The notes under the pieces are model-generated. The model made no database searches. It saw only the letters and a program-made list of their open reading frames with translations, and was not told where the DNA came from. From assembly GCA_963924555.1 (NCBI GenBank), contig CAWUPZ010000001.1, forward strand, positions 124,001 to 188,000: a DNA stretch of 64,000 nucleotides, written 5' to 3'. This DNA is from Crambe crambe (Eukaryota > Porifera > Demospongiae > Poecilosclerida > Crambeidae). The position numbers were made by a program, and so were the translations under genes. Shown here piece after piece: positions 1 to 64,000 of this stretch (position 1 is the stretch's first letter; each line of letters starts with the position of its first letter).

Positions 1-760
1 CTATAACAGAACTTCACCACTACATATCCACCATTATGAATGTACTTAGCATCGAATGATCAAATGTACAGCTTCTCCCTACTGGTACATATCAGGCTGA
101 AAGGAAACATACATTTCAAGAGATAAAGAACCCCCCACCCTTTTTGATGTGAGGAAGCATTGCAGCATGGGTCAGTTCCAGTGGTACCACATGATGTAAT
201 ACATTCATATAAGGCAATGCAACCCACAACTACAGGTTTGTTTATCAACAGTGAGGAGACAAAGGAGGGTGGGGTGCCATTTAGGAAGAGGGCTAGGGGG
301 AGGGGAGGTGTTGAGGACCTGAGTGCATTGGTGGACATCTAAACACAAAGACACTAGTGATAATATGACATGTTTGTGAGGGCAACAAATTAATTACCTG
401 TAAAACTGTTTTTGGTGATGTAGTTTGCCACACCCCTTTATAGCCATCTCCATGAAACACTACAGCATGATTGGAATATTTATCTGGCTAGCTGTTTATT
501 TCAAGTATACATGATTGTTTCCTAAAGACTCATAGCCTGAGCACAGGGTACTCAAATGCTTCACTCACCAACACATTCTAAAAAAAATTGATGGTTTTAT
601 CATCCATGCCAGAGGATTTCATCACACGTTGTCCATGTTCCACTTTCTGTTGACAACTATCAGCCTCCTCCTCAGGACATAATTGCTGATTTGAACAGCT
701 CAGTATGCCTATGTCCATGGCATCCCTTGACCGTTCAATATAACAGCTATCACTCTCTAA
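1..760. repeat. Long dispersed repeat, copy A (pairs with 23885-24600)
   Basis: This stretch matches 23885-24600 in the same order over several blocks: the 'ttccagtggtaccac' block, the 'cccacaactaca..tgtttgtttatcaac' block, a G/A-rich block ending 'gaggacctgagtgc', the 'ggtggacat' block and the 'caacctcctcctcag' block. The copies differ by many substitutions and indels, so they are old. Its first 50 bases also match 24739-24788. Related fragments occur near 9010-9240. I see no gene in it; the short open frames here fall in the repeat and resemble no known protein. The family of the repeat is unknown. Confidence 0.6.
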
Positions 761-2328
761 ATTCCTAATAATTTTCAGCTCATAGAGTGAGTGATCAGCT
801 CTCTGCTGTTGGTGAAATTAGAGCAGATTATTATAATGGGAGCAAATAGCATAAACAGAGATCAACAACTCTTATGAGAGAGAGCCTGCAAGGGTTGAAA
901 GGTTAGAGTGCTCTCAGTCTGTAGTGTACCAAATGGATTCTCTCCAGCATACATTCACTGCACCACCATGATTGGGTAAAGGGTAGATACACTATTTATA
1001 TAACACAGCGCTCGATCATCAATAGTAGTACAACATAAAGGGCCACATGATCTGCACAACAGATCCTACTGCTAACCTCTTCTGAACCCACACCTGCTTT
1101 TATTAACTCCTGAAACTGGTGATATGAATTCATGGCATAACTAACCATGCAAAGATAAGACATCATCAAGTTTATGGAAATAAGGGAGGGAGGTGGAGGG
1201 ACCAAGAGTACAGAAAGTCCTTCCATGATGCACATTTACCTGTATGAAGCTCTTTCCGGCAACTCTTACTATTAGACCCACAGAGACATATAATAATGGG
1301 AATAGTTCCCAGGCATTCAAATGGTGCAGTAACCCTATCAAGGGAGAGAAATAATAGGTCAGTGTATTATGGATGTGGCCAGCAAATGGAAAAGAATGCT
1401 CCCAGACACACTCACTCTGTCAAGACAATATTCCGTAATCAGATGGGTGGATCACTGGTAGCTAGTCTCACAATGATCCTCACAAGCTAGAATTTAATCA
1501 GCTAGGTATCACTGGAGTTTTCTTTGCAGAGCACTTTCCACATTTAGAGTAGTAGAATTTATACCTCATGATTAGTGTACAGCTTCAACCAGAAGCAGAA
1601 ACACATTGCAGGACATCATCATGTATGTACATCTGCACATGATTATCTAATCATTGTAGAGTTTTGAAATTGAGTCAGATAAGGGGGAAATGAAGGAATG
1701 GACTGGAAAATATCCAATAAGAGACTGTCATTGCAATTAAGTCCTTGCATTGAACCCCATTTCAGATGTATGAAATATAATCCTGGAACTACAAGACACA
1801 TTGGGTTCTCACACATTCTGATCCCACACTAAATCATCAACCCTGCATCCTGAAAGAAATCAAGTCTTATCTGTTATTTAAAAAATAGAGCGTATTAAAG
1901 AGGTGTGATGATATTATTACTACACATAGAGAGGTCTATAATACAGGAAGGGCAACTACAGAAAAAGTCACTTCTCAAAAATGTCACTATTAACAACTGC
2001 TAAATGCAGTGGAATGAATCTAAGACTGTGTAGTGAAAAATTTCTAAAAACAAAAGACTCACACTTTCATTTAACCCCCTCCCATGAAAATTTAATAACC
2101 ACCACATACACTGCACCCACTCCGACCTGATTGGGTAAAGGGTAATAGAAATCAAGTTCAAGGTAAAGGGTTTGCACCTGCATCTCCTGGGATAGTTAGG
2201 TGGGTAATAAATTATGGGTGTGGTTATTGAATCTAAGAGGGGTGAGGACTCTCTTATATCGTTCTATTTAAAGAGATACCATGAAGAATATTAAAGCAGC
2301 ACCTTAATTATTAGAGTCTATAAATATT

Positions 2329-3109
2329 GTACATTAGGGAATGCATGCCAAATTTAGCCATGAAAAGAAACTGCAATATTAGAATAATACCTAATAATAA
2401 TAATAAAGCCAGCTGGTCCCATTCATTAACAGCAAGACCTACTAACCGTCGCAGAGGAGCATTCTCTAGCCAAGTACATGTGCAAGTATTCAATATGAAA
2501 AAAGCCTCTCTATGAAAGATAAAACGAGGATTAACTTTATTTTTCTTGGTGATGTTGATGGTGCTTCATTTGAGTCAGCACACGACCTTCAAGTGCCTTC
2601 TACAGTGAGAGAACAAATAACTCACCATAATCCTTTGAGTGCTACACTGACTGTCAAGAGGAAGAAATGATAACCAAGTTGCTACTATACATGTTGAGTA
2701 CTTTGAGATAATAATTTTCATGATGACACACATACAATCATGCCACACATTGTTCTTTCAAGTGTATTCATGACCCACTATACATCAAGTGTATCAAGAG
2801 GTACGAGGGTCTCAGGGATCAAGGTGGAGGGACTGCTAGAGTCACCATTACGAGTGAGAATCCCTCTTGTTGATAAACAAATGATTATGTCATTGTGGGT
2901 ATTGCATTGCCTTATATGGATGCATTGTATCATGTGGTAGCACTCCAGGCATATATATGGCTGCAATGGAGGGGTGCAGGACATATCTGTCGTACATTAG
3001 GGAAATATCAAGCATTGTGGGGCGAGTGTAAAGAAACTGCAACATTAGAATGAGATAAAATAATGATAAAGCCAGCTAGCCCCATTCATTAACAGCAAGA
3101 CCTACTTAC
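2329..3109 (+). repeat. Local direct duplication (2329-2446 and 2993-3109)
   Basis: About 118 bp beginning 'gtacattaggga' and ending 'attaacagcaagacctact' occurs twice, 664 bp apart and in the same orientation. The two copies carry scattered mismatches. Both include 'aaagccagctgg/agcccc'. The function is unknown. Confidence 0.6.
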
Positions 3110-3329
3110 TGAGGGACCAGTGTACAAACATGATATAGGTAGACCGCAACTTTATAGGAATAGCATAACCTGCCAAGGCCTAATCATAAGTGCAGCAAGG
3201 GATTGTACCTGAGGGCATAGATTCCAGAGCAGGGCTAGAAAGAAGAGATTCTGAATTTTGATTGGTCATGCAAGTTTCCTATACCCTAAAATACTTCAGT
3301 GGAAACATGACTTGAATTTTCTGAACTTC

Positions 3330-3460
3330 AAAGATCAGTAAAGTGGCTGTTTTAGAGAAGACCTTTACAAGTGAGCCTGTTGGACAGCATAGGATGACTA
3401 CATCAACTCCTAACACAAACATTTTGGAAAGATCATCTCAAAATAAATAATTAGAGTTTA
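3330..3460 (+). repeat. Dispersed repeat fragment shared with 24787-24895
   Basis: The block from 'caaagatcagtaaagtggct' through 'aaacattttggaaagatcat' to 'ctcaaaataaataa' is shared with 24787-24895 in the same orientation. The 3.4-kb copy is longer in the middle. In the later copy it leads directly into a MITE-like end ('caagtaagggaaaaaacatt'). Confidence 0.6.
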
Positions 3461-3965
3461 ATGCTAATTGTTACAGTTTACTTGTAATTAGCTTGTACAC
3501 TATTTTGTACAAGGTAATAATTTTCACATGATTATTTTTTTGTTGTTGAATATGACCAAGAAATTTACGGAATAACAAGTCTTGATATGTGATGTGTTTG
3601 AACCTATCCACACACAGTCATGGAATTGCAAGTGAAACATTGTTCATCATTTCCTCGTCCAAGTCCATGGAATGAGACTTTACATGCATTATTATCACGA
3701 GTGGGTGTGTGTGTTATTTAATGATATCCATAATAAGGAAATCCACAAATTTTCAGTCTGCATGGATGTACTTGGCAAACTCCTTAGCTTTTTCATCTGT
3801 TGTCTCAGAGGGATAATTGCATACACTCTCTGCTCCCAAAAGAGAGATGTTCCACTCAACCATACTTGCAATCTTCCAAGAACATAGAGCATGTATCATC
3901 TCAATCAACTTGTGATATCTCAAAATCACTAAACCTGATCATTTAACTGTGTCTCACCATCTCCA

Positions 3966-4231
3966 ATGTACACCTCATTACATCCAATATCCACACTATA
4001 CTAAGGTCCACACACCTGCATATTAGTGGTCACCTCACTGTATCCATAGGGACAATACCCACACTGTACTAAGGTCCACACCCCTAGAATGAAGTGATGG
4101 TCACCTCATTACATCCACCCACACTGTAGTTCACACCCCTAGCGCATTAGTGGTCACCTCATTACATCCATAGGGACAATACTCACACTGTACTAAGGTC
4201 ACATTAGTGGTTGCCTCATTATATCTACAAC
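3966..4231 (+). repeat. Degenerate tandem repeat, about 4 units of 65-80 bp
   Basis: Units are built around 'cacctcattacatccatag', 'cacactgtactaaggtccac' and 'cccctagcgcattagtggt'. Four degenerate units can be followed before the pattern dissolves at 'gcctcattatatc'. No coding potential is seen. Confidence 0.65.
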
Positions 4232-5091
4232 CTCTGAGGCTCTCTACAAATGACAAAAGGCTGGGTCCCAAGTGTGTCCATTATTGGGAGGTTCCATTGT
4301 AATTATGTGCAAGAGAGAAAGAGTGAACAAACAAAGAGCAGAATTGAGAAGGTTCACAAAAGGAACTGAAATAATTAAGGACACACAACAAATTAAAGGA
4401 CAACATCCCATCAGTAAAGTGAGGACCTCTCTGAACTTGATGGATTGACTCCTCAACGGGCTATAGCCAAGGATGGTTTCAATATAAGAAAGTCACAAGT
4501 ATGGATAGGATACAATGTCAAAGATTCCAATAGTGGGGCCATGAGGTGCTCAGGTCTACAAACTCCCCTTCAGCACTATCCATGCTAGGGATAAAGTGAG
4601 ATGGGACAATAAATAGGGAAGGAGGGAGGAGCAATAAGAAGATGTACCAATTATACCTATCAGATACTGATGGGGATAGAGAGAGTCAATGCATTGCACA
4701 TACCTGTTTGACTGATGTGAACAAATTCTGACCAGTCATCTCACAGAGATCTCTCTCCAGCTCCTCCAGCAACTCCTAATAACCCACAACTTGTTCATCA
4801 TCAGGAAGGAGGTTCCCAGGCATTCAGATGGTGCAGGAAACCTATCAAGGGAGAGAGGACTCAATAGGTCAGTGTTCTGCCCAGATACATGTTCAGATTT
4901 CTTTTCCACCTTCAATCAAGAGTCAGTGACCTAAATGACAGTCACTTGCTTGGCTGGACTGATGGTGGACACTCTTGTAGGTATTGAGGTAGTCTCAATA
5001 AGTATAACAGTGTCTAGAGTACTGGCAGACAATTAATAGGTAAAGGGTGAGGCTAGTGATAAAGAGTACTGTGTTTCAGGGGAACCCCCAT

Positions 5092-5159
5092 CCACCCCCC
5101 CCCCCCCCCCCCCAAGTTGGCTCCTTCCTGGCTTCGCGAGGGGGGGGGGGGTGGGGGGT
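5092..5159. repeat. Poly-C and poly-G tracts facing each other
   Basis: A run of about 20 C is followed, after about 26 mixed bases, by a run of about 12 G and then a T and 6 G. The flanks ('ggggaaccccc' and 'ggggtctcccc') are also complementary. The whole can fold as one hairpin, and each G strand could form G-quadruplexes. Exact tract length is unreliable in such runs. Confidence 0.7.
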
Positions 5160-8100
5160 CTCCCCAACTGTAGTAGCTCTATTAATTATGCTATAATAAT
5201 AATTCAAAACTCCTCCAGAATGCACTAAATTAACCCACTAAATTAACCCACTGTGTGATCTCACCCTAGACCCAAGTTGGCCCAAGTTGCTCCTTCACCC
5301 TTGTATTTCATATGTAACTTCCTGCCAGTACTCTAGCCACACCATAAATATAAATGGGTCAGTGTGACATGGAATGCATGATCATCTGAAGTGTTCTTCC
5401 CAGATACTCACTCTGTCAAGACAACTTACTCCATGGATCACTGGATGATCTAACATAAAGGGCAGGAGTTTCTTGCTCACAGATGGTTCCTCCAGAACAC
5501 TTCCCTCTGAATATTAAAGCAGTTCGCTGAGACATTCCACGAGCAATCTGTACTCTTCAAAACAGTGTGCCTCGGGTCTTTTAAAGACAGCTGATGGAAA
5601 TAATGCCCACCACCAGTCAGCCCCACCCTTCGAATACAATGCGCATGCGCAAAATGGTAATAAAGCTTATAGTTTGGCAGATTTAGCAATCAGAGTCTCC
5701 CAGGACACAAATTGTCTCCCACCCCCTCCTGAAAAATATGGCGGTTGATACTTTGAACATTCATGTGAAGTTGGAGTACTAGGGCACTGATATGGGCACC
5801 AGTTTCATCCTCCAAATTCAAAGTACTATCCCAATCTCTCAAGCCAAGTTCACTTTAGAGTCTTGTAGGGGGAAACACAGGATGTCCATCATGGTTGAAG
5901 ACCAGAAACTATTAATGTCACAATTGCAAGATAAGGGATATTATTACAACTAGCTATCACTTCCTAGGACAAGAACCTTTCAGAATAGCAAAGTAGCTGT
6001 GCTATTAGGGCAAGGTTGGACTTACCTTCAGTCTGTAAAGTATGTATTGCAGGAGCAGTTGGAAGAGATGCATGGATGTAGATGACTGCATTACTTCTGA
6101 ATTTGTATGTAGCTAGTGGTAGCTACTAGCGATGGCATAATATGCTAGTAGATACACACCTTCATCATAATTTCCACGGATGGAACAATTCTCAGCATTA
6201 AGAGCTGTTTCTAAATCTACTGCCAATTTTTCATTTGCAGTGGGGCACTCGGGGAGCATCAGCCATTCTCCAATCACACATCTCGTAAGCAATCAACACA
6301 TGACTCTTGCTCTGCTATGGATTTCATGCGATAAGGTGGGATCCCAAGTTCTCAATATCTTCTTTCGGTAGGGAGCCAAGTCATCATATTGCTCTTTTAC
6401 TGCATTCAGTATCAGAGATACTGGGGAGCAGGCCAATAGAATTCAACTCATCTCACTGATGTCATCTCCACTTCTGAAGAAAAATATAACTAACATCATG
6501 TACATTATACTGTTTTTATTACGTGCATGTGTATTTTTTACATACCTTCCCAAACCACTAGCTGGTTGGGGATTTTTTTGGTTGCACAGACAGTCCATCA
6601 TGTGGGGAGAGGTCTCTTCACTGTCTACTACACAAAGATGGTCCCTTCCAGGGTGAGAAGGACAAGAGATGACTACTTTTGATCTCTTGAACAGCACCAC
6701 ATGCATACTTCATGTGCTTCAGTCTTGGCACTCAGTTTGATTTTGAGTATTGATGGCTGATGAAGAGTGGTGCAATGTGTGTTCACAGAGATGACTGCTA
6801 TTCAATTCCTTTTGCTCCAGCCCACACCTTGGTAGCATACCTACAATTTTGCTTCATCCCGCACCGACTGAGAGTGGTAGGAGGTAAGTGCTGGTGTCTT
6901 GAAAACACTTCAGATCAGAAGAAATGAATAACTGGTAACAATCTACATAAATACCCTACCCACTGGAAGATCACAGCATTCCTCCCATCTAGCTAGTATG
7001 ATATCAACCTACAAAATTAATAAGAGTAAACTATGTGTGAAAGTGTCGATATTAATTGCAAGTGTATGATAGCAACTGGTAGCTGAAGTAACAGTTATCT
7101 ATAACTAGTGCATTGAATGGTATCACTATTAATTTTGATTATGGTAAAGGCAGTACTTACGTAGGTTACATTGGTGCTATATGGTTTTACCAGCTACAAC
7201 AGTGATATGGTAAAGCATGATAGAGGGTGGTGGCACATAGTAACACACATACTGACAATTAAATTGTAGTCTTTCTTACATAACTCCGAAATTACTATAG
7301 CTATGGACTTCAAATTGAGTTATAAGGTAGTAGCCAGCTATATCACTAATACACAAGGTTAATTCGTCAGGTACTATATGAGTCATTTTACTTTTTGCTG
7401 GAATTAAGTGGCTGATTATTGGCCTAACTTCTTATAATTATTATAGTAGCTAGCCCTCTCTACAAAATTACAGAAGGATTTGTGACTTCCCAAAAGTGAG
7501 TATTTCAGCTCCTGGGCTAAAATAATTGAGACTGAGTATAGCTACATGCATTCAGTGATCCTCCAAAAAGATAGAATGCTGCTTGAAATACTTTAACGCA
7601 TGCACAGTTTTCAAATTCAAGCATTAGCTACTTCTCACCAACCACCAAACTTCACTTGCTGATAGATTTTTGGTTTGTAGCTTTCTAGCAACTACTTGAT
7701 AGTGGCACATCCAGCCCACACATGGTTGCTAAGGGGTCATATTTCCAAAACTGCTTGGACCATGAAGAAGAAGCAAGGTCATATCCTACATGCAGGTGCT
7801 ATGAAGCTAATAAATGGGTTAATTTTGGTCGGCTCATCTATTTTGCTATTAAAGCAAGTTGAATTATTTATTAGCACCTGTTTAGATGCTGCATAGATGT
7901 GTATAGACCTGGAGACAGTTATACGTACCATTTGTAGTGATTGAGATTTAAGATGATGAATTCATTCATAATGTCTGTGATAGCTAGCTATCATAGCATG
8001 GTCAATTTCGCTCCTCTTTGCGCCCAGAACCTTGGAGGTTACCTCTCTGGCAGTTCCATACAAAAATTGCTTTTGCACACTATTGGTAAGGGTTAGCTAA

Positions 8101-8745
8101 GCCTCGAGACTAGTCTAGCTACACAGCTACAAGGACTTAAGCTTATATATGACTTGTGGCTTGTGGTGGCTAATATTTCCTCTGTCTGATCTTTAGCTAC
8201 AAACTAAATGTAGTTAGCTACTTCAAGTATAGCTAAAAGCCTCACAGTTTTGAGCTGCCTTCTTGCTTTGTCTTAGTAGTAAATTGAGGATGTATATAGC
8301 TAGTATCAAATTGTAATTTGCTGGACTGCAACTATTAGCAACAAGATAACATGAATTCTAGCTCCAACCCCCACCCTATGAGACAGTAACAAAATCATTG
8401 TGAGTAACAGAACCAACTGTGCTGGTGCATGATAGCTAATACGTAGTTGTGACATGCCAATAGTCCCAAATGTCTGCTAGATATCATGGGATCCCTGCCA
8501 TTATGCAGTACATCCATATGTCGTCCATATGTAGTGTAAAGAAAGGGCTCTTGTCAGGAGAGTGGACTAGTAGCACTTTGTCTTAGCTTAATTAGTCTGC
8601 ATTGAGGGTGGAGACTATATCACCATTGTGAAAGAGCTACGTAGTGCATGGCTAAGGTCACACATCAGGAATATAACCTCATAACCTCACACATGTGTAC
8701 AATTTTTTTTGAATAGCTTATTTTAAGAATGGAGTTCAGAGATGA

Positions 8746-8769
8746 TTTTTTTTTTGGGGGGGGGGGGGA
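8746..8769 (+). repeat. Homopolymer T-G tract
   Basis: A run of about 10 T is followed at once by a run of about 13 G. It is a simple-sequence feature with no gene nearby. Confidence 0.7.
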
Positions 8770-8989
8770 TTAAGTGGGCAAATCAAAGATTTGACAAAAT
8801 CATTTTCATGGGGGAGGGGAGACAAAATGCCCCTTTGCCCCCATCATATCTGGTTCTGAACGATGATAAATTGAGGTACAACAAATGCTAGTTGAGGAGT
8901 GCATTAGCTACTACCATGCACACAGATCAGATACACTTGCCATGAAAATATGTATAAGGGGAAATGTGGAGGAAGAACAGGTCGAAGTG

Positions 8990-9260
8990 CAATTTAAATG
9001 TTTCAATGATGGAGAGTCATAACAGAACTTCACATCACCACATTATATATGATTACTTTAACGGTAGGATTGTATACCTCTCTACTGGTATACACATCAA
9101 AGGAAAGAACCAAGTGTCAGGGAGGATTGAGACCAAGAACCCTCAGGGCCACTCTATTGAAGTGCCACTCCATTGCAGCCATATCACTTTGGTCAGTTCC
9201 AAAGGATATTGATACATCCATATAAGGCATGCATGTTTGTTTATCACAAGCATTATAGTA
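8990..9260 (+). repeat. Diverged fragment of the 1-760 repeat family
   Basis: The words 'acagaacttcacatcacc', 'accaagaaccctcag' and 'catataaggcatgcatgtttgtttatca' recall the dispersed repeat at 1-250 and 23885-23960. They are in the same order but are more diverged. Confidence 0.4.
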
Positions 9261-9835
9261 CCTGTTACTATTATTAGGTGGTTATGGCACCCCACAAGTA
9301 ACATCCATGTAATCAATTTCATAATTACTAGCTGCATCTCTCTACAAAAGCAATCATCATTAATGTGCCACAATTGGAAACCACTGAATTGATTTAGAGT
9401 GGTCCCACAGTCATCTAAATGTGTGGGGCTAGCTGTCTTACATTCTCTGTAAGTTCCTATCATGAGCAATTGACTGCAAATATTTCCCTATAACTCTCTT
9501 GTTCATAATCTCCCTTACACCACACTAGCTGAAATAATACACTGATTGTTTTACCTCCCAAGTGATGCAATAACACTGGACAGAAAGGACTGAGACCCAG
9601 GTCCTTCATTTTTAGGGTCCAGTGCATTAATTCAAGATCATACATGTAATTTGTACTAGTGATGTAACTAGGCTCAAGTTCAACAACCTGCCCCTTCTTA
9701 TCCTCCCTACCCTCCTTATAGCTCCCGAAATAATTAGCTATGTTATAGCTAGCTATAGTGAAATGTAGATACATGAACAAGCAAATTAAAGGTTGGAGTA
9801 ATCCATAATGACCTGTTTTTTACGTGTTGTTGACA

Positions 9836-10870
9836 GGTTGCACTAGGAGTGAGATCACGTATCATTCCCTATAAGTTACCGTATACGAGTTAAATTTGGT
9901 GGTGTATTAAATTTGACGGTTTGGTGGTCCATCTTGGAACCGCCAATAATAATGACCGCTAATATCTATAGCTAGGCACCAGGCTATGGGCTGGGGGTGG
10001 GGCTTGAGTGTATATTGTGTAACAGCGCAAGACTACATAATAGCTAGCTAGCTCCGTTTCCAGCTATTTTGCGATCGTGATGTCTCTTTGAAGTGAGCAG
10101 GCAGCTGACAGTCACATCAATCTCGGAATGTTGCCAACGTTGCCATCTGATATTACTGCAACAGCGTATGGGTCCCTCGAGTTTCCTTCTTCCCTCAGAC
10201 CATGGATCAGCTGAATTAACTCCCCCACGTTTGGATTTCAGATAGTTTTGTATACGTAATAGCCTCGAACACAACTAGTCAAGTGAAGCTCCATGGCTTG
10301 CTCCTGGCTTGCTAGCTCCTGAATGCAATGCGCGCGCGAGTGCACGACAACGCGCCACCGCCAATAATAATGTCCGCCAAAAGCCTTCCACGGTACAAAC
10401 GCCAAATAAAACTCCCGCCAAAATTAACTCGTATACGGTATCAACTACTACACAATGTCTATTTACTATTCATCTTCTATTAGGATGACCTCATACGTAA
10501 TACTGACTCATCATTATCTCTTTACAGACTCTAGCTAGTATGCACTAGGAGTGAGACACGTGCATCATAATGTCATTCCCTAAAGTTATCAACTACTACA
10601 CAGTGTCTATAGCTATTGAACTACCTGGAATGACCTCATAGTACTCATCATTATCTCTTTTATGCCACACTAGTCCAGGTTATCACTACTACACAGTGTC
10701 TATAGCTATTAAACTACCTTCATCATCTATATTGGGATGACCTCATAATTCTCATCATTATCTCTTTTATGCCACACTAGTCCCTAGGAGTGAGTTCCCC
10801 ATAGGTTATACTACTACACATATTGAGATGACCTCATAGTAGCTACTCATCATTATCTCTTTACTGCTAC
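9836..10870 (+). repeat. Degenerate tandem array, 110-130 bp units, split by a transposon
   Basis: Units contain 'tatcaactactacacagtg', 'tctatagctatt.aactacc', 'gatgacctcatag', 'tcatcattatctcttt' and 'gcactaggagtgag'. About four units run from 10439 to 10870. A partial unit ('gcactaggagtgagatcacg' to 'cattccctataagtta') lies at 9839-9878, on the far side of the transposon at 9879-10438. The array is therefore one array into which the transposon inserted. Confidence 0.75.
9879..10438. mobile_element. Non-autonomous TA-flanked TIR transposon (mariner-like), copy 1
   Basis: The ends are inverted copies: left 'CCGTATACGAGTTAAATTTG', right (reverse complement) 'CCGTATACGAGTTAATTTTG'. TA lies on each side. 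Inside both ends are further inverted blocks around 'ccgccaataataatg'. There is no transposase frame, so it depends on an element elsewhere. A second copy lies at 62430-62891. The TA duplication and TIRs fit Tc1/mariner-like elements. The neighbouring array unit preserves the empty site (see findings). Confidence 0.85.
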
Positions 10871-10879
10871 AACACTATC

Positions 10880-12530
10880 TGACTACCTTGTACCATATTA
10901 GCTGACCTTCCGAATATCATGTCATACTTTGCACTTGCAAAGGTGTTGAAGTGTCTCATGGTGTATATTTTTCTCCTCTGTAAAGCAGCCAATTCAGCAG
11001 TCCTCATGTGACCATGGAATAACTAAGTTGCTTATGGTATAATTGGTCATTGTTGATAAAACAAACAATGATTATTGTGGGTATAGATGCATACGTATAG
11101 CAAGTCATAATGTGGTGATCACTAGAACAGGGCCAATTAGCTATAGCAATCACAGTTGACCTGACATTACACCCTAAATTGCTTTTATGTTTAGCTATGT
11201 CATAATATTTGGTTTCTGTATAATTTAGCTATCTAGCTAAATGTACCTTTTAACCTGATATAGCTAGCTACATTAACATGAAATACCTGCTACAATAGCT
11301 TTGGGTATTACATTTCTACAACTAAGTAACTGTCTAGCCAGGTAGCTATACTGTTAATTTTTTAGTCACTATTTTTTAGTCACTATTCACTAAACAAAAG
11401 GTTAAAATTCATTTCATATAGTTGTCCAGGACCTTTTTGACTATATTAGCTACTCATAATTGATAGTGCATGGCTGTGGAGTGATCCATAATGAACTGGT
11501 TTTGTGTGTGACTCAAGATCTGGTAAATGCATGTAGAAGCATGCACTGAAAAAGTGAAGGCACACTAAATTGTCACACAACATGACTAACATTCTTCTGA
11601 TTCCAAAATAGAGCCATTAGCTAATTAGCTAACATGGAGTACATGTAGAACTCTCACTGCCATCTCTCTGCCTCCACTCTGGAAGAACTGAGAGCAATTT
11701 CTGATGTAGTATAGGACCTCGAAATGCAATGTACACCGACAACATCTCATAGAATAGCCTTGCTGGTCACAGGTTATAGTGGGATGAAGTAATCATAGTA
11801 TTCCCTGTCAGTGCATGGTGTACACCTCTTATGGTTACATCATTCCATTAAGGAGTACAACATTCAAGCATTCAAGTGCCTGCGATGAAAGACCTCTATA
11901 ACTAACTGCCACTTCTTTACAGCAGTCAGAGATTGGCGAGCTGACCTGATTTACCATTTGTGCTGATCCACAGAAGTTTAATACCTCTGATGATGAGCTA
12001 TGGTGTAGCTTCACAATAATGTACGCATGTGATGTAGGGATCGCTGGCTTGATATAGCTACAGAAGATTTCCTTCTCATCTCTACCCTTTTTTTTTTGAG
12101 CAGTGGTTATCTGTATACATTTTTTCATTTGTTTTTTTCCTCGTACATATAGATTTTAGAAGTTAGAAGCAATGTTTTGATTTAGTAGTAATGACAGCCA
12201 GCTACATAGCTAAAATAAAAAGCACTGAAGTGCTAACCCTCAGTGCACACATAAATGTCTGCTGTTATACAGAGCTACTAAGAGTGCATTTGCAGAAATA
12301 GACCACTAGGTATTGAGTACAGCAGTCTATATTTTTCATTTCAAATGATACTGTAGGCTTAGTTGACACTCCATTCCCATTTTGTATATAAATATTATGC
12401 AGGTAGCTAATACAGCTGTAAAAAGCAAAATGCTATGCACTAGCTCACTAGTCAGAAGACTTGAGAAAGAAGCTGCTCGGTTGCATGCAACGTTGCGCAC
12501 GCAGGCAATAAGCTGCGGTGCCCACAAGGT
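10880..12530. other. Gene-poor stretch
   Basis: No gene is supported. A 97-codon minus-strand frame at 11835-12128 has no recognisable domain. The block at about 12218-12245 contains the hairpin 'AGCACTGAAGTGCT' followed by 'AACCCTCAGT'. The same block recurs at 22807-22835. Confidence 0.45.
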
Positions 12531-13079
12531 ACTGTCACGAAAAATTTGGACCGGGGAAAAAACTGGACCGGGGGTCCAGTTTTTTCCATGAAAAAAGTGG
12601 ACCGCCTTTACCAAAAGTTATCCGGGCATATCAGCTTATACATAACTGAGCAGCGCTACCCACCAGACTGTAGTCAAGACAAAAAGAGAGCTATTGGAGA
12701 GAAAGCAGCTATGTTCAATGTAAGAAAGGGAGTTCTTTTCATCAAGAAGAAAAAGAAGAGCGTGGTAAGACCTGATTTTTCATAGGTGCTTATTATGCTT
12801 GTAGATAGCTAGCTTAGCTAGCTACGTATGAAGTTGAGTCTAGATGCAATCATGGTGATTCTACTTAATTATGGCCTTACTGGCTACCAGCATAGATACT
12901 ATATATCTACTGCACAGTATAATTATGGTATCTGTACCAGATTTTTGGCCTCTGTAAAAGAAGCTCATGAAATTTGCCTGTAGCTGTAGCTAGCTATGTA
13001 CCAAGTTACCCAGCTATTCTCTTCAAATAAATAATCAAATCAAATATCATTCTGATGACCTTGGGTTTTCCCTATCCCT

Positions 13080-13834
13080 GACCAAAAGGCTGTATGGTTT
13101 AATAGTGGACATACTGATGCTGAGATCATGTGTGTGGTGTTCCAGAAAGTCTACTATCGGAGAAGGGACCCAATCAGCTATCCTACCTGATGACCAATGT
13201 ATGCAGTCTTCTTGGAATTACAAAATTGAATACTACAGCATACCATCTTCAGTGTGATGGCCTCACCGAGAGGTTTAATCGTACTCTCGTACTCTAAAGA
13301 CGCTGATATGCAAGCATGTTGATGTCTATGGGAAGCAGTGGGACAAGTATTTACATGGGATGCCTATGAGGCAACAGGCGAGAAGCCATCTTACCTTCTT
13401 TATGGTAGCTATCCTATTGAAGCTGCATTTCTTCCTGCTAATGAGGTAGAAGGGGCTGACCTGACAGGCTACCGATGCGACAGGAACTCACTGAGATACT
13501 CAGTCAATCCAGAAAACCCAGAAGCATTGCAAAAAGTACTATAATAAGGTGAACAAATGTTCTCCTATGCAGTTCAAGATTGGCGGTCTAGTGCTATTTC
13601 GATTTCCTCAGGAAGAGTCCGGGAAGTTTCAGAAGTTATCTCGTCTGTGGCATGGACCCTATATATATTGAGTTTTTGAGGTGACTCCAACCGGCATTGC
13701 AGGAAAACGTGTCTACACTTCAAAAGATGATATTATTCATGTACACTTAAATCTGAGTTACCCTAGTTATCTGACCATCCCTCTACTATGGAAGAAAGTA
13801 AGCTCGGGGCAAGCTCTAACTGGAGGAGGGGGTG
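13080..13834 (+). mobile_element. Ty3/gypsy fossil: integrase end of pol
   Basis: This is an old, broken Ty3/gypsy-type fragment on the plus strand. Recognisable words are the late integrase core (about 13220-13300, 'YH..CDGL.ERFNRTL'), the following helical region with 'A.EATGEKPSYLLYG', and the integrase C-terminal region with 'LSRLWHGPY' near 13640-13670. Gag, protease, RT and RNase H are absent. It ends at a purine-rich tract at about 13820-13834, directly before the presumed LTR. There are several breaks; it is clearly not functional. Confidence 0.75.
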
Positions 13835-14155
13835 TGTGACAGTAACATTAATTATTACTTTTATCATTACTAACTGTTATGTAATCATCATTGTGATTTC
13901 ACTTATGACGTAATCTTGTATCACATGTTCACTCCTTGATTTGTGACCCTTGAGTAAAGTCTAATATCACTTGAGATGCTGCCTGGTGACATTACATGAA
14001 TAACATATCTGATATAAAGTAGTCTTGTCCTACATGTAAATAATAACCAGATAGTCAACAAGTGAATTTTATATAGCATGCAGTTATATTCCTACATAGG
14101 TATCCTTTCAAGGAAAAAACAACTTGACAAACTTCAATAGACTTGATTAACTTAT
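13835..14155 (+). repeat. Probable 3' LTR of the gypsy fossil
   Basis: A polypurine tract ('ctggaggagggggtg') is followed by 'TGTGACAG', a common LTR start. About 320 bp of non-coding sequence then runs to the minisatellite. No 5' LTR is seen in the window, so the far end is uncertain. Confidence 0.5.
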
Positions 14156-14184
14156 AATTATTGGGAGGAGGGTGGGTTAATCTT

Positions 14185-17100
14185 CAAAGCCAGGTCCACT
14201 GGACCTGCCTAAATTTCAGCAGCAAAACTGGACCAGGTCCACTGTTTTCCCCTGCCAAAAATGGACCTGCTTGGATTTCGGCAGGAAACTGGACCGGGTC
14301 CACTTTTTTCCCGTGCCAAAAATGGACCTGCCTGGATTTCGGCAGGAAACTGGACCGGGTCCACTTTTTTCCCCTGCCAAAATTGGACCGGCCTGGATTT
14401 CGGCAGGAAACTGGACCGGGTCCACTTTTTTCCCCTGCCAAAAATGGACCTGCCTGGATTTCGGCAGGAAACTGGACCGGGTCCACTTTTTTCCCCTGCC
14501 AAAAATGGACCTGCCTGGATTTCGGCAGGAAACTGGACCGGGTCCACTTTTTTCCCCTGCCAAAAATGGACCTGCCTGGATTTCGGCAGGAAACTGGACC
14601 GGGTCCACTTTTTTCCCCTGCCAAAAATGGACCTGCCTGGATTTCGGCAGGAAACTGGACCGGGTCCACTTTTTTCCCCTGCCAAAAATGGACCTGCCTG
14701 GATTTCGGCAGGAAACTGGACCGGGTCCACTTTTTTCCCCTGCCAAAAATGGACCTGCCTGGATTTCGGCAGGAAACTGGACCGGGTCCACTTTTTTCCC
14801 CTGCCAAAAATGGACCAGCCTGGATTTCGGCAGGAAACTGGACCGGGTCCACTTTTTTCCCCTGCCAAAAATGGACCTGTCTGGATTTCGGCAGGAAACT
14901 GGACCGGGTCCACTTTTTTCCCCTGCCAAAAATGGACCTGCCTGGATTTCGGCAGGAAACTGGACCGGGTCCACTTTTTTCCCCTGCCAAAAATGGACCT
15001 GCCTGGATTTCGGCAGGAAACTGGACCGGGTCCACTTTTTTCCCCTGCCAAAAATGGACCTGCCTGGATTTCGGCAGGAAACTGGACCGGGTCCACTTTT
15101 TTCCCCTGCCAAAAATGGACCTGCCTGGATTTCAACAGCGAAACTGGACCGGGTCCACTTTTTTCCCCTGCCAAAAATGGACCTGTCTGGATTTCGGCAG
15201 GAAACTGGACCGGGTCCACTTTTTTCCCCTGCCAAAAATGGACCTGCCTGGATTTCAACAGCGAAACTGGACCGGGTCCACTTTTTTCCCCTGCCAAAAT
15301 TGGACCGGCCTAGATTTCGGCAGGAAACTGGACCGGGTCCACTTTTTTTCCCCTGCCAAAAATGGACCTGCCTGGATTTCGGCAGGAAACTGGACCGGGT
15401 CCACTTTTTTCCCCTGCCAAAAATGGACCTGCCTGGATTTCGGCAGGAAACTGGACCGGGTCCACTTTTTTCCCCTGCCAAAAATGGACCTGCCTGGATT
15501 TTGACAGCGAAACTGGACCGGGTCCACTTTTTTCCCCTGCCAAAAATGGACCTGCCTGGATTTTGACAGCGAAACTGGACCGGGTCCACTTTTTTCCCCT
15601 GCCAAAAATGGACCTGCTTAGAATTTGACGGCGAAACTGGACTGGGTCCACTTTTTTCCCCTGCCAAAAACAGACCTGTTTAGATTTTGACGGCGAAACT
15701 GGACCGGGTCCACTTTTTTCCCCTGCCAAAAATGGACCTGCCTGGATTTCGGCAGGAAACTGGACCGGGTCCACTTTTTTCCCCTGCCAAAAATGGACCT
15801 GCCTGGATTTCGGCAGGAAACTGGACCGGGTCCACTTTTTTCCCCTGCCAAAAATGGACCTGTCTGGATTTCGGCAGGAAACTGGACCGGGTCCACTTTT
15901 TTCCCCTGCCAAAAATGGACCTGCCTGGATTTCGGCAGGAAACTGGACCGGGTCCACTTTTTTCCCCTGCCAAAAATGGACCTGCCTGGATTTCGGCAGG
16001 AAACTGGACCGGGTCCACTTTTTTCCCCTGCCAAAAATGGACCTGCCTGGATTTCGGCAGGAAACTGGACCGGGTCCACTTTTTTCCCCTGCCAAAAATG
16101 GACCTGCCTGGATTTCGGCAGGAAACTGGACCGGGTCCACTTTTTTCCCCTGCCAAAAATGGACCTGCCTGGATTTCAACAGCGAAACTGGACCGGGTCC
16201 ACTTTTTCCCCTGCCAAAAATGGACCTGTCTGGATTTCGGCAGGAAACTGGACCGGGTCCACTTTTTTCCCCTGCCAAAAATGGACCTGCCTGGATTTCA
16301 ACAGCGAAACTGGACCGGGTCCACTTTTTTCCCCTGCCAAAATTGGACCGGCCTAGATTTCGGCAGGAAACTGGACCGGGTCCACTTTTTTTCCCCTGCC
16401 AAAAATGGACCTGCCTGGATTTTGACAGCGAAACTGGACCGGGTCCACTTTTTTCCCCTGCCAAAAATGGACCTGCCTGGATTTTGACAGCGAAACTGGA
16501 CCGGGTCCACTTTTTTCCCCTGCCAAAAATGGACCTGCTTAGAATTTGACGGCGAAACTGGACTGGGTCCACTTTTTTCCCCTGCCAAAAACAGACCTGT
16601 TTAGATTTTGACGGCGAAACTGGACCGGGTCCACTTTTTTCCCCTGCCAAAAATGGACCTGCCTGGATTTCGGCAGGAAACTGGACCGGGTCCACTTTTT
16701 TCCCCTGCCAAAAATGGACCTGCCTGGATTTCGGCAGGAAACTGGACCGGGTCCACTTTTTTCCCCTGCCAAAAATGGACCTGTCTGGATTTCGGCAGGA
16801 AACTGGACCGGGTCCACTTTTTTCCCCTGCCAAAAATGGACCTGCCTGGATTTCGGCAGGAAACTGGACCGGGTCCACTTTTTTCCCCTGCCAAAAATGG
16901 ACCTGCCTGGATTTCGGCAGGAAACTGGACCGGGTCCACTTTTTTCCCCTGCCAAAAATGGACCTGCCTGGATTTCGGCAGGAAACTGGACCGGGTCCAC
17001 TTTTTTCCCCTGCCAAAAATGGACCTGCCTGGATTTCGGCAGGAAACTGGACCGGGTCCACTTTTTTCCCCTGCCAAAAATGGACCTGCCTGGATTTCAA

Positions 17101-18690
17101 CAGCGAAACTGGACCGGGTCCACTTTTTCCCCTGCCAAAAATGGACCTGTCTGGATTTCGGCAGGAAACTGGACCGGGTCCACTTTTTTCCCCTGCCAAA
17201 AATGGACCTGCCTGGATTTCAACAGCGAAACTGGACCGGGTCCACTTTTTTCCCCTGCCAAAATTGGACCGGCCTAGATTTCGGCAGGAAACTGGACCGG
17301 GTCCACTTTTTTTCCCCTACCAAAAATGGACCTGCCTGGATTTTGACAGCGAAACTGGACCGGGTCCACTTTTTTCCCCTGCCAAAAATGGACCTGCCTG
17401 GATTTTGACAGCGAAACTGGACCGGGTCCACTTTTTTCCCCTGCCAAAAATGGACCTGCTTAGAATTTGACGGCGAAACTGGACTGGGTCCACTTTTTTC
17501 CCCTGCCAAAAACAGACCTGTTTAGATTTTGACGGCGAAACTGGACCGGGTCCACTTTTTTCCCCTGCCAAAAATGGACCTGCCTGGATTTCGGCAGGAA
17601 ACTGGACCGGGTCCACTTTTTTCCCCTGCCAAAAATGGACCTGCCTGGATTTCGGCAGGAAACTGGACCGGGTCCACTTTTTTCCCCTGCCAAAAATGGA
17701 CCTGTCTGGATTTCGGCAGGAAACTGGACCGGGTCCACTTTTTTCCCCTGCCAAAAATGGACCTGCCTGGATTTCGGCAGGAAACTGGACCGGGTCCACT
17801 TTTTTCCCCTGCCAAAAATGGACCTGCCTGGATTTCGGCAGGAAACTGGACCGGGTCCACTTTTTTCCCCTGCCAAAAATGGACCTGCCTGGATTTCGGC
17901 AGGAAACTGGACCGGGTCCACTTTTTTCCCCTGCCAAAAATGGACCTGCCTGGATTTCGGCAGGAAACTGGACCGGGTCCACTTTTTTCCCCTGCCAAAA
18001 ATGGACCTGCCTGGATTTCAACAGCGAAACTGGACCGGGTCCACTTTTTCCCCTACCAAAAATGGACCTGTCTGGATTTCGGCAGGAAACTGGACCGGGT
18101 CCACTTTTTTCCCCTGCCAAAAATGGACCTGCCTGGATTTCAACAGCGAAACTGGACCGGGTCCACTTTTTTCCCCTGCCAAAATTGGACCGGCCTAGAT
18201 TTCGGCAGGAAACTGGACCGGGTCCACTTTTTTTCCCCTGCCAAAAATGGACCTGCCTGGATTTCGGCAGGAAACTGGACCGGGTCCACTTTTTTCCCCT
18301 GCCAAAAATGGACCTGCCTGGATTTCGGCAGGAAACTGGACCGGGTCCACTTTTTTCCCCTGCCAAAAATGGACCTGCCTGGATTTTGACAGCGAAACTG
18401 GACCGGGTCCACTTTTTTCCCCTGCCAAAAATGGACCTGCCTGGATTTTGACAGCGAAACTGGACCGGGTCCACTTTTTTCCCCTGCCAAAAATGGACCT
18501 GCCTGGATTTTGACAGCGAAACTGGACCGGGTCCACTTTTTTCCCCTGCCAAAAATGGACCTGCTTAGAATTTGACGGCGAAACTGGACTGGGTCCACTT
18601 TTTTCCCCTGCCAAAAACAGACCTGTTTAGATTTTGACGGCGAAACTGGACCGGGTCCACTTTTTTCCCCTGCCAAAACTGGACCGGGTC
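14185..18690 (+). repeat. 61-bp minisatellite array with 921-bp higher-order period
   Basis: About 73 units of 61-62 bp, each holding 'CTGGACCGGGTCCAC', a T-tract, 'CCCCTGCCAAAAA', 'TGGACCTGCCTGGATTT' and either 'CGGCAGG' or the variant 'caacagcg/tgacagcg/tgacggcg'. The 13-mer TGGACCGGGTCCA is an inverted repeat. The rare variant 'cagacctgtttagattt' marks the higher-order period: it starts at 15671, 16592 and 17513 (exactly 921 bp apart, 15 units) and again at 18618 (1105 bp on, three extra units). Because 61 is not a multiple of 3 and the unit lacks most stop codons, long frames open on both strands; I do not regard them as genes. Confidence 0.95.
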
Positions 18691-18839
18691 CACTTTTTTC
18701 TTGACAAAATGGACCAGGTCCACTTTTGGCAAGGCAGGTCCACTTTTGGCAGAAAAAAGTGGACCCCCGGTCCATTTTTTTCTGCCAAAAGTGGACCGGG
18801 GGGTTCACTTTTTTCCCGGTCCACTTTTGGCATGACAGT

Positions 18840-19075
18840 ACAAAGTCCACGAGTGAAGTTTGTCATCTTTTTTCAAGAAGTCAGAAAAATTAATTTAAAT
18901 TTTTAAACTGCATTATAAGGTTAGTTTCAAGCATGCAAATGGTACAGACACACAGATACAACTGACTAGTGTAATCTTCTTACTGAGGGTTATTATCTTA
19001 TTGTTCAGGGTCCATTGTATAGCTAAATATCAAAGCAGCTATATTGGGGGCAGTGGAAGAGAGTCTGGAGGCTCT
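18840..19075. other. Spacer after the minisatellite
   Basis: No gene is seen. It contains 'acaactgactagtgtaatc' and 'actgagggttatt' near 18960-18996, which recur at about 23690-23735. Confidence 0.4.
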
Positions 19076-19079
19076 GGGG

Positions 19080-20030
19080 TATTAGTCACCTTCAAGTCTC
19101 GGCAGAAAAGCACAACATCAGAGGTACCCAAGCCCATTCTGAACTGCCAAATATAGATTGATTTCTTGGGCTCAATAGTGACTGAGATATTCTCTGTAGT
19201 CGTGTGTGCGCTTCATTCCAATCTTCTTGTGCTGTCTGGACGCTTACACCACCAAAAGAAGTAGAAAGTGAAAATTGTGCTTCAATAGTGGCCTTAACAA
19301 GAAAATCAAATTCAAATGATGTGCCCATAGTAAATCCAGAGCCTATACTCCAGCTATTTTCAAGCGACTGGAAATGTGACTTCTTGTATCCAGAAGTCTT
19401 TTCTATTGATTCAGACCACTCTAACTTTGATGATTTACTTGAATTGGTTACAGATTTGATTATCACCCACTTTGGTGTAGAAACACCGAAGTCAACTGAA
19501 AGTCCTCCGGGAAGGAAATCGATTACATCAGGGTACACGGCAAAAATCATGGCAGAGGCATCAGAAGGTTTTGAGATTCTCGCAAACATCACTCCCACGT
19601 CATTTTGGATGATAGCAAACAAGCCTCCCAAATCAGTCCCTGTTGATGCACCGTAGTAGTACAGCCCCCCAGTAAAAGAACTGCTAAGAGTTCCAGATAT
19701 AAGCTTACATGATTTTGTGCTGGTCAGTCGATCCACAGAAGTATACTTATCACCGCTGATGATAACATACTGCTGACCATCATACAGGTAGTTGTCACCA
19801 CCTTTGCAGTAATCTGATAGTGGCATTTTTTCAATTGATAGATCGACAGGCATGCTCAGATCAGACACAGTGAAGTAATGATCATCCTTGATGATGTTGA
19901 AACCATCAGGACCTTGCACATAGTGGTCAGCTCCAGTGCAAATAGGATGAAGTGGGTAAATTGTATAACTCTGGTCACGGAATTTGGGAGCATGATCAAG
20001 GTTTGGCTTTGCTGTCTTCATGTATAACAC
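19080..20030 (-). pseudogene. Aerolysin-like pore-forming-type gene, looks broken
   Basis: A minus-strand coding region of about 310 codons. Its first part holds two tandem copies of a roughly 33-residue motif with the pattern C-x-G-x-D-x-Y ... I-I-x-x-D-x-Y-x-x-V-x-x-L. The second part is a Ser/Thr-rich stretch of alternating polar and hydrophobic residues with 'WVIIKSVTNSS', 'ENSWSIGSGF' and 'AQFSLSTSFGG'. That layout resembles the membrane-spanning beta region of aerolysin-like proteins, which are common in invertebrates. I infer the family from pattern only. The gene looks interrupted about once near its end and is treated as a fossil. No signal peptide is evident. Confidence 0.45.
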
Positions 20031-20249
20031 TTTAGATCACTTCGTATGATATAAATTTCAGGATTTCCACCTCCACAGATGTCGATTCCTTTTGTGCGAG
20101 GAACGATTTTTGCTTTGCTGGATGACATTTTCAGAGTATGAATCAAAGTCTATGCAGCTACAAAAAATATGTTGCACAGTGGCTATCGGCTATCCGAGCT
20201 TTTTTATACTGGATTTTTCGAGCTATTTGCAACATCCATTTACCCGACC

Positions 20250-20375
20250 ACTTTTTCAGCCTTCAGATCACGCACTACCCATTTGTATTGGGATGCAGTA
20301 AAGGAGTTATGAGCAAAACCTCTTTTTTTGATAAGGTTATCAAGTTACTCCAGAGAATGTGGAGGAGAGTTTATA
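20250..20375 (+). repeat. Extra copy of an inverted-repeat arm (see 21590-22290)
   Basis: The block from 'ttacccgaccactttttcag' through 'cccatttgtattgggatgcagtaaaggagttatgagc' to 'cagagaatgtggagga' is a third copy of the arm sequence of the inverted repeat at 21590-22290, in the orientation of its right arm. It runs directly into the fold-back element at 20388. Confidence 0.8.
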
Positions 20376-20387
20376 AATCTAATTTCT

Positions 20388-20622
20388 ATAAGGGAAAAAC
20401 ATTTCCGTGAAATTAGAAAAATGTAGGGATGACCATTGCTCAAAGAAATAAGGAAACAAGAGTAGGGGGGAGTGGAAATGGGATCAATCTTTGTTCTGTA
20501 TATCCAGCCAACAATCCCTACATATATGTCAGGTAGCTTCAGATTATAGCGTACATATATGTAGGGATTGTTGGCTGGATATACAGAACAAAGATTGAAC
20601 CCATTTCCACTCCCTACCATAC
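20388..20622. mobile_element. Fold-back element of the TGTAGGGATGAC group (one arm shortened)
   Basis: The left arm begins 'ataagggaaaaacatttccg', then 'atgtagggatgacc', then 'ggatcaatctttgttctgta' and 'tccagccaacaatccctaca'. After a centre of about 40 bp near 20540 the right arm repeats this inverted, but stops at 'cccatttccactccctacc'. The same arm occurs at 45070-45335, 49640-49930, 50450-50762 and 61036-61330. There is no coding content. Confidence 0.8.
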
Positions 20623-20639
20623 TTGCCAACCCCCTCAAG

Positions 20640-21585
20640 ACACTTCTCTGGATCTGGGATATTTTCCCCCTGAATTTGAATTTTATTTCCCTGGATGAAA
20701 TTGAATAAATGTCATGATGTTATGTCGATGTATCTCGGATACATGGCTTCAAGGCAGAATCTGGTAATGTAGCCATTTTCTAGCCCATTAAAGAGCACCT
20801 AGGCACAATAATGATATTTTTTAAATGTTCCCTGGATTTTTTTGCTGTTTCCTGGATGTTTGGATTTGACACCCAATCCCTGGATAATCCAGGGAAATCT
20901 GGATGGTTTGTATGTATCCTACCCATCACTGCATTTTTTTCATTTCACAAAAATGTTTTTTTCCCTAGATTTGTAATTTTGCTTTAGCTCCACTACTACA
21001 TCATCTCTCCAAAAGCAATCACTGGATAAAACCTGCCATGGTTGGAAACACACAAATCATCTGAGTTGACATTGCTAAACCTGTAAATGGTCCCATCTAA
21101 TGAATGTGTGGTCTGTCTCAGATATAGTCTGACCTTTCGACTTTTGGGGGGTGGGGCAGGAGGAAAAGAAAGGTCTGGAGACTCTCAACACTATTCTGTG
21201 TTCCAGAGGAATGTAATTAAAATCAATATCACATGCAAAGAATGCACGTGCGCCCGCGCGCTCACACCCACGCACCATAGGCATAGCTAGCTAGCTATAA
21301 TTATCTAGCTCGAGCTTAATCAATCGATGAGAGACAAGTGTGTCTGGTAGATTTACCCATAACTAGCAAAAGAAGAAGACCGCTTACTAGCTTCATGCAC
21401 ATACTGTGCTCGTACATGCGCGCTTATTATTATCCGGTCATGTGACTACTCGAATCTGATTGGCCTATCGAAATTCCTGCAGAGAACACAAAACCATGTC
21501 GAGTGTCTCCAGACCTTTCTTTTCCTCCCGCCCCACCCCCAAAGGTCGAAAGGTCTGCTCGCCCAGACTATCTCAGATAATTATT
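20640..21585. other. Gene-poor stretch
   Basis: No gene is supported. A pair of inverted blocks ('gacctttcgacttttggggg' near 21130 and its complement near 21540, each beside 'aaaagaaaggtctggagac') brackets about 430 bp. Those blocks suggest another small TIR element at roughly 21109-21573. Confidence 0.45.
21109..21573. mobile_element. Possible non-autonomous TIR element
   Basis: The left end reads 'gtctgtctcagatatagtct' then 'gacctttcgacttttgggg', 'ggtggggcaggaggaaaag' and 'aaaggtctggagac'. The right end is the inverted equivalent: 'gtctccagacctttctttt', 'cctcccgccccacccccaaa', 'ggtcgaaaggtc', 'agactatctcagata'. Arm similarity is about 60-70 bp. No transposase frame is present. Target duplication is unclear. 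Confidence 0.6.
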
Positions 21586-21589
21586 TAGC

Positions 21590-22290
21590 TCTATGAGGAA
21601 TAATCCTCCACATTCTTTGAAGTAATTTGATAACCTTAACAAACAAAAAAAGGTTATGCTCATACGTAACTCCTTTACTGCATCCCAATATAAGTGGGTA
21701 GTGTGTGATCTGAAGGCTGAAAAAGTGGTCAGGTAAATACCTCATACGATACCTAACCTGGGCTACCTAAGACTACACCCGTGCATGAGGGGCTAAAGGA
21801 AAAAAAATTATGCTAAATAAAAAGGCCATTTAGGGTTAGTCTGTACTTTTACCTATAGCAGTTTCTGTGAACAAGCATCAAAAATTATGCTGCTTTCAAT
21901 AATAATCCCTACCTCACTGCCTAAATCAAGCAGAACTTTTACACTGACATGAACAATTAAAGCAGCTTGGTGGGAGGCAGTGATGTAGGGATTGTTATTA
22001 AAGGCAGCATAATTTTGATATTTGTTCACAGAAACTGCTATAGGTAAAAGTACAGACTAACCCTACATGGCTTTTTTATTTATTTTTTTCCTTTAATCCC
22101 TCATGCATGGGTGGAGTCTTAGGTAGCCCAGGTCAGGTATGAGGTATTTACCCGACCACTTTTTTCAGCCTTCAGATCACACACTACCCACTTGTATTGG
22201 GATGCAGTAAAGGAGTTATGAGCAAAATCTTTTTCTTTTTTTTTTTGATTAGGTTATCAAGTTACTTCAGAGAATGTGGAGGATTATTCC
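21590..22290. repeat. Large inverted repeat with arms of about 330 bp
   Basis: The left arm from 'gaggaataatcctccacatt' to 'aataatccctacctcactgc' (21597-21925) is mirrored by the right arm from 'ggcagtgatgtagggattgt' to 'aatgtggaggattattcctc' (about 21976-22293). The spacer is about 50 bp. The arms contain 'gcagtttctgtgaacaa', 'taggttaggt..cgtatgagg' and 'gacttaggtagccc' words in mirror order, with small indels. It can fold into one long hairpin. No gene is present. Confidence 0.85.
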
Positions 22291-22319
22291 TCATGAGTAT
22301 AGAGCTCCTGAAAATGATG

Positions 22320-22970
22320 GATGACTAAAAGAGGCTGCAATTATGCTACAATAAACCATCACTTATTAATTTTCTTATCAATTTTAAAAAGCATAATAGG
22401 CATTATTGTTGAGCACATCAATGTGCTGTACACTGAAAGTATTTGCAATGCTTCTTAATGGACTCAGGGGGGTATAAATGCCCACCCTGCCTCCTCCTGA
22501 AGGAAAGTTTAGATCATAGCCATGGGCACAGTTAGTTCCAGTTAGGGACATGCAAATTATACTGGCATAGCTTGGGTTGAACCTTAGTGACAGCACAATT
22601 CTGAGGTTTTTACTTCCAGGGATTTGCAGATATGGAGGTATTGATGTCAACTCTTGAGTTCCTTTGTATAAACTGCTGAATTAGAGTATAGCCACCTAAT
22701 TGGTTGTGGCAACAAAAAAAAAGCATTTCTATTATTACAACTGTCTTCTGCTGCTGTTTTCTGTACTAAAATGTTCAAGCACACCAACTTGTTGCTGATA
22801 AAAATGAAAAGCACTGAAGTGCTAACCCTCAGTACAAGACACTCCAGCTAATTATTAATTATTAATATTTATACTGTTGCTCTACACCACAAAAAGATGC
22901 AGATCAGCCCACCTTGTAGTCTAAACATTTCAAATAGAGTAGGTAATGGTCGGCAATCTGGAGTGTGCAT
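22320..22970. other. Gene-poor stretch with short repeats
   Basis: The block 'ggatgactaaaagaggctgcaattatg' plus 'ataggcattattgttgagca' (22317-22420) is repeated in shorter form at 23742-23820. The hairpin 'AGCACTGAAGTGCT' followed by 'AACCCTCAGT' at 22811-22834 repeats that at 12222-12243. No gene is seen. Confidence 0.5.
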
Positions 22971-22984
22971 TATATTATGGAGTA

Positions 22985-23668
22985 TAGGCTATATAGTATT
23001 ACTGGAATGCTTGCCTTTCTTTCGAATAAAAGCCTTTATCCAAAAATCAGCTCAATTTAAACACTGGAGAGTATCATCTAGACATCGTTAAGGCTGAAAT
23101 TGAAGCGTTCTGATCACTACTGCCAGCATGATGGATGTAACAATACTGTAGCTTGCCCTTCTTTCAAAAAAGCCTTTATCCAAAAATCGGCTCAATTTAA
23201 ACACCAGAGAGTATCGTCTAAACATCGTTAAGGCTGAAATTGAAGCGTTCTGATTGCTACTGGCAGCGTGATGATACACACTCAGACACTGTAGCTTGCC
23301 CTTCATTCGATAAAGCCTTTATCCAAAAATCGGCTCAATTTAAACACCAGAGAGTATCGTCTAGACATCGTTAAGGCTGAATTTGAAGCATTCTGATTAG
23401 GGATTGGCACATTATGCTTTTTTGCTTCCCTATTATTCCATTCTTTAATTCAGTCATTATTTTTACTGACCTATTATTCTTTAATTATGATGTCATATGC
23501 ATTTGAAAGACTATGTAAATAGCTAAGCTTGGTCCAGCTAGGCTAGCTAATGTAGGCCACACATGATAAATACATTCAAGATCAACCATAGAGTTCACTT
23601 TCGATAGCCTATTATGCCAGCATTATGCTTCCTGCCAGTCCCTAGTTCTGATCGCTACTGGCAGCGTG
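22985..23668 (+). repeat. Tandem repeat of about 130-145 bp, 3 units plus a split unit
   Basis: Units contain 'gcttgcccttctttc', 'aaagcctttatccaaaaatc', 'ggctcaatttaaacacc', 'gagagtatcgtctagacat', 'cgttaaggctgaaattgaag' and 'cgttctgat.gctactgg'. Copies start near 23007, 23150 and 23297. The third is interrupted after 'gcattctgat' by the element at 23398-23644 and resumes at 'gttctgatcgctactggc'. Confidence 0.85.
23398..23644. mobile_element. hAT-like MITE inside the tandem repeat
   Basis: This 247-bp insertion has ends 'TAGGGATTGGCA' and 'TGCCAGTCCCTA' (inverted, one mismatch). It is flanked by 'attctgat' on the left and 'gttctgat' on the right, a 7-of-8 match to an 8-bp target duplication. 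The other tandem units lack the insert, which proves the boundaries. TIR start and 8-bp duplication suit the hAT superfamily. No coding content. Confidence 0.8.
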
Positions 23669-23884
23669 ACTGATGTAACAGATACACACACACACACAAC
23701 TGACTATTGTAACTCTCTAGCGCATGTGTGCTGAGGGTTAATGATGGATGACTAAAAGAGGCTGCAATTATGCCATCACTTATTAATTTAAAAACACAAT
23801 AGGCATTATTGTTGAGCATAATAGGGCAGGGATTCTGGCATTGGAGCATAGCATAATAGGGAAGGAAAAAAACATCATTTGCAC

Positions 23885-24600
23885 GTCTCTAGTTCCAGTG
23901 GTACCACCATCCATATAAGCCAATGCAATGCCCACAACTACATGTTTGTTTATCAACAGGATGTCACTGCAAGCATGCACTAGGAGATGAGGGAGGGTGG
24001 TGCTCCATCTGGGAAGAGGGGGAGGGGAGGGGAAGGAGCAGAGGGGAGGGGAAGGAGCAGAGGGGAGGGGTTGAGGACCTGAGTGCTTCTAAATTGTATA
24101 GACACCATTGGTGGACATAATAATAATTATCTGGACTATGAATACAAGGACACTTCGGCTATAGCTAATCTTTATGAAACCAGATAAGACAACAGTTAGT
24201 TGCTAGCAATGCATGAAATGTTTTAGAGATGATGAATTCATTGGGATTATTTGAAACTACACTTTTCTTGTAATCAAATTGTGATGCCACACCCCTTTTG
24301 GCCAATTCTTCTACACGTCTTACAAGCGTCAACTAGATGTAATGCTGACTACAAATTATCTTATTACCTCCAACCTTTTATCTAATACTCAGTTAAGCAG
24401 TATGTTTCATTAACAGTTGATTGATTGGTTCACTGCCATCTCCATGAAACAGTAACTGTGACATTGTCCATAACTATCAACCTCCTCCTCAGAACATCTT
24501 AGGATTGCTGATTTTGAACAGGTCTGAGGTTAAGTATGCCAATGACCATGTCACAAAAACATTCATACATTGCTAGTAGCTGTTATCTAATACTCAACTG
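23885..24600. repeat. Long dispersed repeat, copy B (pairs with 1-760)
   Basis: Colinear with copy A at 1-760. It shares 'ttccagtggtaccac', 'cccacaactaca..tgtttgtttatcaacag', 'gaggacctgagtgc', 'ggtggacat', 'ccatctccatgaaaca' and 'caacctcctcctcag'. In this copy the G/A-rich part is expanded as 'aggggaggggaaggagcag' repeated in tandem near 24015-24065. No gene is present. Confidence 0.6.
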
Positions 24601-24897
24601 AAAAACTGTTATAAGGTGGAGATGCAAGCCTGAACCACAAAAATTAGAGAACCTGATGGTAGTGAAATCATAAATGAATCTGTATAATTGGTCAGAGGAT
24701 GTATTAACAGGTACAAAGGGTTTCAGGGAGGTGGAGGGGTTATAACAGAATTTCACATCACCACATATCCACCATTATGAATGTAGCAAAGATCAGTAAA
24801 GTGGCTGTTTTACAAGTGAGCCTGTTCTCTGACATGAACTCCAATGACATCATAACATAAACATTTTGGAAAGATCATCTCAAAATAAATAATAACA

Positions 24898-25055
24898 AGT
24901 AAGGGAAAAAACATTTTAAAAAAATGAAAGGTGATGTAGGGATGACAAAAAACAGTGTACAAAAAAATCAAGAAACAAGAGAAGAAATTGTGGAAAGAAA
25001 AAGGTTGACTTATTATCATCCCTACATCAAGCCTATCAATGGAATTATTGTAGCT
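24898..25055 (+). mobile_element. Small MITE of the TGTAGGGATGAC group, inverted partner of 34072-34240
   Basis: It begins 'caagtaagggaaaaaacatt', then 'gatgtagggatgac', and ends 'catccctacatcaagcctat'. The sequence at 34072-34240 is its reverse complement with few changes. The two copies lie 9.2 kb apart in opposite orientation. The end includes the short stem 'cattttaaaaaaatg' just outside the TGTAGGGATGAC motif. Confidence 0.75.
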
Positions 25056-25490
25056 AGCTAGCTACTTGGACTATTCAAGCTATAATTATAACTATACTCT
25101 TCCCCTACCTTGCACTCTTCCTCCACCTTCTCTTCCTGTACAACTAGGAATTGCTCGTAAAGCGTTGTTGGGCGAGCAAAGCAATGTTGATAATGTCCTC
25201 ATGCACATACATGCAATTTACACAATTTTTTTGTATACATGTATTATTGGATGTGACAGTGGGAGGGGCACATGCTAGGCCTCTCATTTCTTTCGTCCAG
25301 CCTAGTTCTTATCTCTTTCTCTGTCTCCTTTTTCTCTTTTTAGCCTTTGGTGGCTCCATACTATAGTAGCTAATCATCAAATTCACAAGATTAATTTTTG
25401 CTTATCAACATTAAAATGAGTTTGTTGTCGCTTAGCAATTGGTTCAGCGCATCTGCAATGATAATTTTTTGATGTACGTATATATTATAT
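25056..25490. other. Gene-poor stretch between MITEs
   Basis: No supportable gene. Short frames are AT- or CT-rich and have no motif. Confidence 0.4.
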
Positions 25491-25492
25491 AT

Positions 25493-25997
25493 AAGTGCAA
25501 AAAATTAAAAAGTGAAGTAGGGATAGCCATAAAATTTAGCTGCATTCCTATCACTCCTACCCCTCCTAATTTCAATATCCATGCCCATATATATACCCAA
25601 CTTACGTAAATCCCTACTCTTCACTCCCCCTTCAGCAATAAGTGAGTCAAGTAACCCCCTTACCCATACCCATCACCAAACTCAAGAATCACAGCAATCA
25701 TATTATTACAAAACTACTACTCCTACTTCACTCCTAGGCCTCCTTAGGAGTGAAGTAGGAGTAGTAGTTTTGTAATAATATGATTGCTGTGATTCTTGAG
25801 TTTGGTGATGGGTATGGGTAAGGGATTACTTGACTCACTTATTGCTGAAGGGGGAGTGAAGAGTAGGGATTTACGTAAGTTGGGTATATATATGGGCATG
25901 GATATTGAAATTAGGAGGGGTAGGAGTGATAGGAATGCAGCTAAATTTTATGGCTATCCCTACTTCACTTTTTATTTAGAAGAAATTTTTTGCACTT
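25493..25997. mobile_element. Near-perfect 505-bp palindrome (fold-back element)
   Basis: Two arms of about 245 bp meet near 25742 around 'ctcctaggcctccttaggag' with almost no spacer. Only a few differences separate the arms, including a short deletion near the left tip. The ends read 'aagtgcaaaaaa' and, further in, 'agtgaagtagggatagcc', a relative of the TGTAGGGATGAC motif. High arm identity implies recent origin or gene conversion. The 64- and 96-codon frames in it mirror each other and are not genes. Confidence 0.95.
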
Positions 25998-25999
25998 AC

Positions 26000-26640
26000 T
26001 TGTTTCCATTCTTTTTCTTTGTAATTAGCTATTATAAATTGATAATATTTAAAAATTTAAAAATATATTTTCTGAAATGTTCTTAATTTGGTAAGTACAT
26101 AGCACTGGATATGGAAGATTATTAACAATATTTGTGTATTATTCATATTCATAAGAAGTAGTTATTCCTTCATACCCTGCACCTATGGTTTGCAAATAGC
26201 TAATTATATGCATTCCCTTGCTAAGAAAAGCTGAATGATTAATTTTGAATGTTATATTCCTCAGGGATGATTGACTGATGAGGAGGTTTCAGAACGAGAA
26301 GGTGCAGTAGTGAAGAAGAACCTGGAAGAAATGAATGGCTGGACACTTAGCTAATTAGCTATTGGTGTTTTTTTTTTGTTGTTGTTGTTGTTTTTTTTTT
26401 AAATTAATATGTGGGGGCATGTGCAATAAGGAGTGGTTGGGCAGTTTTTTTATTGAGAGTACCCTCTCATGCATGTGTGCTGAGGGTTTATTGTTTGCAA
26501 GCATAGGAGTGAAGAATGTTTTGTTGTCTTGAGGGAGGAGAGTATGACTGACATGAAGGAGGAGTATTTGTAGTGAATACAGTACTGAGGAGTGAAAACA
26601 TTAGAGTGGAGGAGCAGAAGGAAATGAATCAATAATAGTT
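26000..26640. other. Gene-poor stretch with a (GTT) tract
   Basis: No gene is seen. A T-tract, (gtt)5 and a second T-tract lie at about 26371-26400. The block 'catgtgtgctgagggttta' at 26473-26491 is shared with 23716-23735. Confidence 0.45.
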
Positions 26641-26780
26641 GTTGAGGTTTTGTTGTCTTGCATATGAGGGAGGAGGGTATGAGGGATGAGCATGTGGAGT
26701 GCAAATGAGTGTTGAGGTTTGGTTGTCTTGCACGAGGAAGGGTATGGGGAATGAGCAAATGAGAGTAGCAATTTGTGATG
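26640..26780 (+). repeat. Two-unit minisatellite, about 65-70 bp
   Basis: Two units of 'gttgaggtttggttgtcttgc' followed by 'gaggaagggtatggggaatg' and 'agcaaatgagag' lie in tandem, with a third weaker unit upstream near 26520. Minus-strand frames across it are Ser/Pro-rich by-products of the repeat. Confidence 0.65.
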
Positions 26781-27234
26781 CACATGCACATTTGATGTAG
26801 CAGGATTTTGTGCAGAAACTTAGTATAGAGATCTGCTGTTTGTGTACGTGATGATCGCGAGATATATATCTATAAAGCAATAGGGTTAAATGAAGCCAAG
26901 CTATAGCAGCTTTATGCTTGCCTTGAGTTAGAGAATTTCTGCAAGTATTGAGATACAAATGAAATGTTTTATAGTGTTTGAGTGTGTGACTTACTTTTTA
27001 TTTTTGATGATAGTGGAAATGCACTGGAAAAGACAAGTAGCTATATATAGCTAAGTGATTTTGTAATGTTTTATATTACTTACAGTTTCCTCGATACATA
27101 TTAGGGTCTGGAATTAAAGATTATGGTGATACATGTTATATAATGTGTTGGTGGAAAATGGTTAAGTATGTACTCACATGGGAACGGGCAGAATCGAACA
27201 CCCCTCCCTCTGCGCCTGGCCCTAGCCCTAGCCC

Positions 27235-27885
27235 TCCACCCTGGGTGAGGGTGTGCAGTTGGAAGTGGCACTGGATGAAGTAATTGTAAGATGCTATCTA
27301 TAGTTAGTTGCTTGCCTTCTGGGAGGGGGTGCGCAGCTGGAGGTGGCACTGGATGATGTAATCGTAAGATCATGAAATGTTTTATTTATAGTTGCTTACC
27401 TTCTGGGAGGCCGAGGGGCATGCAGTAGGTGGTACTGGATGACGTAATTGTAAGAGTAATGAAATGTGTTATCTATAGTTGCTTACCTTCTGGGAGGGGG
27501 TGCGCAGCTGGAGGTGGCACTGGATATAAGAGTAATGAAATATGTTATCTATGTATAATTCTTTACCTTCTGGGAGGGGGCGCACAGCTGGAGGTGGCAC
27601 TGGATGATGTAATTGTATGAGTAATGAAATTGTTATCTTTAGTTACTTACCTTCTGGGAGGGGGTGTGCAATGGGAGGTGGGGCGCGCAGCTGGAGGTGG
27701 GACTGGATGATGTAATTGTATGAGTAATGAAATTGTTATCTTTAGTTACTTACCTTCTGGGAGGGGTGTGCAAAGGGAGGTGGCACTGGATGATGTAATT
27801 GTAAGATCGTGATATGTGTTATGTATAGCTAGTTAGTTGCTTACCTTTTGGGAGGGGGTGTGCAGCTGGAGGTGGCACTGGTTGA
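27235..27885 (+). repeat. Tandem repeat of about 80-100 bp, 8 units
   Basis: Each unit contains 'ttgcttaccttctgggaggg', 'ggtgcgcagctggaggtggc' and 'actggatgatgtaattgtaa'. Eight units are visible with different small deletions. One unit near 27660-27700 has a partial internal duplication. No gene is present. Confidence 0.9.
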
Positions 27886-27899
27886 GATCAGTGGAGTAG

Positions 27900-28500
27900 T
27901 TCCAAACTGATAGTGCTACGTAGTCAGAGAAAGAAACACTTATGAAAGAGTGAATATGGTTGACACTGAACACATTTTTTGTACAAATAGCTGCAGAGCA
28001 CTGGAATTGTAAGGAAACAGTTCCAAAGTTGCAAGCAGCTGATTATAAAATGAAAAGAAGCACTGGACTCAGGAGTCAAACAAAGGAAAGAGTGAGTATA
28101 ACATATCTTGTTGAACAAACAGCAGAAGACCTTGACCTTGTGTCTCAGAAGAGTGACTGTTACTTAATTTTTTGATTCAGAGGTAGATAGAAGTAATGCG
28201 CGCGCATTGCATACTACGTAATACTACGTATGACGCACGCACAGGCTTCAAAATGGCGGATGAAAAGTAGCTAGTGCACTGAATTGTGAAGTATAACCTT
28301 AGTGAAAACGAATAGCAAAAGATCAGCCTCTAAGTACCGCTCCATCTGATCGCCATGTTATAATTGTGACAACTATAGCCAATTAGTCAGTACGCCGATC
28401 TGATTATTATTATGTTGAAAACTAGAACAAAAGTCAATTTTTGAAATTATTTTTTGTTGATGTTATAGAATGAATTTTAGATTATTATACATTGTCCTGT
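27900..28500. other. Gene-poor stretch left of the hairpin-ended element
   Basis: A 71-codon frame at 27960-28175 is the longest open frame and has no recognisable domain. Confidence 0.35.
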
Positions 28501-28509
28501 CTTCTGTGT

Positions 28510-28643
28510 AGATGTAGGGATAGGGCCATGACTTGTGAGAACCTGTAGAGTAAGGGTAGAAGAGAAAAAAGAGTTTTTAGTTTATACAGTCTTAATGACC
28601 TTTGACCTGCCATCCCTACTTAGAGAGTGCTAACGCACTCTCT
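28510..28643. mobile_element. Short hairpin-ended element
   Basis: The left part reads 'gatgtagggataggg' and the right part 'gccatccctacttagagag', so the TGTAGGGAT motif is inverted at the two sides. Directly outside the right motif lies a perfect 9-bp stem, 'agagagtgc' (28622-28630) and 'gcactctct' (28635-28643), with a 4-base loop. The same stem follows the same motif at 43527, 44487, 51491 and 61952. Confidence 0.6.
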
Positions 28644-28689
28644 GATATCGAGCTCCCGTTGACATGACCAGAGAGCGGCTCGCTTCGTT

Positions 28690-28700
28690 CGCCAATAATG
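28690..28700 (+). repeat. Left target site duplication of the MULE (11 bp)
   Basis: CGCCAATAATG abuts the left terminal inverted repeat. It is repeated exactly at 33736-33746. MULE elements typically duplicate 8-11 bp. Confidence 0.95.
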
Positions 28701-28785
28701 GGTGTGTATAAACTTCGGACCGGACCGGACCAACGGACCGTGTACGATCTGCGTGCGCGGAGCGAGGCGGACCATGACGTCATGC
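28701..28785 (+). repeat. Left terminal inverted repeat of the MULE
   Basis: It begins GGTGTGTATAAACTTCGGAC and ends at 'catgacgtcatgc'. It matches the reverse complement of 33651-33735 at 84 of 85 bases. It is CpG-rich in its inner half and contains GCGCGG at 28755-28760, which fits the published CG-1/CAMTA site (A/C/G)CGCG(T/C/G). It also contains the palindrome TGACGTCA, a CRE-like word, near its inner end. Confidence 0.95.
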
Positions 28786-30373
28786 AGCTAGCTGCAAACT
28801 AACTGTATCGATCAGCAGCATAGGAACCGATAGTCTTATTACTATAGGAGTGTTTGAGCTCAATATTATTTAGCTATACTTGATAATTGAATAATTCATA
28901 CCTCAGGCCTAGAAGCCCATGCAGTTGCTACATCTATATAGATAGCTAGCTAGCTAGCTAAACTGTAGTAATCTGTAGTCTGAAGCTAAATATTGGTAGC
29001 TAGCTAGCTAGCTAGTCTGATAGTGCCACTTGCGAACTGGTTCACTATTAACTTTTTATATTGGTAGTCTGAAGCTGGTAGCTAGCTAGTCTGATACTGC
29101 CACTTGCAATCTGGTTCACTGAACATCGACTGTAGTTAAAGTAGTTAAAGTTAGCTATAGCTAGATTAGTTGCTCAATTAATGATTGTTCTTTTAACTCA
29201 AAAATCATTCTTTTTCTGATATTCTTTTATGTGTTCCTGCAGGGAAAGAATAACTAAAAAGCAATAAAAACACAACATTATGCTAACCTGACTGAAAGAA
29301 AAAGGCCGATTAAACGCTTGATATCTTGCATACTATACAAAAAAAAATAGCTAGTTTTACTATTGATATTAATTGAAGTATTCTTACCATGCATGTGAAT
29401 ACACCACAGTCGTAACCATTTGTTTGCTTAGGTATATCCTAATAATAAAAATATAATAATAAATAAAAATTCTTAATAAATAAATTACTTTTGGGCATAG
29501 CATCTTCCAACTGGAGAAGTCTACATTGGGATTTGCCTTGCTTAGGTAATTTCTGAATCAGAAAAACAGACAATCAAACTCAATGTTGTAACAATAACGA
29601 ATAAGTTTAGCTACCTGATTGTTTCCAAGCATCTGATGTATTCACCATACATGGAATCATAGTAACGCAATTCCTGCATAGTAGTGTCTACAATAGCTAG
29701 ACACCAGTGTGCACCTCTGTTGATTGGTACTATAAATTTTTGGTATGTGAGAACATTGACCTATGTATGTATGCATGGGCATCGTACGAGTGAAAGGCAA
29801 GAGCAAAGTTAATGACTATCGTGGAACCTCAATAAAGGAGACTCCTAAAGAGGACAAATCTTTGAAAGGACAAAAAGTTGGGCCCTGAGTGTGTCTATTA
29901 TTTAGAGGTTCCACTGTATACATACTAACTACCTTGATCCAGTTGGCAATCGAATGGTGCCCACTTTCACATAGCTTTTGATAGAAAAAACATGAAACAC
30001 AAAAGACAGAGTTAAGCCTTTCAGAGTTTGCTTCCCTCATAAGAAGAAACATGTAATAGTCAATGATCTGTTGATATTAAGAAATCATAAATACACCACC
30101 TATTATTAATTCATTAGGTCACCTTATCATCCAACCAATTAGTGTCACCAAGTGTCTTTAAATTGCTGTCGTACACTTGACAGTTGTTTATACTGCAAAT
30201 TAAAACATCTTTGGGCTTAGAATCAGCAACCTGTGGAAAAAAGAATATGCATGGCCTTTGAACAATAGTAGCTATAATAATAGCTACATACAGTGGAGTC
30301 TCCAATAATTATTGTGTACAAAGGACAATAAAAGAAGTCTCTATAGCTGAGGTTCCACTGCATGTATAATCTA
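28786..30373. other. Left non-coding part of the MULE with nested small repeats
   Basis: No exon is seen here. It contains TAGC runs at 28945-28965 and 29000-29020. Two tiny inverted-repeat insertions share 'CAGTGGAACCTC/GAGGTTCCACTG'-like ends (about 29818-29920 and 30293-30360). A similar unit lies at about 4250-4304. A minus-strand 78-codon frame near 29.9 kb reads through one of these repeats and is not a gene. Confidence 0.6.
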
Positions 30374-33300
30374 TTATACATTTTCCTTCTCTTCCATGAT
30401 TTGGCTGAATTCCTTCTTCTGATCATTTGTTTTCTCTTCTGTAATAATTTCATCAGTTTTATGGTCTCCTGAATGACAATAATAGAATGGAGCAATCAAT
30501 AGCATGCAATTTTCTCTTGGACATTAAAACCACACTTACAGAAAATGCAAAACCTATACATTCAGAACTTAAATTCCGCTAGTGATTTTTTGCCTTACAT
30601 ATAGCTACATGTAGCATGGCCTGGCCAAGCAAATGTACATTATGTACTATAATGTATAATCACCTTCTGAATCAAGTCTCATCCTTTTACACTTCCTCTT
30701 TACACAACATTGTCTAAGTAATCCTCTCCCACCAAATTTTGGCTTATCTTTACAATAGCGACACTCCCCACAATCTGATGTTGTGCAACTGTTACAAGTT
30801 CCACACCTCTTTCGTTTTTTACCTGCAAGTTTACATGTCAACAGAGTAGCTAGTAATTCTTAAATTTTTATACCTGAATATCGTTGACTTGGTGGATCAA
30901 ATTTCTCATAAATTTGAGTCTCTTGCTACAAGTAATAATTATAATGACTATTTAGATTACACATTATTAGCTAGCTAATTGTTTACCTCTTTGATGGAAG
31001 TAGAGGTTTGGTTGGCTGGATTACTTGTGTCCTCGTTTTCCTGGTGAACATAATATGGACCTAATTTATTTGTTCTAGATTATGTATTCCATAACATACA
31101 TTTTTATCTTCAAAGGCCTTGGGGTTGACGGGAAAACTTTGCTCAGCACCATCTTTTGATTGCTGAAATTATTATACAGCAACATGACATCAAGTAGCTG
31201 ACACAATAAATGTATAGTAATTAACCTTTGTAGAAGCACTTGAGTCAGGAGCAGGCACAATATCATAATCACCAGCTCTAGGTGCTTTTCTTCCACTTTT
31301 CTTATCTCCTCTTGATCTTGTGTTACGTCTCAGCTGGGATAAACTAACCTTTTGTTTAGAATCAACATCCTCTAACCCAATGCTCATCCTAACTGCCAAG
31401 ATGTGATAGCATCGAGAAGTAGATGGACATGTGCATGATTCTTTAGGAAACAGGCGGATAGCATGAGGTTTCCCAGTTGTTCCAACAACTGTGAAGACAC
31501 CCAATGACTGATTGTGGCTGATTAAATTGTTCTCAATAATTGACCTACATGATTCACATAGTTGTTTGTGCACTGATCATTTATTACTTATCAAGACTAA
31601 CCTTGCTCGTGAAAATTGGGTAATCAAATGTTCACCATTCTCAGTATCTTTCTCTTCTTGCAATATAATTTGGGATGGACCTGTGATAATAATGCTGTGA
31701 TTGGAATAAAGAAATTAAATTATCTATTACTCTTTTCCGAAGAATTGTCGCCTGTAATCATTTTTCTCTTTATCCTATCCACTATATCTTGTGGTGAATA
31801 GCAGGTGATAATAGAGAGTTCATCCTTTGTCCTAGCTGCAGTACTGAACTTAGATGAAAGTTGGTAGTTTCCTAATCCTATATAAAATGTAAGCAATATT
31901 AAATATTGAATGTGAACAGTATTAATGAAAACCAACCTGCAAACCCTCTCTGTATTTCATTGTGTAAGTAGGCTTGGAGATGATATAGAGCGAGCAAAAT
32001 GCAATCAACTGGAACCTCCCTCCATCTTTGTAGTCGCTTCAGTGTCACATTAAAGCTTTCTGATTGGTTATTGGTAATGCCAGTAAAGGGATGATATAAA
32101 TTCATTGGCTCCAACACAAATCGACCAAGAGTGACAGGTAACTATTGCCATCATAAGCATTAATAAATCGTGCGGTCATAATAATAATATTTAATCATTA
32201 CCTCTGGATGTATCTCACTCATGAAATACTGCACAAAAGCTTGGCTCCACTTCATTTTGAACACCTTCAGTCTTTGCTCATAACTAGCATAACTGCTTTC
32301 ATTTAGCAAGTCACGAACATGGCTCACGTATGCTGGAATTTCTGCATGACTAGCTCCATGCTTCTTGAGCCATAGTTTGACTGCATTGATGGTATGATTC
32401 CAACAACGTAGGCGAAGGACATTTGGGAGGTGCTTGTCGATTGCCTGCATGTATTAAAATCAAATTCGCATAATGATAAAACAAATTTATTTTGCTTACT
32501 CGGTGTATACCAACTTCATCATCAGTCACTAATGGAACCTTGTGCTTTCCTGTCACTAGACTTGGTACTGATCGAGCTAATTGCTGCATAAATTCCTCAT
32601 GGCATGCTTGGAACTTCCTTTCATGAATGAGGAATAGGGAAGGAATGACGGGTGATGGAGAAAAAAGGGTATGTCGAAACAGTAGCGGGGACAAGTAGAA
32701 ATCGCCCAACTGAAAAGTGGTATCATAGGAGAGTAACTGTGTAGACTCAAATTGTGCTTGCAAAACTAATTCAAGCTCTTTCAGGACTGTGTCAAAACCA
32801 CAAACAATAACCAGGTCTGGAAACGTTTTAATCATCTTCACAAAGTCACCCAAATCATAAGCCAACTCATGCAGGTTATATAGAGCATCATGAGTAAGGC
32901 GTGATTTTTGGCGTTCCTTCTGCTGTAAATTGATGACTTGTCTGGAATTGCGTGGCAAATGACTAGACTGGAATTCAGGTGCACACGCACTTGAAGAAAT
33001 AGAATTCTTATACACATTAGCTGGTAGATCAGGAACAGAAGCAAGTTTGGTCAGAACAGAGGGACATGTACGATGAAATATACGGTTTTCAGACTTGGAA
33101 TGTCCATGAGGAAAGTTTATAGCAACACTTTCATCTCCTATGTAGTGAATTAAAACTTGGTTATTTCTTGTAGAATCCATAAGGAAATAGGCATGACGCT
33201 TGAATCTTAGATCTCTTCCTGAGGGCAAAACGATTGAAAAATATATTTTTCGAAATTTTGGATCACTGTTAGGAATCAATTTGGTCCCATTCTGGTACCA

Positions 33301-33588
33301 GCGATAACCGTCCACTTTCCAGTCATCTACAGAATAAGTATATATGGTGGTATGAAAAGAAGTTAAGCAAGCTCACTTCCAAAAAACTAGCAACACAACA
33401 CAACACAACACATATTTACCTTTGCTTATATCATTCTGGATTAAGTAAAGATATACTTCTCCACCTTTTGCATTCCTAGGAGGATAAGTGGGCTTGAGAT
33501 TTGTATTTTGCTTGAAATACTTCAAAACATCAGTAAACTTAAGTTCTTCATTGCAGTTAAGCCTAGCTACAGGAGTAATCACTTCCAT
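30374..33588 (-). CDS. MULE transposase with CG-1, DDE, SWIM and CXXC domains
   Basis: Predicted exons (minus strand, all GT-AG): 33420-33588, 32500-33326, 32202-32444, 31937-32141, 31731-31877, 31602-31680, 31226-31544, 31100-31162, 30987-31040, 30874-30925, 30664-30822, 30374-30468. They total 2412 bp and encode 803 aa with no stop. Domains in order: CG-1-like DNA-binding region at about 1-120 ('GGEVYLYL', 'DGYRW', 'FKRHAYFLM..VLIHYIGDE'); MULE DDE core with D258 (YDTTF), D325 or D326 (VTDDE), E441 (NNQSESFN) and a C-x-WNH motif after D2; SWIM finger C594-x-C596-x5-C602-x-H604; basic region; CXXC finger with C726, 729, 732, 737, 740, 743, 758/759 and 764 and the KFGG motif at 748-751. The family role is cut-and-paste transposition of its own ends in the nucleus. 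The CG-1 and CXXC domains would read CGCG and unmethylated CpG. Domain calls are by eye. Confidence 0.88.
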
Positions 33589-33650
33589 CCTTTAGCTGAC
33601 AAAAAGAGAACGGTGGGCAAATCAGCCACGTGTACGTGTACGTCTGATCA

Positions 33651-33735
33651 GCATGACGTCATGGTCCGCCTCGCTCCGCGCACGCAGATCGTACACGGTC
33701 CGTTGGTCCGGTCTGGTCCGAAGTTTATACACACC
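33651..33735 (-). repeat. Right terminal inverted repeat of the MULE
   Basis: Reverse complement of the left repeat with one difference (a GG/AG change in the GGACC run). The CGCG word lies at 33676-33681. It sits about 60 bp upstream of the start codon of the transposase gene, so it is probably also part of the promoter. The TGACGTCA palindrome is again at the inner edge. Confidence 0.95.
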
Positions 33736-33746
33736 CGCCAATAATG
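33736..33746 (+). repeat. Right target site duplication of the MULE (11 bp)
   Basis: CGCCAATAATG, identical to 28690-28700. Removing the element and one copy restores a continuous target site. Confidence 0.95.
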
Positions 33747-34070
33747 TCTTAATTATCTTTACATGGAGTGTATACGTACAGTCATCCCACCTTCCCATTG
33801 ATTCATTAAACTTTCCCACTAAATTGTTTTAAAGGCTGGACAATTGCATAATTCATGATTCATTTAATTCACTGGTACAATTGAATGTACTCATTTACTT
33901 GGTGCTCACAATTCAACCTCTGATAAAGGGTAGCTACTGAAAGTACAGTCTCAACAACCTAAAACGTGCTAAGAGTGACTGCTAATAGATTTTCACCTCT
34001 GAAAGAGGAGAGCCTCTAATATTCTACTATTAGGAGGTTTCAATATTATAGTCAGATGCCAGTAGATGTC
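33747..34070. other. Spacer right of the MULE
   Basis: No gene is seen. A degenerate inverted block 'gagaggagagcctctaat..attaggaggttt' near 34000-34040 suggests a further decayed small TIR repeat. Confidence 0.35.
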
Positions 34071-34071
34071 A

Positions 34072-34240
34072 ATTAGCTACAATAATTCCATTCATAGGCT
34101 TGATGTAGGGATGATAATAAGTCAACCTTTTTCTTTCCACAATTTCTTCCCTTGTTTCTTTATTTTTTTGTACACTGTTTTTTGTCATCCCTACATCATA
34201 TTTCATTTTTTTTAAATGTTTTTTCCCTTACTTGTTTTCT
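34072..34240 (-). mobile_element. Small MITE of the TGTAGGGATGAC group, inverted copy of 24898-25055
   Basis: It reads 'aggcttgatgtagggatgat' at the left and 'tgtcatccctacatcatatt' then 'ttttttcccttacttg' at the right. It is the reverse complement of the copy at 24898-25055. Confidence 0.75.
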
Positions 34241-34249
34241 CTCTTTTTT

Positions 34250-35500
34250 TAAATTGTATTTTTAGCACTAGTTCCCCTGCTTAAGTCCTTGGTATATGTC
34301 AAAGGGTGGACTAGCTACATATATAAGATCATGAAACTTTGAGGAGACATAGCTATTATTATGACAAATTGCTCCTCCCCCACATCCCACTGCATGCGGT
34401 GCATGTGGGGTATGAAATATAATTTTGTACTTGGTAACCATGGACAATCGACCACACAGCATGCATCATAAGCATGGTGTGATTGATTGCCCCTCTTTGT
34501 TAAAGAGGAAAGTGGCAATTGGACTGTTTCGCTCTAATTGGAGCTCTTCAGCATGGTGCAACCAAGTAGCTACATAGAACACATTCAGGTTTGTAAAACT
34601 GTCTCAGTACTCTTCTAATCACTGTCAAAGGAGTCAAGTTCACTGCCCTCTGCTTTAATTCATAATGTACAAGTTAAAATCAAAATATTTGCACAATTAA
34701 ATTTCGTTTTTGGTAGAACAACTGATCTGACATGATAATGTCTTGCATTTTTTGCATGAATAGCCAGCTGCAAACCTTGATGTGCATGACCCTCCATAGG
34801 ACTAATAGCTACAAAATGAAGTTGGATTTTCTCAGGAAACAGTAAGTTTTAGCTGCTATGACTGCTTACCCATGCAGGAGAATTTTGTAGCCTGAAAGAT
34901 TAAACACTGAAGAACAGTAAAAATGCATTAGCTAGCTGCAAACCTGAGTTACTTGATGTGTGTGAGCACAAACCTTAAATGTGAAATAAAATTATTCAAT
35001 TTTGCACGAACGGTTTGATTTTAACTTGTGCTGTATGTTACCATACAGTGGCACCAAGTTTTTTAGCCTGTGAGTCTGTGTTAAGTACTGTTGCCTATAC
35101 AGAGAAAGGATCAGTGCTCGTTGGGACTTTTACATATATCCATATCCATATCCATACATATACAGTTAAGCTGGAAGTGAATGACATCTGGCCTAGCTAT
35201 GTGTTAATGTGCGCCAGTACACTATAATGATGCCATTCTTTATGCAACACCACCTTTTTACTTCCAGCTGTGTCCCAAGGTTTCAAGTGGCACCCCCCTG
35301 CACTGTTGTAATCATTATCCTTCTCTACAGTACTTCTTCCTTCAAATAAGCTGGGAAGTGCCATTGTGGTGTTGCTCCTGGTGCTTATACACAGCAGGCT
35401 ATACATGATGATGCTGCATAACAACTAACATAATTGCCAAGTATACTTTGTGATGTGCAATAAGTAGCACTGACACACAATCATAATAGTGAAGGTATTA
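34250..35500. other. Gene-poor stretch with one reversed repeat module
   Basis: 34785-34930 is the reverse complement of the 3' module at 43395-43515 ('catgaccctccatagg', 'aatgaagttggattttctca', 'aacagtaagttttagctgct', 'atgcaggagaattttg'). The hairpin end of the module is not preserved here. The rest shows no gene. Confidence 0.6.
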
Positions 35501-35506
35501 AAGTAA

Positions 35507-36007
35507 TTACAAGACTGAGCGTACAACTTCAAAGTGTTCAGAATGAAATCTTATGTACATTGCCTTTTGTGTGACATCATCACATGTGACATCATCATAC
35601 ATGGTTAAATTTATCCGGGAGGGGGGATATTTATGCCAATCATTTAAATTCTTTACAAATGAAGTATTTAGCAAATGTGCAAAAGCAAACATTTTGATAT
35701 CAGTACCCCAAGTGTTTATTTTGTCCATATTGGTTCTATTCAAGTAGTCATTGACACTTTTATAGCCATAGGTGCCCAAGAACCCAGGAATTCTTTGCAA
35801 GTGTTCTATTATGGCCAAACGTACAGCTACATGATGTCTTTGAGTTCCCGTTACTATGTGGGAAAGACACCGAAACAGACAATTACCATCTGCTATAATT
35901 TTTTGTATCTTATCTGGACGTGTCAGAATTACATTGGCACCACCCTGACTTAATCTATTTTGCAATGATATGGAATATTTAGTACACCACATGCAACTTT
36001 TTGCCAC
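35507..36007 (-). pseudogene. Second OTU-like cysteine protease domain of the Helitron
   Basis: A 166-codon frame with 'KIIADGNCLFRCLSHIVTGT' (catalytic Asp and Cys), the middle motif 'WGTDIKMFAFAHLL' and the His motif 'EHFEVVRS'. It is alignable throughout with the first OTU domain, so the two arose by tandem duplication. The stop at 35507 is the natural end of the polyprotein as far as can be seen. Confidence 0.82.
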
Positions 36008-36112
36008 TCTTTGTCCACTGAATGGAATCTACACTCTGGCCACTCTTCCTGTAATATTATGTTTCCATCTATGTGATTGCTTGCGGGAATGCTGTTACTA
36101 CTGTTACCATTG

Positions 36113-36590
36113 CTATCTTTTCATCTGGTTCATTGGGTTTGAATTTTTCAAAGGTTCAACAGCAACAACCTCATAATGAGCTTGTGGGTGTCTTAGATAC
36201 AGGGAATTTGATGCTAAGTCTGTTTTCACTGTCTTGTCTATGCTGCTAGGTTTGAACCTGTCTCTTTGTGTGTCATAAGAGAATATGCATGTTTTTAGTA
36301 AGTGGGCAAGGGTTAGTAATTCTATATCAGTGCCCCACACACCAGTTTTGTCCATTCCACTGCCCTGTATGTATTCCCTAACAGTGGTGTATCTATCTTG
36401 AGAACGGCCCCTGATATGTCCTAAAATAAGGGGAGCAATATCATTCATGTGCTGAATAATTTTTGCACGTAGCCTCTCATGTTGGGTTTGTGAACCTGTG
36501 ATAACAGAGATCGAAACATGCAATTTCCGTCTCCAACTATTGTCTTAATTTTATTTTTATCTGGACAAGTGAGAGGCAAATTGCCACTAC
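36113..36590 (-). pseudogene. First OTU-like cysteine protease domain of the Helitron
   Basis: The catalytic Asp-Cys motif 'VGDGNCMFRSL' lies at about 36510-36545 and the C-terminal His motif 'AHYEVVAVEP' at about 36145-36170. A one-base frame change directly follows 'CMFRSL'. OTU domains are deubiquitinating-type cysteine proteases and have been noted in some animal Helitrons; their job there is not established. Confidence 0.8.
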
Positions 36591-39230
36591 CTGGACTCGC
36601 TCCATTGCTTCTCTAAACTGGAGGCCAAGGGAGGCACAAGCGTTGCGCTGCCATTGCTCATCGACTGAATGAAATTTGAAAGGCCATACCCTTTGTTCCA
36701 GCTGAGAGTCAACAGGATTGGCTTTGATAGGGTTGTCAACCCTTCTCTTCTTCGTATTGGGCTCAATTTGTTCAGAAGTACCAGTGAGCTTGCGCTTGGA
36801 GCGAGTTCTTGGTGCTGGCACATCATACAGAGGAAGGTCTTTTCTATACATTTCCTTGATTTCCTTTTCCTATTGACCCTGATTGAGTCTTTGTCCAGAG
36901 CAATTAGGTGCAACCCAAGAAGCGATTTCACCCTTGAGAGTGCTACGTAAGCCATACCATCAGCAAATACCTTGCTTGATAAGTCTATGATAGCACAATC
37001 CAAGGATAAACCTTGGCATTTGTGAATTGTAACTGCATAGGCAAGGATAAGGGGAAATTGCTCACGGTAGACAAAGTAATTCTTCATCACCATGAACTTT
37101 GTCTTTACCTTTTCAATATCACATGGATCATTGATGTGGTCAAATTGAACAGAGATACATCTTGCTGAGATTGCTTTGACTGTGCCAATGGCTCCATTGA
37201 CCAAACCTGCTTCTATGTCAATGTTACGTCTCAGCATGACACATGCACCAACAGCTAGTTTCAGCACTGCTTCTAATCCCGCAGTGTTATTGCAGTCTTT
37301 GTTTAGTTTCTTTAGCTTCTCAGCTGCTTTCTTGTTCCACTTGGTTTTGCTCTTTGTTTCATCAACTTCGTCAGTGCACGATATTTTATATGTTTCTGAG
37401 TCCAGGCTTCCAAGCATTTCATTGTTGACTTGGTCACACTGCTCTCTGGTGGGGAAAAGACAGACAGGATTCATGTCTGAGTTCTTAAGATCACGAAAGA
37501 GTTCAGGTACAGAATGATCACTAACACGTTCTTGGAGTGTGCATAGTGTTTCCTCAGTTGGAGAACCTCGTCTCACACTGTCCAGCATTTGTGAGAACTC
37601 CCTGTCTTTCTTTTGTCTCTCATTGATGGTGAGCTCATCGTATTTGATGGAACTTTTCCATATGTTCACAGATGTCGTGCAGCCAAGTTTGTGGCATAGT
37701 GATTTTTTGGATATCATTTCGAACACAGGACTACCGTTAACAGGCTGCAACTGAAGCAAATCACCTACAAATATAACATTTTTTCCCACCGAACCAACTG
37801 TGTCCACCAAATAGTTCCTCGAGTCTCAGGTGCATGTATGTAAGGTTGAGACTGGAAACCATGGACACTTCGTCTACAATAATCATTTTGAGACCACGAA
37901 GCATGGTCTTCATTATTTTCTGTGAGGCTTTTGAAAGAGACCAGTAACCACCTTCATGTTCTATAGGCAATTGAAAGAGCCTATGAATGGTTACTCCACC
38001 AACGTTGAAGGCAGCCAAACCAGTAGGTGCAGCAACTGCACACGTCAAATCATCAGACGTCCAAATGCTGTCTATGAGCTGTTTCAGAGCTTCAATGAGA
38101 AACGATTTGCCAGTTCCTCCGACACCACTTATGAACATGCAAAGCGGTTCAAATTCACAATGACATTCGTTAGCTTCATGCTGCACTTGATGAAGGAGGT
38201 GGTCCTTTACACGTTCAAAGATCCTCCTCTGATCTGAATTCAACATCATGACTCTTTCTTGTAAGGTGAGTTTATCAGGCTTTTTGGCATTCATGTGCAA
38301 TGCATCCAGCATTGCTGACTTTGCCTGACCTAGCAACTCTGGTTCATCATGATCTTCCTTGTTGGTTCCCTCATTATCATTATTTGCCTCTCTTGCATCA
38401 TTGATCTTCTTCAGAGCCTCCCGTGCTTTCAGTATCTTCTGCAATCTAGAGTGATACTCTGAGCAGCTCTCATTGGCAGGTAAGAGGCGGTTGAATGCTT
38501 CCTCTGGTTTTTCATTCTCCTGGAGCAAGGAAGCCTCGTTTCTAAAGGGAACGAAAAGAAGTATGAGGGAATAATAGAAGTCTTCCCTCTCCTCTTCTTT
38601 GTTTGGATCATAGAGCTTGTGATTCACAAGTCTAGGTTTTGTCAGCCTCCTGTAAATCCTATCGCCATTTTGATCCTTGCAGTACCAATCATAATTGGCT
38701 ACAAAGTCATGCAGGCAGACATCCTCCAGATCAGCTGGTCTTTTGGGATAGTGGGTATTGAAGAGGTCATCCTCAAAGATGTCCTCGCTCTCTGGATTGT
38801 TGTCAGCAATTTCCTGCAACACGCTATGGTTTTTCAACCTGTGACTCCTCTTGTGAGGCATCTTGACACAGATCCACTTCACAGTGGTCGATTTTTCACA
38901 TAGGTGATCACCTATTAATAAATCGCTGGCTTCATACAAGCCACATTCTCGAGAGCGGAGGGCCCTCACACCAAAGCTCCACAAACGACTGTAAACACTC
39001 TTGTTACCACTTACCTCATTCCATATTTCCTGCAAGGTGCTTCTTTCGACTTTGGTAACATAGGCAGTGACATAATAGCTGAGAGCCAAGGAGGACTCGG
39101 CCACAAACTGTATGTCAATGTTAGCCTTCCACAGCAATAAAAGAAGGGGATTGTAATCATTCACCCTTGTCTCGGACTCTGTGGGAGCTGATAAATTTTT
39201 TGACGCTTTTTGAGCTTCTCTTCCACGCAA
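36590..39230 (-). pseudogene. Helitron tyrosine motif and Pif1-type helicase
   Basis: Two long frames (37761-39230 and 36587-37810) overlap by 50 bp and together hold the tyrosine motif 'YYVTAYVTK', Walker A 'GVGGTGKSFLIEA' (about 38105-38140), 'AVAAPTGLAAFNVGG', Walker B 'MIIVDEVSMVS', 'FVGDLLQLQPV', 'YAVTIHKCQGLSLD' and 'YVALSRVKSL'. This is the superfamily-1 Pif1-like helicase set. The frame change lies in the six-T run at 37779-37784. The C-terminal tail changes frame again near 36.85 kb. Confidence 0.9.
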
Positions 39231-40109
39231 TGTAGCACTGCATTTTCACAGGGTTCACGAGGAAAATTGAATTTGTAAGTGGTTGTATAGATGGAACCAC
39301 GCTTGACTCGTCGTCTGCAGTAAGCACTGCACTTGTGCATTTGGTATCTCATGACCAGTGAATTCAGTTCAGGATTACTTTCCTTTTCTGGGATGTGGCA
39401 AGTAATTCTTTCCTGAATCCAAGCCAGGATTTTGTCTGGATCACAGGTGCATCACGTATCCACAAAAGCACGTGGAAATGAGGAGCACCACGTGCTTGGT
39501 ACTCTTTTTTCCAAAAGTAATGGTCTACACAGCCCAAAACCTCACCTTTGATCAACACCTTTTGGAAGAAAGCATGAAATTTGTGCGAAAACTGCCTAGA
39601 GACAGAAATGGGGTCCTCTGTGCATAGCTTTCCTATATTGTAGCTGTCAGGCACATCATTTAAAGACCTGAGATAGCTTACAATGTCATAAGATTCATAC
39701 TCGGCACAGCTGAATGTGAGGAAGAGAGTTGGTGAACCATAATATTCGTGTACCATACACCTCAGATCACTCTGCCGCACATACCAATACTGCTTTGTGC
39801 CATGGACTGACTGAAGCATAGTGGATAAATTGGATTCCAGGTGTTCGTCATTTGCTCCCACCTTGTCCAATAAGTTGCCAACTGTCATTGACTGTGATTT
39901 TGAAGATTTCAGTAGGTTGTAAACACACCTGCTGAAATTTCCCTCATTTCTTTCTGCCAAAGCAAGTAAAATATGTAGCGAGGCTCCTTTCTGAATCGAG
40001 AGTCTTTATTAAAGAGGCAGGACTTTATATATTTGCTGTGGGAAATTTTCACACTGTGAGGGTGATACTTTCCAAATTTTCCATCTGGGAAAAATGTTGG
40101 AAAACACAT
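39161..40109 (-). pseudogene. Helitron-like Rep (HUH endonuclease) domain
   Basis: It opens with 'CFPTFFPDGKFGKYHP' (the A-FP-LFP-G-G type start). Rep motif 1 is 'LFLTFSCAEY' and the HUH motif is 'GAPHFHVLLWI' (about 39457-39490, two His). The segment 'CSAYCRRRVKRG' follows. The tyrosine motif ('YYVTAYVTK') falls in the next frame at about 39040-39080. HUH endonucleases nick single-stranded DNA through these tyrosines. Confidence 0.88.
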
Positions 40110-40135
40110 AACGTCAAGGAACTTTTGAGGATTGT

Positions 40136-40810
40136 CTAAAGGTTCCTCCTCAACGTGTAAAGCTTATACTGTTCTATGTCAGAATCAGTATTCAGCTTGT
40201 TGTTCAAATTTCTTATCGTGTAACACTGCAATCCAGATATGTCATTATCTGAAGCTTTCTCAAGCATAGTGCTAGAAGCGTTACTTACTACTTCTACGAC
40301 TTCCTTGAGTGTTGTGTCTAGAGAACTGTCATCTACCTCTTTGTAAAGCCAGTTGATTTGTCTGAGCTTCTCTACAGCTCCCTTGATGTCTTTGATGTTC
40401 ACAAGGCTGCGCCACACCATTTTGTTGGTGGTAGGCTTACCATTGACTATGATATAGAGTTCAGGACTAGCTAGAGATGTAACTGGCTGGTTAACCTGAT
40501 TTAAAGTCTCTAGGGTCTTTCCCAGAGGCAAAGGGAGGAAGAACATTGTACCCTTGCATGCCTGTAATGAGTTGTATGTGGGTACTTTATTTGTGTAAGT
40601 GCCTAACCTAACAACAGTTTGGTAACTTTTGGCACGTTGAATGAACTGCTTACTCAAGCTATCCAAATTTTTCAGCTGTTCTGGCATGGGAATTACCTCT
40701 AAACCATTCAGCACACAACATGGTGGCATTTTATCACGTTTCATGCTAGATTTACAGTAGTTGCACATGAAATGTGTCTCATCTGCAGCTTGTTTGTTAT
40801 CTCTTAGCAT
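40136..40810 (-). pseudogene. Helitron DUF6570-like region
   Basis: A 224-codon frame with 'CNYCKSSMKRDKMPPCCVLN' and 'GLEVIPMPEQLKNLDSLSKQ' followed by a conserved beta-rich stretch. This pattern (C-x2-C ... P ... NGL ... P-x2-L-x-L) is characteristic of the domain between the N-terminus and the Rep in Helitron proteins. Its frame differs from both neighbours. Confidence 0.75.
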
Positions 40811-41985
40811 ACGTAAACTGTTTCAGCGCAGGCCACACAGTGTTTCCCAATTTATTTGAGAAATTAACTTTGGTTACGTTTTTGCATTGATGTAACTGCT
40901 GACAGCTACAGCATGGATTCTGAGGATAGTCCTCAACTGCCTTTTGATACTCAGCTATTAGCTCAGCATGAGTGACCTGAAGATGCAATTCTAGATCTCT
41001 CCTTCTGAGGACTGAGTGTGCTATTTCAGTAAGCTCATGAGTTTTTTCCACGTCATTACTCAAAAGAGATTCAGAATCACAATCTAAATTGTTCATTAGA
41101 AGGGCAAAGTCACCAGACTTGAGTGCTTCATCAAGCTTAGATATGCTGCGCAGGCTATTAATAGTAACATACACAGCACGTAATAAAGAACGCAAAATAG
41201 GATAATGAGTGGCAGCTGATCTCAAAATCCTAAGTCTGCTTTTGCATTCTGTACCAGTGTAACAGAGCAAGCTGTGCCCTTTGAGTTCTCTAGATTGACC
41301 ACTTAAAGCCTTACTGTAATGGTAGTTTGGACAACCGCCATCAATATTGTCCAAAACCTGTGACAGTTCATGAATTGGGTTCTCGAACTGTGACTTAAAA
41401 TCAAGTATACTACTCACTTCTGACTCGGTGAGAGGTTTGCACTTTGTACTACATTTCCATGTATGTGGGATATTACTACTAATGGTACTCTCAGGAACAT
41501 TCTCTTCTTGCCTACATATCCCACTTTGGTCTATAGTCAAAATATCAGATCTTTTTACAAAGAGGTATGCAGAATCATAAAAGTATGGCTCGCTATGAGC
41601 TGAGTGCAAACCCTCACCAAAGTCTGCCATTTCTTTGATTTTAAGTGCATTTGTATATATCTGACAGCTTTGAGCAAGGCCCCAACATATTGCTGTATAG
41701 CTTTGCATACTACTCTCTGTGCTGCCAGATTAGAAATTGCACTCTTGCGATTGCCTTTTGATATCTTATTGGATGCACTGGTATGCTCCTTTTCAAAAGT
41801 GTCTATTAGACAACAATCTAGTATTGCACATCAGATTTTTCTTTATTTTGTGTACATAAAACATTTTGGTCAGTGGCTTTGGTTCTGCTAATTCATACTT
41901 TCGCCTTTGATTAGCACAAATGTAGGCTCTGTTCTTGGCATAGTACCGTCTAGCTTTTTTTTCAACTTGTATTTGTTTACCCAGC
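40797..41985 (-). pseudogene. Helitron N-terminal region
   Basis: It starts with a basic segment ('ARRYYAKNRAYICANQRRKY', 41900-41985) and the 'AEPKPLTKMF' segment. It continues through two frame changes into a 303-codon frame with Cys-rich 'NPCCSCQQLHQCKNVTK' near 40860-40910. These segments occur at the N-terminus of invertebrate Helitron proteins as I recall them. The role is unknown; the Cys cluster may bind zinc or DNA. Confidence 0.7.
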
Positions 41986-41989
41986 TTGC

Positions 41990-42345
41990 TCGCTAGGTAT
42001 TTAGCTAGTTAGTTAGCTAGCTAGCTATGACAATAGCTAATAAAAGAATAACTTATCTTTAAAACTTTGACAAAAATAGCATGTAGCTCACACAATATCC
42101 GACGTCCGACGGCAGTCATGGAAACTACTGTACGTACGCATGCGCAAACTGATAAAAAAAGATGGCTTCCTAGTATACTGTACTGTACTAAGAGAGCGGT
42201 TTTTTTTCCTGAGTAAACTAGAGGCTAAACCGATGGGACGTGGACCTGGTCCGAGTAAAATAGTACAGATTGATATATAGAACATGGCCCAAACGCGCTC
42301 CAATTTTTCTCCAGATCGTGCCATTATGAAGATTATGATTATGAT
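41990..42345. repeat. Repeat copy A of a 215-bp block (pairs with 43130-43345)
   Basis: 42125-42345 contains 'cgcatgcgc', 'agaggctaaaccgatgggac', 'gtggacctggtccgagtaaa', 'atatatagaacatggcccaa' and 'tttttctccagatcgtgcca'. The same order occurs at 43133-43320. In both copies it leads to an ATTATG/ATGATT simple tract and then to an element end or module of the hairpin-ended group. Confidence 0.75.
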
Positions 42346-42349
42346 TAAG

Positions 42350-42655
42350 AACAAGAAAACAAGTAAAGAAAAAACATTTATTCGAATAAATGAAGGTGAT
42401 GTAGGAATGACTATAGTTAACTGGTCAAAAAAGAGATGAAACAAGATCTGAATAGATGAGATTATGCAAGGATGAAGTCAAATGTGGGCACGTCACACCT
42501 AGTGACTGCACCCGGATTCGACTTCATCCTTGCATAATCTCATCTATTCAGATCTTGTTTCATCTCTTTTTTGACCAGTTAACTATAGTCATCCCTACAT
42601 CACCTTCATTTATTCGAATAAATGTTTTTTCTTTACTTGTTTCTTTCATTTTTTA
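42350..42655. mobile_element. Fold-back element with arms of about 130 bp
   Basis: The left arm starts 'acaagtaaagaaaaaacatt' and runs through 'gatgtaggaatgactatagt' and 'gatctgaatagatgagatta' to 'tgcaaggatgaagtc'. The right arm mirrors it from 'gacttcatccttgca' to 'cattccctt'-type end 'ttttttctttacttgttt'. The spacer of about 40 bp is near 42500. The motif-flanking stem is 'catttattcgaataaatg', a perfect 9-bp palindrome in each arm. Confidence 0.9.
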
Positions 42656-42659
42656 TTTA

Positions 42660-43130
42660 TTAATTTTTTGCAGGTCATTATATCCATCTCATAGCTAGCT
42701 AGCTACTTGTTATGCCAGGCCCATTATTTTTGTGATCTTTTTCAGGAGGTGATCAGTGCTGTACATTTATAGCTTCTTTTTTCTACACATACCAGTTATA
42801 AGTAAAGTCAGGCCTGGGATGAGGTTAATATGAGTGGTAGTGGGAGAGCTGCAGTTCATAAAGTCTTGTGTTGCAATGCACAATCAAGCCTGGTGAACAA
42901 TTGAGTGAGACTAAAGCCTTCAGTTCTAAATAGATACAGCTGAGCAGCCTGCCAGGTTTCGTTTCTAAATAATGCACACCTCACGGGAACTCGAGCGTTA
43001 CTTACCATTCAAAGTTTAAACCTGTCCTTAGTACAGATAGCCTTATCTTAGAACTAGTTTTTTTGTTATGACCTCAGAAGAAATGGCTTTTAAGTTTTGT
43101 TTGAGAAGAGTCATGGCAACTTTGTTGTTT
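42660..43130. other. Gene-poor spacer
   Basis: No gene or repeat pattern is recognised beyond AGCT runs. Confidence 0.4.
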
Positions 43131-43745
43131 ACGCATGCGCGTTATGTTTAATGGCTTCTTCGTATAGTCTACTGTAGTAAGATAGCGGCTTTTTTCTGAG
43201 TGAACTAGAGGCTAAACCGATGGGACGTGGACCTGGTCCGAGTAAAATGGAGCAGATTCATATATAGAACATGGCCCAAGCGTGGCCCATTTTTTCTCCA
43301 GATCGTGCCATTATGATTATGAACAAGAAAATAAGAAATCATGCAAAAAGTGCGCTTTTATTATTCTTCCGTGTTGAGTCTTTCAGCTTCCAAAATTCTC
43401 CTGCATGATAAGAATGTGCATAAAAGACAGGATAAGCAGTCATAGCAGCTACAACTTACTGTTTTCTGAGAAAATCCAACTTCATTTTGTATTAGTCCTA
43501 TGGAGGGTCATAGGTCATCCCTACATAGAGAGCGCTACCGCGCTCTCTGATAAGAAATCATGAAAAAGTGCGCTTTTATTATTCTTCCGTGTCGAGTCTT
43601 TCAGCCTCCAAAATTCTCCTGCATGATAAGAATGTGCATAAAAGACAGGGTAAGTAGTCATAGTAGCTACAACTTACTGTTTTCTAAGAAAATCCAACTT
43701 CATTTTGTATTAGTCCTATGGAGGGTCATAGGTCATCCCTACATA
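43130..43745 (+). mobile_element. Hairpin-ended element with tandem 3' modules
   Basis: Copy B of the 215-bp block (43133-43320) runs into a module of about 220 bp starting 'aagaaatcatgcaaaaagtg' and ending 'ggtcatccctacat'. The perfect stem 'agagagcgc/gcgctctct' follows at 43527-43548. The module then repeats directly (43552-43745), again ending 'ggtcatccctacat', where the transposon at 43748-44207 interrupts the following stem. Confidence 0.75.
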
Positions 43746-43747
43746 TA

Positions 43748-44207
43748 CGTCTGGTAACAATCGCCAGGTTTCCGTTCTTTCAAAGAATGTGCATCACGTG
43801 ACTCGTGGGATAATAATTTACCACATGTGCGTGCGCATACAATTAAAAATCAATCTATAGCTAATAAAGCTAGCTGAGATCATAGATATATGAGCCGTAC
43901 TCAGGCGTAGCATGGCCGACTCAAGCGCCAAGAAAGGTCTTGCAGTCCAACTAGTATATAGCTAACTATTCTGACCTACCTGTTGGAAGATACACAATGC
44001 TTCCCGAAACAAAGCTCTGAATCTTGCTTGCTTGATAGCCCAACTTGTTGGCAGCAGCAGAGGTTGCTGTACTGACAGAACTCTCCGAGTAGAGACACAC
44101 AGCTAGCCATGGCAGGCCAGCCACGCGCACGCGCGCGTTATTGAATTTTTGTGGTGGCGACAACATTCTATCGTATGTCAAGAAAATCTGGCAATTGTTA
44201 CCAGACG
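43748..44207. mobile_element. TA-flanked TIR element inserted in a hairpin-ended repeat
   Basis: Ends are 'CGTCTGGTAACAATCGCCAG' and, as reverse complement, 'CGTCTGGTAACAATTGCCAG'. TA is on each side. Length is 460 bp and there is no transposase frame. It lies just after 'catccctacata' at the place where a hairpin would begin; a degenerate piece 'gagactaccgcgctttctga' at about 44262-44282 is the likely remainder. Confidence 0.8.
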
Positions 44208-44282
44208 TACTTTTTTTTTCCCCCTCCCCCGCAAAAAAAAAAAAAAAAGTGCGGCTGGCTAGCGAGACTACCGCGCTTTCTG

Positions 44283-44512
44283 ATGAAGAAGCAATTTACC
44301 TGCTTGCCGTATTTCTGAAACGGTAAGCTCCCTGGTCCTGAAACTTGGTCTGCACATTGTAGTAGGCTCTAGTAGGCTGGATAATCATTCACAGTAGCTT
44401 TTGTTAGGTCTAAGTGGGGGAACTAGAATTTCACTTTTGTATTAGTCTATAGGCGGCGCGCGCGGCCGTCCGAATCATCCCTACATAGAGAGTGCTACCG
44501 CACTCTCTGATT
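44283..44512 (+). mobile_element. Hairpin-ended 3' module, copy at 44.4 kb
   Basis: It runs from 'gaagcaatttacctgcttgc' through 'aaacggtaagctccctggtc', 'cttggtctgcacattgtagt' and 'ggcggcgcgcgcggccgtcc' to 'atcatccctacat' and the stem 'agagagtgc/gcactctct' (44487-44508). Copies lie at 51298-51513, 51549-51751 and 61790-61976. No coding frame is present. Confidence 0.85.
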
Positions 44513-44514
44513 AA

Positions 44515-45065
44515 CACAAGTAGGTTAGGTGCTGTATTGCCTCTAATGTCTCAAGTAAGCTGTCTATAATTCTCAAATATGGCTTATTGCTTCTAGATAC
44601 CTATACATTATAATGCTCAAAAAAATGCCAGCATTATTTTTATTAATCTGGGCCTAATTAAATTTTGTGGCCACTTGGCCAAGGCCAAACAATTAAGTAT
44701 AATTAACCTCTTTTGAGAAAAGAATAACAGAGACTTCAAGGATTGAATCGAGAAGCATTGGAAGAACACTGTCGATATTGGAGTGGAGATCTTCAACTCC
44801 TTGTGACCGATTGACAATTTCTTTTGACTTATCCAGAAAATATTGCCCGTACACCTTCTAAATACTCATGGTAGATGATATAAGGTATTGAATCTGGGCA
44901 CGAAAGATTATTCGCAACAGCCAAAAAATAATAGCACCTTCGTCATCAGCAAGGATGATGTTGAAATGCATAATGCATCGACGACCTTGAGGAAGACAGA
45001 GAAGTTGCTGGCAGGTTAGTGAGCTTCCTGAAACTACTGTAGCGACGGTAATTCGTTCTAGTCAA
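44515..45065. other. Gene-poor spacer
   Basis: No supported gene on either strand. Confidence 0.4.
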
Positions 45066-45069
45066 AGAT

Positions 45070-45335
45070 AGTGAGGAAACAAGGGTAGGGATGAAGGGAT
45101 CAATCTTTGTTCTGTAACCAGCCAACAATCCCTACATATATGTATGTTACTGCACTAATGCCACTATAATCTGAAGCTACCTGACGTATATGTAGGGACT
45201 ATTGGCTGGATATACAGAACAAAGATTGATCCCATTTCCATCTTCATCCCAACCCTTATTTCCTTACCTATTCAAGCAAAGGTCATTCCTATATTTTTCA
45301 TTACATGGAAATGTTTTTTCCCTTATTATTTATAA
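45070..45335. mobile_element. Fold-back element, copy at 45.2 kb
   Basis: Same arm as at 20388, 49640, 50450 and 61036 ('ggatcaatctttgttctgta', 'ccagccaacaatccctacat'), mirrored around about 45160. The left tip is shortened. The right tip retains 'acatggaaatgttttttccc'. Confidence 0.8.
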
Positions 45336-45359
45336 AAGCAGCAAAATCTTATTTCAATA

Positions 45360-45715
45360 GTTCTGTCGGATTGGCTAAGTTGAAAGACAATGGGAAGTAT
45401 GAAGAGAAACGGGTTCAGCAAAGAAAGAAAAACAAGGACAAGTTGCCAAATTATTCGAATGGGTAGAAATTATAAGTTTTTGCAGAAACTCACCTATTGT
45501 CAAATGGCTTTGAAAAAAAACTACATCTGTAACAGAAGAGTATAAGAAGAAATTTGAACCTTGCTTAGTGCAAGAAATGATCTCAAGTGAAGAGAGTTCA
45601 GGTGAAGCTGAAGGAGAATTTATGGTATTACCTCCCCCATGGCGCAGTGGTCAACTAACAGAATTATTCCTTGGATTAGATCGGAAGCATAATAAGTGTG
45701 CAAGTAAATGAATGT
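45360..45715 (+). pseudogene. Fragment of a transposon-type ORF
   Basis: Plus-strand pieces read 'KDNGKYEEKRVQQRKKNKDK' (about 45375-45440) and then 'EEYKKKFEPCLVQEMISSEE', 'GEFMVLPPPWRSGQLTELFL' (about 45535-45690), in different frames. The second piece recalls an acidic 'M-SSEE ... LPWRS ... LD-K' segment seen in uncharacterised invertebrate transposon proteins. This is from memory and weak. It is broken. Confidence 0.35.
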
Positions 45716-46540
45716 CCTTTTCCTGTAAACAGGGTATGCTGTCTGATTGACCAAAGCCTCCAGACTGGTTCTTTGTTTTTTTTCAAACTAAGCTTCGTTA
45801 GAAATTCCTGTGCTAATTATTCTGGTATGTGATTCATGATTTATTATTGATTTGTTATGAAAGATACATTAATAAACTTTAAACTTTCATTGAGTGAAAT
45901 CTCATGAGAAACATTAAGAATACAATGGTATTTCATCCCATGGAAACTTTAGATTTCATGATTATGCAACACGCCGTGTCATTTAGCATAAGAAACATAA
46001 GTTTCCTTAAATAGATTTTTTTTTGTGAATCCCGAGGTAGAAACCCCTAGCTCCTGCAAGGGACCGAATGCAGCGAGCGTTAGGTGTACGGGACATACTA
46101 TTCAAGCACAATTGTGCACCCTACCCTATAACTTATAAATAGCTATAATAAGCACAAATAACATGTGCTGCATGCTGCTCTACTTGGTATGTCGGTTACA
46201 CTTGAAATAATTTTTTGCGTGGTGTGGTTGCATTCAGACTGTGCGAAGCTGGGTTATCGAGGTTGAAGGAAGAGGTTCTGACAGCATTCCTGTCTGTTTT
46301 TGTCGTCTTTCCAACTGGATATCATTATGGACGCTATGATATTTCATTCCCCATAGCTACAGTATATACCCTTTACTTGTTAAACTATAGAATTTTTACA
46401 CAAATTAATGTAAATTAATAAGCAAATAGAACAAACAAACAAAAAAATAACACTAATTAGCTAAAAGTCTTATAGTTCAATATACTGAAAAGGTAGCTAT
46501 AATTATACATTTAACTGAGAAGTTGGGAATTTCTTAGCAA
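45716..46540. other. Intergenic stretch 3' of the ZU5-peptidase gene
   Basis: No gene is seen. The sequence is AT-rich, with A/T runs near 46018 and 46440 that could serve 3' processing of the minus-strand gene ending at 46542. Confidence 0.45.
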
Positions 46541-46541
46541 C

Positions 46542-49500
46542 TTAATTAAACGTTTTCAAAATTGATGAACGCTCCATTTGAAGGAAGCCAGGTACTTTTA
46601 TCACTTTTCTTTCATCATTGGGATCTATAGCTTTTAAGATATTCCTTTTCTGCTGAAGAAGAGTTTCACACTGGTTATCCCCCCATTCCTTGTCACAATC
46701 CCTAGCATGCTGCATTATCAAGCATATCAATCCAGCAATGGCTGGTGCTGCAAATGAAGATCCACTAACATCTTGTACTAGTTTGTGTGGAGTATGTGAG
46801 CGTTGAGTTGTTGTCTTCTTACAATAACAAGGAGCTCGTACTTCTCCATAACAGTATAGATTCACATCTTTTTTAGTCCTAGTATGCTTTGAAAAATCTC
46901 CACGTTGATCCAGGCTCCCAATGCTTATGACTTCATCAAGTTGAGCTGGAAATTCCATTTCACGTGTTGTATTTGCACTATTACTAGCAGTAGCCAATAC
47001 ATGTGTGCCTTTCCGTCGAATTTCCTGTATCCTATCAATGATTTTTCCCCGCAAAGTGCGAATATTGTCAGAAATTTCTTGACCACACTCAAAACGACTT
47101 TGGTCACCTGCTCGCAGAGACATTGACACAACATCAACTTTTTCTTCTCTATTAATCATATCCAGTGCATATTCCAAGTATTGGTAAGTACCTTCTGGAT
47201 CATATGTTGGAATTGTAAATATCTTCAATTGAGCATCTGGAGCCACTCCACCAGGATATTCCACAGTATCAAGGTTTCTGTCATGAAAGACGATTCCATT
47301 AAATCCCTTTCCAGCAGCTATTCCAGCCACTGCAGTTGCATGGCAATGGCCAGATTGACCACTATCAGAGGGCCGTGTTAACAATCCACTCGCATCTTTT
47401 TCCAGTAACTTATCCATTAGGCATTTATCTTTCTTATATATGCAGCAACAACTGACTTTCACATCTTTCATTGCCTGGTTGGGATAATACCCATCATCAA
47501 TTAATGCCATACTTGATTCTTCTCCCCTCTTCTCTTTAGGAATGTCCTTCAACCCCAAAAGATTGTATGTGAATGGGAAAGGACCAGCTTTACATGCTGT
47601 CAGATGATTAATATTGAGACATTCAAATGTGCATTCATGTGTGGGTTGTTGTTGTTGTTGGTGGCCTGTAAATAGATTAATCTCACATGAATTTCCACTG
47701 TCAGTACTTCCTGAGCTAGTTATGCCCCTTTTTTGCTTACTGAGATTTGATAACAGCATTGCAAACCAAGTTCACATTCAAGGTGTGAAGATGCTAGTAC
47801 GTAGCTAGCTAATGACTTCATGGTGTTTTCTATTGAACTGATAAAATAATCTGCTGACAGTTATATTGATCAAGCTATAGCTTCAAGATATGCTATAACA
47901 GCTACGTTAACAAATAGCTATTCATAATCCAGCATATGTCAATATGCTTAATTGCTTAGAAATAGCTACCTCTTTAATTATTCTCTCTATGCTGACAAGT
48001 AAAGTAAAGCCTTTATAGCTACGTACTAGCTATAGCTGCTTTATAGCTGGCAGAGTGTAAATGTGGGTGGAAAACTTTTATAGCTATTATTTTTGCACTG
48101 TATGTCACATGACCTATGCTAGTCTAGTAGTTTCAACCTTTGTGGGCGAGAAAGGAAAAAGGTATCTAAACCAATACATGTTCATTGCAAGGAAAAAGAT
48201 GTTGTTAGCGAAGAAAATTAGAGAAATTGCCTTATCCATTTGATGTATACTGAAGGCTACACAGATTGTTACAGCTAGCTATATCCAAGCAAGCTAATAC
48301 AAAAAAAAAAGAGGAAGGAATAAGAAAATACATAAGTTGCTTGCAAAGACTGGCTGAAGTAAAAATGAGTGTTACAGTAAAAAGGTGTCCAGCTGTCCAG
48401 TCATGCATAATTATAGCTACATGTAATAATATATTATGCTAACCTCCAATGGGATTATCAATAATCAATGCTAAGAAATCACGTGGTGGGTTTGCTCCAA
48501 TAAGCTTCAGTTTAAAATATAGATCTTTAGGAGAACTTTGATCGCATTCAAGACGTAGCTTGCACAAAGGTGGATGTTGTGATGTAGCATCAAATTGGTC
48601 CACTTCACTCTTCTTTATCTAATAGTATTAATAGTGTATTAGTTATTATTAGATACTGGAATCCTATACTTACCATTGGATGCTTCAGTGGTGCTATAAT
48701 CCATCCCAATTGTATTTCTTTTCTATCAGTTATATCAAGTTCAATACTTTCATCAGAAAATTCCACAATCTCATCATTAAGTGATGTAATATTATGTGGC
48801 ATAAATTTTTTTTTCAGTAGCTATAAAGGATGAATTGACATCTTTAATAATCAACTTTTTAACTAATTATTTTTACATACCATTTCAGAAACTCCATGAT
48901 CCTTCAAAATTGCAAAATAAATTTCCCAGTTGTAATGACCACTACTGCAGTAGTAGAGATAAGCACAATACCTGTTTGCAGGGCTAGGAGGATATCTACT
49001 GCCGAGAATAGCATGATCTATGTTTGAAGGGCTATGGGGTTCCACAGATGACCCACTTGTAAATAATGATGCCACACACATGTATATACGACGTTGAATT
49101 GGCGTTATTATTTTCCCATAATATAGATTAAATATTCCACCATCCAGTTTTTGGAACTTGAATGGAGGTTCATGATCATAACTACCAGCAAAAATGAGAT
49201 TATCTGAGACATGAGAGAAATGCTCGAACTCCACCTTGACAGATTTCAAGGAGCAGGAAGAAGAGTTCTCTATGCTGAAGATTCCACTCATAAGCTCCAT
49301 GCCATCAGGAAATTCAACTTTACCAGAAATAGCAGCTTTTATATTCAAAACACATTCTTTCTGTCCAGGGGGTAAGGCACTTCTTGGAATGTACATCCTG
49401 AAACCATAGCCTCTCCAGATTTCATAGATGGGTTCTTGTTTGTAAGGAACAGATATTTCTCCGATGACATCAAATCCTATTGCCAAAATGAATAATAAAA

Positions 49501-49629
49501 TCAAATAGTAGCTATAGCTACCCAACCCCACCAACTATTTCTCTTATCACAGTATGCTTCTTCAACTTGAACTTGAAAACCATAGTCCCCTCCATTAAAA
49601 TTATGCTTAAATCTATGAAATTTGATCAC
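46542..49629 (-). CDS. ZU5-like region fused to a subtilisin-family (S8) peptidase, 5' end missing
   Basis: Predicted exons (minus, GT-AG): 49536-49629, 48881-49476, 48674-48820, 48444-48618, 46542-47665. Phases match at every junction, giving 2136 bp and 711 aa to the stop. Residues about 32-150 are ZU5-like ('GYGFRMYIPRSALPPGQ', 'GKVEFPDGMELMSGIFSIE'). Residues 338-711 are an S8 peptidase: Asp at 394 or 395 (ALIDDGYY), His446 (HATAVAG for the usual HGTHVAG), oxyanion Asn in 'ATASNSANT', and Ser in 'GSSFAAPAIAGL' (usual GTSMAAP). The triad is present, so the domain may be active. There is no signal peptide in the part seen, so it is probably intracellular. Upstream exons were not found; a fold-back repeat begins 10 bp beyond the first exon. 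The join across the 778-bp last intron (47666-48443) is inferred; alternatively the last exon is a separate gene starting at Met 47759. Confidence 0.72.
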
Positions 49630-49639
49630 CTGAAATTAT

Positions 49640-50450
49640 AACAAGTGAAATGAAAAAAGATGTAGGGATGACCACTGCTCAAAAAAGTAAGGAAACAAGA
49701 AAGATGGAAATGGGATCAATCTTTGTTCTGTATATCCAGCCAACAATCCCTAAATATACGTCGGGTAGCTTCAGATTATAGTGTAGTAATGTACGTATAT
49801 GTAGGGATTGTTGGCTGGATATACAGAACAAACCATTTCCATCCTTCTTGTTTCCTTACTTTTTTGAGCAGTGGTCATCCCTACATCTTTTTTCATTTCA
49901 CAAAATGCTTTTTCCCTTACTTGTTCCTGGTCTTTTTTCCTCTCTTTTATGGTTTTAGCTATGTATAGAGTTCATTCTTCTATGTGTATGCAGGGACAGA
50001 TGAAAGAAGAATAGTTCTCCAATAGTTCTCCAGCATACCAGCCCAATCATTATCAACGAGTCAAGGTGTTGTGTTATTGTTGAGCTATACTTGGAGGTCA
50101 AAGGAAGATGCTGAAATAGAGTCTACCGTCGTGAATCTAAATCCCTGAGTCGATACAGTAGTCTATCATCATTATCTAGAGCTAGCTAGCTAGAGACAGC
50201 TGAGTAATATTATAATTTCGAATAATTGGATATCAAATACATGCGCATGCGTATTATAGAAAAGATGGCTGAATTAGTCGAGTGCTGTGCTCCATAGTGT
50301 CTCCTTTTTCATCGACTCTTTCAAGGATCAACGAGTAGAAGAGATCGTAGTTGGTAGAATTTGGAGTGGATTTATCCAGAAATCATAGCTGTAGCTTGAG
50401 TGGTTCGAGAGATATGGTTGTCTAAGAATAATAATAATAATAATAATAAA
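49640..50450 (+). mobile_element. Compound repeat unit 1 with fold-back head
   Basis: The fold-back element (49640-49930) is followed by a non-coding middle: 'gtgtatgcagggacagatga', 'catgcgcatgcgtattatag', 'ccatagtgtctcctttttca', 'gagagatatggttgtctaag'. It ends in an (ATA/AAT) microsatellite at 50425-50452. The next unit starts inside that microsatellite. There is no coding content. Confidence 0.85.
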
Positions 50451-51751
50451 ATAAGGGAAAAAGCATTTCGTGAAATGAAAAAAAGATGTAGGGATGACCA
50501 CTGCTCAAAAAAGTAAGGAAACAAGAAGGATGGAAATGGGATCAATCTTTGTTCTGTATATCCAGCCAACAATCCCTACATATACACACATTACTACACT
50601 ATAATCTGAAGTTACCTGACGTATATGTAGGGATTGTTGGCTGGATATACAGAACAAAGATTGATCCCATTTCCATCCTTCTTGTTTCCTTACTTTTTTG
50701 AGCAGTGGTCATCCCTACATCTTTTTTTCATTTCACGAAATGCTTTTTCCCTTACTTGTTCCTGGTCTTTTTTCCTCTCTTTTATGGTTTTAGCTATGAT
50801 TAGAGTTCATTCTTCTATGTGTATGCAGGGACAGATGAAAGAAGTTCTCCAATAGCATACCAGCCCAATCATTTATCGAGTCAAGGTGTTGTGTTGTTGA
50901 GCCATACTTGGAGGTCGAAGATGCTGAAATATAGTCTACCTTGGTGAATCTAAATCCCCGAATCGATACAGTAGTCTATCATCAGCTAGAGCTAGCTAGC
51001 TAGAGACAGCTGAGTAACATTATGATTTCGAATAATTGGATATTCAAATACATGCGCATGCGTATTATAGAAAAGATGGCTTCCTAATTGAATTAGTCGA
51101 GTGCTGTGCTCCATAGTGTCTCCTTTTTCATCGACTCTTTCGAGGATCAACGAGTAGAAAAGATCGTAGTTCGTAGAATTTGGAGTGGATTTGTCCAGAA
51201 ATCATAGCTGTAGCTTGAGTGGTTCGAGAGATATGGTTGTCTAAGAAGAATAATAAGAAGAATAATAATAATAATAGAGAAGAAGAAGAATATAGCGATT
51301 TACCTGCTTGCCGTATTTCTGAAACGGTAAGCTCCCTGGTCCTGAAACTTGGTCTGCACATTGTAGTAGGCTCTAGTAGGCTGGATAATCATTCACAGTA
51401 GCTTTTGTTGGGTCTAAGTGGGGGAACTGGAATTTCACTTTTGTATTAGTCTATAGGCGGCGCGCGCGGCCGTCCGAGTCATCCCTACATAGAGAGTGCT
51501 ACCGCACTCTCTGATAATAATAATAATAAAGAAGAAGAAGAATCCAGCGATTTACTTGCTTGCCGTATTTCTGAAACGGTAAGCTCCCTGGTCCTGAAAC
51601 TTGGTCTGCACATTGTAGTAGGCTCTAGTAGGCTGGATAATCATTCACAGTAGCTTTTGTTAGGTCTAAGTGGGGGAACTAGAATTTCACTTTTGTATTA
51701 GTCTATAGGCGGTGCGCACGGCTGTCAGAGTCATCCTACCGCACTCTCTGA
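50450..51751 (+). mobile_element. Compound repeat unit 2 with hairpin end and an extra 3' module
   Basis: A second copy of unit 1, shifted by about 820 bp (fold-back head 50450-50762, middle 50800-51240), followed by an (AAG/AAT) microsatellite and the 3' module 51298-51513. That module ends 'catccctacat' plus the stem 'agagagtgc/gcactctct' at 51491-51512. A further module copy follows at 51549-51751 with a damaged stem. The full order head-middle-microsatellite-module-hairpin equals the insertion at 60997-61976. Confidence 0.85.
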
Positions 51752-52600
51752 TTCTTACAGTTGCTGTAAACTAATAGCAGGTGATTGTAGTGTGCCAAAT
51801 TCAAGACTTCTGTAAATCCTATCATTTGAAAGTTTCCAGCCATAATAGTACATGAGTAGCTAAAGAAAAAAATTTACTGTACAGTGGGATAATTTTGGTG
51901 GGGAAAAAAGTTTGGTAATTTTGGTAATTAGTCTCTCTATCGAAATTTTTCTCTATCAATTTTTTTTCTAAATAAAGCCACTACACATAGAGTTGTTCTT
52001 TTCATTCGTACATCATTCAGCATTAACTATGGCACTTAATCCAGTTGGCTGATAACTTACCTAACCTTCTGGTCCACTTTCTTCTTAAATTCCATCAATT
52101 GAAAAGTTGCTATGATCGTGAAGAGGGCTATATACCTGAAGAAATGAAGGCCAAAATAGGCAAGTATGCAAGCCAAGTGAAAATGGAGATTCAGCAGCTG
52201 TGAAGTCTGTAGATATTATTGCACATGCGCTAAAATAATCGTACCATGCCGAATAAAAGACTACCGTCCTTTGGTGATTAACGAAATATTTTATCTCCGA
52301 AAAAAAACAACAACAAAAAACCCTCTGTACAGTATTCTAAACAAAACAGGCAAGTAGCCAAAAAAGTTCTTCAACAAGAGAGCCTACCCGCTAATTTCAA
52401 TGACTGCACCCATATCACCCAACTACTCTATCCCTACTTCATTCACATGCATGAGTGCTCATAGGGAGACCTACCTCAAAAGAGAAAGCTCACTTGTAAG
52501 TAGTTCAATCAATCATTACAACACCCTGGGTGACAGCAAATAATGGTATGAGAGTAAAAACATTTCTTCTAAATGAAAGAGTGATGTAGGCTACTTCGCC
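51752..52600. other. Gene-poor spacer
   Basis: No intact gene. A short plus-strand stretch near 52128-52200 ('YIPEEMKAKIGKYASQ') may be a remnant of a transposon-type protein. An element-like end ('gtaaaaacatttcttctaaa' then 'gtgatgtagg') lies at 52553-52590. Confidence 0.4.
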
Positions 52601-54768
52601 GGATCGATGCCCCCACAATTTGTCAGGAGTTGCTCACTATCTTCTCGCATTATGGATTACCCAAGCAGATCTTATCAGACAGAGGATTGAATTTTCTGGC
52701 AAGAGTGACACAGGAGCTATTGAGGAAGTTAGACATTGCACCAGCCCGTACCATCCCCAGTCAAATGGAATGCTTGAAAGATTCCACTCTACCCTAAAAC
52801 AGATGCTCAGAAAGACATGTCCAGAGATCAGAGAATGGGACACCTGGATCCCATATCTACTGTTTGCTTACAGAGAAACCCCCCACAGCACAACAGGGTT
52901 TAGCCCATTTGAGCTTATGTTCGGTCGTGATATTCGAGGACTGTTGACAGTGCTAAAGGAACAGTGGCAGCTACAGGAGAGTCTCCCATAGCCAGTGGTG
53001 GAATTTGTGATGAAGACCCAGGAGAGATTGATGGAAACATGGAGACAGAGAAAAGAAAGAAGACCAAGATGAAACAGTGGTATGACAAGAGTGCACGTGA
53101 TGACCCTCCAGTATTAGTACTGCTCCCAGAGGATTCAACTGGGATGAAGGCTCAATGGCATGGACCTTAAGCCAACACCTTTGTCATACAGATGTCTACA
53201 CCCAGTCGAGGAAGGAAAATCAGATAGTTTCACAGAAACTTATTGAAAAGATATGTTCAACCATCTGAGGTTCTACAAGTTATAATCACTGATGAGGAAA
53301 AAGGAGAAATTGACCAGCTGGAGTTGATAAACCCACTTCAGAGAGACCCCAACAAGGACCAACCCAAATCGGAGAGACCATATCTAAATCAGCAACAACA
53401 GAAGCAGCTAGGAGAGTTACTAGGACAGTATGAAGATGTTTTCTCAGAGGAGCCAGGGAGTTCAAGCATTGCAACACATCACATCAGGACCGGAGAAGTG
53501 AACCCCATTCATCAACACCCATACCGTATACCAGCGAAATGGCAGAAGGCGCTTGAGGAGGAAGTGAACCAGCTTCTGTCAAAGGGACTCATCTCTAAAT
53601 CAGAGAACCCATCCGGAAGAAAGATAATAGCCTCTGAATGCGTGTGGACTTCAGAAAACTCAACACTGTAACAGCAGATGATGTTTACCCAATCCGCAGG
53701 ATCGAAGAAATAATTGATACACTGGCAGAAGCACAGTACATCTCAACGATAGACCTAACTAGGGGTTATTATCAGATTCCCATCACAAAAGAAGACAGAT
53801 GCAAAACAGCTTTCATAACCCCAGCAGGCAAATTTGAGTTCAACAGGATGCCATTTAGCCTCAAAGGGGCACCTGCGACATTCCAGAGGGCCATGGACAA
53901 TCTTTTGATGGATTGCCGGTTGTTCGCAGCATCTTACATAGACGACATTATTATCTTTAGCAAGTCTTGGGAGCAGCACCTGGACCATCTCAAAGAGGTC
54001 TTACAGACAAGCAGGATTAACAGCAAAGATGAGAAAATGTATATTGGCAGCCCATTCCTAGGACATGTGGTTGGAAGAAGTAGAGTTCATCCGGAAAGAG
54101 CCAAAATTGCAGCAGTTCAAGAGTTTGCACGACCCAGGACAAAGAAAGATATCCGGAGTTTCCTTGATTTAGCAGGATATTACAGGCGTTTCCTGCCAGA
54201 GTTCTCATCAACGTCAGCAGTGCTATCAGACCTGACAAGAAAAGACTCCACTGTGTTTGATTGTGCTGAGATGTTTGAGGGCTCCATGGTCTGTTACCAC
54301 CGTGAATTTATTTCCTAGGAGGTACACTTCAAAAATTTTGATAGCATTCGCCACTGCCAAGCATTCCTGTTCCGTTGCCATATAGCGCTGTTCTCTGGGC
54401 AAAAACTTTCTGGAGTAAAATGCTATCGGTTTCAGGGCACCTCGTTTGTCTTCTTGGCTGAGGGCTGCACCTACACCTCTGTTAAGTGCATCAGTATGTA
54501 AGGTGAAGGGCTTGTTTGGGTCTGTGGTTTCATAGTATCGGTTCCTCTGCTAACTGAGCCTTGATGTTGTCAAATGCTTTCTGGTGAGAATGTGTCCATG
54601 TAATTTTGTCCGGCTGGCCAGAGTAACAAGATGGGCACTAGCTCTACAGCCCTGTGAATATACAGTACAACACCGACCTGGAATAATGGAAATGCTGATG
54701 GATTATCCAGACAAGCATGGGAACAAGAGGATACCACCCAAGGCTCTGCCCCCAAGAAGGAGGGAGGG
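52600..54768 (+). mobile_element. LTR-retroelement (Ty3/gypsy) fossil with integrase before reverse transcriptase
   Basis: An old, broken element. Parts in order on the plus strand: integrase core end (52730-52960, 'YHPQSNGMLERFHSTLKQML', 'TTGFSPFELMFGR'); integrase C-terminal region (53070-53260, 'FHRNLLKRYVQP'); RT N-terminal region (53390-53600, 'YEDVFSEEPG', 'HPYRIPAKW'); RT core (53640-54240, 'VDFRKLN', 'STIDLTRGYYQIP', 'AATYIDD'-type box read as 'ASYIDDIIIF', 'RSFLDLAGYYRRFLP'). RNase H-like remnants lie near 54.3-54.7 kb in mixed orientation. Integrase ahead of RT is the order of Gmr1-like Ty3/gypsy elements, but rearrangement is also possible. It has several breaks and is not functional. 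Confidence 0.8.
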
Positions 54769-55022
54769 GTGTCAGGGACCTCCTTCCATGGACCCAGAGG
54801 CCCCTAACTACATTCAATCATCACACCTTAGTTTATAATTTTTGTGTCACGTCATCACACCTGAGTTCATAATTTTTTTTGTGCCATGTCATGCTAGTGA
54901 TTAATTAGTTTTTTGATTCATGCCAGTTTTTTCCAGTTGAGTTGTGTGGTAGCTAGTTGAAGCTAGAAAAAATTGTTAGTTTTCCTTGCATTTATACTGC
55001 GTCGTTGATGGAACTTCCAACA
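54769..55022 (+). repeat. Probable 3' LTR of the 52.6-kb fossil
   Basis: It follows a purine tract ('aagaaggagggagggg'), starts 'TGTCAGGGACC' and may end at 'cttccaaca'. No matching 5' LTR is visible in the window, so the boundaries are tentative. Confidence 0.5.
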
Positions 55023-57437
55023 GATGGCCCCTAACACAATTGGAGAACTCATGGTGAATCGATGATAGCTATAATGGTTAGCTAGTACACAGCTCGCATG
55101 AACGACGCACACACATTATTTATTTTGCACGATTTCAGATTCCGTCAAATTAAATACCGTCATTGGTATTTTTATGAGGAAATTGTATAATATAATTCCC
55201 GTCAATATTTCTGGTTATACGGTACTATGAGTTTCAGTTTCACCAAAATTAATGTATCCTCATTGATATCCAATTTTCCTCTGAGACCATGCATGCATAA
55301 TTATGATGTTGGTGGCCACATCTTTGTTCTCATCACTTTGCCACTTTGTGGGGAGAGCCACAACTTTATCTAAACCATCTGAAGTGATCAATGCAGAAAG
55401 TTAGGGTTTGCATGGTAGCTAATAAATCTGGATAAATTGAACACTGGTTAGGTGTACGGTAGGCCGCAAAAAAAAAGTTCCCGTTCCGTCCACGTAGGAC
55501 TGGCGTTGAACGCCTTGACCGTTGCAGTTTCTACACAGTCCCTCGTGCGTTTAATTTTCTACACCGTTATAACATCAAGCGTTGCACGCCTGTTCAACAT
55601 TCATGAAGAAACGGTAAGAAGCATAGCCATGTACGTACGTAGGTGAAAAAACGTTATTACAAAACGTAGCCTTAAGCCTAAAAGCTTATAGAACTATGCG
55701 TAGCTATCTCTCTAGGCTGACTAGCTATCTCTCTAAGCTGACTAGCTTATGTTGGCACTAGAGCTAGCTAGCTACGTAGCTAGTTCTGCACTTACAGCTA
55801 GCTATAGCATACACCACCCTGATGTTCTAGTGTCAGATTTCCAGTGTGATGAAACTTTACAGACACGATGAAGGCAGAAGAAATTTACCACCACTAGCAT
55901 GCACAAGTCGATATCTAGCTACGTAGAGCTCAAGGCCTTCCTCGGAGACTGCCTGCAGGTCATCTCGCTGTCGATCTGCTGCTGATGAACGTTTTTGCTG
56001 GAATTGCTGCGTGCTTTCATACCATAAAAACGTTTAGTAATTTCGAACTCAACTACGTACGTTTAATTTGGCCGTTCAATGCAAACGCCTGCTTTGCGTT
56101 CATAAAGCGTTCGCACACGGTTTTTTTTACAACGCTTGAGCGTTCTACGGACGTTGTACGGCAACGCAACAGGAACCTTTTTATGATGAAGACCGTATGA
56201 ATGCCATTCCTCATGTTGTGCACATTAGGGGATTTGACTTGATTGTCAAATAATTGTATGACTGAAAGCATGCTAGCTAGCTATATGGGTGTAAGGTCAG
56301 CCAAGCCCAGCATTCTGGTCCACTTTTAGTGATTCCCCACTATCATGATTACTGGCTTTGTCATGCATGGTCTCGGATATGATTGAGGGAGTCATGGGAC
56401 AAAAAGATCTGTCCTGATTGTCAATTTTCATCATAAGGAGTCCACATAACCCTGTCAGTACTTATGCCATGGAGAGCAAAGCATGCACCCACCAAAGACT
56501 CGATTTATAATACATGATCATGGACAAAGATTGAGTGTCCTGATTGTTTCAAAGATCAATATTGAGGAGGTTAAACTAATAAATCTAATAACCAAGACCA
56601 ATGTAAGGTTTAAACATACATAGACCTATCTGAGTAGAGTTGCAGCACCTAGCATATTCAACCCCTGGCATTTACACTATTCTTTCAGCTCCTTGATGCT
56701 CAAACTTCTAAGAGAAGAGAGAGAGACCAAGATCAGTTGGTACATAAAGAGCAACATGTAAGGCACCAGAAACTGCAGTAAGTCTAACTAGGCTGACAAA
56801 GCAAAATGCTCAAGGTGGCGAGCAACAAGCGAGGTGCCAAAGACTAGTCCCACTGAAATTGCTAGAGGAAGATAGGCACAGCTTATAGGCTAGCTTAGCT
56901 ACCCTAAATTGGGAAGTTGTTCATTAGATAATAATTCAGGTTTACAATTTTTATTTTCATTGTTACAGCTTACTTGTAATTACTACAAGTAAATGCAAAA
57001 AATTTCTTCGAAATAAAAATGTGAAGTAGGGATGCTATTATAACTGCAGCTTCATTATGAAAATCAAGTACTGCAGCATCGAAGCAGTATGGCCCAAAAA
57101 TCTAGCTGGAATATGTATTATAACTGCATGCAAGAGAGTGAACTTAGTGAAGTGACCCTTACCCATCATCAAGTACGAGATACTATTCCTACTTATGATC
57201 CTTGTGCATGTTGCCTTGTGAACTAGTTATTATAGATTATTTTTTGTTGGTTTTGTTTTTAACCCTTGCGAAGACCATTGTCAGTCCCTAAGGCGAAGCC
57301 AAGATAACTCTGTATAGACTTGACCACTTTAAGACTTCAAGTGGTTAGTACAGGATCAAGTATCGGTTTTCAATGAGCTGTTGTAGCCAGCGAGATTGTG
57401 TCTGTTATCCCATTATCTGTTAACCTTTTCCTCACAG
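55023..57437. other. Gene-poor stretch upstream of the second transposase
   Basis: No convincing gene. 55450-56200 is rich in CGTT/AACG words with several short inverted pairs (for example 'ggcgttgaacgcc' near 55503) and may be a decayed TIR element. An element end of the TGTAGGGAT group ('tgcaaaaaatttcttcgaaa' then 'gtgaagtagggatgc') lies at 56992-57036. An upstream exon of the transposase gene is expected here but I could not identify it. Confidence 0.4.
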
Positions 57438-59533
57438 TTCCTCTTCCGAAGACGAGGCCGAGGATATTCATCGGTCACATAATCCAAATACTCCAATTTT
57501 TGATGTACCATCCAAGCAGTATTCTATTGAAAAAATAATAAACATGCTTTTGGATCCTGGAGATAAAACATTAATATGCCAGGAGCGCCCAGTTGACATC
57601 CATAGCAGTGCAACATTCCGCATTGATTTGGATAAACTGGAACATCCAGATGATGCTAAAAGGGATAACTTTGGGAGGTGGAACCATTGTGGTTCTCACA
57701 CGGTGCCCTTTCAAGCATTGTTCACTGAAGAAGGTGATGTGAAGATCAAACGTGTATCAGGTGATAATATTCCAGATGATGTACAGTATCTTCGCCGTGT
57801 GCATTATAATCATCCGTCAGATTCCCGGTGTAAACGAATGTTGGCTTTCATCACAGGTATGTATCACTATGGTTATCCTTCAGTTGTCTGATCCCGGGTA
57901 AAAGGTAGTTAAATATGTAGTACTGCCTTAAAGACCCGAGACCACCTTGGTGATGTTGCCTTGATTTTGACCTTGTGGTCGCTGTAAACAGGGGTTCAAT
58001 TTTCCTATTTATGTAATTAATTTTTTGTTGACCATGAACATGATTATTAACTTGCACAAAAAAGGGATGGCCTAAATATTATATACATTATGGTATGACA
58101 GAATAGAGCAGTTTTCAAGGTGTCTCACATTACTATTATATTGATTTCTAGATGCTAATGGAGATCTGCATCATCTTTGTGTAGCATCATATCGTTTTCC
58201 AAAAGGAAAAGTTCCAAAAGCCATTCCACATGGCAACTCAAAGTCTAGTGCTCCTTTTCACCCTACATGGCCTAGCACAATGGAACGGATAAAAACAGAA
58301 GCAAAGAAACATGGGCCTAAAGAAACAGTTGGTTGTGTTTGTAGTAGCACTGGTGGAATGATGTATGTATCAAGTGCAGGAAAGTTGCCTCGTGATGAAC
58401 ATCAAATTGCTAATGTTCGGCATTCAAGAAAAAAAAGTTCTTCCAGTTATGCTGATGATGAGTTATTTATTGCAATGACTGAGTGCAAGTCAAAAGATAT
58501 AACTGCCCGTTTTGTCAGAGATGTTAAGGCAGCACCAGATCCTGCATTAGTTTTAGCTACTGATCAGCAGCTTGATGATCTTGTGCGTTTTGGGATCAAT
58601 CCAGAGTATTTTAGTATTGTAATGGTTGATCCAACATTCAACCTTGGGGATTTTGACGTCACTCCATTGACCTATCGCCACTTATTGTTAGAAACTCAGC
58701 GTTCAGGAAATCAACCAGTTTTTTTGGGTCCTATGTTAATTCATTTTCGCAAAACTTTTTCGACATATTTATACTTTGCCTCAACACTCATTGGTTTATG
58801 TCGTGATCTAGAGCTGTTAAAAGCCTTTGGGACGGATGGTGAGACTGATTCTTTTTCTCACGAATTTGGATATGCTGTTCATTTATCATGTGCAATTCAT
58901 TTGAGACGCAATATCAAGCAACAGTTACAAGATCGAAAGTTTCCAGAGCAACACCGAAAGGCCACTATGGATGAAATATTTGGAGCCAGAAAAGGGACAG
59001 TATATTTGGAAGGGCTGATTGATGCAGAATCTTGTATGGATTTTGATGACAAATTGGCTTCATTAAAGTCTCTCTGGGAGGAAAGGGAGTCAAGTGATAA
59101 TGCCTGTACTCCTGGCTTTTTTGAATGGTTTCAAAAGAACAAAGTGGACGTGTTGAAAAGTTCTGTTATTCGTCCAGTTCGTATAAAAGCAGGACTGGGA
59201 AATCCCCCTGAACAGTTCACCACAAATGCAAGTGAATCACTCAATGCTGTTATCAAGTCAAAAGTGGATTATGAACGAAGTAGCCTTAATAAATTCATTG
59301 ACAAAATGAAATGCTTGGTTGATGATCAACAAAAAGAAATTGAACGTACTATATGTTGCCGAGGAAAGTACAGATTTCGACCGCAGTATAGATTCTTTGA
59401 AATTAATGAGCAGAAATGGTTCAACATGACACCTGAGGCCCGGCAGAAACACATGGCAAAGATAAATCATTTCGTTTTGAGCCCTGTATACTATAGGAAT
59501 GTACAGCATTTGAGTGAGCAAGAAAGTAGCTGA
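57438..59533 (+). CDS. MULE-type transposase, second lineage, 5' end missing
   Basis: Two exons, 57438-57856 and 58152-59533, with intron GT at 57857 and AG at 58151; the phase matches and about 600 codons are open to the TGA-free end TGA/TAG region at 59531-59533. The N-terminal part has 'DNFGRWNHCGSHTVPF' and 'YRFPKGKVPKAIPHGNSK', an uncharacterised region that I recall from marine invertebrate transposons. The DDE core has D in 'MVDPTFNLGDF' (58628-58630), D in 'AFGTDGE' (58835-58837) and E in 'NASESLNAVIK' (59234-59236). No SWIM or CXXC finger is present, unlike the 30-kb MULE. An acceptor-like 'cctcacag' precedes 57438, so an upstream exon is likely. Terminal repeats were not found. Confidence 0.8.
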
Positions 59534-59690
59534 TAGGCTCTAGTACTTGTGGTGGCTCCAACCAGAAAGCTTCACACATAAAAAGCTGTAAATACTTACC
59601 ACCACAAGCGCTTAGATAAGCCAAGCACTTACAATTCACCTTGATAAGCCTAGCACCTCTATGACAAAAGGCTGTAGAAAACAATCTAGC
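59490..59690 (+). repeat. 3' region of the transposase, copy A of a duplicated segment
   Basis: It contains 'gtacagcatttgagtgagca', 'tagctgataggctctagtac', 'gtggctccaaccagaaagct' and 'ctatgacaaaaggctgtaga'. Copy B is split: 60935-60996 and 61977-62110. Copy A thus gives the uninterrupted version of the site at 59545-59555. Confidence 0.8.
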
Positions 59691-59762
59691 TTGATTATAA
59701 TTATTGGAGCATGCGCATTATGCATGTGCAGGCGCTATTATACACGACACGTACCGTACTAC

Positions 59763-60794
59763 CATATGTGACTGAATTCAGGAAAAGGGGTCACTTCGCG
59801 CAGAAATTAAAAATTGAGTTATTAGTACCACGCTATAGCTCATTACCTTAGAATTCCATCGATTCTACGCTTGAGGCTAAATCTTAAACCACCGCGGAGC
59901 TATAAGCGTTTGAAGTGCATCACCTCAGAGAAAGCGTTTTGCAATAAACGGCGTCTAAACATTGAACTTCCGGTCAATACCCAATACTCCGTAAATCTTT
60001 ACGCGAGTCCGTATAACACGATGACATCATTCAATTTTTCTTACCTCGTGTAGCAGCTGTGTGGAGAAGAAGTAGACTTAGCTTTGCTACGTAGTTATCT
60101 TTGAGCGTTTTGGTTATCTAAGGTATGCCAGACGTGGGACAAGTTCTGAAAAATGATCAGGTAAAGTTAGGGATCTAGATAGATGTTCTTAGTAGTTTTA
60201 AAATACTTAGAAGTTTTATGATCCCATCACTATTATGTTAAGCCTATTAGTTGATTTCTGTGGAAGCGGTGTTAGCCTCAGTTGGAATCTAGACACTGGT
60301 AGGATCAGGGCTGTGTTGGTCAACTGTCCTGGGACAAATGGAATTCATCCAACACCTCCAAATCCGGATCTTCTGACTTGTGAAGTTGGATGGCCCCTAC
60401 CACAACCTCTTCCTATCTGTAGCTAGCTAAATTACCTGTGTAGCTAACTTGTATTCAACAGAAATCATCTTTAGTATTATGTGGGGAATTTCCCTTATTT
60501 CCGCGCACTATGCCCATACGTCTTCCGTAATTGAACATTGAAATTAGGGCACGTAGGATGTGAAATAAATTCCGGGTGAGGTAGCTCACTTCAACTCGAG
60601 CGCTTGCCCACTTCAAAGCCTTCCCACTTCCTGAAATTTGGCAGGAAGTTAGACAAAGGACTGAAGATACTGTGGAGGCAATAAAAAGAAGTGGATTAAA
60701 AAAATATTTTTTTCTTAGGCTAATTTAAACACGCATTATCTCAAAAATTTATCTTGCGCGAAGTGACCCCTTTTCCTAAATTAAGTCACATATG
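59763..60794. mobile_element. TIR element of about 1 kb with long AT-rich interior
   Basis: Left end 'catatgtgactgaattcagg' then 'aaaaggggtcacttcgcgc'. The right end read inverted is 'catatgtgacttaatttagg' then 'aaaaggggtcacttcgcgc', so about 45 bp is shared with a few differences. The flanks allow a TA duplication. No transposase is seen; a 63-codon frame at 60235-60426 has no motif. Confidence 0.75.
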
Positions 60795-60934
60795 TATTCC
60801 TGGGGCATTTTGGAGTGTAGACCTAGATATACTGGGGCAATGTGCAACATTTGACAGCAAGCAAGCAAGTACTCTTTAGTTCAACTCTTTAGAAGATATT
60901 GCTTATAATATGTAACAAAGCACTTAGACTATAG

Positions 60935-60996
60935 CAATGTGCAGCATTTGACAATGAGTAAGTGAGCAATCAAAGTAGCTGATAGGCTCCAGTGCT
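60935..60996 (+). repeat. Copy B (left part) of the transposase 3' segment
   Basis: It carries 'gtgcagcatttgacaatgag' and 'gtagctgataggctccagtg', matching 59499-59547. It is cut off at 'agtgct' by the insertion at 60997-61976. Confidence 0.8.
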
Positions 60997-61976
60997 TGAT
61001 ATTGCTGTCAGAGACAAGAGTCATGTTTATAAGGGGAAAAAACATTTCTGTGAAATGATATAGGGATGACCATTGCTCAAAAAAGTAAGGAACAAGGGTG
61101 GGTATGAAGAATGGAAGGATGGAAATGGGATCAATCTTTGTTCTGTATATCCAGCCAACAATCCCTATGTTGGGTAGCTTCAGATAATAGTGGGTGTATG
61201 TAGGGATTGTTGGCTGAATATACAGAATAAAGATTGATCCCATTTCTTCTTCATACCTACCCTTGTTTCCTTACTTTTTTGAGCAATGGTCATCGGAACA
61301 AGTAGGGGAAAAAATATTTCTGTGAAATGAAAAAAAGATGTAGCTAGGTGGTCTTTTTTCTCTCTCTCTCTTTATGGTTTTATGTATGTACACATAAATG
61401 CAAGAGTTCATTCTTCTATGTGTATGCAGGCTATACTTAGAGTCTACCGGTAGATGGAATGGTGAATATATATAGTCTATGATTGATCTAGCACAGAGCT
61501 AGAGCTTTAGCTAGCTGAGTAATACTATAATTTCGAATACTTGGGTATCAAATACATGGGCATGCGTATTATCGAGAAAGAAAATGGCTTCCAATAATTA
61601 AGTTAGTTGAGTACTGTGCTCCATAGTGTCTCCTTTTACATCGACTCTTTCGAGGATTGACGAGTACAAAAGATCGTAGTTGGTAGAATTTGGAGTGGAT
61701 TTATCCAGAAATCATAGCTGTAGCTTGAGTGGTTCGAGAGATATGGTTGTCTAAGAAGAATAATAATAACAACAACAAGAATCCAGCGATTTACCTGCTG
61801 AAATGGTAAGCTCCCTGGTCCTGAAACTTGGTCTGCACTTTGTAGTAGGCTGGATAATCATTCACTGAAGCTTTTGTTAAGTCTAAGTGGGAGAACTAGA
61901 TTTATACTAGTCTATAGGCGGCACATGCAGTTGTCAGGGTCATCCCTACATAGAGAGAGCTACTGCTCTCTCTGAT
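60997..61976 (+). mobile_element. Hairpin-ended compound insertion, 980 bp, no target duplication
   Basis: It begins 'tgatattgctgtcagagac', then the fold-back head (61036-61330), middle (61380-61760), AAT/AAC tract, 3' module (61790-61950) and 'gtcatccctacat' plus the stem 'agagagagc/gctctctct' (61952-61973), ending 'gat'. Compared with the empty site at 59545-59555 it sits between two T bases. That pattern (no duplication, T-T target, hairpin at one end, inverted motif near both ends) resembles Helentron-type non-autonomous elements, which is an inference. Confidence 0.75.
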
Positions 61977-62120
61977 TGTGGTGCTTCCAACCAGGAAGCT
62001 CCATGCATACATAGAAAGCTGTAAATGTGTACCACAAGCATTTATAAGCCAAGCGCCTACAAACCACTTAGATAAGCCTACGTATGTCTCTATAACAAAA
62101 GGCTGTAGAAAATACAATGA
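61977..62120 (+). repeat. Copy B (right part) of the transposase 3' segment
   Basis: It starts 'tgtggtgcttccaaccagga' and continues to 'ataacaaaaggctgtagaaa', matching 59550-59680. It resumes copy B after the insertion. Confidence 0.8.
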
Positions 62121-62429
62121 GTTTTTGTTGATTTATATTTTACTTTTCTACATATCCACACAAGACCGTGCATTCTGGAAATTCTAGAATAGATATGAAC
62201 TAAAACAAATTGTAACTTTTTAGACCTTACCTCATAGTTATTATATGCGAAATATTGGCTCATTCCCATGCTTGGTTCCTGAGTTGCTGTGATTTGTTTT
62301 TTTATCATGCTCGCATGAATTTTAGATGTGCCAGAGCAGCTGCTACTGTTGTGGTTTACTATCTGTTATTTTAGCATGGTAGTATTTGTGGTTAATTAGT
62401 GCCTGTAGTAGCACATGCCTCAGTTACTA

Positions 62430-62891
62430 CCGTATACGAGTTAAATTTGGTGGTGTATTAAATTTGACGGTTTGGCGGTCTGTCTTGGAATCGCCAATAA
62501 TAATGTCCGCCAATATCATATCTATACCTATGGGGGGGGGGGGGGGGGGGGGGCGGGCCTGGGGGTGGGGCTCAAGTGTATCTTGCGCACGCAGCAAACA
62601 ATGAGCTGCACGCTCAAGATCAAGACTACTTGATTAGCTAGCTAGCTTCATTTCCAGCTGTTTTGCGATCGTGATGGCTCTTCGAAAGTTCTTGAAGGAG
62701 GAAAGGGAGTGTTTCCTTGACGGAAGCTTAGTTAAAAGAGATAGATCGTGAAGTGAAGAGGACTGAGCAAACTAGCCAAAGAGAAGCAGTGTGTGCAATA
62801 ATGCGCCGCCACCAATAATAATGTCCGCCAAAAGCCTTCTTTGGTACAAACACCAACTAAAACTCCCGCCAAAATTAACTTGTATATACGG
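62430..62891. mobile_element. Non-autonomous TA-flanked TIR transposon (mariner-like), copy 2
   Basis: It has the same ends as copy 1 at 9879 ('CCGTATACGAGTTAAATTTG'), with TA on both sides. It is shorter (462 bp) and carries a run of about 22 G near 62532-62553. Inner blocks 'cgccaataataatgtccgcc' and 'tccagctgttttgcgatcgtgatg' match copy 1. No transposase. Confidence 0.85.
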
Positions 62892-62899
62892 TATATATT

Positions 62900-64000
62900 G
62901 GCACCCTATATTTGAAGCCTTTTTACTTTAGTCTAAGCTCTAAAAATTTTCAGAGTTGATTATAGTTTCTATTTGTAAACTGCTAAATTATTAATATCAA
63001 TCCGGCTGACTGCCAGGTTTTCCCAGAGTGGGTCACAATTAAAGAAGGGGGGGGGGGGGGTAACTACTCAATCCCCCACTCCCACCAAAGACCAAAATTG
63101 ACTCATTAGCATAAAATGCAGTTCCTTTATTTATATACATGCCACTGAATTAATTGAGATACAGTCCACCTGCATTCAGAGATCGCCTCTCTTAAGAGAC
63201 CACTAGGCCATGTACCCCATCATTAGAGACTACTTTTCTTAACTCATACAGATTTCACTACATAGCCACCTTATCATCTCAAGAGTAAAACCTGAGTACA
63301 GTAATCACTGTTCTATTTGACTTTTTTTAATGATTTTTTTCCCCACTTGCTATAGCCACAATCAGCAGATTATTGAACAACTGATCTTGGTAGTAGTACA
63401 TATCTCAAGTGCATGCATACACTGTACAGAGCTAGAAATAAGACTCAGTTTGATTGGTCTTTATAAAGATTTGGTCAGACATTCAGTATCCTGTAATACT
63501 TAAAACCATTTCCTTTGGAAAATGACCAATGATACACTTTAAGGTGGTAGGAATGTGCACACATCTTGCAATATTTAAAATACTTACCAACAGCAGGTTC
63601 TTTTGGATGTTTGTCATAAACTCCAAGGTTCCCAAAGGTCTTCTTTCCTGCGTGCACTGTGCATAGTTTCACAGAAAAATTAACTAGCAGCTGTGTTGCA
63701 TTCTGATTGCAATATACTAGTTTATGAAGCTTTGATGACAGTGAAATTTAACAGGTCGTATGAGTCAACCTTTACTGAGGAATTGCTCACAGACAGTGGT
63801 ATAGCCTCCAGTATAATACCTTCTGGCCATCACTGATAACTCAGCCATGAAATGGACAAATAGACTTAATCCCTGGACACCTAGACATTACTGAACAACC
63901 GATGGTTGGCAGCTATGCCAAGCCCACTTAAATCATCTCATGGTGCTTCAAACGGATAGCATAGACTAAACTTGTAGGCAATGACTTCATTTCAGCTAAG
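62900..64000. other. Gene-poor end of the window
   Basis: No gene is supported. A run of about 14 G lies at 63047-63060. A short diverged TIR-like block lies at about 63160-63320 ('acagtccacctgcattcag', 'gagaccactaggccatg'). Confidence 0.4.

Follow-up and report, generated by a model that had tools for sequence, protein, structure and literature searches.

Little is known, to our knowledge, about the way in which eukaryotic transposons of the cut-and-paste type locate safe, active DNA when the genome around them is methylated. The locus described here, which lies in a window of 64,000 nucleotides of Crambe crambe DNA (the whole stretch that was analyzed), raises this question of target choice in a form that can be tested through one protein module, namely a transposase with a finger of the unmethylated-CpG type whose family has inserted into CpG-rich DNA, in a genome that is CpG-depleted and encodes DNMT1 (RFD, CXXC, and two BAH domains). 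If the idea holds, such a module would be a simple handle for steering integration toward or away from CpG islands, and the locus also bears on a possible transposon origin of the CG-1 transcription factor domain.

An earlier note on this sequence had assembled twelve exons into an 803-residue protein, and we confirmed that these give 803 stop-free codons on the minus strand with GT-AG borders. That gene is real, but it is part of a longer gene and accounts for four fifths of it at the N-terminal end. The coding sequence probably runs on beyond the stop at 30374, which had been taken as its end; six bases ahead of that stop, a GT donor allows in-frame splicing to a further seven exons (30230 to 29198), which encode a C48/Ulp1 protease. 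The model predicted from the sequence (29198..33588, minus strand) has 19 exons and 18 GT-AG introns of 50 to 195 bp and encodes 997 aa with no internal stop, in the domain order CG-1-like, MULE DDE, SWIM, CXXC, and SENP1-type SUMO protease. In the copy L009 (99% identical, 18-exon model), 17/17 donors are GT and 17/17 acceptors are AG; in diverged copies, those domains still retained stand in unchanged order and pN (0.18–0.35) lies far below pS (0.76–0.92, near saturation). Because of these three observations chance is excluded for the gene, and the conserved order likewise rules out domains that are neighbors by chance. Searches for relatives returned 31 pattern matches in viral contigs and 26 in prokaryote genomes, among which there were no true relatives.

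The gene had been described on its own; it lies, however, inside a whole Mutator-superfamily transposon of 5037 bp (28700-33736), delimited by terminal inverted repeats (TIRs) and a target-site duplication (TSD), with the gene on the minus strand (Table 1). The two TIRs are identical at 85/86 positions, the inner edge of the right one lies 63 bp upstream of the ATG, and the TSD is a perfect 9-bp repeat of GCCAATAAT. Long TIRs (here 86 bp) and a TSD of 8 to 11 bp, typically 9, are those of Mutator elements. A second copy, 99% identical, is found at C11:6568388-6573407, and at least 40 TIR matches occur genome-wide; 15 of the 16 elements with both ends read have a perfect 8–9-bp TSD, the remaining one having a mismatch. 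One group of copies of 1.53 to 1.57 kb shows 98 to 100% identity, and at least seven TIR-bearing deletion derivatives retain CG-1-like and Ulp1 pieces. The near-identical, TSD-flanked copies point to recent mobility of this element, a Mutator-superfamily DNA transposon of the cut-and-paste type. An intact long frame in a multi-exon gene would also suit a gene of the host, or a transposase that has been domesticated, its domains brought together by chance, but we rejected this exceedingly improbable reading because of the TSD and the 99% identical second copy elsewhere; the TIRs, which the deletion derivatives also carry, stand against it as well. The recent spread of the family includes short non-autonomous copies.

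Table 1. Features of the element and its surroundings, in positions of the window
Feature	Position	Strand	Remarks
Complete Mutator-like element	28700..33736	-	TIRs, TSD, second copy
Left TIR, 86 bp	28700..28785	+	12 CpG, o/e 1.45
Right TIR, 86 bp	33651..33736	-	11 CpG, o/e 1.37
TSD, left copy GCCAATAAT	28691..28699	.	Same 9 bases as after right TIR
TSD, right copy GCCAATAAT	33737..33745	.	Same as left copy
Transposase exons 1-12	33588-33420, 33326-32500, 32444-32202, 32141-31937, 31877-31731, 31680-31602, 31544-31226, 31162-31100, 31040-30987, 30925-30874, 30822-30664, 30468-30380	-	GT-AG
Transposase exons 13-19	30230-30123, 30067-29933, 29760-29615, 29552-29489, 29438-29388, 29332-29288, 29236-29198	-	GT-AG
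CG-1-like N-terminal domain, residues 18-119	33139..33537	-	Split by intron 1
MULE DDE core, first D (258) to E (441), introns included	32058..32724	-	Second D at 325
SWIM-like motif CTCPSTSRCYH, residues 594-604	31403..31435	-	Pfam below cut-off
CXXC zinc finger, residues 720-764	30689..30822	-	KFGG motif; R-Q before last CC
Ulp1/SENP1-type protease domain, residues 833-994, introns included	29210..30140	-	His 901, Asp 918, Cys 964
Second, distant MULE, two open pieces	57424..59533	+	~27% identity in shared part; outside element

The CXXC and protease assignments, although made from sequence, are secure. The CXXC finger with KFGG claimed in the earlier note was borne out: Pfam zf-CXXC matches the 803-aa protein at 9.4e-12, above the cut-off, all eight cysteines, KFGG, and K/R-Q are present, and sequence matches to the DNMT1, MLL, and KDM2 structures reach 1e-11. 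CXXC fingers of DNMT1, MLL, and CFP1 bind unmethylated CpG. In the longer model the finger is not the last domain, as had been supposed; C-terminal to it lies the SENP1-type SUMO protease, which matches Pfam C48 in the 997-aa model (3.3e-22, 79.8 bits versus a cut-off of 20.7) and SENP1 (1.4e-30) and has the His, Asp, Cys triad. In the lineage of L010/L016, tblastn gave no Ulp1 match.

Of the four domains named earlier, only CXXC exceeds its Pfam cut-off, with CG-1, MULE, and SWIM below theirs. The DDE core does have its three acidic residues in order, as claimed, in SYDTTF 256, VTDDEVG 323, and NNQSES 437. Pfam MULE scores 0.0039 on the 803 aa, under the curated cut-off, as it also does in L077, a distant relative of the core (0.0028), so the MULE-type assignment rests on motif, order, and TSD jointly and not on the Pfam cut-off. 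Among the aligned relatives extending far enough to cover them, most keep both D columns, L082 being an exception with N in place of the second D. For the SWIM finger a motif is present, CxCx(n)CxH with a short spacer, but Pfam stays below its cut-off: a scan of the 803 aa did not list SWIM, and the region scanned alone reached 0.025 (14.6 bits versus a cut-off of 19.6), while that of L010 reached 0.012, under the cut-off as well. Both L010 and L013 keep the three C residues and the H of the motif.

A single gene model does join CG-1-like, MULE, SWIM-like, and CXXC regions, as had been proposed, but the first may be no CAMTA capture. Pfam CG-1 stays below threshold (0.0016 on 803 aa and 0.0023 on 997 aa; 18.6 bits versus a cut-off of 23.5) and is also the best Pfam match in the relatives L016, L011, L078, and L079 (0.019–0.097). 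Profile comparison argues for homology: hhalign against CAMTA CG-1 gave 94.7% over 104 columns with 26% identity (92.7% when the window copy was left out), and its score of 49.8 was matched by 0/100 column shuffles (maximum 21.9). The CAMTA profile comprises three sequences, two of which Pfam CG-1 recognizes at 7e-45 and 1.9e-52. A PDB sequence search with a human CAMTA segment found no CG-1 structure of CAMTA, and the structure models of exon 2 (mean pLDDT 36.8) and of the 82 residues at its start (52.2) were too poor for a fold search. In the 997-aa model, unlike in CAMTA, Pfam detects neither TIG nor ankyrin nor IQ.

A possible, though not the preferred, account is that the N-terminal region is the WRKY-GCM1-type domain of MULEs themselves, its CG-1 likeness being superficial or a matter of distant shared ancestry. 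For this region the alignment reaches 91.6% with the N terminus of distant MULEs from this genome and 68% with WRKY, and Pfam gives WRKY (0.092) beside CG-1 (0.019) in L016. However, CG-1 outscores WRKY and does so over 104 versus 55 columns, the CG-1 alignment covers the first half of CG-1, ahead of the WRKY-shared part, and the distant MULEs alone have no CAMTA match (0.2%). Since the CG-1-like region is related to the N-terminal domain seen in further MULEs of this genome, it may not have been captured from CAMTA, and to describe the protein as a fusion of transposase and CAMTA domain could put the history backwards. The MULE at 57424..59533 is a comparison point for this domain.

CpG is unevenly distributed at this locus, with an o/e of 0.40 in the window and 0.37 in the element interior, against the high values of the TIRs. 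Beside insertions of the family, pooled CpG o/e is 1.39 at 0–50 bp, then 1.14, 0.72, and 0.53, and then ∼0.45, a CpG-rich zone of ∼200 bp around the insertion sites. These values were pooled over 17 insertions, which contributed 24 flanks once near-identical ones had been taken out: of five flank pairs >90% identical (insertions into other repeats) and an inverted duplicate, one of each was retained, while the L017 and L019 flanks (71% similar over 410 bp) were both kept. Since the enrichment persists, redundant flanks are ruled out as its cause. At 0–100 bp the pooled o/e is 1.29, versus 0.39 in a control TIR family (12 flanks, older than the test family, superfamily not identified). The family flanks differ from 626 control windows (mean o/e 0.39; Mann-Whitney p 3.7e-10) and, over 0–200 bp, from the control family (p 7.6e-4), where the p-values assume independence and 14/24 flanks are the two sides of seven insertions. 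The flanks of the window copy itself are not both CpG-rich (0.69 and 0.21 over 300 bp). GCGCATGC words, one of five patterns tried and picked after inspecting the flanks, occur in 7/24 flanks (0.97 versus 0.05 per kb); we take GCGCATGC to be the core of the NRF1 promoter motif.

The earlier guess of CpG targeting thus gains ground, the family being inserted in CpG-rich DNA and the control TIR family not, and the CpG richness of the flanks supports, without proving, CpG-guided targeting. The transposase may be methylation-aware, as had been suggested. CGCG and CGTGT in the TIRs are within chance (53% and 29% of same-dinucleotide shuffles). Across 78 bp of 31 TIR arms, C-to-T/G-to-A changes showed no excess at CpG (13/682 cells versus 16/837 at other C/G), in copies mostly too young and too related to say more. 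In one matched pair with both regions 3.6% diverged, CpG was retained at 22/26 sites in the TIR and 8/13 in the interior; other pairs vary, some TIR arms probably being aligned crosswise.

We consider it probable that this is a multidomain transposase (CG-1-like, DDE, SWIM-like, CXXC, SUMO protease) of a Mutator transposon, tethered by CXXC to unmethylated CpG. By analogy with its DNMT1, MLL, and CFP1 relatives, the finger would bind unmethylated CpG and hold the complex at unmethylated promoter-like DNA as a landing zone. Perhaps it also reads the CpG-dense TIRs, such that a methylated element would be ignored and an unmethylated one mobilized. Sequence-specific TIR binding would come from the N-terminal domain, perhaps in concert with SWIM, and the protease could act at the site by removing SUMO either from proteins of host silencing or repair or from its own transposase. 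It is rather unlikely, by comparison, that this is an ordinary MULE whose CpG bias stems from open, unmethylated promoter chromatin, with the CXXC and CG-1-like domains only binding the CpG-dense TIRs, or redundant, and without influence on where the element lands. The flank enrichment of GCGCATGC, as promoters would give, and the CpG-dense TIRs fit such an account, as does the description of maize Mu insertions co-localizing with open chromatin marks (PMC2774946). Against it, the control TIR family lacks the bias, and the TSDs of the 16 elements, with 0 CpG, weakly fit reading at a distance, but neither point is specific to CXXC.

Relative to known systems, the CXXC finger has the same eight cysteines, KFGG, and K/R-Q as those of DNMT1, MLL/KMT2A, KDM2, and CFP1 but differs in its transposase context. 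Zisupton/KDZ transposases resemble the element in having SWIM and, in some, Ulp1, but have another core and an 8-bp TSD. With the Mutator superfamily (MuDR/MURA, MULEs) as surveyed by Dupeyron et al. 2019 (PMC6446971), the element shares the MULE DDE core, TIRs, 8–11-bp TSD, zinc-binding add-ons, and short deletion derivatives; it differs in uniting CXXC, Ulp1, and transposase on one polypeptide model, CXXC and CG-1 being absent from the main text of that survey. Ulp1-bearing MULEs of hydra, lancelet, Arabidopsis, maize, rice, and melon (cited in PMC2836005) and plant Kaonashi/VANC (PMC13317346) have an Ulp1 domain in Mutator elements, as here, but no CXXC in those descriptions, and plant KIU is described as a gene of multigene, non-TIR MULEs (PMC13317346).

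A second, distant MULE-like lineage of the genome carries SWIM-CXXC-OTU, with OTU in place of Ulp1. No convincing TIR was found within the 6 kb examined, and its CpG-rich 3′ stretch is known from three copies only, all on one contig. Ginger1 transposons (PMC2836005), like these two lineages, have a C-terminal Ulp1 or OTU protease on the transposase, but differ in a Gypsy-integrase-type core and 4-bp target sites. Because the set of SWIM-CXXC plus a Ub/SUMO-type protease recurs in the OTU lineage, CpG reading may be a recurrent transposon strategy. This belongs to a broader proposal, to which we give slightly less than an even chance: CXXC would select unmethylated promoter-like targets and read the element's own unmethylated ends, the SUMO protease would disarm local silencing, and a MULE N-terminal domain may be the ancestor of the CG-1 of CAMTA. 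At seven relative loci (L010-L016), no inverted repeat of at least 30 bp encloses a transposase gene; part of the right TIR of the window element recurs as fragments in L012 and L016.

The transposase gene lies on the minus strand of the window inside a Mutator-superfamily transposon (window 28700-33736), and the 12 exons proposed in the earlier note, when their joins were re-made, indeed splice without a stop to 803 codons. Terminal inverted repeats (TIRs) and a target-site duplication (TSD) border the element (table). Between the stop of that model and the left repeat lie seven further exons coding for a Ulp1 protease, to which exon 12 can be joined in frame from a GT donor at its end. The extended model has 19 exons and 997 codons without a stop, and its 18 introns of 50-195 bp are all GT-AG; the shorter 803-aa form could be an additional product. 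A copy on another contig (C11, 99% identical) has GT at 17/17 donors and AG at 17/17 acceptors of an earlier 18-exon model, even though it carries small deletions and lacks the final stop. CG-1-like and Ulp1 pieces occur together at at least seven TIR-bearing places in the genome (contig positions C1:8.6M, C16:1.67M, C3:2.06M, C12:4.23M, C9:7.81M, C10:5.57M and C20:4.09M), and Ulp1 therefore belongs inside the element.

Features of the window and of related loci (C, contigs; L, loci of the same genome)
Feature	Location	Strand	Description
TIRs	window 28700-28785 and 33651-33736		86 bp, 85/86 identical; enclose the 12 exons
TSD GCCAATAAT	both sides of the element		perfect direct repeat, 9 bp
Helitron, probably, with the DUF6570 region	window 35507-39245	minus	OTU protease (1.1e-5), PIF1 helicase pieces (best 1.2e-16)
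DUF6570	window 40139-40822
Subtilase domain	window 46545-47771	minus	9.1e-25
Reverse transcriptase domain	window 53638-54315	plus	2.4e-24
Tandem repeat, probably	window 14158-18564	both	overlapping long open frames; GC-rich (51-52%); only odd low-complexity Pfam matches
Second, distant MULE	window 57424-59533	plus	no Pfam match; PHGNSK and T-PST motifs behind its N-terminal domain, shared with the 997-aa protein
Element of ~1 kb	window 59763-60794		inverted ends 40 bp (95%); at least 40 scored genome matches (60 candidates)
Diverged relative	L010		CG-1-like (frame break), MULE, SWIM, CXXC
L010-like copy	L016		CG-1-like, SWIM, CXXC; MULE core mostly unmatched
Diverged relative	L013		MULE end, SWIM, CXXC, start of Ulp1
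Family copy	L066		SWIM tail, CXXC
CXXC with SWIM/OTU	L053, L057, L062-L065, L068, L069 (with L084), L070, L071, L073, L075, L076		13 loci
L069 + L084	C7:13400-17986		in order: ALS2CR8/CARF-like 1.8e-11, ZSWIM/MULE RNaseH-like 1.9e-11 and 5e-11, SWIM 3.5e-4, CXXC 1.7e-8, OTU 5.2e-12

The earlier note had placed CG-1, MULE, SWIM and CXXC domains in one protein. In a scan of the 997 aa, Peptidase_C48 (3.3e-22) and, among these four, zf-CXXC (1.1e-11) scored above the Pfam cut-off, whereas CG-1 (0.0023), MULE (0.0057) and SWIM (0.025, appearing only if its region is scanned alone) fell below it. The closest PDB match of the protease is SENP1 (1.4e-30), and His 901, Asp 918 and Cys 964 are present. 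The CXXC finger has all eight of its eight cysteines and is closest to DNMT1 (1e-11). In known CXXC fingers a K-Q/R-Q pair contacts CpG; K-Q or R-Q ahead of the last cysteines is kept in family copies L055, L056, L058, L059 and L066, and in L067 this site is read out of frame.

The single-sequence CG-1 match covers positions 12-114 of the 116 in the Pfam profile. CG-1 is the top Pfam match in the relatives L016 (0.019), L011 (0.054), L078 (0.097) and L079 (0.044) and ranks second, after MULE, in L010 (0.1); every family match falls under the curated cut-off. A family profile (six sequences) matched a CAMTA profile (three sequences, two of which Pfam called CG-1, at 7e-45 and 1.9e-52) at 94.7% over 104 columns with a score of 49.8, against a maximum of 21.9 in 100 column shuffles and 13.2 for the reversed profile; the relatives without the window copy gave 92.7%. 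The region also matched WRKY at 68%, with a score of 29.9 where shuffles reached 18.2 at most, and it matched the N-terminal part of distant MULEs from the same genome (91.6%), which by themselves gave no match to CAMTA (0.2%). Two structure models were of too poor quality for a judgement of fold. With a CAMTA profile match on one side and sub-cut-off scores and likeness to WRKY and distant-MULE N-termini on the other, the CAMTA-type N-terminus proposed earlier is, from these comparisons, best named CG-1-like, and it would as likely be the MULEs' own domain as a captured CG-1.

The element was mobile in the recent past. A TIR search of the 143-Mb genome gave at least 40 scored matches (43 candidates), comprising two full-length elements and deletion derivatives of 1.46-3.2 kb, among which a subgroup of 1.53-1.57 kb is mutually 98-100% identical. 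Among 16 elements with both ends read, the TSD is a perfect 9-bp repeat in seven, a perfect 8-bp repeat in eight and mismatched in one (C11); the set includes two from the inverted duplication of one insertion, takes C5:2203766 as valid if the element begins 27 bp ahead of its TIR match, and leaves out C10:3070195-3071735 (left TIR match incomplete) and TIR matches without a found partner. Two short copies in inverted orientation, C8:3602214-3603762 and C8:3609628-3611176, are one duplicated insertion, since their 500-bp flank is identical. Diverged relatives keep their retained parts in the same order (table). Fragmentation is greater in L011, L014 and L015, the last of which has its Ulp1 pieces on the opposite strand. 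Between the window copy and the relatives, pN is 0.18-0.35 and pS 0.76-0.92 in exon 2, SWIM and CXXC, which have therefore been kept by selection.

The ends of the element are CpG-dense, with a CpG observed/expected ratio (o/e) of 1.45 and 1.37 in the TIRs, 0.37 in the interior and 0.40 in the window. The genome has a DNMT1 gene (L050; RFD, CXXC and two BAH domains), and CpG depletion through methylation is therefore plausible. The landing zones are CpG-rich. From 40 TIR matches, 30 flanking stretches were cut and six removed (one from each of five pairs >90% identical and one inverted duplicate), leaving 24 flanks of 17 insertions, in which weaker likenesses stayed (L017/L019, 71% over 410 bp). 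Pooled o/e was 1.39 at 0-50 bp, 1.14 at 50-100, 0.72 at 100-200, 0.53 at 200-300, 0.43 at 300-500, 0.50 at 500-900 and 0.42 at 900-1400 bp. In 16/24 flanks the o/e over 300 bp was 0.8 or higher, compared with 8.5% of the 626 control windows, which had a mean of 0.39 and were drawn from the window, other loci and distal flanks rather than from a random genome sample (p 3.7e-10, treating the two sides of one insertion as independent). A comparison TIR family, from the ~1-kb element in the window, gave 0.48 at 0-200 bp and 0.39 at 0-100 bp (12 flanks), against 1.02 (p 7.6e-4) and 1.29 for the CXXC family; this comparison family is the older one, most of its copies having 79-85% identity to the query. 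The window copy's own flanks have 0.69 and 0.21 over 300 bp, and the bias is therefore statistical. None of the 16 elements has a CpG in its TSD, a weak fit with a reading of CpG at a distance. The word GCGCATGC, which we take to be an NRF1-type promoter motif, stands near insertion points in flanks L021, L028, L033, L038, L042 and L045; it occurs in 7/24 flanks of the reduced set (0.97 against 0.05 per kb) and was one of five patterns tried post hoc.

CXXC domains bind unmethylated CpG, and Ulp1/SENP proteases strip SUMO. The CXXC finger may tether the transposase complex close to unmethylated CpG. Binding of the TIRs would fall to the N-terminal domain and SWIM, and the protease might target SUMOylated silencing or repair proteins. 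Passages of PMC13290587 describe CG-1 as binding sites with a CGCG core, and passages of PMC2836005 report Ulp1 within Mutator elements, animals included, and suggest a role in transposition for Ulp1 and OTU. No Mutator transposase with CXXC or with CG-1 was found in the main text of PMC6446971, PMC10027918 and PMC13359780, nor was one reported among the literature matches listed, whose scope excludes most subscription journals and Repbase, where an entry may exist.

The genome holds 27 CXXC matches, whose neighbours were checked 1.5 kb to each side. Six adjoin pieces of the element's family, 13 adjoin SWIM and/or OTU pieces (weakest L076, 2e-4), and eight, DNMT1 among them, adjoin neither in these searches. 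The CXXC fingers beside SWIM and/or OTU pieces make up a second MULE-like lineage with CXXC. No TIR was found when sought at L069/L084, which may for this reason be a host gene or a transposon. At L069-L071 (C7:16361, 56317 and 96269) the CXXC-OTU gene is present in three copies, identical in the compared parts and spaced ~40 kb from one another along a contig of 115 kb, either as a tandem repeat or as an assembly artefact.
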